44,344 nt of DNA from Alicyclobacillaceae bacterium (lineage in GTDB: Bacteria; Bacillota; Bacilli; Alicyclobacillales; Alicyclobacillaceae): positions 1 to 44,344 of the forward strand of contig JADGIC010000004.1 of assembly GCA_019683615.1 (NCBI GenBank). Reading direction: 5' to 3'. The notes under the pieces were generated by a model. That model was not told the DNA's origin. It saw nothing but the letters and a program-made list of their open reading frames with translations, and did not search any database. Shown piece after piece: positions 1-44,344 of the stretch (the stretch's first letter is position 1; every line of letters begins with the position of its first letter). Position numbers and translations under genes: made by a program.

Positions 1-2
1 GG

Positions 3-53
3 GTGAAGTATGTGCTCCGTGAGCTGGCGCGATCGCCACTGACAGTTGCGTAG
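3..53 (+). CDS. Possible 3' end of an upstream gene (partial)
   Basis: The third frame is open from the left edge and ends at TAG (51-53), giving the tail VKYVLRELARSPLTVA. The other two forward frames stop within the first 22 bases. A terminator-like hairpin and a promoter follow, which fits the end of an upstream transcription unit. In Bacillus, dnaE lies a little upstream of accD, but this tail is too short to assign. Confidence 0.35.
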   Translation: MKYVLRELARSPLTVA

Positions 54-98
54 GCACAGCGAACGGTGAGGTCTCCCCTACCGAAGCTTGACACGGAC

Positions 99-130
99 GA
101 CAGGCGGGGGGTTTCTTGCCCCGCTTTGTC
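99..130 (+). terminator. Terminator-like hairpin
   Basis: GACA-G-GCGGGG (99-109) can pair with CCCCGC-TT-TGTC (119-130) around a 9-nt loop that includes GTTTCTT, with a one-base bulge. There is no clear 3' T-run, so it could instead be a processing or leader structure. Confidence 0.35.
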
Positions 131-160
131 CGCGCGTGCTATGATCGGCAGTGGTATGAT
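116..160 (+). promoter_or_regulatory. Probable sigma-A promoter(s) for the small-protein/accDA unit
   Basis: TTGCCC (116-121) lies 18 nt before TATGAT (140-145). A second TATGAT (155-160) is preceded by TGG, making an extended -10. Either could drive the following gene at 200. Confidence 0.45.
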
Positions 161-199
161 ACGCTCAGGTGAATGAGATTCAGTAGGAGCGGAGTTCAG

Positions 200-397
200 A
201 TGTGGACCGTGATCTACATCGCGCAGTCGGCCAAACAGGCGGATCGGATTAAGGACCGGTTGGTTGCAGAAGGCTTTCTGGCCAAGATCAGGCAGATCAG
301 CGTCAGCCGTCAGCAGTATGAGATCCTGGTCCCGGAGAGCGAGTTGGACGAAGTTCAGGAAGTGTTGAACGACATTCTTCACGCGTCTTACGACTGA
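200..397 (+). CDS. Conserved 65-aa protein of unknown function upstream of accD
   Basis: The ATG at 200 is preferred over an upstream ATG at 173 because a purine-rich Shine-Dalgarno (AGGAGCGGAG, about 185-194) sits just before it. The product begins MWTVIYIAQSAKQADRIK, is soluble and has no Cys. Its pattern (a beta strand, a helix with alternating charges, then EILVPESELDEVQEVLNDIL) resembles the small alpha/beta putative-signal-transducing fold (DUF2007-like), in which a protein reads another one's surface; this is a loose similarity only. It ends 9 nt before accD and is probably cotranscribed. Function is not assigned. Confidence 0.7.
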   Translation: MWTVIYIAQSAKQADRIKDRLVAEGFLAKIRQISVSRQQYEILVPESELDEVQEVLNDILHASYD

Positions 398-406
398 GGT
401 GACACG

Positions 407-1297
407 GTGCTCAAGGACCTGTTCCATAAACGGCGCCAGTACGCCACCCTCGGGCTCCCCGAGAGTGCGCGCCAAGAAGGCGCAGCCCAGAAGGATAACA
501 TTCCTAAGGGGATTGTAAATAAGTGTAAGACGTGTGGCGCCATCCTGATGGCGAAAGAGCTGCAGAAACACCTGCACACCTGCCCTCACTGCGGATACCA
601 TTTTCCGCTTGACGCTCCTACCCGCATCGAGTGGACGCTGGACAACGACTGTTTCTTTGAGTACGATGCGGGGCTCACCGCGGTTGATCCGCTGGCGTTT
701 CCTGACTATCCGGCAAAGGTGCGAAAGGCTGTCGAGCAGACCGGGCTCGCCGAAGCGGTGGTCACCGGCGAGGGTACGTTGCAAGGCCACCCCGTGGTGG
801 TCGGCGTCATGGATTCGCGCTTCATTATGGCGAGCATGGGCTCGGCGGTCGGCGAGAAGTTGACGAGGGCGATTGAGCGGGCCGGCCAAAAGCGGTACCC
901 GCTGTTGCTGTTCACCGCTTCCGGCGGGGCGCGGATGCAGGAAGGCATCCTGTCGCTGATGCAGATGGCGAAGACCAGCGCTGCCTTGCAGCGCTTGCAT
1001 GAACAGCGGGTGTTGTATGTGACCATCATCACGCACCCGACGACGGGCGGCGTGAGTGCCAGCTTTGCCAGCCTTGGCGACATCATTCTGGCTGAACCGG
1101 GAGCGCTTTTCGGATTTGCGGGGCCGCGGGTCATTGAGCAGACGATGCGGCAGAAGTTGCCGGATGACTTCCAGACCGCCGAATTCATGCTCAAGCACGG
1201 CATGATCGACAAGGTTGTGCACCGCAAGGAGATGCGGAACACGCTGGCCGCGATTCTGCGAATGCACGGCAGCAGGGGGTGGGGCGGTGGCGACTGA
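407..1297 (+). CDS. accD: Acetyl-CoA carboxylase carboxyltransferase beta subunit
   Basis: With AccA this forms the carboxyltransferase that moves CO2 from carboxybiotin to acetyl-CoA, making malonyl-CoA for fatty acid synthesis in the cytoplasm. The 296-aa length matches the family (about 290). The N-terminal four-cysteine zinc ribbon is present (Cys40, Cys43, Cys59, Cys62), followed by the crotonase-like carboxyltransferase domain with [12 protein letters not shown] and the [14 protein letters not shown] oxyanion-hole region. The start is GTG at 407 after GAGGTGAC. The stop overlaps the start of accA by 11 nt, suggesting translational coupling and balanced subunits. Confidence 0.96.
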
Positions 1298-2243
1298 GTT
1301 GGAGTTTGAGAAGCCGATTGCGGAACTCAAGGCAAAGATTGAGGAGTTGCGCGCGTTCACCCAACAAAGCGGCATCGACCTGTCGCACGAGGTCGTGAAG
1401 CTTGAGCAGCGGCTTGAGGAACTCACGGAGACGATTTATGCCGGGTTGACGCCTTGGCAGCGCGTGCAGATCGCCCGCCACCCGCAACGGCCGACGGCGC
1501 TGGACTACATTCACGGAATCTGCAGCGAGTTCATCGAGTTACACGGCGACCGCAACTTCCGCGACGATCCTTCAGTGGTTGGCGGCATCGGCTTGGTTGA
1601 CGGCCGTCCGGTCACTTTTATCGGCCATCAGAAGGGCCGGGACACCAAGGAAAACATCTACCGCAACTTCGGGATGGCCCACCCGGAAGGGTATCGGAAG
1701 GCGCTGCGCCTGATGAAACAGGCGGAGAAGTTCGGGCGGCCGGTCGTTTGCTTCATTGACACGAAGGGTGCGTACCCGGGTGCGTCCGCGGAGGAACGGG
1801 GCATTTCTGAAGCCATCGCCGTCAATCTGCGCGAGATGGCGGGGCTGCGTGTGCCGACCGTCAGCGTCGTCACCGGGGAAGGCGGCAGCGGCGGCGCGCT
1901 CGGCCTGGGCGTGACAGACCGGATTTACATGATGGAGTACGCCTGGTATTCGGTGATTGCGCCCGAATCGGCCGCGTCGATTCTCTGGAAGGACAGCGCG
2001 CTGGGGGCGAAAGCGGCCGAGTTGATGCGCATCACCGCCCAGGATCTGAAGGCATTGGGGATTATCGACGGGGTCATCCCGGAGCCCAAGGGAGGCGCGC
2101 ACAAGAATCCCGCAGAGGCAGTGGCGGCCGTCAAGCAGGCGGTTGTCGGGGCCCTGGAAGAACTTGCGGGGACGCCAGTTGCTGAACTCCTGCAGAGGCG
2201 GTACGATAAATACCGAGTGATGGGTGTCTATGCGGAACCATAA
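1287..2243 (+). CDS. accA: Acetyl-CoA carboxylase carboxyltransferase alpha subunit
   Basis: Partner of AccD in malonyl-CoA formation. The frame is open from further upstream, but the family N-terminus ([18 protein letters not shown]) begins right after a GTG at 1287 preceded by a G-rich Shine-Dalgarno inside accD, giving 318 aa, the usual length. The helical N-terminal arm is followed by the carboxyltransferase core, with [35 protein letters not shown] and [18 protein letters not shown], all typical AccA motifs. A strong hairpin begins directly after the stop, probably ending or attenuating the acc transcript before pfkA. Confidence 0.96.
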
Positions 2244-3299
<1,056 letters not shown>

Positions 3300-3404
3300 A
3301 GCCGGCCGATTCAGCAGGAGCAAGGCGAGCGGCTGGCTTACGGTGGTCCGGTGCGGGGATGGCACCGGCGCGGCGGCGTGAAATCCAACCATTCGAGGTG
3401 TCTC

Positions 3405-5159
3405 ATGAGGAGAACGAAGATTGTCTGCACCATCGGTCCGGCCAGCGAGTCTCCGGATGTGCTCGAGGCGTTGATTCGGGCTGGCATGGACGTCGCCAGG
3501 TTGAACTTTTCGCACGGGACGCACGAGGAGCATGCGATCCGGATCCGCAACATCCGCCAGGCGGCCGACAAAGTCGGCAAACCCGTGGGCATCATGCTGG
3601 ACATCAAAGGCCCGAAAATCCGCACCGGCCAAGTCGAGAACGGCCAGGTTGAACTGCGCGACGGTGCCCTGATCACATTGACAGTCGACGAGGTGCCCGT
3701 CGGCAACGCACAGCGGGTGTCGATTTCGTATGAAGGACTGGTCGAAGATGTGTACCCCGGCGCGCCGATCCGCATTGACGACGGCCTCATCGGCCTCGTC
3801 GTCGAGGAGGTGCGCGGCCGGGACATCGTGTGCCGGGTCACCAACGGGGGGATCTTGCGGGATCGCAAAGGCATTAACGTTCCCGGCGTGACCTTGCGGA
3901 TCCCGGGCGTGACCGAGAAAGACGTTGCGGACATTCGCTTCGGGATCGAGCAGGGCGTCGATTTCATCGCGGCGTCGTTTGTGCGCAAGGCGGCCGACGT
4001 GTTGGAAGTGCGGCGTTTGCTCGAGGAACGGCAGTACGAAGCGGATATTATCGCCAAGATTGAAACGCAGGAAGGCTTGCAACGGCTCGAAGAGATCATC
4101 GAGGTGTCGGACGGATTGATGGTGGCGCGCGGCGACCTCGGCGTGGAGATCCCGACGGAAGAGGTGCCGCTGGCCCAGAAGCGGATGATCGCCTTGTGCA
4201 ACCGCGCCGGCAAGCCGGTCATCACTGCGACGCAGATGCTTGATTCCATGCAGCGCAACCCGCGGCCCACGCGGGCCGAGGCCAGCGACGTCGCGAACGC
4301 CATCTTCGACGGCTCGGATGCGGTCATGCTCAGCGGCGAGACGGCCGCCGGACGGTATCCGCTGGAGGCGGTCCGGACGATGGCGCGAATTGCGGAGCGC
4401 GCGGAGAAGGCGTTGCTGGAACGCGAGGTCGCCGATCGCCGAAGCACTCACACGGAGCGTACGGTGACCGACGTGATTGGCCATGCGGTCCAGACCATGG
4501 CAGCCGAACTGGGCGTGGCCGGCATCGTGGCGGCGACCACGTCGGGTCACACCGCGCGCATGATTTCCAAACACCGCCCAGGCCCGTGTATCGCCGCGGC
4601 CACGCCGAGGGTGGACGTGGCGCGGCGGTTGAGCGTGTGCTGGGGAGTCTACCCGGTCGTGGTGCCGGAGGTGCACACCACGGATGAGGTGTTGGAAACC
4701 GCCGTGGATGGTGCGTTGGACGCCGGGCTGGTCAAACACGGCGACATGGTGTTGGTCATCGCCGGCGTGCCGGTTGGCCAGCGCGGGACGACAAACCTCA
4801 TCAAGGTGCACACCATCGGCGACGTCTTGGCGCAAGGTCTGGGCATTGGCCAGTGGGCGGTCAGCGGGCGCGCGGTGGTGTCCACCGATGTCGCGGACAT
4901 CCTGCAGCGGGCGGTGGAGGGCACGGTGCTGGTCACGCGCGCCACGGACCGGGAGATGGTGCCTGCCATTGAGCGGGTCGCGGCATTGATTGTCGAGGAG
5001 GGCGGCCTGACTTCACACGCTGCAGTGGTTGGCTTGTCCTTGGGGAAACCGGTGATCGTCGGCGTCGAGGGAGCGCTGGCGAAGATTGAAAACGGCATGG
5101 TGATCACGGTCGATCCGCAGCGCGGTCTGGTGTACCGCGGCCGGGCGCAGGTTCTCTGA
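3405..5159 (+). CDS. pyk: Pyruvate kinase with C-terminal PEP-utilizer-like domain
   Basis: Converts PEP and ADP to pyruvate and ATP. ATG 3405 gives MRRTKIVCTIGPASES, the family N-terminus, and 584 aa. The TIM-barrel core shows LNFSHGTHEEH, LDIKGPKIRTG, AKIETQEGL, MVARGDLGVEIP and the signature ITATQMLDSM. After the allosteric domain comes an extra C-terminal domain with GGLTSHAAVVGLSLGKP (from about residue 533), the PEP-utilizing-enzyme mobile domain found in Bacillus and Geobacillus pyruvate kinases. It retains the His that is phosphorylated in true PEP-utilizing enzymes. Cotranscription with pfkA is likely. Confidence 0.97.
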   Translation: MRRTKIVCTIGPASESPDVLEALIRAGMDVARLNFSHGTHEEHAIRIRNIRQAADKVGKPVGIMLDIKGPKIRTGQVENGQVELRDGALITLTVDEVPVGNAQRVSISYEGLVEDVYPGAPIRIDDGLIGLVVEEVRGRDIVCRVTNGGILRDRKGINVPGVTLRIPGVTEKDVADIRFGIEQGVDFIAASFVRKAADVLEVRRLLEERQYEADIIAKIETQEGLQRLEEIIEVSDGLMVARGDLGVEIPTEEVPLAQKRMIALCNRAGKPVITATQMLDSMQRNPRPTRAEASDVANAIFDGSDAVMLSGETAAGRYPLEAVRTMARIAERAEKALLEREVADRRSTHTERTVTDVIGHAVQTMAAELGVAGIVAATTSGHTARMISKHRPGPCIAAATPRVDVARRLSVCWGVYPVVVPEVHTTDEVLETAVDGALDAGLVKHGDMVLVIAGVPVGQRGTTNLIKVHTIGDVLAQGLGIGQWAVSGRAVVSTDVADILQRAVEGTVLVTRATDREMVPAIERVAALIVEEGGLTSHAAVVGLSLGKPVIVGVEGALAKIENGMVITVDPQRGLVYRGRAQVL

Positions 5160-5200
5160 CCCCGGGACAGGCGCAGTGACGGTGCACTCCTTGTTTCATA

Positions 5201-5242
5201 CAGTGGGGGTGTGAGGCATCTTCTCTCGCATCATCCCCGCTG
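5201..5242 (+). other. Hairpin between pyk and the small membrane protein gene
   Basis: CAGTGGGG (5201-5208) pairs with CCCCGCTG (5235-5242), with some further pairing inside. It ends 3 nt before the AAGGAGG Shine-Dalgarno of the next gene, so it could be a weak terminator for pyk or modulate translation. Confidence 0.35.
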
Positions 5243-5260
5243 TGCAAGGAGGTACAGTTG

Positions 5261-6779
<1,519 letters not shown>

Positions 6780-6787
6780 ACGGTTTC

Positions 6788-6816
6788 TTCGCAGAGGGGT
6801 TTCATTGTGATATGAT
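6788..6816 (+). promoter_or_regulatory. Sigma-A-like promoter for icd
   Basis: TTCGCA (6788-6793) is 17 nt from TATGAT (6811-6816), 45 nt before the icd start. This suggests icd-mdh can be transcribed independently of trpS. Confidence 0.55.
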
Positions 6817-6860
6817 GAGGTGTGGCAAGCAAGCAAGTATACATAAGGGAGGCCCTCAGC

Positions 6861-8156
6861 ATGCCGCAGTTCCAGAAATTCCAACCTCCTCGAGAAGGGC
6901 AGCCAATCACGCTGCGAGACGGGCACCTCATCGTACCTGATAACCCCATCATTCCCTTCATCGAAGGGGATGGAACGGGCCCCGACATCTGGGCGGCGTC
7001 CCGGCGCGTGTTCGATGCTGCCGTCCAGAAGTCGTACGGGGGTCGCCGCCGGATCGCCTGGTACGAGGTGTACGCCGGTGAAAAGGCTTACAACCTGTTT
7101 CAGGAGTGGTTGCCGGAGGACACCTTGACAGCAATGTCGGAGTACATCGTCAGCATCAAGGGTCCGCTGACGACGCCGGTTGGCGGCGGCATTCGCTCCC
7201 TGAACGTCGCATTGCGCCAGCAGCTCGACCTGTACGTGTGCCAGCGGCCAGTTCGGTACTTCCGCGGCGTGCCGTCCCCGGTCAAACACCCCGAACTGGT
7301 TGATATGGTCATATTCCGCGAGAACTCGGAGGACATTTACGCGGGCATCGAATGGGCCGAGGGCACTCCCGAGGTCAAAAAGGTGATCGACTTTCTGCAG
7401 AAGGAAATGGGTGTCAAGAAGATTCGCTTCCCGGAGACGTCCGGCATCGGCATCAAACCGGTTTCCCGGGAGGGTACCGAACGGTTGGTCCGGGCGGCGA
7501 TTGAATACGCCCTTCGGCACAAGCGCCGAAATGTGACGTTGGTCCACAAAGGGAACATCATGAAGTTCACGGAAGGCGCGTTCAAGAACTGGGGATACGA
7601 AGTGGCGGAACGCGAGTATTCCGACCGCGTCTTCACCTGGGCCCAGTACGACCGCATCAAGGCGACGGACGGCGAGCAGGCGGCGAACGCCGCGCAGCAG
7701 CGCGCGTTGGAAGAAGGCAAGATCATCGTCAAGGACGTCATCGCCGACGCTTTTCTCCAGCAAATCCTGACGCGTCCGAGCGAATACGACGTGATTGCGA
7801 CGCTGAATTTGAACGGAGACTACATCTCCGACGCGCTGGCCGCGCAGGTTGGCGGCATCGGCATCGCTCCCGGCGCCAACATCAACTACGTGACCGGGCA
7901 TGCGGTTTTCGAGGCAACCCACGGCACGGCTCCGAAGTACGCCGGGTTGGACAAGGTCAATCCGGGTTCGGTCATTCTGTCTGGCGTGATGATGTTGGAG
8001 TATATGGGCTGGCAAGAAGCGGCAGACTCCATCACGAACGCGCTCGAGAAGACCATTGAGCAAAAGGTTGTGACCTACGACTTCGCCCGCCTTATGGAAG
8101 GGGCAAAGGAAGTCAAGACCTCTGAGTTCGCGGATGCCATCATCGCCAACCTGTGA
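6861..8156 (+). CDS. icd: NADP-dependent isocitrate dehydrogenase
   Basis: Oxidatively decarboxylates isocitrate to 2-oxoglutarate in the TCA cycle. ATG 6861 follows AAGGGAGG and gives 431 aa; an upstream GTG at 6822 has no good ribosome site. Key segments are the GDGTGPDIW start of the fold, the phosphorylation/substrate loop [27 protein letters not shown], the metal-site acidic residues in [18 protein letters not shown], and [21 protein letters not shown], whose Lys-Tyr pair marks NADP preference. It is followed after 58 nt by mdh, as in the Bacillus citZ-icd-mdh cluster, though citZ is absent here. Confidence 0.96.
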
Positions 8157-8214
8157 TCCTGCCGCTTTGCCGGCCCGGGACCCCGAGGGAACAAATCAGG
8201 AGGAGAGACCCGCT

Positions 8215-9156
8215 ATGCTCAAGCGCAAGAAGATATCCGTCATCGGCGCCGGTTTCACGGGCGCGACAACGGCGTTCATGCTTGCCCTTCAGGAACTGGG
8301 AGACGTCGTGCTGCTGGACATTCCCCAACTTGAGAACCCCACGAAGGGCAAGGCGCTCGATATGGCTGAGGCGATGCCCGTCGTCGGCAAAGACGTTGAC
8401 CTGTACGGCACGGCCAGCTATGAGGACACGGCGAACTCCGACTTGGTCATCATCACGGCTGGCATGGCCCGCAAACCTGGCATGAGCCGGGACGACCTCG
8501 TCAATACGAACGCCGGGATTGTACGGTCGGTCACGGAACAGGTTGCCAAGTTTTCGCCACAGGCGGTCATTATCGTCTTGAGCAACCCGGTGGACGCGAT
8601 GACGTACGTGGCCTACAAGACGTCAGGTTTCCCGAAGAACCGCGTCATCGGCCAAGCCGGCGTCCTGGATACGGCCCGTTTCCGGGCGTTTGTCGCGCAA
8701 GAGCTGTGCGTGTCGGTCGAGGACGTGCACGGCTTCGTTCTGGGAGTGCACGGAGACGACATGGTCCCGCTGGTCCGCTACTCGAACGTGGGGGGGATCC
8801 CGCTCGAGAAGCTGCTGCCGCGCGAGCGGATTGACGCCATCGTCGAGCGGACGCGGAAAGGCGGCGGCGAGATCGTCAACTTGCTGGGGAACGGCAGCGC
8901 CTACTACGCGCCGGCCGCATCGTTGGCCCAGATGGCCGAGGCCATCCTCAAGGACAAGCGGCGGCTGTTGCCCGCCATCGCTTACCTGCAGGGTGAATAC
9001 GGGTATCACGACCTGTTCCTGGGCGTGCCGACGATTCTCGGCGGGAACGGGATTGAAAAGATTTTTGAGTTGGAATTGACGCCGGAGGAAAAGGCGGAAC
9101 TCGACAAGTCCGCCCAGTCGGTGCGCAACGTGATCCAAGTAGTCACCGGTCGTTGA
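8215..9156 (+). CDS. mdh: Malate dehydrogenase (LDH-like type)
   Basis: Interconverts malate and oxaloacetate with NAD. ATG 8215 after CAGGAGGAGAG gives 313 aa and begins [20 protein letters not shown], with the Rossmann glycine motif. [12 protein letters not shown] carries the mobile-loop arginines that select oxaloacetate, [18 protein letters not shown] is typical, and the catalytic His lies in [11 protein letters not shown]. The Arg in the loop distinguishes malate from lactate dehydrogenase. A strong inverted repeat follows the stop, so this is probably the end of the icd-mdh unit. Confidence 0.96.
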
Positions 9157-9164
9157 GCGGGCGA

Positions 9165-9204
9165 GCCGCACCTGCCGGGTTCCCCGATTCCGTCCGGGTG
9201 CGGC
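9165..9204 (+). terminator. Terminator-like hairpin after mdh
   Basis: GCCGCACC (9165-9172) pairs perfectly with GGTGCGGC (9197-9204). The 24-nt loop is GC-rich and can fold further. The tail has no T-run. It separates mdh from polA. Confidence 0.4.
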
Positions 9205-9262
9205 GTTCGGTCCGTCGGGATGGGGCGGCTGCACGGCTGACGACACAGATGCGGGGTGCTTT

Positions 9263-11953
9263 ATGGCCGACCGGCAGACGAAATTGATGCTGATTGACGG
9301 CAACAGCATCACGTACCGGGCGTTTTTCGCGCTGCCTCCGTTGACCAATGCGGAGGGCCAATACACGAACGCCGTGTTCGGTTTCACGCAGATGTTGCTG
9401 AAATTGCTGGAGGATGAACGTCCCACGCATGTGGCGGTGGCGTTCGACGCCGGCAAGACGACCTTCCGGCACTCCGTCTACGCGCCCTACAAAGGCACCC
9501 GGCAGCAGACGCCGGAGGAGTTGTCCGAGCAGTTCCCGCTGGTCCGGGAACTGCTGCGGGCGTTTGGCATCCCGGCGCTGGAGTTGGCAGACTATGAGGC
9601 GGATGACATCATCGGCACCGTTTCCCGCCTGGCGGAAGCGGCCGGCGTGCCGACCCTGATTGTTTCCGGGGACCGCGACCTGCTGCAGCTGGTTTCGGAT
9701 TGTGTGCACGCGGCGCTGACCCGTCGCGGCATCACCGAGGTAGACCGGTACGACCCGGCCGCTGTTCAGGCCAAGTACGGCATCCAGCCTGCGCAGATCG
9801 TGGACCTCAAAGGCCTGATGGGCGATCCGTCCGACAACATTCCCGGCGTGCCTGGCGTGGGAGAAAAGACTGCCCTGAAGCTGCTGCAGTCGTATTCCAC
9901 GGTGGAGGACGTGTTGGCGCACATCGCCGAGCTGCCCGGGAAAAAGCTGCGCGAACAGTTGGCAGCGCACCGCGAAGATGCCCTGCTGTCCAAACGGCTG
10001 GCCACCATTTGCCGGGATGTTCCCCTGCAGGTGACGCTTGATGACCTGGTCTACAACGGGTCGAATCCGGAGGCTGTGCGAAAGGTCTTTCTGCGCCTCG
10101 GCTTCCGCTCGCTGCTCGCCAAAATTGCGGAGGTCGACAAAATTTCCGGGGAAATCGACAGCCGCGGGGAATTCGACAGCCGTTCCCGACAGAGCCGCGA
10201 ACCGGAGGCCGCCAGTCATTGGTGGCAACGCGCCGAGGTGACCGAAATCCGTTCCCGCTCTGAGTTGGCCGCGCTGTGGGACGCGCTGGATGATAACATC
10301 GGCGTGATTCCGGACTATGACAGCCCGGACTACCAGACGGCGGCACTGCGGGGGATTGCCGTGGGCACCCGGTCGCAGGCATTTTACGTGTCCCTCGATC
10401 ACGAGATCCAGGTGGCTGACCTGCGGGAGTTGTGGGACAGCGAGTTCGACAAGGTCGTGTTTGACCTCAAGGCACTGATTGTGCTGCTGTACGGACGCGG
10501 TGAGACACTGCGCGCGGACCACGGCTGGTTTGATGTGATGATAGCCAGTTACCTGCTGAATCCGTCGGAAGGCGAACTGACGCTGGCGGACATCGTGGAG
10601 CGGGAGTTTCATGCGCCGGTCGAGGTGCCTGACAGGGGTCATGCAGGCCGCGCCCATGCGCTGGCTCGCCTGGCCATGGCGCTGCCGGAGCTGCACAAGC
10701 GTCTGCGGACGGCGCTGTCCGCCCAGGAACTGGACGACCTGTACGACACCGTCGAGCTGCCGCTGACATTCGTCCTGGCCAAGATGGAGGTCCTTGGTTT
10801 TTACGTCAACGCCGACCGGCTGAAAGCGTTCGGCGCCGAGTTGACCGCGAAGCTCGATGCGTTAACGCGATCCATCTACGAGCTGGCTGGCGTCGAGTTC
10901 AACATCAATTCTCCCAAGCAATTGGGTGAGGTTCTGTTCGACAAACTTGGCCTGCCCGCGCAGAAGAAGACGAAAACCGGGTATTCTACCAGCGCGGACG
11001 TTTTGGAACGGTTGGCTCCGTACCACGAAATCGTCGCCAAGATCCTTGAGTACCGGCAGATTGGAAAGTTGCTGTCCACGTATGTCGAGGGCCTGTTGAA
11101 AGTGATCCGGCCGGAGACCGGCCGGGTGCACACCTGTTTCCATCAGGCGCTGACCGCCACCGGCCGGCTGTCCAGCAGCGAGCCGAACCTGCAGAACATT
11201 CCTGTCCGCGTGGAGGAAGGCCGGCGACTGCGGCAAGCGTTCGAGGCGACGTACCCTGACTGGGTCATCCTGTCGGCCGACTACTCGCAGATCGAGTTGC
11301 GGATCCTCGCCCACCTGTCCGGCGACGAGGCGCTGATTGAGGCTTTCCGGCAAGGCTTGGACATCCACACGCGGACGGCCGCCGACGTGTTCGAGGTGCC
11401 TTTGGATCAGGTGACGCCGCTGATGAGGCGGCATGCGAAGGCGGTCAACTTCGGCATTGTGTACGGCATCAGTGATTACGGGCTCGCCCAAAGCCTGAAC
11501 ATTCCGCGGGCGCAGGCCGCGAAGTTCATTCAGGATTACTTCGCGAAGTTTCCCGGCGTTGAGCGGTACATGAGGGAGATTGTGGAGACCGCCCGGCGGC
11601 AGGGGTATGTGACGACGCTGCTTAACCGCCGACGTTACCTGAAGGACATCCACAGCAAGAACTACAATCTGCGCAGTTTTGCGGAACGAACGGCCATGAA
11701 CACGCCTATCCAGGGAACGGCGGCTGACATCATCAAGCTGGCGATGGTGCGCATTGACCGGGCTTTGCGGGAGGCGAACTTGAAAGCGCGGATGTTGTTG
11801 CAGGTGCACGATGAGCTGATCTTCGAGTGCCCGGCTGCGGAAGTGCCGGCCTTGTCGTCGCTTGTGGAGGAGAACATGGAAAACGCGTTAACGCTGAATG
11901 TGCCGCTTAAGGTTGACATTCACACGGGGCGCACGTGGTATGACGCGAAGTGA
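9263..11953 (+). CDS. polA: DNA polymerase I
   Basis: Gap-filling and repair polymerase that also removes RNA primers. The 896-aa protein starts at ATG 9263 with the 5'-3' exonuclease domain (LMLIDGNSITYRAFFALP, YEADDIIGT, SGDRDLLQLV, GLMGDPSDNIPGVPGVGEKTA). The middle 3'-5' exonuclease-like domain (about residues 310-480) lacks the DxE and later acidic metal ligands: where they should start it reads IPDYDSPDYQTAALRG. Proofreading is therefore probably lost, as in Geobacillus Pol I. The polymerase domain is intact: motif A DYSQIELR (about 673-680), motif B RRHAKAVNFGIVYG (about 721-734) and motif C VHDE (about 847-850). The ribosome site is weak (GGGGTG). Confidence 0.97.
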   Translation: MADRQTKLMLIDGNSITYRAFFALPPLTNAEGQYTNAVFGFTQMLLKLLEDERPTHVAVAFDAGKTTFRHSVYAPYKGTRQQTPEELSEQFPLVRELLRAFGIPALELADYEADDIIGTVSRLAEAAGVPTLIVSGDRDLLQLVSDCVHAALTRRGITEVDRYDPAAVQAKYGIQPAQIVDLKGLMGDPSDNIPGVPGVGEKTALKLLQSYSTVEDVLAHIAELPGKKLREQLAAHREDALLSKRLATICRDVPLQVTLDDLVYNGSNPEAVRKVFLRLGFRSLLAKIAEVDKISGEIDSRGEFDSRSRQSREPEAASHWWQRAEVTEIRSRSELAALWDALDDNIGVIPDYDSPDYQTAALRGIAVGTRSQAFYVSLDHEIQVADLRELWDSEFDKVVFDLKALIVLLYGRGETLRADHGWFDVMIASYLLNPSEGELTLADIVEREFHAPVEVPDRGHAGRAHALARLAMALPELHKRLRTALSAQELDDLYDTVELPLTFVLAKMEVLGFYVNADRLKAFGAELTAKLDALTRSIYELAGVEFNINSPKQLGEVLFDKLGLPAQKKTKTGYSTSADVLERLAPYHEIVAKILEYRQIGKLLSTYVEGLLKVIRPETGRVHTCFHQALTATGRLSSSEPNLQNIPVRVEEGRRLRQAFEATYPDWVILSADYSQIELRILAHLSGDEALIEAFRQGLDIHTRTAADVFEVPLDQVTPLMRRHAKAVNFGIVYGISDYGLAQSLNIPRAQAAKFIQDYFAKFPGVERYMREIVETARRQGYVTTLLNRRRYLKDIHSKNYNLRSFAERTAMNTPIQGTAADIIKLAMVRIDRALREANLKARMLLQVHDELIFECPAAEVPALSSLVEENMENALTLNVPLKVDIHTGRTWYDAK

Positions 11954-11976
11954 CTCTACAAAGCGGGGTGTGACGG

Positions 11977-12963
11977 GTGCCGGAGTTGCCTGAGGTGGAA
12001 AACGTCCGTCGCCACCTGCAGCAACAAATTGTCAGGAAGACCGTCTGCCAGGTCGAGGTTCGCCTGCCGCGCCTGGTGCGGACACCAGCTGACGCCGCCG
12101 AGTTTGGCCGGCGGTTGGAGGGCGGCACCATTCAGGCGATCGGACGCCGTGGCAAGTACCTGCTGATCTGGATTCCCCCGCACCTGTTGGTTTCTCACCT
12201 GCGCATGGAGGGACAATACCGACTGTGCAGCCGGGAGGCTCCGGAGCTTCCTCACACCCACGTCGTGTTCCGCTTCACGGACGGGACGGAACTGCGCTAC
12301 CGGGACGTCCGTCAATTTGGGACGATGGATTTGATCCCCGTGCCAACCGCTGGGCCTGGGCTCGATTGGGTGCTCACTGCGTGCCAATCGGAAGCGCCAT
12401 TCGCGGCGCCTCCCGATGAATTGGCGTTGCCGCCAGGCCTTCGCAATCTGGGCCCGGAACCGTTTGATCCACAGGTGACGGCCCGTGTGTTGCGCCAGCG
12501 CTTCGCCGGCCGTACCGCGCCGGTGAAAGCGCTGCTGTTGGATCAGACGGTTGTGGCCGGCTTGGGCAACATTTACGCCGATGAAGCGCTCTTTCAGGCA
12601 GGGTTGCACCCCGCCTGGCCGGCGGGGCACGTCTCGGTGCGACAGGCGGCGTCGCTCTTGGCAGCGGTCCGTGATGTGCTGGAACGCGCGATTGCGGCCG
12701 GCGGATCGTCCGTAAAGACGTTCGTGGACGGGTACGGCCGGCACGGCGGCTTTCAATGGGAACTGGCGGTGTACGGGCGTTCCGGTTTGCCGTGTCCGCG
12801 CTGCGCGTCTCCGATTGAGAAACTGCGCGTGGCCGGGCGGGGGACGCATGTGTGTCCGCGTTGCCAACCTTGGCCGCGGCGGCTGGCCCAGGCCGGGCGA
12901 ACAGTCAGGCGGAGGCGGAATAACCCGGGTGGCGCCGGGATGCAGTCGGAGGGATTGCGTTGA
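11977..12963 (+). CDS. mutM: Formamidopyrimidine-DNA glycosylase
   Basis: Removes oxidised purines such as 8-oxoguanine and nicks the abasic site. The start is GTG 11977; after Met removal the catalytic N-terminal Pro is followed by ELPEVENVRR, the family signature. The helix-two-turn-helix appears as LLLDQTVVAGLGNIYADEALF, and the C-terminal zinc finger is CPRC-X16-CPRC (about residues 273-296) with the Arg-Gly-Thr-His loop. The product is 328 aa, about 50 longer than common Fpg proteins, partly because of a basic tail of some 35 residues after the zinc finger. Its stop overlaps the coaE start by 4 nt. The order polA-mutM-coaE matches Bacilli. Confidence 0.95.
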   Translation: MPELPEVENVRRHLQQQIVRKTVCQVEVRLPRLVRTPADAAEFGRRLEGGTIQAIGRRGKYLLIWIPPHLLVSHLRMEGQYRLCSREAPELPHTHVVFRFTDGTELRYRDVRQFGTMDLIPVPTAGPGLDWVLTACQSEAPFAAPPDELALPPGLRNLGPEPFDPQVTARVLRQRFAGRTAPVKALLLDQTVVAGLGNIYADEALFQAGLHPAWPAGHVSVRQAASLLAAVRDVLERAIAAGGSSVKTFVDGYGRHGGFQWELAVYGRSGLPCPRCASPIEKLRVAGRGTHVCPRCQPWPRRLAQAGRTVRRRRNNPGGAGMQSEGLR

Positions 12964-13583
12964 TCATCGGGCTGACGGGCGGCATTGCCACCGGGAAAAG
13001 CACTGTGACTGCGATTCTCCGCGAACTGGGCGCGTACGTCGTGGATGCGGACGTCTGGGCGCGGCGGGTCGTGGAGCCGGGGCAGCCGGCATTGCGTGAA
13101 ATCGCGGAGGCGTTCGGCGACGGGGTGTTGCTGCCGGACGGCACGCTGAACCGGAAGGCGCTTGCCGCCATTGTCTTCCAGGACGAGCGGGCGCGGCAGA
13201 CGCTCAATCAGATCACCCATCCGCGCGTGCGTGAAGGCATGCGGGAAGAGACGAAGCGGTACCAGGCGGTGCACCCCGGTGAACCGGTGGTGTGGGACGT
13301 GCCGCTGTTGTTTGAAGGAGACACCAGCCGGCTCGTCGACCGGACCGTCGTCGTGTACGCCGACGAGGGGACGCAGTTGGTTCGCCTGATGGCCCGGGAC
13401 GGTTTGAGCGAGGCAGAGGCGAGGGCGCGCATCGCCGCGCAAATGCCGATTGAAGAGAAACGCCGGCTGGCCGACTACGTCATTGACAACACGGGTACAG
13501 TCGAGCAGACCAGAGAGCAGGTGACGAGGCTGTGGCACGACCTTCGCAGTCAGGCGCCAGGCGGCTGCACGTCGTCGTCCTGA
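12960..13583 (+). CDS. coaE: Dephospho-CoA kinase
   Basis: Last step of CoA synthesis, phosphorylating the 3'-hydroxyl of dephospho-CoA. The TTG start at 12960 overlaps the mutM stop (TTGA) and puts the P-loop LTGGIATGKST at residues 5-15, as the family requires. Further markers are VDADVWARRVVEPG, HPRVREGM and VVWDVPLLFEG. At 207 aa it is of normal length. Translation is probably coupled to mutM. The next gene starts inside its last 50 nt. Confidence 0.94.
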   Translation: MIIGLTGGIATGKSTVTAILRELGAYVVDADVWARRVVEPGQPALREIAEAFGDGVLLPDGTLNRKALAAIVFQDERARQTLNQITHPRVREGMREETKRYQAVHPGEPVVWDVPLLFEGDTSRLVDRTVVVYADEGTQLVRLMARDGLSEAEARARIAAQMPIEEKRRLADYVIDNTGTVEQTREQVTRLWHDLRSQAPGGCTSSS

Positions 13584-14215
13584 GCCGGCGCGCGCTGTTG
13601 TGCCTTCTGCTGCTTGGCCTTGTCGTCTGGCTGATCACGTCAAACCCGTTTTGGCGGTGGATGTACCCGATTCAGTACCAGCCGACGATCCAAGCTGCTG
13701 CCCGCGAATCGGATGTCGATCCGCTGCTCATTGCCAGCGTCATTCGCGTCGAGAGCAAATTTCGGCGGAGGGACGTGTCGCACGCGGGAGCGGTGGGCCT
13801 GATGCAGCTGATGCCGGACACCGCCCGTTGGGTGGCGCAGAAGATGACTGCCTCCCAGGTCGCCGGCCCAACCGGCGGGTACGGCAGTTGGCCTGCAGAC
13901 GTCGATATTCGCTCGGTCGCGCGCGGTGACATGGCGCCGCTGTCATACCCGGACGTCAACATTCTGCTGGGTTGTTGGTACATCCACTACCTGATGGACC
14001 GATTTGCGGGCAACCAAGTGGCCGCCATCGCCGCCTACAACGCCGGGCCCAAGCGGGTGCAGACCTGGCTGCACAGGGGAGTGTGGAACGGACAACTGAC
14101 GTCCATCGGCGACATCCCGGTGGGGGAGACGCGCCACTTTGTGGACCGCGTATTTTACAACTACGCGCTGTACCAGCGTATTTACGGGGACGACCCGGCA
14201 TGGAAGGCGCACTGA
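13532..14215 (+). CDS. Membrane-anchored soluble lytic transglycosylase (SLT domain)
   Basis: Cleaves peptidoglycan glycan strands to 1,6-anhydro ends, acting outside the membrane. The frame gives 227 aa from GTG 13532, preceded by AGGTGACGAGG and overlapping coaE by 52 nt; a TTG at 13598 is a possible shorter start without a clear ribosome site. A single N-terminal transmembrane anchor (about 18-37) is followed by the lysozyme-like fold: ESDVDPLLIASVIRVESKF with catalytic Glu74, AGAVGLMQLMPDTA, and AAIAAYNAGPKRVQTWL. In B. subtilis a YjbJ/SLT-type protein has this layout. It closes the housekeeping block before the tRNA. Confidence 0.9.
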   Translation: MARPSQSGARRLHVVVLSRRALLCLLLLGLVVWLITSNPFWRWMYPIQYQPTIQAAARESDVDPLLIASVIRVESKFRRRDVSHAGAVGLMQLMPDTARWVAQKMTASQVAGPTGGYGSWPADVDIRSVARGDMAPLSYPDVNILLGCWYIHYLMDRFAGNQVAAIAAYNAGPKRVQTWLHRGVWNGQLTSIGDIPVGETRHFVDRVFYNYALYQRIYGDDPAWKAH

Positions 14216-14233
14216 AGCAAATCCAAGCTGGCG

Positions 14234-14263
14234 TTGACACAGGACTGCGACGCTCGTTATAAT
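14234..14263 (+). promoter_or_regulatory. Consensus sigma-A promoter for tRNA-Leu
   Basis: TTGACA (14234-14239) and TATAAT (14258-14263) are both perfect hexamers, with an 18-nt spacer. The predicted start near 14270 leaves a leader of about 60 nt before the tRNA. Confidence 0.85.
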
Positions 14264-14332
14264 CAGGGATGCCAGCGTGTGGGGCAGGCTCTGGGCGACC
14301 GTGCCTGCGCGTTTGTTGGCTGGTTCTGCTCT

Positions 14333-14415
14333 GTCGAGGTGGCGGAATTGGCAGACGCGCACGTTTGAGGGGCGTGTGGGTAACCGTACGGGTTCAAGTC
14401 CCGTCCTCGACACCA
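14333..14415 (+). tRNA. tRNA-Leu, anticodon GAG
   Basis: The acceptor stem GTCGAGG (14333-14339) pairs with CCTCGAC (14405-14411), followed by an encoded ACCA. The D-arm TGGCGGAATTGGCAGACGC and a long variable arm are class II features. The anticodon arm is CACGT/GCGTG with loop TTGAGGG, so the anticodon is GAG at 14367-14369, reading CUC and CUU. The T-arm has GGTTCAAGTCC. It is a solitary gene with its own promoter and terminator. Confidence 0.96.
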
Positions 14416-14434
14416 ATCACATTCCGTCGGTTTG

Positions 14435-14462
14435 CAAAGGCGCCGCTGGGTCGGCGCCTTTG
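14435..14462 (+). terminator. Rho-independent terminator after tRNA-Leu
   Basis: CAAAGGCGCCG (14435-14445) pairs perfectly with CGGCGCCTTTG (14452-14462) around CTGGGT, an 11-bp stem. The T-run is part of the stem. It lies 19 nt beyond the tRNA 3' end. Confidence 0.8.
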
Positions 14463-14514
14463 TGCGTGATGGCGCCCGGCTTTTCGTGTGCGTGTGCGGC
14501 CCTGCGGTCAGCGG

Positions 14515-14543
14515 TTCGCAAATTCCGTTCTCTGTATTATTTT
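14515..14543 (+). promoter_or_regulatory. Weak promoter candidate for the lacI-family gene
   Basis: TTCGCA (14515-14520) is 17 nt from TATTTT (14538-14543). This is the only AT-rich stretch in the gap before the regulator start. Confidence 0.3.
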
Positions 14544-14578
14544 ATGTTTTGAGGAATACGGACATGAGGTGAGCGCCC

Positions 14579-15658
14579 GTGGTGACCATGAAGGATGTTG
14601 CGCGGCGCGCCGGGTTTTCGGTGGCGACGGTATCGGCTGTGGTGAACAACGTGCCCATCGTCAGCCCGGAGGCGAAGCGGAAGATTTTGAAGGCCATTGA
14701 AGAACTTCAGTACCGGCCGAATCACATCGCCCGCAGCCTGAAAGGGTCCAAGACGCGCAGCATCGCCGTGTTGGTGCGTGACATCACGAACCCGTTTTAC
14801 CCGGGCATGGTTTTCGGATTGGAGGATTACTGCTGGAAACACCATTACCAGGTGATCTTGGCGAACACGGAAAACGACCCGCAGCGGGAGAACATGCACA
14901 TTGACGAGTTGATCAGCCGGCGCGTCGATGCGGTGGTCATCGGCACCGCGCTGACAAACCGCAATCCCTATTACGACAAGCTCCGCGAGCACGGCATTCC
15001 GTACTTGTTCATCAACCGCAGGCCTCCCCAGCTGCATCCGAACGAGTACTACGTTGGAGCGAACAACAAGTTGGCCGGCGAGATCGCCGTACGTCACCTG
15101 TATGTGCGGGGTTACCGGTCGATCGCCTTCATCACCGGCCCGGCAGAGTACTCCACGTCTTTGGAACGGTATGACGGGTTCATCAGCGGCATGCGCAAGC
15201 TTCGCCTGCCGGTGGAGGACAGCTGGGTACTCAAAGGCGACAACACGATGGACGCCGGCTACGACCTGACGCTTCGCCTGATCCGGTCCGGGCAGCGGCC
15301 GGAGGCGTTGTTTTGTTCCAACGATTTGATGGCGTTTGGCGCCTACTTGGCGTTGGCGGAAATCGGACTCGAGGTGCCGCGCGACATCGCCCTGATGGGC
15401 ATTGACAACAATCCCAACGGCCTGCTCATCGGTCTGACATCGGTCGACATTCGCAACTACGACATGGGACGCGCAGCCGGGGAGTTGATTGTCCGTTGGT
15501 TGGAGAAGGGACAAGGCCCGGACAAGACCGTCTCGAGGCTGCGGCCGCGCTTGGTCGAACGCCGCTCCGTGCGGGCGAACGCAGGGACGGAGCCGGAAAT
15601 CTGCGAATGGAGCGGGGTTGGTCAGGTACCGATTGTCAAGCGTTCACAAACGGTGTGA
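14579..15658 (+). CDS. LacI/GalR-family transcriptional regulator
   Basis: A ligand-responsive DNA-binding repressor of 359 aa. The N-terminal LacI helix-turn-helix is clear: MKDVARRAGFSVATVSAVVNN, then the hinge RPNHIARSLKG. The rest is a periplasmic-binding-protein-like sensor domain with RSIAVLVRDITNPFYPGM, ISRRVDAVVIGTAL and GYRSIAFITGP. GTG starts at 14579 and 14582 both fit the GAGGTG ribosome site; an ATG at 14588 is a little far. It lies upstream of the catabolic operon on the same strand, and two palindromes with the central CG expected of LacI-type operators sit at the operon promoter. I infer it represses that operon and releases on binding the imported substrate or an intermediate. 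Confidence 0.93.
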   Translation: MVTMKDVARRAGFSVATVSAVVNNVPIVSPEAKRKILKAIEELQYRPNHIARSLKGSKTRSIAVLVRDITNPFYPGMVFGLEDYCWKHHYQVILANTENDPQRENMHIDELISRRVDAVVIGTALTNRNPYYDKLREHGIPYLFINRRPPQLHPNEYYVGANNKLAGEIAVRHLYVRGYRSIAFITGPAEYSTSLERYDGFISGMRKLRLPVEDSWVLKGDNTMDAGYDLTLRLIRSGQRPEALFCSNDLMAFGAYLALAEIGLEVPRDIALMGIDNNPNGLLIGLTSVDIRNYDMGRAAGELIVRWLEKGQGPDKTVSRLRPRLVERRSVRANAGTEPEICEWSGVGQVPIVKRSQTV

Positions 15659-15765
15659 AATCGCCGGCTGCTGCCTGGCGGCGGTGATCGGGAAACCTGT
15701 GGCTGTCTCGCCTCAGCCGGCCAGCAGTTCATCAATCCGCCCTCCTTCTGGCAGAGTTCACACTA

Positions 15766-15795
15766 TTGACAACGTCTACGGGTGTTGACTATACT
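15766..15795 (+). promoter_or_regulatory. Sigma-A promoter of the catabolic operon
   Basis: TTGACA (15766-15771, perfect) and TATACT (15790-15795, 5/6) are separated by 18 nt. The predicted start, around 15802, falls at the edge of the first operator, an arrangement that would allow strong repression. Confidence 0.8.
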
Positions 15796-15803
15796 CCACT
15801 TGA

Positions 15804-15819
15804 ATCTAATCGATTAGAT
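15804..15819 (+). promoter_or_regulatory. Operator 1: perfect 16-bp palindrome
   Basis: ATCTAATCGATTAGAT is its own reverse complement with a central CG, the layout of LacI/GalR-family operators. It covers the predicted transcription start, so a bound repressor should block initiation. Confidence 0.75.
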
Positions 15820-15822
15820 ATT

Positions 15823-15838
15823 ATCTAATCGTTTAGAA
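15823..15838 (+). promoter_or_regulatory. Operator 2: near-identical second palindrome
   Basis: ATCTAATCGTTTAGAA matches operator 1 in 14 of 16 positions, keeps the central CG, and is centred 19 bp (nearly two helical turns) downstream. The two dimers would lie on almost the same DNA face, compatible with cooperative binding. Confidence 0.65.
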
Positions 15839-15935
15839 GTCATGGCAGCTGGCGTTGCAGGTTCCGGGAGGGTCAGTTGGCCGCGCAGGGGGAGTCGCGA
15901 CTGCGTCAGACAGACGAAAGCCGCCGGTGGCGGTG

Positions 15936-15949
15936 TGAAAGGGCTTTCC
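15936..15949 (+). promoter_or_regulatory. cre-like element (possible CcpA site)
   Basis: TGAAAGGGCTTTCC differs from an idealised catabolite-responsive element, TGAAAGCGCTTTCA, at two positions. One of these is in the normally conserved central CG. It lies about 135 nt downstream of the predicted start, where roadblock cre sites are known. Confidence 0.3.
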
Positions 15950-15974
15950 CCGACTTTGGAACGCGCGGTCGCCG

Positions 15975-16012
15975 GGTGTCAGTGTACAGGCCCGGAGCGG
16001 GCTGCTGACACC
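15975..16012 (+). other. Leader hairpin before the solute-binding protein gene
   Basis: GGTGTCAG (15975-15982) pairs with CTGACACC (16005-16012), and an inner GCCCG-GAG-CGGGC helix stacks within it. The structure ends 28 nt before the ribosome site. It could stabilise the mRNA or be part of a regulatory leader. No known riboswitch class was recognised. Confidence 0.5.
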
Positions 16013-16052
16013 AGATCACAGCAGACAAAACCGCAAGAATGGAGGAGTGCAG

Positions 16053-17285
16053 GTGAAGCGCATGAAGCGGAGCATGGCGGCGTTGGCCAGTGTGAGTCTC
16101 GCAGGCGTGCTGGTGCTCGCCGGTTGTGGCGGGATCGCTGGCAACAGCGGCACGGCCGGCAACGGCGGGACAGGCAACACGGATACCGGTGAAGGGGCCG
16201 CCAAGGTCAATTCGCAGGTGCCGGTGCTCAAGTACACGCCGAAGAAAAAATCCGGTTTCATCATCGGGTTCAGCAACGGCTATTTCGGCAACACGTGGCG
16301 TGCCCAGTACGTTGACGACGCGCAGCAGGAAGCGAACAAGTTTATCAAGGCTGGCATTGTGAAGAAATTCATCGTCCAAAACACGAATGGCGTACCCGCG
16401 CAAATTGCCGCCGTCCAGAGCCTGATCAACCAAGGCGTGGACGCGCTGATTATCAACCCAGCATCGTCCAGCGCGCTCGCTCCGGTTGTCGCCAAGGCTG
16501 TCAAGCAAGGGATCCTGGTCGTCATCGACGACGATCCGGCGACATATCCCAACACCATCAACGTGACAGGCGACAACTACAACTTCTGGAAGATCCAAGC
16601 GGCCTGGATTGCCAATCAGTTGCATGGCAAGGGCAACATCGTTTGGATCACCGGTTTGGCCGGCAACTCCGCGGATGAGATCCGACAGCAGGCAGCGACC
16701 GACGTGTTGAAACATTACCCGGGCATCAAGACGCTCGCCAAGGTGCCGGGCGGCTGGAACGAGACGCAGGCCCAAAACGCGATGTCGACTCTGCTTGCGG
16801 CGTACAAGAACATCGACGGGGTCCTCGAGCAGGACGTGATGGCGCAGGGCGTGATCAACGCGTACGTCGCCAACAAGCGGCCGTTGCCGATTATGACTGG
16901 TGACTATACGTTCGCGTTCCTGCGCGAATGGAAACAGAAGTACCCGAACCTGCGGACGATGACCGTCCCCTATGCGCCCGGTGTGGCGGCTAACGGGGTC
17001 GGCGTCACGGTGCGCCTGCTGCAAGGCTACAAGTTGAAGCCGTCGGCTCTTTCGCCCAACCCGCTGGATCCCTCCCTGCGCAACACCATCCTGTCGCCGC
17101 CGCCGTACGTGGTGACGAAGACCGCGCAGCCGAACGCGCCTTGGATGAAGGGGCTCGACCCGCGGACAAAGGCCATTGGCTTGGACGAAGCGTTGAAGTT
17201 GGGCAAAGGCAAACCGGACAGCGCGTCGCTCGACGCGTACTGGACGGACAAGCAGTTGGACGCCTTGTTCTACCCGAAAAAGTAA
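16053..17285 (+). CDS. Sugar-type ABC importer, substrate-binding lipoprotein
   Basis: Captures the substrate outside the cell for the importer that follows. The GTG at 16053 is 7 nt after GGAGG; a GTG at 16047 is too close to it. The 410-aa product has a basic start, a hydrophobic stretch and the lipobox LAGC with Cys25, then a Gly/Asn/Thr-rich linker, as in Gram-positive lipoproteins. The mature part is a type I periplasmic-binding fold (Peripla_BP_4, ribose/rhamnose/AI-2-binding family): KSGFIIGFSNGYFGNTWRAQ, QGVDALIINPAS, VVIDDDPATYPNTINVTGDN. Family ligands include pentoses, deoxysugars, polyols and AI-2; the ligand here is unknown. It is the first gene of the operon. Confidence 0.9.
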   Translation: MKRMKRSMAALASVSLAGVLVLAGCGGIAGNSGTAGNGGTGNTDTGEGAAKVNSQVPVLKYTPKKKSGFIIGFSNGYFGNTWRAQYVDDAQQEANKFIKAGIVKKFIVQNTNGVPAQIAAVQSLINQGVDALIINPASSSALAPVVAKAVKQGILVVIDDDPATYPNTINVTGDNYNFWKIQAAWIANQLHGKGNIVWITGLAGNSADEIRQQAATDVLKHYPGIKTLAKVPGGWNETQAQNAMSTLLAAYKNIDGVLEQDVMAQGVINAYVANKRPLPIMTGDYTFAFLREWKQKYPNLRTMTVPYAPGVAANGVGVTVRLLQGYKLKPSALSPNPLDPSLRNTILSPPPYVVTKTAQPNAPWMKGLDPRTKAIGLDEALKLGKGKPDSASLDAYWTDKQLDALFYPKK

Positions 17286-17408
17286 GTCGCCCAATGGCCG
17301 GCTGACCGGCCGCGGGTGAGAATGTGGGATCCGGGTCCGGGGCCGACCGGCGGAGGCACTGCCGCCGGGCGGCCCTGGCCGGTCCCTCACCGGTTGGGAG
17401 GAGACCGC

Positions 17409-18902
17409 ATGCGTCTGTTTGAGTGCCGGCACATTGCCAAGCGTTACGGGTCGGTCGTGGCGCTGCAGGACGCTTCAATCACAGTGGAACGCGGTGAAAT
17501 TCGGGCGATCCTGGGCGGCAACGGATCAGGCAAAAGCACGCTCTCCAAGATCATTGGCGGCGCGGTGGCGCCGGACTCCGGGGAGATGTTTCTCAACGGC
17601 CAGCCGTATCGGGTTCACTCTCCCGCGCAGGCGAAGCGGCACCGGGTGGTCTTCACCTCCCAGGAACTGAGCCTGCTGACGAACCTGACGGTTGAGCAGA
17701 ACCTCGTCCTGCCGCAGATCCCGGCCAAAGCTGGCGTCCTTCTCGACCGCAAGGCCATGCGCCGGTCGGCGCAGGCGGTCTTGGACCGGCTGGGTCTGGC
17801 CGACATTGCGGGAATGCCGGCGGCCAGTTTGCCGCCCAACCGGCAGTTTATGGTCGAGTTTGCGAAAGCGTTGCTGCAGCAGCCGGAACTGTTGATCATC
17901 GACGAAATCACGTCAGCCTTGTACCGGGAAGATGTTGAGGTCTTCAAGCAGGTGGTGCGCGAACTGAGCGCGCAAGGGTGCGGCATTCTGTTCATTTCGC
18001 ACCGCATGCCGGAGATTTTCTCGTTGTGCGACACCGTCACGGTGATGAGAAACGGGGTTGTGGTGGGCGACCACCGCGTGGACAGTGTAGATGAAGATAG
18101 GCTCTTGGAGTTGTTGACCGGAGACAGACAGACAACGGATCGCCAGGCGGCCCCGCGCGTACAGGTGCACGACGGGCAGGTGCTGCTGTCCGTCAAGGGG
18201 TTGAAGCTGCCGGGCTATGCTCACACCCTTGACTTCGAGGTGCGCAAGGGCGAGGTCATCGGCATTGCAGGGTTGCAGGGACAGGGACAGTCGCAGTTTG
18301 TGCGCGCTCTGTTCGGCATGTACGGGCCTGTGGAGGCTGTCATTGACAATGAGAAGCGGGTCATTCGCTCGCCGCGGGAAGCGGTTCGCGCCGGGCTGGC
18401 GTTTCTGTCGGGCGACCGTGAGCGCGAGGGCGTGTTCGCCCGCCGGTCGATTGCGGAAAATCTGAAAGCGGTCAGTGACGGCGCGTTGGGCAACAAGGGA
18501 CTTCCGGTCGTTGATGTGCTCCGCCAAGTTGGGGCCAAATACGGCAAGGTGACAGATCCTGTTGTGTCGCTGAGCGGTGGCAACCAGCAGAAAGTGATCA
18601 TCGGACGGTGGACGTCTGTCCAACCGAAGCTGCTGTTGGCTGACGATCCGACCAAGGGCATTGACGTCCAAGCCAGGCACGACGTCCACCTGATCTTCCG
18701 GGACCTCACCCGTGAGGGGTCGGCGGTCGTGTTGGTCTCCAGCGACGACGAGGAACTGGTCAACATCGCCCGGACCGTGGAGCAGTCCCGGATCATCGTC
18801 ATGTACGGGGGCCGTTTTGTGAAGGCGTTTGCCGGCGCTGACGTTACCGTCCAAGACATCATTGAAGCCTCCATTCCGCGCCGGGAGGGTACCCACGGAT
18901 GA
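17409..18902 (+). CDS. Sugar-type ABC importer, double ATP-binding protein
   Basis: Drives import by ATP hydrolysis; RbsA/MglA/LsrA-type with two fused nucleotide-binding domains (497 aa, the usual length). ATG 17409 follows GGGAGGAG. Domain 1 has Walker A GGNGSGKST (36-44) and Walker B LLIIDEITSAL, but its ABC signature is degenerate (ASLPPNRQF). Domain 2 has the degenerate Walker A GLQGQGQSQ common in this family, and a good signature LSGGNQQKV (about 388-396) followed by LLADDPTKGID. Such asymmetry is common in the family, and two composite sites probably form with one strong and one weak. It overlaps the first permease by 4 nt. Confidence 0.94.
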   Translation: MRLFECRHIAKRYGSVVALQDASITVERGEIRAILGGNGSGKSTLSKIIGGAVAPDSGEMFLNGQPYRVHSPAQAKRHRVVFTSQELSLLTNLTVEQNLVLPQIPAKAGVLLDRKAMRRSAQAVLDRLGLADIAGMPAASLPPNRQFMVEFAKALLQQPELLIIDEITSALYREDVEVFKQVVRELSAQGCGILFISHRMPEIFSLCDTVTVMRNGVVVGDHRVDSVDEDRLLELLTGDRQTTDRQAAPRVQVHDGQVLLSVKGLKLPGYAHTLDFEVRKGEVIGIAGLQGQGQSQFVRALFGMYGPVEAVIDNEKRVIRSPREAVRAGLAFLSGDREREGVFARRSIAENLKAVSDGALGNKGLPVVDVLRQVGAKYGKVTDPVVSLSGGNQQKVIIGRWTSVQPKLLLADDPTKGIDVQARHDVHLIFRDLTREGSAVVLVSSDDEELVNIARTVEQSRIIVMYGGRFVKAFAGADVTVQDIIEASIPRREGTHG

Positions 18903-19849
18903 ACACCCGCTTCAGCTTGAAACGTTTTCAGGCACTGCCGTCGCTGTTGTTGGTGTTGTTGTTTGTGGTCATCGACGCGTTTCTGATTCCGCACTTCCTG
19001 AGCGACGCGTACGCGTCCAGCTTTTTCACGTCCTACACGCCGTTGATCCTGCTCACCATCGCAGAAACGGTGGTGCTGATTGGCGGCGGCATCGACATTT
19101 CCATCGGGAGCATCGTGTCGCTGGTCAACGTGACCTGGGTGACGCTGGGAGGCGCCGGTTGGGGGTTCTGGAGTTCGCTGGTCGTCTCTCTGTTGGCTGG
19201 CCTGGCCATCGGCGTGCTGAACGGCGCTGTCGTAGCCTGGCTGCGGGTCAGTCCGCTGTTGGTGACATTGGCGACATCGTCGATCGCGGGCGGCCTGGCG
19301 CTGTGGATCATGCCGTATCCGGGCGGGAGCGCTTCCGCCAACCTGGTGACGTGGTATCAGGCGACGTTCGCCGGGATTCCGGCGCCGCTGTTGTTCGTGG
19401 TCATCGCGTACCTCCTGTGGCTGGGCTGGGCACTCACGCCGTGGGGGCTGCGTTTGTTCGCGATGGGCAACCACATGCACAAAACGTACGTATCCGGGGT
19501 GCCTGTCGCCAGCATCCAGTTCGCGACCTACGTGTTCTCCGCACTGGTAGCGGGCATTGCGGCGATTGCCGTCACCGCCAACACTGGAGCGGGCGATCCG
19601 ACCATCGGCGCCACGTATACGCTGTACGCCATCGCGGCCGCGGTGATCGGCGGCGTTTCGCTGAACGGGGGCGTCGGCACCGCTGCAGGGGCCATCTTTG
19701 GCTCCATCTTCCTGGGCTTGGCGTTCTCGACCGTGTACGCTGCGAACATGCCGTCGTTCTACCAAGATCTGACGTCTGGCGCCATTGTGCTGTGCGGGAT
19801 CATTTTCGCCTCGCTCACCAAATTGCGCCGGCGCAGGCAGTTCGCGTAG
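18899..19849 (+). CDS. Sugar-type ABC importer, permease 1
   Basis: Integral membrane subunit of the importer (BPD_transp_2/RbsC family), 316 aa, mostly hydrophobic with about eight to ten membrane segments. The hallmark segment ETVVLIGGGIDISIGSIVSLVNV is the conserved cytoplasmic-facing GGIDLSVG motif. A second conserved block is AAAVIGGVSLNGGVGTAAGAIFG. ATG 18899 overlaps the ATPase stop (ATGA), indicating translational coupling. It pairs with the second permease 24 nt downstream, so the channel is probably a heterodimer. Confidence 0.93.
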   Translation: MNTRFSLKRFQALPSLLLVLLFVVIDAFLIPHFLSDAYASSFFTSYTPLILLTIAETVVLIGGGIDISIGSIVSLVNVTWVTLGGAGWGFWSSLVVSLLAGLAIGVLNGAVVAWLRVSPLLVTLATSSIAGGLALWIMPYPGGSASANLVTWYQATFAGIPAPLLFVVIAYLLWLGWALTPWGLRLFAMGNHMHKTYVSGVPVASIQFATYVFSALVAGIAAIAVTANTGAGDPTIGATYTLYAIAAAVIGGVSLNGGVGTAAGAIFGSIFLGLAFSTVYAANMPSFYQDLTSGAIVLCGIIFASLTKLRRRRQFA

Positions 19850-19873
19850 GCGCGGAGACAAGGAGGGGTTGCG

Positions 19874-20887
19874 GTGAAAGGGCGTCCGGTTGAGTTGAAC
19901 GACGCCGCGGTGGCGGGAGCGGGCCGAAACATCCGCCTGCGCTTGGCGAACAGCAAATTCCGCATCTACATTCCGGTGCTCTCGGCGAGCGTGGCGCTGC
20001 TCATCCTGGGCCAGATCTTGAGCCCGGGTTTCGCCAGCGCGAGCAACATCGGCAACCTGCTGGCGACAGCGGTGGTGCTCGCTATCGCTTCGTTCGGGCA
20101 GACCTTGGTCGTGATTTCCGGTCAGGAAGGAATTGACCTGTCCATCGGCGCGATGATGTCGATGGGCGCGCTGATCGGTGTACAGGTGTCGGACCAGTCG
20201 TCTCTTGGCTTGTGGGGAGCGGTGCTCCTGCTGATCGGCACGGGGGCCCTCGTCGGGCTGATTCACGCCGTATGCATTCAGTTCCTGCGGATTCCGCCGC
20301 TCGTCATGACGCTGGGCATGGCGACGGTGGTTGACGGGTTCGCTCTTGCCTATACGAAGGGGCTGCCCAGCGGGACTGCGCCCAAACTGCTCACGGCCAT
20401 CGGCATCGGCCATGTGGGACCGATTCGCACGCTGCTGCTGTTCGGTATCGCGATGGTCGTAATTGGCGAGTTTGTCCTACGGCGCACGCGTTACGGGCGC
20501 AACCTGTACCTGGCCGGGAGCAACCGGATGGCCGCGGCGTTGTCCGGCATTCATGTCAACGTGGTGGTGTTCGTGACGTACGTGATCGCCGGGATTGCAG
20601 GCACGCTGGGCGGCTTGGTGATGCTCGGCTTCGTGGGCACCGCGCAGCTTGGCATGGGGGACGGGTATACGCTGCTGTCGATTGCAGCGGTCGTCATCGG
20701 CGGGACGGCGTTGGCAGGCGGCGAAGGGACGTTCCTGGGATCGGCGTTGGGCGCCGTGGTGCTGACCATTCTGACCAGCGTGCTGTTGGCCGTCGGCATG
20801 CAGGAGGGTGTCCGCGAACTGATTCAAGGCGCCATCCTGCTGTTGGTGTTGGCGATTTATTCCCGCGCGCCAAAGCTCAGGCAGTGA
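19874..20887 (+). CDS. Sugar-type ABC importer, permease 2
   Basis: Second, distinct BPD_transp_2 permease (337 aa, GTG 19874 after AAGGAGGGG). It has a longer hydrophilic N-terminus than permease 1, then multiple membrane segments. The family motif appears as TLVVISGQEGIDLSIGAMMSMGAL and again as AAVVIGGTALAGGEGTFLGSALG. Two different permeases with one double ATPase is the architecture of the Lsr (AI-2) and rhamnose importers, unlike the ribose importer with one permease type. The stop lies just inside an upstream frame of the next gene but before its preferred start. Confidence 0.93.
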   Translation: MKGRPVELNDAAVAGAGRNIRLRLANSKFRIYIPVLSASVALLILGQILSPGFASASNIGNLLATAVVLAIASFGQTLVVISGQEGIDLSIGAMMSMGALIGVQVSDQSSLGLWGAVLLLIGTGALVGLIHAVCIQFLRIPPLVMTLGMATVVDGFALAYTKGLPSGTAPKLLTAIGIGHVGPIRTLLLFGIAMVVIGEFVLRRTRYGRNLYLAGSNRMAAALSGIHVNVVVFVTYVIAGIAGTLGGLVMLGFVGTAQLGMGDGYTLLSIAAVVIGGTALAGGEGTFLGSALGAVVLTILTSVLLAVGMQEGVRELIQGAILLLVLAIYSRAPKLRQ

Positions 20888-20922
20888 GTCACGAGTCACT
20901 AGCGGCGACGGAGGGGATCACG

Positions 20923-22512
20923 GTGGCACAGCAGGTGGACAGCCGGCAAGTGGCGGCGGAGATAGCCGACGGGGCGACCGTCGCCCTCGCTGGCTTTGGC
21001 GGCATGGCGCAGCCGGATGAGGTGTTGCTGGCGATTCGCGAGCGGTTCCTGAAGGAAGGCCGTCCGAGAGACTTGACGGTTCTGCATCCGGCAGGCCAGT
21101 CGGACACGGAAAACGGGATTGAGTTGTTGGCTCTGGAAGGGCTCGTAAAGCGGGTGATTGGCGGCCACTGGGGGCTGGCGCCGCGAATGCGGGCGCTGAT
21201 TGAGAGCAACCGGGTGGAGTGTTACTGCCTGCCGCAAGGCCAGATCACCCAGCTGTTCCGGACGATGGCGAACGGCTTGCCCGGGCAGCTTTCCACGGTC
21301 GGGTTGGGCACCTTCGTGGATCCGGCGCTGGACGGCGGGCGATTCAACGAGGCGGCCCGCGACCAACTGGTTGAGCGGGTCGAGCTGTTCGGTGAGACCT
21401 ACCTGTTCTACAAAGCGATTCCGATTGACGTCGCGATACTGCGCGGGACCATTGGCGACGAGCGGGGCAACATCAGTCAGCGGGAAGAGGCGCTGAAACT
21501 GGAGTCGCTGGCCGTGGCGCAGGCGGCCAAGCGGTTTGGCGGGACGGTGGTGGTGCAAGTCAAACACGTGGCGCAGGCTGGCACCCTGCACCCAAAGGAC
21601 GTGGTGATCCCGGGGATCTTCGTGGATTACCTGGTGAAGGTGGCGGACCCGGCCGCCCACCACCGGCAGACGCCGGGCGCTCTCTACAACCCGGCGTTCA
21701 GCGGGGATCTGCGGGCGCCGCGCGGCGAGGAAGCGGTGTTGCCGCTGTCGCTGCGAAAAATCATCGGCCGGCGCGCCGTCCTGGAGCTGCGGCCGGGAGC
21801 CGTGATCAACCTCGGCATCGGGATTCCCGGGGATGTCATCGGGCCCATCATCCTGGAGGAAGGGTTGGCCGATTCGGTCACGGTGTCGGTGGAGTCGGGG
21901 GCCATCGGGGGAATGCCGCTGGGCGGCAACGAGTTCGGCATCGCTTACAATCCGGAAGCCATCATCGAGCATGCGGCTCAGTTTGACTTTTACCACGGCA
22001 TCGGCGTTGACGTGGCGTTCATGGGGGCGGCCGAGGTCGATGCGGCGGGCAACGTGAACGTCAGCAAGTTTGGCGGGCGATCCGTGGGCTGTGGCGGCTT
22101 CATCGACATCACCCAGTGTGCCCGCAAGGTGGTGTTCTGCCTGCCGTTCACGGGCGGGCGATTGTCGGTGCGCGCCCACGAAGGCGGCCTGTCCATCGTC
22201 GAAGAGGGACAGACGCAGAAATTTGTGTCCCGGGTACAGCAGGTCACGTTCAGCGGTTCCGACGCGCTGCGCCGGGGAACCGAGGTGTGGTACGTCACGG
22301 AGCGGGCGGCGTTCCGCCTCACGGAAGACGGTGTCATGCTGGAGGAGTTGGCGCCGGGTGTCGATTTGGAACGGGACGTGCTGCGGCACATGGGCTTTCG
22401 CCCGAAACTGGCGGAACGTGTGCGGCTGTACCATCCAGCCGTATTCGCGCCGGGGCCCATGCGCGCCTGGCTGCCTGCGCCGGCCGCGGTCGGCGCCGCC
22501 CGGGAAAGCTGA
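20923..22512 (+). CDS. Fused acyl-CoA:carboxylate CoA-transferase, copy 1
   Basis: Transfers CoA from an acyl-CoA donor such as acetyl-CoA to a carboxylic acid, activating it without ATP. The 529-aa single chain contains both the alpha (about 1-260) and beta (about 280-510) halves of a family I CoA-transferase, as in YdiF and propionate CoA-transferase. The predicted catalytic Glu that forms the glutamyl-CoA thioester is Glu324 in VSVESGAIGGMPLGG. GTG 20923, 6 nt after GGAGGGG, is preferred over GTG 20884. Its neighbours are beta-oxidation-type enzymes, so it most likely activates the acid they process. The acid itself is unknown. Confidence 0.9.
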   Translation: MAQQVDSRQVAAEIADGATVALAGFGGMAQPDEVLLAIRERFLKEGRPRDLTVLHPAGQSDTENGIELLALEGLVKRVIGGHWGLAPRMRALIESNRVECYCLPQGQITQLFRTMANGLPGQLSTVGLGTFVDPALDGGRFNEAARDQLVERVELFGETYLFYKAIPIDVAILRGTIGDERGNISQREEALKLESLAVAQAAKRFGGTVVVQVKHVAQAGTLHPKDVVIPGIFVDYLVKVADPAAHHRQTPGALYNPAFSGDLRAPRGEEAVLPLSLRKIIGRRAVLELRPGAVINLGIGIPGDVIGPIILEEGLADSVTVSVESGAIGGMPLGGNEFGIAYNPEAIIEHAAQFDFYHGIGVDVAFMGAAEVDAAGNVNVSKFGGRSVGCGGFIDITQCARKVVFCLPFTGGRLSVRAHEGGLSIVEEGQTQKFVSRVQQVTFSGSDALRRGTEVWYVTERAAFRLTEDGVMLEELAPGVDLERDVLRHMGFRPKLAERVRLYHPAVFAPGPMRAWLPAPAAVGAARES

Positions 22513-22539
22513 TGCGGACATCGTGAGGGAGGGGACTTT

Positions 22540-23394
22540 GTGGTCGACAACGACAAGGTGATGGTCGTCGGCGCGGGCCAAATGGGCAGCGGCATCGCTC
22601 AGGTGTGCGCGGCTGGCGGTTACGAGGTGGTGTTGGTCGACGTCAGCGAGGAGGCAGTGGCTGCGGGCGTCGAGCGCATTCGGCGGTTTATGGACGAAGG
22701 TATCCGGCGCGGCAAGGTCACGCCCGAACAACAGCGGGAGGTGCTGGCGAGGATTCGCCCGACGACCCGCATGGAGGACGGGCGGGATGCGTTTTTGGCG
22801 CTGGAGGTGGTGACTGAGCGCCTCGACCTGAAGCTTGAGGTGTTCCGCCGCCTGAGCGAGGCGTGTGACGGACAGACGATGTTCGCGTCCAACACGTCGA
22901 CGTACTCCATTACGAAACTCGCTTCGGTGACGGACCGGCCGGAGCGGACGGTGGGCATGCATTTCTTCATCCCCGTACCTTTGATGAAGCTCGTCGAGGT
23001 GATCCCCGGTCTGTTGACCAGTCCGGAGACCACCGAGGCGGCGAAACAGGTGGCCGTTCGCATTGGCAAGACGCCGGTAGTGGCGCCGGACACGTCGGGT
23101 TTCATTGTCAACCGGCTGCTGGTGCCGATGTGGAACGAGGCGATGTACCTGGTCATGGAGGGGGTCGATCCCGCCGCCGTCGACACCGCGGCGAAGCTGG
23201 GTGGAAACCTGCCCATGGGTCCGCTGGAACTGGCCGACTTCGCGGGGCTCGATACGGTGCTCGCAACCATGCAGGAGATGTTCGACTACTTCGGCGATCC
23301 CAAGTACCGGCCGTGCCCGCTTCTGAAGAAGAAGGTGGACGCCGGGATGTACGGGCGCAAGACGGGCCAAGGGTTCTACACGTACCCGCGGTGA
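22540..23394 (+). CDS. 3-hydroxyacyl-CoA dehydrogenase
   Basis: Oxidises an L-3-hydroxyacyl-CoA to the 3-oxoacyl-CoA with NAD. The 284-aa product is the short HBD/FadB2 type: NAD-binding [20 protein letters not shown] at the N-terminus, SNTSTYSIT with the conserved Ser, the catalytic His and Glu in [15 protein letters not shown] (about 140-153), [10 protein letters not shown], and the C-terminal dimer domain ending [12 protein letters not shown]. An Ile replaces the Asn that normally follows HFF (HFFNPVP), and APDTSGF replaces the usual AxDxPGF, which hints at an altered substrate pocket. It is followed by thiolase, as in butyrate and acetoacetyl-CoA pathways. Confidence 0.92.
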
Positions 23395-23440
23395 GCCGGT
23401 GCCGCGCCGGCCAGCGGGAAAACAGCCAGGAGGGACGACG

Positions 23441-24619
23441 ATGAGGGATGTCGTGGTTGTAGACGGCGTGCGGTCCGCGATTGGATCGTTCGGCAAGGCG
23501 TTCAAGGATGTGCACGTCTCGGATCTCGGGGCGAAGGTGTTGGCGGAAGCCATTCGGCGCAGCGGGGTTGCGCCCGAGGAAGTGGAGGAAGCTGTCTTCG
23601 GTTGCGTCGGGCAGTTTGCCGAGAACGCCTTCATCGCCCGGATGATTGCCCTGAAGGCCGGGATGCCGGTGTCCAGCACGGCGCTGACCGTCAACCGCCT
23701 GTGCAGCTCCGGACTGCAGGCGATTGTCACCGCGGCGCGCACCATTCAGGCGGGCGACGCCGACGTGGTGGCGGCCGGCGGTGCCGAGAACATGAGCCAG
23801 TACCCGTACTACGTGCGCGGCGCGCGGTGGGGACTGCGGCTCAGCCACGGGCAGTTTGAAGACGGGTTGTTGATTGCCTTGTCCGACCCGTTCAAGGGTT
23901 ACCAGATGGGCGTCACCGCCGAAAACCTGGTGCGCAAATTCGGGATTTCCCGCGAGGACCAGGACCGATTCGCTTACCGCAGCCAGGTGAACGCCGCCCG
24001 CGCCATCGCCGAAGGCAAGTTCAAGGAAGAGATCGTGCCGATCGAGGTACGAGAGAAAAAGGCCGTTCGGGTTGTCGACGAGGACGAGCACGTGCGCAAA
24101 GACACTACTTATGAAAAGCTGGCTCAACTGAAGCCGGCGTTTGAGGACGGGGGCACCGTGACGGCCGGCAACTCGTCGGGCATCAACGACGCAGCGGCGG
24201 CTTTGATCCTGATGAGCGCCGAGGCGGCCCGCGCGCGCGGGCTGCGGCCGAAGCTGCGCTTTGTGGACTACGCCGTCAGCGGCGTGGATCCGGCCATCAT
24301 GGGCTACGGGCCTGTCGACGCGATCGCGAAAGTGCTGCGCAAAGCCGGACTGTCGTTGGACGACATCGGCCTGATTGAGCTGAACGAGGCGTTCGCCGCC
24401 CAGGCGTTGGCGGTGATCCGCGGCGCTGGCCTGGATATGGAGCGGGTCAACGTGAACGGCGGCGCAATCGCGCACGGCCATCCGATTGGCGCGACAGGGG
24501 CGATTTTGACGATCAAATTGATGAACGAGATGATCCGGACCGGCACGCGCTACGGAATGGTGACGCTGTGCATCGGCGGCGGGCAGGGCTTGGCTGCCAT
24601 CTTCGAAAACATTGCCTGA
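23441..24619 (+). CDS. Thiolase (acetyl-CoA C-acyltransferase)
   Basis: Cleaves a 3-oxoacyl-CoA with CoA to acetyl-CoA and a shortened acyl-CoA; it can also run in the synthetic direction. ATG 23441 after CCAGGAGGG gives 392 aa, the standard length. The nucleophilic Cys is in NRLCSSGLQAI (about Cys88), the catalytic His in NGGAIAHGHPIGATGA (about 348), and the second Cys in LCIGGGQG (about 378), so all three are present. GNSSGINDAAAAL and IELNEAFAAQ are further signatures. With the dehydrogenase just upstream it forms the last two steps of a beta-oxidation spiral. The operon has no enoyl-CoA hydratase. Confidence 0.94.
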   Translation: MRDVVVVDGVRSAIGSFGKAFKDVHVSDLGAKVLAEAIRRSGVAPEEVEEAVFGCVGQFAENAFIARMIALKAGMPVSSTALTVNRLCSSGLQAIVTAARTIQAGDADVVAAGGAENMSQYPYYVRGARWGLRLSHGQFEDGLLIALSDPFKGYQMGVTAENLVRKFGISREDQDRFAYRSQVNAARAIAEGKFKEEIVPIEVREKKAVRVVDEDEHVRKDTTYEKLAQLKPAFEDGGTVTAGNSSGINDAAAALILMSAEAARARGLRPKLRFVDYAVSGVDPAIMGYGPVDAIAKVLRKAGLSLDDIGLIELNEAFAAQALAVIRGAGLDMERVNVNGGAIAHGHPIGATGAILTIKLMNEMIRTGTRYGMVTLCIGGGQGLAAIFENIA

Positions 24620-24638
24620 AAAAAGAGGTGAGCGGGAG

Positions 24639-25385
24639 ATGACAGGTACTTCCGCGCTGCAACAGCTGCGCGACTTGTTCGCCCATGCGAAGGTGGTCGA
24701 CCTCTCCCCGCTGTTGGAAAACGGGATTCCGCGCTGGCCCACACACCCGCCGTTGGTGATTGACCCGACCGTCACCCACGAACACGACGGCTACTATTGC
24801 CAGTCGGTGTACATGGCGGAGCACACCGGGTCGCACGTGGACGCGCCTCACCACATCCACGCCGACATGCCGGAGGCGACGGTCGAGCACATTCCGCCCG
24901 CCGCATTGATTGGGCCGGCGACCGTCGTCGACCTGTCCGATCGCCAGTGGCAGCCGGGCGAACGGGCAACGCTGGCGGACGTCAAGCGCTGGAGCGAACG
25001 CACGGGGGTGCAGGTGGAGCCTGGGGACATCGTGTTGTTCCACTTCGGATGGTTGCGGCGCTATTGGACGACGTCGGGGGCCTGGAAGCGGTATGCGTAC
25101 AACCAGCCCGGCTTCGCGGAAGACCTGGCCGACTTCGTCATCGAGACAGGCGTCCGTGCTGTGGGAACCGACACCGTTGCGGTGGGTACGCCGGTCGTCG
25201 ACGGCAACCAGGAGCGCTGTTACTTCCACGAGCGCGTGCTCAGGCGCCACATTTACTTGATGGAGTGCCTCGACAACTTGGACCAACTGCCGCCAAAGTG
25301 TTTTTTCATCGCAGCGCCGTTGAAAATCAAGCGGGGATCGGGATCGCCCATCCGCGCCATCGCACTGATCCCCGAAGCGAGGTGA
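24639..25385 (+). CDS. Cyclase-family hydrolase 1 (kynurenine-formamidase-like)
   Basis: A metal-dependent hydrolase of the PF04199 fold, whose members open N-formyl amides (KynB), isatin and similar ring amides. ATG 24639 follows GAGGTG and gives 248 aa. The metal motif HTGSHVDAPHH (about 61-71) matches HxGTHxDxPxH. PGDIVLFHFGW and GTDTVAVGTPVVDGNQERCYFHERVLRRHIYLMECLDNL are also typical of the family, with His and Glu near the C-terminus. No tryptophan-degradation genes lie nearby, so kynurenine formamidase is unlikely. I infer a hydrolase acting on an amide, lactam, lactone or ketone in this pathway. Confidence 0.85.
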   Translation: MTGTSALQQLRDLFAHAKVVDLSPLLENGIPRWPTHPPLVIDPTVTHEHDGYYCQSVYMAEHTGSHVDAPHHIHADMPEATVEHIPPAALIGPATVVDLSDRQWQPGERATLADVKRWSERTGVQVEPGDIVLFHFGWLRRYWTTSGAWKRYAYNQPGFAEDLADFVIETGVRAVGTDTVAVGTPVVDGNQERCYFHERVLRRHIYLMECLDNLDQLPPKCFFIAAPLKIKRGSGSPIRAIALIPEAR

Positions 25386-25391
25386 ACAGCA

Positions 25392-26153
25392 GTGGCCCTT
25401 CCGACCTATGAAGTTATCGCTCTGAAAATGGGCGAGCTGTACGTCGACAAGTCGACGCTCACGTACGCCCGGGACTTCGGGACCAAGCTGTGGATTCCCA
25501 TCTGGGCGGCAGCGATCGTCGGGAACGGGCTGAAGATTGTGGTCGACACGGGTATTCACGACGCGCAGTGGGTGAACGACCACATCGACCCGTGCCGCCA
25601 GGCCGACGACGAACGGATGGAGGCTGCGCTAAAACAGGCGGTGGGTTGGACTCCGGACGAGGTGGACATCGTCATCAACACCCACCTGCACTACGATCAC
25701 TGCGGGACGAATCCGTTGTTCAGGAACGCCCGTTTCTACGTCCACAAGCAAGAGTGGTTGCACGCCTTTAACCCGATTCCGAGCCAGCGTTGGATCTACG
25801 AAGATACGCGGTTCCTGTACGACTCCCGGGGTGTGAACTACTTCCAGTGGCAGTTCGTCGACGACATGGCGGAGGTGGCGCCCGGCATCAAACTGATTCA
25901 CACGCCAGGTCATTCCCCCGGCCAGCAGACGGTGCTGGTCAACACGAAGGAGGGCGTCCTGGCCATCGCCGCCGACATTTCAAACCTTGTCGAGAACATC
26001 AACGACGGGGTGCCGCCGGGGATCCTGTCGGACATGGCCCAGTGTTACGAGAGCCAGGCCAAGATCCGGGCTGTGGCGGACCGAATCTTGCCGGGGCACG
26101 ACCCGTCAATTGAGAAATACCAAAACAGCGGCTTCCCGCTGATCCGCAAGTAG
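25392..26153 (+). CDS. MBL-fold hydrolase, N-acyl homoserine lactonase-like
   Basis: A dinuclear-zinc metallo-beta-lactamase-fold hydrolase of 253 aa, starting at GTG 25392, 6 nt after the previous gene. All ligand motifs are there: HLHYDHCG (about 98-105), HTPGHSPGQ, AADIS with the bridging Asp, and LPGHD. The order and spacing match the AiiA/AttM lactonase group. IVVDTGIHD at the N-terminus is also typical. Family members open homoserine lactones or other gamma- and delta-lactones. Because it lies between two cyclase-family hydrolases inside a transport/CoA operon, a catabolic lactonase is more likely than quorum quenching, but neither can be excluded. Confidence 0.85.
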   Translation: MALPTYEVIALKMGELYVDKSTLTYARDFGTKLWIPIWAAAIVGNGLKIVVDTGIHDAQWVNDHIDPCRQADDERMEAALKQAVGWTPDEVDIVINTHLHYDHCGTNPLFRNARFYVHKQEWLHAFNPIPSQRWIYEDTRFLYDSRGVNYFQWQFVDDMAEVAPGIKLIHTPGHSPGQQTVLVNTKEGVLAIAADISNLVENINDGVPPGILSDMAQCYESQAKIRAVADRILPGHDPSIEKYQNSGFPLIRK

Positions 26154-26243
26154 GGCGGATGCCTTCGCCAGGGCGGGTTGTGAGGGTGGCGCCTCCGCTG
26201 CCCGCCTGCCGGCGGAGCGACCGTCCGCGCGGAAGGAAAAGGG

Positions 26244-27173
26244 GTGACGAGGGTGGCGAAAAGCGAGGTACAGAACCCGTACCGGAAGGCGTATCCCTTG
26301 AATGAAGTGGGCCGTGTGTACACGCAGGCGTCGACGGCCGCCGTGCTCGACGCCCTGAAGCTGGTCCGGCGCGGTTGGGTGTACGACCTGGGCATCGAGC
26401 GGTACCGGGGAATGCCGGTGCACCCCATCCACCCGCCGTTTGAGGTCATCGGCTACCGCACACCAACCGGTCTGATGAACGAGCGCGACCAAGCGTGGAT
26501 GGAAACAGGCAACGACGCGAACATGCGGGTGCTGAGCGAGGTGATCTTCGGCACCATGCACACGGGCACGCACATCGACGCGCTCGCGCACATCAGTTGC
26601 GGCGCGGACAACCACTGGTTTGGCGGGCATACGGCGGAGAAACACCTGGGGGACCGGGGACCGCTCAAAGCGGACGGCTCCAAGCTGGTGCCGATTGTCA
26701 CGCGCGGCGTGCTGCTCGACATCCCCCGGCTGCTCGGGGTGGATGTGCTGCCCGGCCACTTTGCGGTCGACGCCGGCGTGCTGGCGCGGGCCGCCGAGGC
26801 GCAAGGACTGGAGGTGCAAGCCGGCGACACCGTCCTCGTGCGCACTGGCTACCTGCAAAAGTGGCCTGGCGACGAAGCTCGCTCGTACTTCGGCTCCGGC
26901 CTCACGCTGGACGGTGCGCGCTGGCTGGCGGAGCGGGGCGTGGTCAACGTCGGCGGCGACAACGAGTCGCTGGAACAGATTCCGGCTGTGGATCCGCACA
27001 ATCCTCACCCGGTGCACACGTACTTCTTGATTGAAGAAGGCATCCATATTATGGAGTTCGTCAACGTCGAGGAGCTGGCCCGCGACCAGGTGTACGAATT
27101 CTTGTTCATCGCGGCGCCCTTGACAGTCCGCAACACGACCGGTTCGATGATCAATCCGATCGCGCTGGTGTGA
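26244..27173 (+). CDS. Cyclase-family hydrolase 2 (long form)
   Basis: A second PF04199-type metal hydrolase, 309 aa and about 60 longer than copy 1, with a different N-terminus (PYRKAYPLNEVGRVYTQAS). The metal motif is HTGTHIDALAHIS (from about residue 106), with Ala-Leu-Ala-His in place of the usual Ala/Pro-x-His. VNVGGDNESLEQIP and PVHTYFLIEEGIHIMEFVNVEELA are the conserved C-terminal blocks. The start is uncertain: GTG 26244 (after GGAAGG) or GTG 26253 (after AAGGGG). The two copies are clearly divergent, so they probably act on different bonds or intermediates. The 90-nt gap before it is the largest in this part of the operon. Confidence 0.85.
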   Translation: MTRVAKSEVQNPYRKAYPLNEVGRVYTQASTAAVLDALKLVRRGWVYDLGIERYRGMPVHPIHPPFEVIGYRTPTGLMNERDQAWMETGNDANMRVLSEVIFGTMHTGTHIDALAHISCGADNHWFGGHTAEKHLGDRGPLKADGSKLVPIVTRGVLLDIPRLLGVDVLPGHFAVDAGVLARAAEAQGLEVQAGDTVLVRTGYLQKWPGDEARSYFGSGLTLDGARWLAERGVVNVGGDNESLEQIPAVDPHNPHPVHTYFLIEEGIHIMEFVNVEELARDQVYEFLFIAAPLTVRNTTGSMINPIALV

Positions 27174-27232
27174 ACGCGGCAGCGAGTTCGAAACGTTTAG
27201 ATTCACGACGACCATCAGGGAGGAGAGCGAAG

Positions 27233-27997
27233 ATGATCGACCTGACAGGAAAAGTAGCGATTGTCACCGGGTCCGCGCGGGGGTTGGGCAGGGGCATCGC
27301 GCAGCGGCTGGCGCGCCAGGGAGCCACGGTGTACATCACGGATGTCAACGAGGCCGGCGTGCGCCAAACGGTCGACGAGTTGGCGGCGGAGGGGCTGTCG
27401 GTCCGCGGCCGGGTGCTGAACGTCGCCGACGAGGCGCAGGCTCGCCAGTGTGTGGAAGCGGTGCACGCAGAGCACGGCCGACTGGACATCCTCGTCAACA
27501 ATGCCGGGATCAACCGTGACGCCATGCTGCACAAAATGACCACCCAGCAGTGGCATGAAGTGTTGATGGTCAACCTCAACGGCGTGTTCTACATGACCCA
27601 GCCGGCGAGCCGCATCATGCGCGAACAGCGGTCCGGGCGGATTGTCAACATCTCCTCCGCGAGCTGGATGGGCAACGTCGGCCAGGCCAACTACGCGGCC
27701 GCCAAGGCGGGCGTCGTGGGGCTGACGAAGACAGCGGCGAAAGAACTCGCCAAGTACGGCGTCACGGCGAACGCCATCTGCCCGGGTTTCATCGAGACGG
27801 ACATGACGCTCGCCCTGAAGGACGTGAAGCTGCAGGGCCCGTTCGCCACGGCATGGGACCTGATGGTCTCCAAGGTGCCCATGGGGCAGGCCGGCAAGCC
27901 TGAAGACGTGGCGAACATGGTGGCGTTTTTGGCGTCGGACGAGGCGCGCTACATCACGGGCGAAGTGATCAACGTCGGCGGCGGGATGGTGCTTTGA
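27233..27997 (+). CDS. Short-chain dehydrogenase/reductase (FabG/PhaB-like)
   Basis: An NAD(P)-dependent oxidoreductase of 254 aa. ATG 27233 follows AGGGAGGAGAG; an upstream frame extension is ignored. Visible are the cofactor motif TGSARGLG (12-19), NNAGINRD, the Asn in NLNGVF, the active-site Ser in NISSAS and YAAAK (Tyr-x-x-x-Lys), so the catalytic tetrad is complete. The C-terminus YITGEVINVGGGMVL is typical of 3-oxoacyl or acetoacetyl-CoA reductases and of polyol or sugar-acid dehydrogenases. ITDVNEAG, with Asp after the second strand, suggests NAD(H). The direction is probably oxidation of a hydroxyl. It ends 3 nt before the second CoA-transferase. Confidence 0.92.
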   Translation: MIDLTGKVAIVTGSARGLGRGIAQRLARQGATVYITDVNEAGVRQTVDELAAEGLSVRGRVLNVADEAQARQCVEAVHAEHGRLDILVNNAGINRDAMLHKMTTQQWHEVLMVNLNGVFYMTQPASRIMREQRSGRIVNISSASWMGNVGQANYAAAKAGVVGLTKTAAKELAKYGVTANAICPGFIETDMTLALKDVKLQGPFATAWDLMVSKVPMGQAGKPEDVANMVAFLASDEARYITGEVINVGGGMVL

Positions 27998-28000
27998 GCA

Positions 28001-29593
28001 ATGGGCCGCGGCAAGGTCGTGACAGTGCAGGAAGCAATGGACCTGATTCCGGACGGGGGCACGCTGGCGCTGGTCGGGTTCACTTTGATGGGCGCGTGCG
28101 AGTGTATCCTGACTGAAATCGAGCAGCGGTTTTTGACGCGGGGAACGCCGCGGGGGCTGACACTCGTACACGCGGCCGGCCAGAGTGACCGGGTGCGCGG
28201 CCTCGAGCACTTGGCGCACCCCGGTCTCCTGGACACGGTGATTGGCTCCCATTGGGGCCTGGCGCCGCGGATGAGCGAGCTGATTCACAGCGAGCAGGTG
28301 GCGGCGTTCTGCCTGCCCCAAGGCCAGATTGTCCACCTGTTCCGGGCGATGGCGAGTGGCAAGCCGGGAAACTTGTCCAAGGTGGGTCTGGGGACGTTCG
28401 TTGACCCGCGCGTCGAGGGCGGCAAGATCAATCGCCGGGCGAAACAGTCCGGGCGGGACCTGGTCGACGTCGTGACCATCAAGGGCGAAGAGTACCTGTT
28501 TTACAATCCGATCCCGCTTGACACCTGCCTGATTCGGGCGACGACAGCGGACTTGGCCGGGAACTGCACAATGGAGGAAGAGGCGGTCAAGCTGGAAGCC
28601 ATCTCCGTGGCGCAGGCGGTCAAGCGTTACGGCGGCAAGGTGATCGTGCAGGCGAAGTACTTGGCGGACGCCGGTACGCTGCATCCGAAGCAGGTGGTCG
28701 TGCCGGGCATTTACGTGGACGCGGTGGTGGTGGCTCACGACCCGGAGACAAACCATCGGCAGACGTCGTGTGCTGCCTTTGATCCGGTGTTCACGGGCGA
28801 TGTGCGGGTTCCCGAGACCGCGTTGACACCGTTGCCGCTGGCGCTGCGCAAGCTGATCGGCCGGCGGGGGGCGCTGGAGCTGTACCCGGGGGCGGTGGTC
28901 AACCTCGGTACGGGCATTCCTGGAGACACCATCGGTCCCATCGCCCAGGAAGAAGGGATTGGCCAGCGGATCACGCTGACTATTGAATCAGGGGTGATCG
29001 GAGGAGTGCCGATGGGCGGTGTCGACTTCGGGATTGCCAAGAACCCGGAGGCGATCATCGAACACGCGTACCAGTTCGACTACTACAACGGCACCGGGGT
29101 GGACGTCACGTTTATGGGGCTGGCGGAGTGCGACCGGTTCGGGAACGTCAACGTGAGCCGGTTTGGCAGCCGGGTGGCCGGTTGCGGCGGCTTCATTGAC
29201 ATCACCCAGCCCGCCAAGAAGTGCGTTTTTTTGGGAACCTTCACCAACGGCGGGCTGGAGGTGGCGGTCGAAGACGGGCGGCTGCGCATCGTGCAAGAGG
29301 GCCGAACGCCGAAGTTCGTGGCGGACGTCAGCCAGATCACGTATTCGGGCGAGTACGCGCGGCGTCACAACAAGTCGGTGCTGTGGGTGACGGAGAGAGC
29401 GGTGTTCGAGCTGCGCGAGGAAGGCATGGTGTTGACGGAGGTGGCTCCGGGCGTCGACATCGAGCGGGACATCCTTCGGCAGATGGCATTCCGGCCGGCT
29501 ATTGCCAAGGACTTAAAGGTGATCGACGCGCGCGTCTACCGGGACGGTCCCATGGGCATCGCGTCCGATCCGCGTTGGACCGGCGGATCGTGA
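28001..29593 (+). CDS. Fused acyl-CoA:carboxylate CoA-transferase, copy 2
   Basis: A 530-aa paralogue of the first CoA-transferase in the same operon. The two align along their whole length, sharing for instance HWGLAPRM, CLPQGQI, VGLGTFVDP, AGTLHPK and GCGGFIDITQ. The predicted catalytic Glu is Glu329 in LTIESGVIGGVPMGG. ATG 28001 lies 3 nt after the SDR stop with no strong ribosome site, suggesting translation by coupling. The N-terminus differs (TLALVGFTLMGACECILTEIEQ against VALAGFGGMAQPDEVLLAIRE), which is where substrate-pocket differences might lie. I infer that it activates a second acid released by the pathway, or recycles CoA. Confidence 0.9.
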   Translation: MGRGKVVTVQEAMDLIPDGGTLALVGFTLMGACECILTEIEQRFLTRGTPRGLTLVHAAGQSDRVRGLEHLAHPGLLDTVIGSHWGLAPRMSELIHSEQVAAFCLPQGQIVHLFRAMASGKPGNLSKVGLGTFVDPRVEGGKINRRAKQSGRDLVDVVTIKGEEYLFYNPIPLDTCLIRATTADLAGNCTMEEEAVKLEAISVAQAVKRYGGKVIVQAKYLADAGTLHPKQVVVPGIYVDAVVVAHDPETNHRQTSCAAFDPVFTGDVRVPETALTPLPLALRKLIGRRGALELYPGAVVNLGTGIPGDTIGPIAQEEGIGQRITLTIESGVIGGVPMGGVDFGIAKNPEAIIEHAYQFDYYNGTGVDVTFMGLAECDRFGNVNVSRFGSRVAGCGGFIDITQPAKKCVFLGTFTNGGLEVAVEDGRLRIVQEGRTPKFVADVSQITYSGEYARRHNKSVLWVTERAVFELREEGMVLTEVAPGVDIERDILRQMAFRPAIAKDLKVIDARVYRDGPMGIASDPRWTGGS

Positions 29594-29617
29594 CGAAACC
29601 AGCGGAAGGGTGAGCGT

Positions 29618-30568
29618 ATGGACTGCACGAACAACGGGATCAACCGTGACAGCACCGCGCAGGCGGACGCAGGGCATGCGGCGGCGGACGAACGCTGGCG
29701 AATTGGCTTCATCGGCTTGGGCACCATGGGGCTACCCATGGTGCGCCGCATTTGTGAGGCCGGGTATGCGGTGACGGTGTGGGGCCGCCGCGAGCAGGCG
29801 GTCCGCCAAGCCGTCTCGTTCGGGGCCGTGCCTGCTGCCAGCGTTTCCGCGCTGGCTGCCCAGTGTGACGTGGTGTTGCTGATGGTGTCGGACGACGCGG
29901 CCGCCCGGGCGTTGGTTTGCGCAGACGACGGCTTGACGGCGCCTGGCGCACAGGTCCGGATGGTGGTCAACTGCACGACCGTCAGTCCGGACACGTCGCG
30001 TGCCCTCGCGGCGCACCTGGCCGGGCGCGGGGTGGGCTTTGTCGAGGCGCCCGTGACCGGCAGCCGGCCCCAAGCCGAGGATGGCACGCTGAACTTTCTC
30101 GTCGGCGGCCGGGCAGAGGATGTCGCCCGTTTGCAGCCGTTGTTGCGGACGATGGGCAAGAACGTGTTTCACCTCGGCGAGGTGGGACGAGCCAGCGCGG
30201 CGAAATTGGCGAGCAACGCGATTGTCGCGATGAATCTCGCGTCCCTGTTGGAAGGGCTGGCCATCGCCCGGCGGGCAGGCCTGGATGCCGAACTGTTCAC
30301 GCACATCCTGCAGCAAGGCGGTGCCCGCAGCGCCGTCTTGGATGCGAAGCGGCGCAAGCTGTTGGACCGAGACTTCGACCCACAGTTTGCGGTAAAGTGG
30401 ATGTGGAAAGACATTCGTTTGGCGCTGGCGTTGGCGGACGCCATGGACCTGCCGCTGACCGTACTGCCTCAGGCCGCCGGGTTGTTCCGGCGGGCGGTGC
30501 AAGAGGGCTGGGGAGACGAGGACGTCGCGGCGGTCATGCGCTGTTACGACACCTTGGAGCAGACATGA
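29618..30568 (+). CDS. 3-hydroxyisobutyrate/tartronate-semialdehyde-type dehydrogenase
   Basis: A beta-hydroxyacid dehydrogenase of 316 aa. After a nonconserved tail of about 26 residues comes the NAD-binding FIGLGTMGLPMVRRICEAGY, then the substrate-binding signature VEAPVTGSRPQAEDGTL and GRASAAKLASNA with the catalytic Lys (about 195). Family activities are oxidation of 3-hydroxyisobutyrate or 3-hydroxypropionate, and reduction of tartronate semialdehyde to glycerate (GarR/GlxR) or of succinic semialdehyde (GHB DH). The WGRREQA segment after the second strand has Arg-Arg, suggesting NADP(H). A glycerate kinase lies two genes downstream, which favours tartronate semialdehyde reductase, but this is inference. 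Confidence 0.88.
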   Translation: MDCTNNGINRDSTAQADAGHAAADERWRIGFIGLGTMGLPMVRRICEAGYAVTVWGRREQAVRQAVSFGAVPAASVSALAAQCDVVLLMVSDDAAARALVCADDGLTAPGAQVRMVVNCTTVSPDTSRALAAHLAGRGVGFVEAPVTGSRPQAEDGTLNFLVGGRAEDVARLQPLLRTMGKNVFHLGEVGRASAAKLASNAIVAMNLASLLEGLAIARRAGLDAELFTHILQQGGARSAVLDAKRRKLLDRDFDPQFAVKWMWKDIRLALALADAMDLPLTVLPQAAGLFRRAVQEGWGDEDVAAVMRCYDTLEQT

Positions 30569-30646
30569 CGGCGCGGCGCCAGCCGGATGGACGGAACCGG
30601 AAGGACCCCCGGTTCCAGCCGAATCCGACGAGAAGAGGGGATGGTC

Positions 30647-31642
30647 ATGGCGGAGCGGTTTCCCGCGTGGTTCGCAGACCGCAACGACAGCGGCTTCCGG
30701 GTGGAACGCCGGGAGATCACGCTGGACGACCTGATGCCCGGCGACGTGACGGTCCGGGTGCAGTACTCGAGCGTGAACTACAAAGACGGGTTGGCCTCCA
30801 CGCCGGATGGCAAAATTGTCCGGACATACCCGATGGTTCTGGGCATCGAGCTGGCCGGGGAAGTGGTGGCGTCCCAGGACGACCGGTTTTACCCGGGGGA
30901 CGCGGTTGTGGTGGCTGGATTTGGCCTGAGCCAGACTCACTACGGCGGGTACAGCCGTTATGCCCGGGTACCGGCCGATTGGGTCGTCCCCTTGCCGGAC
31001 GGGTTGTCGCCGCGTGAGGCGATGGCGATTGGCGTGGCCGGGTTCACCGCCGGCATGGCCGTCGAAGCCTTGCGCCGCCACGGCACCGGTCCCGAGGACG
31101 GACCCGTGCTGGTGACGGGAGCCTCCGGCGGCGTCGGAAGCGTGGCGGTGGCGCTGCTGGCGCGCCTGGGCTACCAGGTGATCGCGAGTTCCGGCAAACC
31201 GGAAGCGGCTGACATGCTGCGCCGGTTGGGCGCGCACGAAGTGATGGACCGCGCCCTGCTGATGGGCGACAGCGGCAAGTCGCTCGAACGAGAGCGGTGG
31301 GCGGCCGCCATCGACCAGGTGGGCGGGCGGACGCTGGCCAACGTACTCAAGTCCATCCGCCACGGGGGCGCCGTGGCGCTGACCGGACTGGTGGGCGGAA
31401 GCCGTCTTGAGACCACCGTGTTTCCTTTCATTCTGCGCGGCGTCAGCCTGATTGGCATCGATTCCGCGTACTGCCCGATGCCGCTGCGGCGCGAGCTGTG
31501 GCGGCGGTTTGCCAACGAGTGGAAGCTGGCGTCGGAGCAGTGGTCGGCGATTGCTCGCGAGATCTCGTTTGACGATTTGCCTGACGCACTGCAGGCGATT
31601 CTGCAAGGCCGCGTGACGGGGCGGATTGTGGTGCGCGTGTGA
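30647..31642 (+). CDS. Acrylyl-CoA reductase-type quinone oxidoreductase (AcuI/YhdH family)
   Basis: A zinc-free medium-chain reductase of 331 aa. ATG 30647 lies 6 nt after AGAGGGG; ATG 30641 is too close to it. The AcuI/YhdH family signs are SSVNYKDGLAS near residue 45, MVLGIELAGEVV, GYSRYARVPADWVVPLP and the nucleotide-binding GASGGVGSVAVALLARLGY. Characterised members reduce acryloyl-CoA to propionyl-CoA with NADPH, removing a toxic electrophile. Here it probably reduces an alpha,beta-unsaturated CoA ester or ketone in the pathway. No acryloyl-CoA-producing enzyme such as a DMSP lyase is seen nearby. Confidence 0.88.
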   Translation: MAERFPAWFADRNDSGFRVERREITLDDLMPGDVTVRVQYSSVNYKDGLASTPDGKIVRTYPMVLGIELAGEVVASQDDRFYPGDAVVVAGFGLSQTHYGGYSRYARVPADWVVPLPDGLSPREAMAIGVAGFTAGMAVEALRRHGTGPEDGPVLVTGASGGVGSVAVALLARLGYQVIASSGKPEAADMLRRLGAHEVMDRALLMGDSGKSLERERWAAAIDQVGGRTLANVLKSIRHGGAVALTGLVGGSRLETTVFPFILRGVSLIGIDSAYCPMPLRRELWRRFANEWKLASEQWSAIAREISFDDLPDALQAILQGRVTGRIVVRV

Positions 31643-31657
31643 AGGGAGAGATCCGGG

Positions 31658-32803
31658 TTGAAAATCGTGCTGGCGCCCGACTCGTACAAGGGTAGTCTGA
31701 GTGCCAAAGCGGCCTGTGAGGCGATGGAAGCGGGCATTCGCCGCGCCTTCCCGGATGCCGACATCGTCCACGTGCCGATGGCGGACGGCGGCGAGGGCAC
31801 GGCGGAGAGTTTGGTCAGCGCCACTGGCGGCGAGATGGTGGAGTGTATGGTGACCGGCCCCTTGGGGGAGCGGGTGCGCGCCCGCTGGGGGCGGTTGGGC
31901 GACGGGCGGACCGCCGTCATCGAGCTGGCGGAGGCGTCCGGGCTCGTCTTGGTGCCGCCTGCCCGGCGCAATCCGCTGCACACGACAACGTACGGGACCG
32001 GTGAGTTGATTGCCGACGCGGTGCGCGCGGGGTGCCGCGATATCATCCTGGCCATTGGCGGCAGCGCGAGCAACGACGCAGGGGCTGGCATGGCCCAGGC
32101 GCTGGGGGTGCGGCTGCTCGACGATGCCGGCCGCGAACTGCCGCCAGGCGGGGGCGCTTTGGGTCGCTTGGCGCGCATCGATGCAACCCGGATGCTGCCC
32201 GGGGTGCGAGAATGCCGTGTGACGGTCGCCTGTGACGTCGACAACCCGCTGGTCGGCCCGGAGGGCGCGAGTGCGGTGTTTGGTCCGCAGAAAGGGGCCA
32301 CGCCGGAGATGGTGAAGGTGTTGGACGACAACCTTCGGCACTTCGCCGACGTCGTCGAGCGGGACCTCGGTGTCCGCGTGGCGGACCTCCCCGGGGCAGG
32401 TGCCGCAGGCGGCATGGGCGCCGGGGCGGTGGCGTTCCTGGCGGCGACGCTGCGGCGCGGCGTGGAGATCGTGATTGACGCAGTACGGCTGGAGGAGAAG
32501 CTGCGCGGGGCTGACTTGGTGCTGTCCGGAGAAGGCCAGTGTGACCACCAGACCGTCCGCGGCAAAACGCCGTTCGGGGTCGCTCAGGTGGCTCGCCGGG
32601 CCGGCGTGCCGGTGGTGCTGCTGGCTGGCAGCCTCGGCGACGGCGTTGAGGCGTTGTTCGAACACGGCGTCACCAGCGCATTTTCCATCGTCGACCGGCC
32701 GCTGTCGCTGGATGAGGCGATGGCACGCGCACCGGCGCTGATCGCCAGTGCAGCGGAGCGCGTTGTACGCGCCGTGTTCGCCGCCGGCGGCGGACGGCGC
32801 TGA
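31658..32803 (+). CDS. Glycerate 2-kinase (GarK/GlxK family)
   Basis: Phosphorylates D-glycerate with ATP, in this family to 2-phosphoglycerate, which enters lower glycolysis. The 381-aa product starts at TTG 31658 after GAAGGGAGAG and begins MKIVLAPDSYKGSLSA, the family N-terminus. Other conserved blocks are PMADGGEGTAESLV, AIGGSASNDAGAGMAQALG, CDVDNPLVGPEGAS, FGPQKGA and SGEGQCDHQT. It is the last gene of the operon and ends facing the moaDE fusion on the other strand. Its presence is the strongest clue that the pathway yields a C3 hydroxyacid. Confidence 0.94.
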   Translation: MKIVLAPDSYKGSLSAKAACEAMEAGIRRAFPDADIVHVPMADGGEGTAESLVSATGGEMVECMVTGPLGERVRARWGRLGDGRTAVIELAEASGLVLVPPARRNPLHTTTYGTGELIADAVRAGCRDIILAIGGSASNDAGAGMAQALGVRLLDDAGRELPPGGGALGRLARIDATRMLPGVRECRVTVACDVDNPLVGPEGASAVFGPQKGATPEMVKVLDDNLRHFADVVERDLGVRVADLPGAGAAGGMGAGAVAFLAATLRRGVEIVIDAVRLEEKLRGADLVLSGEGQCDHQTVRGKTPFGVAQVARRAGVPVVLLAGSLGDGVEALFEHGVTSAFSIVDRPLSLDEAMARAPALIASAAERVVRAVFAAGGGRR

Positions 32804-32829
32804 CTTCGCCGCAGCGGCCGCGCGGGATG

Positions 32830-32850
32830 CGTCATCACGTGGCGATGACG
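32830..32850. terminator. Inverted repeat between convergent gene ends
   Basis: CGTCATC (32830-32836) and GATGACG (32844-32850) form a perfect 7-bp stem with a 7-nt loop in the 59-nt gap between glycerate kinase and moaDE. It could end transcription from either side, though no T-run is present. Confidence 0.4.
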
Positions 32851-32862
32851 GCCGTTCACGGG

Positions 32863-33588
32863 TTACGGCTGTTCGTTGGCCCGCCACTCCGGATCCCCGT
32901 CGGCGTAATACTCCTTCTTCCAGATGGGAACCTCCGCTTTGAGGCGTTCAATCAGCGCGCGAGCGGCAGCGAACGCCTCCTCCCGGTGGGGGGCTGAGGC
33001 GGCGCAGACGACCGCCACATCCTTCGGGTGCAGGCGGCCGATGCGGTGCCACATCACCGTCTGCACGCCGGGCCAGCGGCGTTTCACGTCGTCCGCGATT
33101 GCGCGCATCTTCGCCAGCGCCATTTCCCCGTACGCTTCGTATTCAAGGTACAAGGTCTGGCGTTGGCCGGTCCATTCGCGGACGGTTCCCGCAAACACCA
33201 CAACGCCGCCGTGTGCGGGATGGCACAGCCTCCGCCAGGCGTCGTCCGGTTGCAGCGGGAACGCTGTCAGCCACTGGTCCGGCCAGTCTGCGGGCGAGGC
33301 GGGGGCCGCCGTGCCAGCGGCTTGGTTGTCACCGGCTTGTGCATCGCCGCCGCCGACCGGCGGAATCAGGGCAATTTCCGACGCTGTGCTGAGCTGCCGC
33401 TGCTCGTCGGCGTACTCCCGGTCCACCGCGACCAGCGCCCGCTCAATCAACGCCGACGCTTGCGGGTACTGGCGCGCCAAAGCCGCTTTCAGGTCGGCCG
33501 GCCGTGCCCCGTCGGGAACGGACACCGTCACCTCGCGCGCCCCCAGCGCTTCCGCCAAGCCGGCGAACAGCCGCACCTTGACCAGCAC
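32863..33588 (-). CDS. MoaD-MoaE fusion (molybdopterin synthase in one chain)
   Basis: Molybdopterin synthase inserts sulfur into precursor Z; MoaD carries the sulfur on its C-terminal Gly-Gly and MoaE is the catalytic subunit. This 241-aa chain has a MoaD ubiquitin-like domain (1-81) ending IPPVGGG, an Ala/Asp/Pro-rich linker (82-100), then MoaE (about 102-241) with GGVVVFAGTVREWTG, HRIGRLHPKDVAVV, SAPHREEAF and VPIWKKEYY with the active-site lysines. The Gly-Gly must be freed to work, so cleavage after it is expected. Such fusions (MoaX) are known in mycobacteria. GTG 33588 follows AAAAGGAG by 9 nt. Confidence 0.93.
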   Translation of the reverse strand: MLVKVRLFAGLAEALGAREVTVSVPDGARPADLKAALARQYPQASALIERALVAVDREYADEQRQLSTASEIALIPPVGGGDAQAGDNQAAGTAAPASPADWPDQWLTAFPLQPDDAWRRLCHPAHGGVVVFAGTVREWTGQRQTLYLEYEAYGEMALAKMRAIADDVKRRWPGVQTVMWHRIGRLHPKDVAVVCAASAPHREEAFAAARALIERLKAEVPIWKKEYYADGDPEWRANEQP

Positions 33589-33628
33589 TTATCCCACTCC
33601 TTTTCCGTCGTGTGCAGTCACCACTCCG

Positions 33629-33658
33629 ATTGTAGTGCGGCACGGGCCGCCAGGACAA
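33629..33658 (-). promoter_or_regulatory. Promoter of the moaDE fusion
   Basis: On the minus strand, TTGTCC (33658-33653) and TACAAT (33634-33629) are separated by 18 nt, about 40 nt upstream of the GTG start. Confidence 0.6.
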
Positions 33659-33779
33659 CTCCCGGCGCCGTTGCGCGCAGATTGTGGGATCAGATTGCGG
33701 TATAATCGAAACCAGCCAGTTTGCAACGGAATCGGCCGGTTTGTCGCGCAGGATTTCCCAGGCGAAGGAGCGGGTGGGT

Positions 33780-34721
33780 GTGATCTTCGTCGACAGCGTG
33801 GTACCGAGTGACGTCGTGGCGTGGCTGCGCCAGCAGGCGGACGAGGAGGTGGTTGTGCGGCGGCGCGAGCAAAGCCTTTGGGAGCAGGCCGCGGGCGCGG
33901 ATATCGTCATCGCCCACGCGAGCGAAGGCTACCGTTCGCTGTTGGTTGCGTCGCCAGCGCTGCGGTGGTTCCACTGCCTGAGCGCCGGGGTCGAGGGGCT
34001 GCCGTTCGCTGCCTTGGCGGAGCGAGGGGTGGTGGTGACCAATTCGAGCGGCATTCACACCACCCAAATGGCCGAGCAGATCATCGGCTTTATGATCATG
34101 TTCACGCGCGGCCTGCAGTTGAACGTGCGCAACCAGATGCAGCACCGCTGGGAGCGGAGTTATCCGCTCGGCGAGCTGGCCGGACAGACGCTGTGCATCA
34201 TCGGGGCCGGCCGGATTGGCCAGGAGTTGGCGCGCAAGGCGAACGCGTTCGATATGCGCGTCGTCGGAGTGAAGCGGGAGCCGGAGCCGCTGCCCTTCTT
34301 TCACGACGTGCTGCCCGCCGATCGCCTCCACGACGCGCTGCGCGAGGCGGACTTCGTCGTGGCGCTGACTCCGCTGACCGCCGCCACCCGCCTCCTGTTC
34401 GGAGAACGAGAGTTTCGGGCGATGAAGCCGTCGGCTGTGTTTCTCAACTTCGCGCGCGGCGGCGTCGTGGATGAAAGCGCCTTGGTTGACGCGTTGCGGC
34501 GCGGCATCATCCGGGGTGCCGGACTGGACGTGTTCGAAACGGAACCGCTGCCGCCGGACCACCCGCTGTGGTCCCTGGACAACGTCGTCATGTCGCCGCA
34601 CAATGCGGGCAATATCCCCGACTACCACGCCCGCGCCATCCGGCTGTTTGTCGACAACTACCGGGCGTACCGGACGGGCCGGCCGCTGCCGAATGAAGTC
34701 AACTTGGCGCTCGGTTACTGA
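33780..34721 (+). CDS. D-isomer-specific 2-hydroxyacid dehydrogenase
   Basis: Reduces a 2-oxoacid such as glyoxylate or hydroxypyruvate to the D-2-hydroxyacid, or the reverse. GTG 33780 is 9 nt after GAAGGAG and gives 313 aa starting MIFVDSVVPSDVVAWL. The NAD(P) domain has IIGAGRIGQELARKANAF (from about residue 140), with VKREPEP after the next strand; Lys-Arg there suggests NADP. The catalytic triad is present: Arg in NFARGGVVDE, Glu in FETEPLPPDHP and His in MSPHNAG. A perfect TATAAT (33701-33706) lies upstream without a clear -35. It is divergent from moaDE and ends 6 nt from the convergent glcD-like gene. Confidence 0.92.
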   Translation: MIFVDSVVPSDVVAWLRQQADEEVVVRRREQSLWEQAAGADIVIAHASEGYRSLLVASPALRWFHCLSAGVEGLPFAALAERGVVVTNSSGIHTTQMAEQIIGFMIMFTRGLQLNVRNQMQHRWERSYPLGELAGQTLCIIGAGRIGQELARKANAFDMRVVGVKREPEPLPFFHDVLPADRLHDALREADFVVALTPLTAATRLLFGEREFRAMKPSAVFLNFARGGVVDESALVDALRRGIIRGAGLDVFETEPLPPDHPLWSLDNVVMSPHNAGNIPDYHARAIRLFVDNYRAYRTGRPLPNEVNLALGY

Positions 34722-34727
34722 CCAGCG

Positions 34728-36095
34728 TCAATCCGGGTCGACCAACTTGCCGGGGTTGAGGATGTCGAGCGGGTCAAACAGCTGCTTGACCGCGCGCATC
34801 AGCTCCAGGGCGTCGCCGTGTTCGCGGGCCTGGTAGCGCCGCTTGCCAAGGCCGACACCGTGTTCCCCGGTGCAAGTTCCGCCCAGAGCCAACGCGTGTT
34901 CCACCACCGCCTCGTTGAGAGCCTCCGCCTTGGCCATGTCGTCCGGATCGTCCGGGTTCACGGCCAATCCCACGTGGTAGTTGCCGTCTCCCACGTGCCC
35001 CACGATGCCCCCGCAGACGCCCAACTCCCGCATCCGGCGGCGGGCGCGCGCGATGGCTTCCGGCAGCTTGGACACGGGGACGCACACGTCCGTGGCCATG
35101 TGGCGCCGTCCGGGATACTGGGCCATCAACGCGTGCAATGCGGCGTGGCGGGCCTCCCACAAGCGGTTGCGCTCCGCTTCTTCGGCCACAAAGGTAAACC
35201 GGGTGCAGCCTTCCTCTGTGGCGATCTCGCGGGCCACTGCGATGTCTGCCTCAACCGCGCCGCGACTGCCGTGAAACTCCAGGAAGAGGGTTGGGACTTC
35301 CTCGTAGGCGGTTCCTTTAAACCGGTTGACCGCCGCCATGTAGACCTCATCCACCAGCTCCAACCTGGCGACCGCGACGCCTGCGCCGATGAGAGCGGTT
35401 GACGCACGGACGGCGCTGTCGACGTCCGGGAATTCGGCGCGGGCTGCCACTGTCCACTCGGGTACCCCGTACACGCGGAGCCACAGCTTCGTGATGACGC
35501 CGAGGGTCCCTTCGGAGCCGATGAACAAGCCTGTGAGGTGGTAGCCGGACGCCGATTTGGCCGCGAGCGATCCGATCTCCACAACCCGCCCGCCGGCGAG
35601 GACGACCTCCAGCTTGCGGACGTTGTCCCGCATCGCCCCGTAGCGCACCGTTGTCGTGCCGCTGGCGCCTGTCGCCGCCATGCCGCCCAGGGACGCGTCG
35701 GCGCCGGGATCGACCGGGAAAAACAGGCCGTGCGGGCGCAGTTCCCGGTTCAGCTGCCGGCGGGTCACGCCTGGCTCGGCACAGACGAGGAAATCGGCCG
35801 GGCGGATCTCCTGCACCCGGTTCATGCGCGCCATATCCAGGCTGATGCCTCCGCGGACCGGGACGACGTGTCCTTCAAGGGCTGTGCCGGTGCCGAACGG
35901 GACGACCGGGACCCGGTGTTGTTGGGCGTACCGGAGCACGCGGGCGACGTCTTCGGTCGACTGCGGGAATACCACCACGTCGGGGCGGCGGGGTTGGTGG
36001 TAGGATTCGTCCCGGCTGTGGTGGTCGAGAACAGACGGGTTTTGGGACACCTGGTCGGGTGTGAGCAACTGTGCAAGGTCGTCGGCGAGGGACAC
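34728..36095 (-). CDS. FAD-linked oxidase, glycolate/D-lactate oxidase GlcD family
   Basis: Oxidises a 2-hydroxyacid (glycolate, D-lactate or D-2-hydroxyglutarate type) and passes electrons through FAD. 455 aa, starting at GTG 36095. The FAD-binding PCMH domain shows VVPFGTGTALEGHVVPV, VDPGADASLGGMAATGASGTTTVRYG and FIGSEGTLGVITKLWLRVYG. The C-terminal domain has the metal-site GHVGDGNYHVGL and GGTCTGEHGVGLGKRRY, and ends DILNPGKLVD. No GlcE or iron-sulfur GlcF partner is present, so it may be the single-subunit D-lactate dehydrogenase type. It is the last gene of the - strand cluster, 42 nt after the modB-like permease. Confidence 0.93.
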   Translation of the reverse strand: MSLADDLAQLLTPDQVSQNPSVLDHHSRDESYHQPRRPDVVVFPQSTEDVARVLRYAQQHRVPVVPFGTGTALEGHVVPVRGGISLDMARMNRVQEIRPADFLVCAEPGVTRRQLNRELRPHGLFFPVDPGADASLGGMAATGASGTTTVRYGAMRDNVRKLEVVLAGGRVVEIGSLAAKSASGYHLTGLFIGSEGTLGVITKLWLRVYGVPEWTVAARAEFPDVDSAVRASTALIGAGVAVARLELVDEVYMAAVNRFKGTAYEEVPTLFLEFHGSRGAVEADIAVAREIATEEGCTRFTFVAEEAERNRLWEARHAALHALMAQYPGRRHMATDVCVPVSKLPEAIARARRRMRELGVCGGIVGHVGDGNYHVGLAVNPDDPDDMAKAEALNEAVVEHALALGGTCTGEHGVGLGKRRYQAREHGDALELMRAVKQLFDPLDILNPGKLVDPD

Positions 36096-36137
36096 GGCGT
36101 ATCGCTTCCTTCCGGGATGAATGTCATGGATGCGCGG

Positions 36138-36923
36138 TCAGCGCGGCCGGCTGCGGACGGTTCCGGCCAGGAGGGCGGCCGCCAACGCGAGCCAGACCAA
36201 AGCGGACGCGGCCGGGCGGATGCCGTCGAGGCCGTCCAGGTTGAACTGCACCCACAGCGCGATGGGCACGGTGTACGGGTGGTAGCTGACAATGGCAGTG
36301 GCTCCAAACTCGCCTACAGCCCGGGCGAACGTCAGGCCCAGGCCGGCGAGCACCGCTCGTCTGGCGCACGGCAGCGCCACGTGCCAGAACACGTCCCAAG
36401 CTTGGCCGCCCATCAGCACGGTGGCTTCAATCAGCTCTTCGGGCACCGATTCAAACCCGGCTTTCGCCGCCAACATCAAAAACGGGCAGGCGACGAACGT
36501 CTGGGCGAGGACGACACCGGCGAGGCTGCCGGTCAACGGCCACCCGCGCGCGGCGAACCACTCGCCCAGGGCCGTCTCCGGCCCGTACAGCTCCAGTTGA
36601 GCAATGCCTCCCACCACCGGCGGCAACAGCACGGGCAACAGCAGCAACGCGTTCCACAGGCGCCGGGTCAACCGGCGGCAGCGTGACAGAGCGAAGGCGG
36701 ACGGGAGCCCGAAAACGGCAGACAGAGCCGTGGTCCACAGGGCGGCCACGGCAGACGTGGCGAAGGCGGCGCGCAGGTTCGCATCGGCCGGCAGTCTGAC
36801 CACGTCGGTCCAGCGCGTGGTGCCAAGCAGGTGGATCAACGGAGCGGCGATGTACACCGCCGGTACGGCGGCCAAAACGGCCAGCAAGGCGTTGCTCAAC
36901 CGGTTCAACCGCCGCCCACCCAC
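36138..36923 (-). CDS. Molybdate/tungstate-type ABC permease (ModB/WtpB-like)
   Basis: Membrane subunit of an oxyanion importer, 261 aa with about five to six membrane segments. The binding-protein-dependent transport signature, which contacts the ATPase, is EELIEATVLMGGQAWDVFWHVALPCARRAVLAG. GLTFARAVGEFGATAIV is characteristic of molybdate, tungstate and sulfate permeases. GTG 36923 overlaps the preceding modA-like gene by 19 nt. No ATPase gene accompanies it, so it must borrow one encoded elsewhere. Confidence 0.88.
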   Translation of the reverse strand: MGGRRLNRLSNALLAVLAAVPAVYIAAPLIHLLGTTRWTDVVRLPADANLRAAFATSAVAALWTTALSAVFGLPSAFALSRCRRLTRRLWNALLLLPVLLPPVVGGIAQLELYGPETALGEWFAARGWPLTGSLAGVVLAQTFVACPFLMLAAKAGFESVPEELIEATVLMGGQAWDVFWHVALPCARRAVLAGLGLTFARAVGEFGATAIVSYHPYTVPIALWVQFNLDGLDGIRPAASALVWLALAAALLAGTVRSRPR

Positions 36924-37903
36924 CGTGGCCGCTTCACGCGAAAGCCGCCTTCAGCCAGGAATGCACGGCCGCGGCTGCCCAACAAGAAGTTGACAAACTG
37001 CTGCGCGCCTGCCCGGTTTACGGCTTCCGCCGGGATGGCGACCGTGAATTGAATCGGGGCGCCCCTGTACGTCCGGCCGGCGACAGTGGCCGCCGCCGTG
37101 CGGTAGACGTTGGCGAAGCGCGGATCCCCCAGGTTGACAGCCGCCGGTAGCGGGATGTACGGCAAACCCCAGGCGACGGCCTCGTGCCGGTAGGCGACGG
37201 CTGCGTCCATCTGGCCGCCTGACAAGCGGGCGAGCAGCGTTTCCTCCGGGTAAATTTGCGCGGGATTGTCCGGGGAACCGGCCACGGCCCGCAATAAGTC
37301 GGGCTTGTGGTAGTAGCGGGCGGCGAGTTCGAGCATCAGCAGCGCCCGCACACCCTTCGGATCGAGCCGGGGGTCGGTCCGGCCAAACTGAATGCCGGGG
37401 GTCTCCAAGACCTGGTACCACGGTGTCCGCCCGGCGGCGGCCGCCCGCAACTGGCGCGCGAACCGGCTGTGCGGCGAAAAGGCGATGACCAGCTCGTCCG
37501 CGGCGAACACGGCGTAGCGGGTGACCAAGTGGCGGTTGCTCGGCCCCATCAACAATTGGCGGTCGACGGCGGGGTCCGCGCTGATGAACACGTCCGGTCG
37601 CCGCAGCCCGGCGCGGATGAGTTGCGCCAACTCGGTGGATCCACCCGCCTCGCCAGTGAACCGCTGTCCCGTCGCCGTGGCGAAGGCGGGGCCGATGTGC
37701 TTCTCCATCACTTCCGCCAGAGAGGCTGCGTACAGCACAGACACCACTGAGCCCGCGGTGCGTGCCGCGGGCCCGCCTTTTCCGGACCGGGAGGATGGGG
37801 GCGCGTGGCGGTCCGGGTGACATCCGGACACTGCGAAAACGGCTATCGCCAGGACAGCCAACCATCCTCGCCAAGTGCAGCGCGGTTTGTCAGGCGCGGG
37901 CAA
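36905..37903 (-). CDS. Molybdate/tungstate-binding lipoprotein (ModA/WtpA-like)
   Basis: Captures molybdate or tungstate for the following permease. The frame is open further upstream, but TTG 37903 lies 7 nt after GGAGGG inside the end of tenA, giving 332 aa. The signal peptide is LAVLAIAVFAVSGC, with lipobox Cys. The mature part is a type II binding protein: VLYAASLAEVMEKHIGPAF, GGSTELAQLIRAGLRRPDVFISADP, ELVIAFSP, GIQFGRTDPRLDPKGVRALLMLELA and MDAAVAYRHEAVAWGLPYIPLP. The FGRTDPRLDPKG region is especially WtpA-like, favouring tungstate/molybdate binding. It overlaps tenA by 14 nt and modB by 19 nt. Confidence 0.88.
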   Translation of the reverse strand: MPAPDKPRCTWRGWLAVLAIAVFAVSGCHPDRHAPPSSRSGKGGPAARTAGSVVSVLYAASLAEVMEKHIGPAFATATGQRFTGEAGGSTELAQLIRAGLRRPDVFISADPAVDRQLLMGPSNRHLVTRYAVFAADELVIAFSPHSRFARQLRAAAAGRTPWYQVLETPGIQFGRTDPRLDPKGVRALLMLELAARYYHKPDLLRAVAGSPDNPAQIYPEETLLARLSGGQMDAAVAYRHEAVAWGLPYIPLPAAVNLGDPRFANVYRTAAATVAGRTYRGAPIQFTVAIPAEAVNRAGAQQFVNFLLGSRGRAFLAEGGFRVKRPRWVGGG

Positions 37904-38555
37904 AGGGCCAACCCTCCAAGTGGTACGCCATGTCCCAAAAGCGCAGCTCATAGTAACTGGAAATCAGAAAGTGGCGTTCCATCAACCGGCGTTCGGCTTC
38001 GCCCGCGCGTTCGGACAACTGGTTCAGCCGGTCGATTTGTTCCCTCACCAGTTCCCCAAACCACTCTTCGCCGTATGTGGCGATCCACTTGTCGTAGACC
38101 GGATGGTTTGGCTGACTCCCCCTGTAGCGCAAGCCGATTTCCCAGTACAGCCAATAGCAGGGCAGGATGGCCGCCACGATTTCCCCAACCGTACCCCGGT
38201 CCGCGACCGACAACAAATGCGTCGTGTACTGGTAGTTCGTGGGCGCTGGCAGAAAATCGCCATCTCGCTGGATGCCGAGCATGCCGAAAAACGTCTGGTG
38301 CAGCTGATGCTCTGCTTCGGCGGTGCTCTGAGCGTGATATGCCAGCCGCCCGGCCGTCTGCAGGTCATCCGCCTTACTGGCAGCGCGCGCTTGAACACGG
38401 GCGAACACGGTCAAATAATACGAGTCGTTGAGGACGTAATGGATGAACTTTTCGGTTGGCAGCGTACCTTCCGCCAGCTCCTGCACGAACGGGTGCTCGA
38501 AGCTCTGCTGCCACAGGTCGTTGGCGCGGGTGCGCAACATGTCCGCAAACGTCAT
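37890..38555 (-). CDS. tenA: TenA-family aminopyrimidine aminohydrolase (thiaminase II)
   Basis: Hydrolyses degraded thiamine products such as aminomethylpyrimidine for salvage to HMP, and can cleave thiamine. The 221-aa all-helical protein is of family length. The catalytic Cys is Cys133 in AILPCYWLYWEIG; the conserved Asp44 lies in YVLNDSYYLTVFARV, and a Glu in FLISSYYELRFWDMAY near the C-terminus completes the site. Its TTYH-like segments and YHAQSTAEAEHQLH also match TenA. No TPP riboswitch was seen upstream, and no other thiamine gene is in the window. Confidence 0.93.
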   Translation of the reverse strand: MTFADMLRTRANDLWQQSFEHPFVQELAEGTLPTEKFIHYVLNDSYYLTVFARVQARAASKADDLQTAGRLAYHAQSTAEAEHQLHQTFFGMLGIQRDGDFLPAPTNYQYTTHLLSVADRGTVGEIVAAILPCYWLYWEIGLRYRGSQPNHPVYDKWIATYGEEWFGELVREQIDRLNQLSERAGEAERRLMERHFLISSYYELRFWDMAYHLEGWPFARA

Positions 38556-38609
38556 GCGCGTGTCACCCCCGTCGGCAGAATTCGAGGAAGGTTGTGTCGT
38601 GTGACCGCG

Positions 38610-39008
38610 TTACGTACGTGGCAGTGCGTAGCGGCCGCCACGCACGTCAAAGCCGGCGGCGGACAGGTCACGGAAGACCTCTTCCATGCGGCGTTGTGCG
38701 CGCAGGCGCGGTTCGTCGTGATCCAAAACCGGGTCGGTGCTGGCGGCGGTGGCGATATTTTCCTTGTACTCGTAGAGGGTGTAGCCGGATGCGTCCAGCG
38801 CGGTGACGTACAGCGTCAACGTCACGTAAAACACGAACGACAACTCGCTGGCCCTCGCCTCTTCAAAGACGTCGAGCCTGACTCCCCGCACCTGCTCCAA
38901 CGCCAAGTCGTCCATCAGGTGGCGCAGGGAGGGATATTCAACTTTCTGGTATGCACGGGCGTGCGGCAACGGAAGCACATTGGACCCATCACGCTCGGAA
39001 CGGGACAT
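38610..39008 (-). CDS. Uncharacterised 132-aa protein, first gene of the tenA cluster
   Basis: ATG 39008 sits 7 nt after a perfect AGGAGG, with a good promoter upstream, so this is a real, well-expressed gene. The product is soluble with no signal peptide. It carries LRHLMDDLALEQVRGVRLDVFEEARASELSFVFYVTLTLYVTALDASGYTLYEYKENIA, then an acidic/basic helix (DEPRLRAQRRMEEVFRDLSAAGFDVRGG). The pattern suggests a helix, a beta sheet of several strands, then a helix. No family was recognised. It ends 54 nt before tenA and is probably cotranscribed with it. Confidence 0.75.
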   Translation of the reverse strand: MSRSERDGSNVLPLPHARAYQKVEYPSLRHLMDDLALEQVRGVRLDVFEEARASELSFVFYVTLTLYVTALDASGYTLYEYKENIATAASTDPVLDHDEPRLRAQRRMEEVFRDLSAAGFDVRGGRYALPRT

Positions 39009-39074
39009 CGGAGGTCCTCCTCGCTCGGCGCGCCGTGACCGTGGTGGGCCGTGGCACGATGCGGTTTTGTACCT

Positions 39075-39103
39075 ATGATACGTGCAGGCTGACAGGTTGG
39101 CAA
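39075..39103 (-). promoter_or_regulatory. Promoter of the tenA/modAB/glcD cluster
   Basis: On the minus strand TTGCCA (39103-39098) and TATCAT (39080-39075) are separated by 17 nt. The predicted leader is about 60 nt, too short for a TPP or Moco riboswitch. Confidence 0.65.
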
Positions 39104-39155
39104 GGCATCCCATGCTGGATTTGTGTGAAAAGTGCAACACATCGCCGCCGCCACT

Positions 39156-39177
39156 GCTCCGGTCAGGTGGCCGGAGC
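39156..39177 (-). terminator. Hairpin after purA
   Basis: On the minus strand GCTCCGG and CCGGAGC form a perfect 7-bp stem around an 8-nt loop, starting just after the purA stop. There is no T-run. The remaining gap to 39008 holds only the next promoter. Confidence 0.4.
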
Positions 39178-39180
39178 GCT

Positions 39181-40443
39181 TCACGGCTGCCGGACGATGG
39201 TCTGCCCGCGTGCGGGCCCGACCGAGATGTAGCGCACCGGGACTTCCACCAGCTCCTCGATCCGCTCGACAAACCGCCGGGCGGCTGCCGGCAGGTCGCC
39301 GTAGCGCTTGCATTCCGACAAGTCTTCAGACCAGCCGGGCAGTTCCTCGTAGCACGGCTTCACCTGTTCCAGCAGGTAGGCGGGCAACGGCATGTCGTAC
39401 GTGCGGTCGCCCAACTCGTAGTGCGTGCACAGGCGCACCGTCGGCAGTCCGCTCAACACGTCCAACTTCATCAGCGCCAGCTCTGTGTAGCCGTTCAGCC
39501 ACGCGCCGTACCGCAGCGCCGGCACGTCCAGCCAACCGCACGCCCGCCGGCGCCCCGTCGTCGCGCCGTACTCGTGTCCTTTTTCCTGCAGGAAGGCGCC
39601 TATCTCGTCGTCCAGCCGCGTTGGAAACGGGCCTTCGCCGACGGCCGTCGTGTACGCCTTGGTGATGCCGGTGACGCGGTCGATGGCGGTCGGCGGGATG
39701 CCGGCGCCTGCCGAAGTGCCGCCGGCGATGGGCGACGACGACGTGACGTACGGGTAGGTGCCCCAGTCCAGGTCGCGCATGATGCCGAGCTGCCCTTCCA
39801 GCAGCACGTGGCGGCCGGAGCGGACAGCTTCGCGGACGAGCGGGATGGTGTCGCGGATGTGGGGCAAAAGGACCTCGCGCGCCGCCATCAATTCCGTCCA
39901 CATGGCGTCAAACGAGCCCATGTCCGCCAATTCGGGAATCTGCCTCAACTTGCCTTCGTACGCGCGCTGCAGCCGTTCGCGGAAGCGGGCGGTATCGCGC
40001 ATCTCGCCGATTTGCAGGCCGAACCGCCCCACCTTGTCCTGGTAGGCCGGGCCTACGCCCTGCAAGGTTGTCCCCACCTTTTTCGATCTCGTCTGCTCCT
40101 CGTATTGATCCTGCCAGATGTGGTAGGGCAAGACGAGGTGCGCTCGCTCCGAGATGACCAGGCGCTTCGTCGGGATCCCGGCCTGCTCCAGCTTCTGCAG
40201 CTCCCGCACCAGGTTCATCGGGTTCACCACGACACCCGCGCCAAGTACGCAGTCCGTATCCGGGTTGAAGATGCCTGAAGGGACCAGGTGCAGGGCGAAC
40301 TTGCCGTGCTCGTTGACGATGGTGTGGCCGGCGTTGCCTCCGCCCTGGTAACGGATCACCATGTCGGCCTGCACCGCGAAGTAATCGACCATCTTCCCTT
40401 TGCCTTCGTCGCCGAACTGAGCGCCGACAACCGCGTGAACCAA
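39181..40443 (-). CDS. purA: Adenylosuccinate synthetase, divergent subtype
   Basis: Joins IMP and aspartate with GTP hydrolysis to make adenylosuccinate for AMP synthesis. TTG 40443, 6 nt after AAAGGAGGA, gives MVHAVVGAQFGDEGKGK and 420 aa, the normal size. The catalytic Asp12 and P-loop are present, with GGGNAGHT, VGTTLQGVGPAYQDKVGR and TTGRRRACGWLD. The usual EGAQG motif reads EGQLG (216-220), so the IMP-contacting Gln is replaced by Leu, and the TTRVG motif reads TTAVG (Ala267). It is clearly PurA, but from a subgroup with a changed nucleotide pocket. It is transcribed away from the LysR gene. Confidence 0.92.
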   Translation of the reverse strand: MVHAVVGAQFGDEGKGKMVDYFAVQADMVIRYQGGGNAGHTIVNEHGKFALHLVPSGIFNPDTDCVLGAGVVVNPMNLVRELQKLEQAGIPTKRLVISERAHLVLPYHIWQDQYEEQTRSKKVGTTLQGVGPAYQDKVGRFGLQIGEMRDTARFRERLQRAYEGKLRQIPELADMGSFDAMWTELMAAREVLLPHIRDTIPLVREAVRSGRHVLLEGQLGIMRDLDWGTYPYVTSSSPIAGGTSAGAGIPPTAIDRVTGITKAYTTAVGEGPFPTRLDDEIGAFLQEKGHEYGATTGRRRACGWLDVPALRYGAWLNGYTELALMKLDVLSGLPTVRLCTHYELGDRTYDMPLPAYLLEQVKPCYEELPGWSEDLSECKRYGDLPAAARRFVERIEELVEVPVRYISVGPARGQTIVRQP

Positions 40444-40519
40444 CCGGGTTCCTCCTTTGCACCAGGATGCCATGATTCAGTGTACGAGCGGACCATATAT
40501 GTGTAAAATTGATTTATCG

Positions 40520-40532
40520 TATAGACTATATA
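40520..40532. promoter_or_regulatory. Possible LysR-type box in the purA/lysR divergent gap
   Basis: TATAGACTATATA has the T-N11-A form of LysR boxes and contains the 11-bp palindrome TATAGACTATA. It lies in the AT-rich centre of the 167-nt gap between the divergent starts, which must hold both promoters. Confidence 0.4.
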
Positions 40533-40610
40533 CAGAATGCGCATATTTGGCTAACGGTTGGCCCGCGCTCTGCGGCGCCCGGAATTCCCGCCAATCCCCG
40601 GAGGAACGCC

Positions 40611-41591
40611 ATGGACGAAATGTACCGGACGTTCGTCCGCATCGTGGAGAGCCAAACGCTGGTCAAGGCGGCCGAGGCTCTCCATGTCACGCAACCCACC
40701 TTGACGCGCCACATTCACCAGTTGGAACAGCGCGTCGGACTACCATTGTTTGATCGCAGCGGCAAGCGGTTGACGCTGAACCGCGCCGGCGAGCTGATGT
40801 ACGAGTACGCCAAGCGCTGCATCGCCTTGGAGGAGCGGATGCGCGACGAACTGGGTCAGCTGGCCGACCCGGAAGTCGGCACAGTACTGGTAGGTGCCGG
40901 TTTGACGCCGTCCATCTATCTGCTGCCGCCGGTGTTCGCCGAATACCGGCTGCGTCATCCGAAGGTCAAGTTCCAGGTGCGGACGGGATCGTCACGTCAG
41001 GTGTGTGCGATGTTGGCTCAGCGCGAAGTTGACATCGGCATCGTCACCACAGTGGAAGACGGGCCGGACTGGGTGCTGACTCCGCTGATCCAGGACGACC
41101 TGCTGTTGGTAGTGTCTCCAAACCACCCGCTGGCAACCGCCGGCCCGGTGTCGATGCGGACGGTGTGCCGCCATCCGTTTGTGCTGATGCGGGAAGGGTC
41201 CGGGCTCCGGCGCATCGTCAGCGAATTGGCGGCACAGCACGGGGTGTCCCTGGAGGTGGCCATGGAGACGGACAGCCTAGAGAGCATGAACCGGCTGGTC
41301 CAGCACGGGGTTGGTGTGGCTGTGTTGCCGAGGTCTTCGGTCCAGGACGACATCGCGGAAAGCCGGTTGGTGGTTGTCGAGCTGACTGAGCCGCTGCCTT
41401 CCCGGACCATCACGCTGGTCGCCCGGCGCGGTCTGATGCCCGCCTGTGCCGCTCAGTTTGCGGAGGTGCTGCCCGTCCTGGCGGGACTGGCCGCCGAGCG
41501 GCGCCATCCCGCGCCCACCCCGGTGCACCCGGCAGCGCATGGCGGGGCACAAAACGGAGCGAAGGAACGAGGAGGGGGCCGGCGTGGCTGA
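40611..41591 (+). CDS. LysR-family transcriptional regulator
   Basis: A ligand-responsive regulator of 326 aa. ATG 40611 follows GGAGG; an upstream extension of the frame is ignored. The winged helix is MDEMYRTFVRIVESQTLVKAAEALHVTQPTLTRHIHQLEQRVGLPLFDRSGKRLTLNRAG, and the C-terminal effector domain begins at GTVLVGAGLTPSIYLLPPVFAEYR. It is divergent from purA, with a LysR-like box between, so it may control purA or itself. The next gene overlaps it by 8 nt, so the two are coexpressed. The last 30 or so residues are low-complexity (Pro/Ala/Gly). Confidence 0.92.
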   Translation: MDEMYRTFVRIVESQTLVKAAEALHVTQPTLTRHIHQLEQRVGLPLFDRSGKRLTLNRAGELMYEYAKRCIALEERMRDELGQLADPEVGTVLVGAGLTPSIYLLPPVFAEYRLRHPKVKFQVRTGSSRQVCAMLAQREVDIGIVTTVEDGPDWVLTPLIQDDLLLVVSPNHPLATAGPVSMRTVCRHPFVLMREGSGLRRIVSELAAQHGVSLEVAMETDSLESMNRLVQHGVGVAVLPRSSVQDDIAESRLVVVELTEPLPSRTITLVARRGLMPACAAQFAEVLPVLAGLAAERRHPAPTPVHPAAHGGAQNGAKERGGGRRG

Positions 41592-42387
41592 ACAGGTACC
41601 ACTGCGCGCAGGCGATGTGGTGGAGTGCACGTGGTTGGAGGATGGTGACGACAGTCAACGGAACGTGGACCTGGACGTGCAACTGGGCGCGGATGTCGGG
41701 GCCGGCCGCCGTCCGCCCACGGTGCGGTTGTGGCGCGCTGCGCCCGGCCTTGGCATTGGCGTCAGCCGCCGGGACGTGGCGACCGACGCGGCCTGTGCGG
41801 CCGCTCAGCGCTTGCGGCAACATGGTGTCGACGTCGTCGTCCGGCAGACCGGGGGGACCGCCGTCCCGCAAGGTGAGGGCGTGTTCCACGTGTCGTGGCT
41901 GTTGCCGCGCCCGGCTGGAGGGGCGACGACCGACCAGTACTACCACTTGTTGTGCGACCCGCTGGTGAGTTGGCTCCGCTCGTTCCACGTCGAAGCGACC
42001 ACGGGCCCGTTGCCTGGCAGCTACTGTGACGGGCGCTACAACGTGCTCGCCGGCGGCCGAAAGCTGGCGGGCACCGCGCAAGCCTGGAAAGGCGGATTGG
42101 CCGGCTTGCCTTCCAGTCGTCCCGGTTTCGTGCTCGCGCACGCGTGCGTGACCGTCATGGCAGACCATGAACTGGCGGCCGTTTGGATCAACCGGTTTTA
42201 TGAATGGGCCGGTCAGCCGTGGCGTGTGACGGCGGAAACCGGCGTCAACCTTGCGGACCTGGTACCCGCGGCGTTCGCGGGGCAGGGAGCGGCGGCGGCC
42301 ACGGAGCGGGCGGTGCGGTCGTTCGCTGGCCACCTCGGCGAGTGGCTGTCCCGGCGCGGGGTGCGGTGGCGGACGACGCCAATGTGA
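41584..42387 (+). CDS. Lipoate/octanoate protein ligase-transferase-like protein (BPL/LplA fold)
   Basis: A 267-aa protein starting at GTG 41584 after GGAGGGGG, inside the end of lysR. It shows the biotin/lipoate ligase (PF03099-type) landmarks in order: VVVRQTGGTAVPQGEGVFHVSWLLP (RRTGGxxV), GSYCDGRYNVLAGGRKLAGTAQAWKGG with the catalytic-type Lys (GRKIxGxAQ), and VLAHACVTVMAD (HG-like). Family roles are attaching lipoate or octanoate to, or moving it between, GcvH and 2-oxoacid dehydrogenase E2 domains (LplA, LipM, LipL). It lacks the C-terminal accessory domain of E. coli LplA. The substrate is unassigned. Confidence 0.78.
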   Translation: MAEQVPLRAGDVVECTWLEDGDDSQRNVDLDVQLGADVGAGRRPPTVRLWRAAPGLGIGVSRRDVATDAACAAAQRLRQHGVDVVVRQTGGTAVPQGEGVFHVSWLLPRPAGGATTDQYYHLLCDPLVSWLRSFHVEATTGPLPGSYCDGRYNVLAGGRKLAGTAQAWKGGLAGLPSSRPGFVLAHACVTVMADHELAAVWINRFYEWAGQPWRVTAETGVNLADLVPAAFAGQGAAAATERAVRSFAGHLGEWLSRRGVRWRTTPM

Positions 42388-42416
42388 GGTTTGGTGACAG
42401 AAGCGAACGGCGGAAA

Positions 42417-42447
42417 TTGTCGAAAAACGTAAAGATCATGGTAAAAT
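42417..42447 (+). promoter_or_regulatory. Promoter of the family 5 solute-binding protein gene
   Basis: TTGTCG (42417-42422) is followed after 19 nt by TAAAAT (42442-42447), preceded by TGG (extended -10). The leader is about 100 nt. Confidence 0.6.
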
Positions 42448-42471
42448 GAAAGACAAGCCACCGACGATGCG

Positions 42472-42546
42472 GGAGTTTAACTCCAAATGCAGACGGACCA
42501 GCGCTGCCTTGGAGTTTCCAGTGAATTGTGACAGTTAAAGGGAGTT
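42472..42546 (+). promoter_or_regulatory. Structured leader with three GGAGTT copies and one AACTCC
   Basis: GGAGTTTAACTCC (42472-42484) is a perfect 13-bp palindrome. CTCCAA (42481-42486) can instead pair with TTGGAG (42509-42514), with inner GCAG/CTGC. A third GGAGTT (42541-42546) lies in the Shine-Dalgarno region. The single AACTCC (42479-42484) can thus pair with any of three partners, one of which would hide the ribosome site. Confidence 0.4.
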
Positions 42547-42553
42547 GTTCGAC

Positions 42554-44248
42554 ATGGCGATGAGACGTCACACTCTGTCAAGGGCCACGCTGGTCTTGGC
42601 TTCCGCCGCGATGATGGCGACATTCAGCGCGGGCACGGGCGCACCGGCGATGGCCTCTTCGGCCAACACGCTCACGATTGGCCAAGCGTTTCCCTTTCAA
42701 AACGAGTTCATCCCGTTTATCGCAACCGACCTGTACACGAACAACATCTGGTCGATGGCGTTTGACTCGCTGCTCAACTTCAACCACAAGTTGGACTTCA
42801 TTCCGTGGCTGGCGAAGTCTTGGAAGTGGTCGAAGGATCACAAGACGCTCACAATGTGGCTGCAGCCAAACGCGAAGTGGTCTGACGGCCAGCCCATCAC
42901 ATCTGACGACGTGTTGTTGACAATGGACTTCCTCGCCTCGAAGGCGTACAACACGACATTGAAGGGCGAGTACGAATCTTTGGTGGATCCCATCGTCGGC
43001 GCCCAAGAGATTGTCAAGGGCAAAAAGACCTCCTTCGCCCAGACCGGGGGGTTCACCAAGATCAACGACAAAGAGTTTCAGATTCACCTGGATTCGCCCG
43101 ATGCCGCGGTGTTGTACAGCGACATCGCCGCCATCGTGCCGCTGCCGTCTCACATCCTCAAGAAGATCCCGTTTCAGAACTGGGGCAGTATCAGTTTCAA
43201 CAAGAAGCCGACCGTGGTCGACGGTCCGTACCAGTTTGTGCAGGTCAACGGCACGGACAACGTCGTCTTCAAGGCCAACCCCCTCTATTGGAAAGGCAAG
43301 CCGAAAATTGAGAACCTCGTCTTCAAGACGGACAACCCGGACGTCGCACCGGGACTGCTGCGCAACGGCAGCGTCGACTTCCAAATTAACGGCTTGAAGG
43401 CGTCCGACGTTGCGAAGTTGAAGACGTTGAAAAACGTCTACGTAAAGGCTTTGCCGGACAACGGATGGTACTATTTGGGCGCCAAGCTGAACAAGCTGCC
43501 GGAGCTGAAAGACTACCGGGTGCGCGAGGCGTTTGAATACGCGCTCAACCGGCAGGCGATGGTGCAAGGAATCATGAAAGGGTACGGCAGCGTCGTCAGC
43601 GGTCCGTTGCCGGATGTGTCGTGGGCGGCTGCGACCCCCAAAGACGGGTTGAATCCGTACCCGTACAACGTCGCGAAAGCCAACCAACTGTTGGACGAGG
43701 CGGGCTGGCGGAAGGATGCCAACGGCAACCGCATCGATCCGGTGACGAAACAACCGGCCGAATTCCAATTGACCTACCCGATTGACCCTGTGCGCGAAGC
43801 GATTGCGGTGAGTGTCAAGCAGTCGTTCCAGGCACTCGGCATCCAAGTCGACCTGAACACCCCGCTGGACATTCTGACCTTTTACGACAAGGTGCAGAAG
43901 GACGACCCGAGCATACAGTTGTTCGTGGCGGGGTGGGAACTCAGCGTGGACCCGGATCCCCGCAGCTTGTGGGGTTCTCAGAATCCGATGAACTACGAGC
44001 GGTGGGTGGATGCGACGAATGACAAGTTGATTGACGACACCTGGCAGGCCAAGGCATTTGACCCGGCGTACCGCAAGAAGGCGCTGATTAAGTGGCAATT
44101 GTACGTGAACAAGCAGATGCCGGTCAACTTCTTGTTCTCGAAAGACAACCTGTACGCCGTCAACAAGCGTGTGCACATTCCGGACAACGACTGGGTCCCG
44201 ACCGGCCACCTGCCGCTCAACCCGCAAGAGTGGACGGTGTCACAGTGA
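42554..44248 (+). CDS. ABC importer substrate-binding protein, family 5 (peptide/nickel type)
   Basis: Binds oligopeptides, nickel chelates or other solutes outside the cell for a DppBCDF/OppBCDF-type importer. ATG 42554 is about 9 nt after AAAGGGAG and gives 564 aa. The N-terminus is a Sec signal (MRRHTLSRATLVLASAAMMA...APAMASSA) with an AMA-SS cleavage site and no Cys, so it is not a lipoprotein, unusual for a Gram-positive. The mature domain is typical: KTLTMWLQPNAKWSDGQPITSDDVLLTMDFL, AVLYSDIAAIVPLPSHIL, VDGPYQFV, VREAFEYALNRQAMVQGIM and NPYPYNVAKANQLLDEAGW. Ligand unknown. Permease genes would be expected downstream. Confidence 0.93.
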   Translation: MAMRRHTLSRATLVLASAAMMATFSAGTGAPAMASSANTLTIGQAFPFQNEFIPFIATDLYTNNIWSMAFDSLLNFNHKLDFIPWLAKSWKWSKDHKTLTMWLQPNAKWSDGQPITSDDVLLTMDFLASKAYNTTLKGEYESLVDPIVGAQEIVKGKKTSFAQTGGFTKINDKEFQIHLDSPDAAVLYSDIAAIVPLPSHILKKIPFQNWGSISFNKKPTVVDGPYQFVQVNGTDNVVFKANPLYWKGKPKIENLVFKTDNPDVAPGLLRNGSVDFQINGLKASDVAKLKTLKNVYVKALPDNGWYYLGAKLNKLPELKDYRVREAFEYALNRQAMVQGIMKGYGSVVSGPLPDVSWAAATPKDGLNPYPYNVAKANQLLDEAGWRKDANGNRIDPVTKQPAEFQLTYPIDPVREAIAVSVKQSFQALGIQVDLNTPLDILTFYDKVQKDDPSIQLFVAGWELSVDPDPRSLWGSQNPMNYERWVDATNDKLIDDTWQAKAFDPAYRKKALIKWQLYVNKQMPVNFLFSKDNLYAVNKRVHIPDNDWVPTGHLPLNPQEWTVSQ

Positions 44249-44344
44249 GGCTTGGCAGCCGCCAGGCGTTCAGGCAGCCCGTGCACCGGCGGATGTGGCG
44301 TGCAACCCCCGGGCGGCGCCCCGGTGTGGCCGGTAAAGCCCCCC
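44245..44344 (+). CDS. Possible start of a further gene (partial, runs off the window)
   Basis: A GTG at 44245 overlaps the stop of the solute-binding gene (GTGA), and its frame stays open to the end (33 codons). The translation, MRLGSRQAFRQPVHRRMWRA and onward, is Arg-rich and does not clearly resemble a permease N-terminus, so the overlap alone supports it. Confidence 0.22.
   Translation, partial: MRLGSRQAFRQPVHRRMWRATPGRRPGVAGKAP

Follow-up and report, generated by a model that had tools for sequence, protein, structure and literature searches.

Organization of the locus

The analysed window, that is, the whole 44,344-nt stretch at positions 1–44,344 of contig JADGIC010000004.1, belongs to a 2.4-Mb, 85.6 % complete assembly of an Alicyclobacillaceae bacterium. 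It contains three intact ORFs in a row, all in the same direction (+ strand): a PF04199 hydrolase with a KynB/isatin-hydrolase fold (cyclase 1; 24639–25385, 248 aa; Pfam E value 1.3e-35, 123.1 bits), an AiiA-like metallo-beta-lactamase-fold hydrolase (MBL; 25392–26153, 253 aa; Lactamase_B, E value 1.5e-20) and a second, long-form PF04199 hydrolase (cyclase 2; 26244–27173, 309 aa; Pfam E value 2.8e-24, 86.4 bits). The first-pass annotation had described three consecutive hydrolases here, the two cyclases being divergent from one another; the Pfam assignments (PF04199/Lactamase_B/PF04199) and a cyclase 1/cyclase 2 identity of 27 % bear this out. The assembly carries four PF04199 genes, two of them in this trio.

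The trio constitutes genes 8–10 of a 15-gene, 16.8-kb operon (+ strand; intergenic spacing −4 to +90 bp). Behind a LacI-family regulator (14579–15658, + strand), the operon begins with a ribose-type periplasmic-binding protein (Peripla_BP_4; 16047–17285), followed by a two-domain sugar ABC ATPase (17316–18902), two ABC permeases (BPD_transp_2; 18899–19849 and 19874–20887), a FadX-like CoA-transferase (PF01144; 20884–22512), a 3-hydroxyacyl-CoA dehydrogenase (HBD; 22540–23394) and a BktB-like thiolase (23399–24619). Downstream of the trio lie a FabG-like SDR dehydrogenase (27233–27997), a second PF01144 CoA-transferase (28001–29593), a 3-hydroxyisobutyrate (HIBADH)/tartronate-semialdehyde-type dehydrogenase (29618–30568), an AcuI/YhdH-type reductase (30587–31642) and a glycerate kinase (PF02595; 31658–32803), the sole copy found in the 85.6 % complete assembly. 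The Pfam scan of the operon genes returned no CoA-synthetase, and tblastn searches of the window returned no homologue of an SMP-30-type lactonase (SGL) or of a beta-keto acid cleavage enzyme.

Past the operon end, convergent genes on the − strand encode a MoaD–MoaE fusion (32863–33588, immediately adjacent) and an FAD-linked oxidase of the glycolate/D-lactate dehydrogenase type (34728–36095). Hypothetical + strand ORFs at 32924–33811 and 34818–40278 had no Pfam match, and most were taken as shadow ORFs because several of them face − strand genes with Pfam matches.

Metal sites and family membership of the hydrolases

The MBL had been described as retaining all of its metal ligands, and this was upheld: the seven metal-site residues (H98, H100, D102, H103, H174, D195 and H236; HLHYDH, matching HxHxDH) are present, and each is kept in 55/55 of the homologous segments that cover it (55 of 56 segments per position, the 56 including one locus with a split match). 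The position of AiiA Tyr194, a residue with a catalytic role in that enzyme (PMC12388617, PMC11958948), is Asn198 in the MBL, and 50 of the 55 covering segments have Asn (41) or Ser (9) there. The MBL shares its fold family and metal ligands with AiiA, matching both the NCBIfam AiiA model NF045699 (E value 8e-36) and AiiA in the PDB (E value 2e-31), and NCBI labels its Caballeronia orthologues 'N-acyl homoserine lactonase family protein', all of which would suit an AHL lactonase that serves quorum quenching and sits in the operon by accident. However, its score against NF045699 (123.5 bits) is far under the equivalog cut-off of 375, the Tyr194 position is substituted as described, and the gene is steadily linked with sugar import and CoA chemistry. 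Since the catalytic Tyr is missing, the MBL is probably not a quorum-quenching lactonase, and we regard that role as extremely unlikely.

The same position varies in additional MBL copies. Blautia schinkii and a Clostridiaceae MAG (L059:9998–11529 and L063:1898–3430) have tandem paralogues next to the genes of a ribose-type ABC transporter, with Gly in one copy and Asn in the other, while a second MBL in genome G295 (L116:15936–16661; 33 % identity), located beside cyclase 1, has Tyr.

Both cyclases pass the PF04199 gathering cut-off (123.1 and 86.4 bits against 23.1) and carry the KynB ligands, and both fall below the cut-off of the KynB equivalog TIGR03035 (64.1 and 25.9 bits against 223). 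The Zn ligands of KynB are H50, H54, D56, H161 and E173, with H60 acting as the base (PMC4243253). The ligand set of cyclase 1 is H62-x3-H66-x-D68-x3-H72 together with H197 and E209, whereas cyclase 2 has the motif HTGTHIDALAH together with H258 and E271. The DALAH segment had been taken as an altered metal motif, a description that we do not retain: H106, H110, D112, H116, H258 and E271 of cyclase 2 correspond to KynB H50, H54, D56, H60, H161 and E173, respectively, and are invariant in 9/9 aligned sequences (five cyclase-2-like and four cyclase-1-like). The sole departure from HxGTHxDxPxH is the replaced Pro, and members of the long PF04199 subgroup usually carry DALAH, DALCH or DSFAH, as represented by cyclase-2-like proteins of Shinella, Rhodococcus, Streptomyces and genome G526.

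The best matches of cyclase 1 are isatin hydrolases, and its AlphaFold model (pLDDT 65.9, a moderate-confidence model used at fold level only) matched 5nna in Foldseek (2.7e-14). It is like isatin hydrolase and KynB in fold and metal ligands, but lacks the GLQC/GLAS signature of isatin hydrolases (PMC6117287), reading LMEC at the aligned position, and possesses the KynB-type Glu. The AlphaFold model of cyclase 2 was set aside (pLDDT 46.5, input alignment of four sequences). Its nearest solved relative is 5ibz (E value 1.1e-18), the esterase MGS0169, in which the ligands are altered to Gln, Gln (PMC5341072); cyclase 2 retains both His where MGS0169 has Gln-x3-Gln. MGS0169 and trans-dienelactone hydrolase provide PF04199 precedents for ester/lactone hydrolysis (PMC5341072).

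A relative of cyclase 1 (46 %) on an Agrobacterium plasmid (L108:3150–12723) is accompanied by a RuBisCO-like protein, a four-carbon acid sugar kinase, an SDR and a sugar ABC transporter, a cluster that is a putative acid-sugar pathway, and another lies within a Rhizobium sugar cluster. Relatives of cyclase 2 are placed as follows: in Shinella, beside a ribose-type binding protein and near dihydroxyacetone-kinase-like genes; in Rhodococcus, beside an SDR gene; and in Streptomyces, beside genes for an acyl-CoA ligase and an acyl-CoA dehydrogenase. Given these neighbours, both cyclases appear to hydrolyse the lactones or esters of sugar acids; hydrolysis of an acyl-CoA or retro-Claisen cleavage is possible.

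Distribution of the hydrolases across genomes

In a 300-genome sample of the class, the MBL was detected at 53–59 % identity in six other genomes, always clustered with a thiolase, two CoA-transferases and an SDR. A scan of named genomes added Alicyclobacillus fastidiosus, Sulfobacillus, Blautia and other Clostridia, the deltaproteobacterial symbiont of Olavius and approximately 30 Caballeronia/Paraburkholderia/Trinickia loci. Clusters in Alicyclobacillus, Heyndrickxia, G478, G295, G526, Sulfobacillus and several Clostridia combine the MBL with CoA-transferase, thiolase and SDR genes, mostly together with a ribose-type ABC transporter and LacI; in Heyndrickxia, two MFS transporters stand next to the MBL in place of the ABC genes. 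The Burkholderiaceae clusters follow the order GntR–SDR–beta-keto acid cleavage enzyme–MBL–binding protein–ABC–permease–HAD–SMP-30 lactonase. A glycerate kinase was found in 8/8 of the cluster genomes checked, within the cluster itself in four of the eight, compared with 5/14 control genomes encoding any. An AcuI homologue is also located behind the glycerate kinase in Alicyclobacillus suci (L031, L021). One clostridial cluster (L032:4860–13300) has MBL, sugar ABC, SDR and Dak1/Dak2-like kinase genes and neither a thiolase nor a cleavage enzyme; this is probably a different sugar-lactone route.

In a table of 26 clusters, the MBL is present in all 26, cyclase 1 in four (the window, G526, G295 and the Olavius symbiont) and cyclase 2 in two (the window and G526), although these counts are not unbiased frequencies because the MBL served as bait and the loci were hand-picked. 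The cyclase 1 orthologues of G526, G295 and the Olavius symbiont match at 64, 54 and 50 %, respectively. G526, a member of the same class but of an unrelated family, holds all three genes in one catabolic cluster (MBL 57 %, cyclase 1 64 %, cyclase 2 71 %) that also includes a glycerate kinase. Because orthologues of all three share this cluster, the co-occurrence of the trio is, as judged from gene content, more than chance. Among 399 sampled genomes of the class, cyclase 2 reached an E value of ≤1e-60 in the source genome and G526 alone; the idea that it is unique to the window, for which an earlier phylum sample had yielded matches of only 39 %, was dropped in view of the 71 % orthologue. 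An MBL-only operon occurs in Alicyclobacillus shizuokensis, A. fastidiosus, A. suci, G018, G478 and Heyndrickxia ginsengihumi, and these genomes carry PF04199 copies elsewhere, where PF04199 content was examined. The MBL is thus the predicted conserved core hydrolase of these clusters, and the two cyclases are optional extras.

Comparison with characterized catabolic clusters

Two cleavage modules have been described for deoxyribonate oxidation by Price et al. 2019 (PMC6365646). That of Pseudomonas simiae consists of an SDR, a cleavage enzyme and a lactonase, the cleavage-enzyme type being found in Burkholderia also, while that of Klebsiella michiganensis involves CoA activation, HAD, thiolase, CoA-transferase, glycerate kinase and a lactonase; both yield glyceryl-CoA and require glycerate kinase, and the lactonase clusters of both species contain two MFS genes each (PMC6365646). 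Both of these interchangeable modules, the thiolase type and the cleavage-enzyme type, are seen among the MBL clusters, the likeness to P. simiae and K. michiganensis being one of enzyme classes and gene content, not of protein sequence orthology. The window resembles K. michiganensis M5al in that a single cluster brings together HAD, thiolase, CoA-transferase and glycerate kinase with a lactonase and transporters. It differs in having CoA-transferases, the MBL and a ribose-type ABC transporter where M5al has, respectively, a CoA-synthetase, a homologue of the P. simiae lactonase and two MFS genes, and it additionally encodes the two PF04199 hydrolases and the SDR, AcuI-like and HIBADH-like genes. 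Of the genes that mark the acyl-CoA type of deoxyribonate cluster, HAD, thiolase, CoA-transferase and glycerate kinase therefore lie together in the window, and a CoA-synthetase and an SMP-30-type lactonase are missing from the cluster. The Heyndrickxia cluster, with its two MFS genes, is like those of P. simiae and K. michiganensis in this respect, and the GntR–SDR–cleavage enzyme–lactonase order of P. simiae is matched by the MBL-bearing Caballeronia clusters; the window, in contrast, has a thiolase and CoA-transferases and no cleavage enzyme homologue found.

A second point of comparison is the phloroglucinol cluster of Clostridium scatologenes, which, in the excerpted account, comprises an SDR, a PF04199 cyclase, a 3-hydroxyacyl-CoA dehydrogenase, a cleavage enzyme, a thiolase and a CoA-transferase (PMC10470551). 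The window shares these enzyme superfamilies as far as that excerpt describes them, and a sugar importer, an MBL and a glycerate kinase go unreported in it. By analogy, cyclase 1 could be a C–C hydrolase that cleaves a carbocyclic 1,3-diketone, with HAD and thiolase degrading the product. We consider this very unlikely: the ribose-type ABC transporter, LacI and glycerate kinase suggest a sugar-like substrate, cyclase 1 is missing from most clusters, and tblastn found no beta-keto acid cleavage enzyme in the window.

Alternative roles for the trio

The first-pass annotation had proposed that the trio acts stepwise on a single compound, opening its several rings or acyl linkages. The presence of all three genes in one operon in the window and in one cluster in an unrelated family is consistent with this, as are multi-hydrolase clusters elsewhere (two MBLs each in the Blautia locus L059 and in L063; MBL, cyclase 1 and a second MBL in G295; MBL and SMP-30 in Caballeronia). 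However, neither cyclase accompanies the MBL in most clostridial clusters or in at least six from Bacilli, and cyclase 2 of G526 stands apart as a gene divergent from the binding-protein gene. The annotation had itself held that a concerted scheme would be unlikely if related genomes carried only one of the three in this operon without loss of function; on gene content, this is largely the situation in the six MBL-only sister genomes. Lactone opening by the MBL is the part of the proposal that is well supported by cluster content, whereas the idea that three concerted steps open a multi-ring compound sits poorly with clusters that mostly encode the MBL alone; since these lack either cyclase, we judge obligatory sequential action unlikely. 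A second and third hydrolytic step may nevertheless apply to some substrates, as two clusters (the window and G526) retain all three genes.

Alternatively, cyclase 1 and/or cyclase 2, or the MBL, could be the missing glyceryl-CoA hydrolase, acting after the thiolase or cleavage enzyme. This step of deoxyribonate oxidation is unassigned in GapMind (PMC9007349). The Olavius cluster combines cyclase 1 with a cleavage enzyme, with no CoA-transferase seen at the locus. Glyoxalase II, an enzyme with the MBL fold, is a 2-hydroxyacyl thioesterase. Nevertheless, the literature searched gave no PF04199 thioesterase, the two CoA-transferases of the window could do the same job, and relatives of cyclase 1 also occur in sugar clusters of the kinase type, where no CoA ester is evident, so that we find this assignment doubtful.

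Predicted pathway for a deoxy-sugar lactone

We favour, with a probability of roughly 0.55, a reading in which the trio is part of a sugar-lactone catabolic operon, supplying a core lactonase and two accessory hydrolases to a form of 2-deoxyaldonate catabolism particular to Gram-positive bacteria. The locus appears to be a real, conserved operon that would follow a known catabolic logic in altered form on a predicted substrate; that substrate, each of the reactions and what the two cyclases do are all inferred from sequence. The ribose-type ABC transporter would import a 2-deoxy-pentonolactone or its acid, 2-deoxy-D-ribono-lactone being our best guess. The MBL, a proposed deoxyaldonolactonase and, as the constant element of the clusters, the best candidate for this step, would open the lactone; a lactonase would go well with an importer of the sugar type, particularly in acidophiles, in which aldonic acids are expected to form lactones. 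A CoA-transferase would then activate the acid, the SDR and/or HBD would oxidise the 3-hydroxyl, and the thiolase would release acetyl-CoA, leaving glyceryl-CoA. Glycerate may be freed from the latter by a CoA-transferase or a hydrolase and passed into glycolysis by the glycerate kinase; a CoA-transferase can, we infer, recycle CoA by moving it from glyceryl-CoA to the incoming acid. As an alternative source of glycerate, a glycolyl-CoA route (glyoxylate carboligase, tartronate semialdehyde reductase and glycerate kinase) was considered less likely, as no carboligase scored above cut-off in the 85.6 % complete assembly. The cyclases would be accessory metal-dependent lactone/ester (possibly acyl-CoA) hydrolases that broaden the substrate range to gamma versus delta lactones, epimers and acyl or ester conjugates.

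A bolder version, which we hold to be rather improbable, is that the MBL represents a new sugar-lactonase clade (Asn for Tyr) and one PF04199 protein either the glyceryl-CoA hydrolase or its family's first sugar-ester/lactone hydrolase, in a widely distributed pathway that uses oxidised deoxyribose, for example from damaged DNA. Our literature search found no description of a cluster in which a sugar ABC transporter and a cleavage enzyme accompany this family of lactonases, and none of PF04199 sugar lactonases. In Price et al. 2019, the genetic demonstration of oxidative 2-deoxyaldonate catabolism is confined to Proteobacteria (PMC6365646). If right, the proposed pathway would extend this catabolism to Bacilli and Clostridia, including acidophile genera, would give a function to a widespread and probably misnamed clade of the 'AHL lactonase family', and would offer concrete candidates for the orphan step from glyceryl-CoA to glycerate.

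Several observations count against the deoxyaldonate scheme. The HIBADH-like and AcuI-like genes (29618–31642) have no place in it, the window lacks the SMP-30 lactonase and CoA-synthetase, and one clostridial cluster pairs the MBL and an SDR with dihydroxyacetone-kinase-like genes and no cleavage enzyme. Finally, the Caballeronia clusters contain both the MBL and an SMP-30 lactonase, and because the latter stands alongside it, the MBL may act there on something other than a simple sugar lactone.
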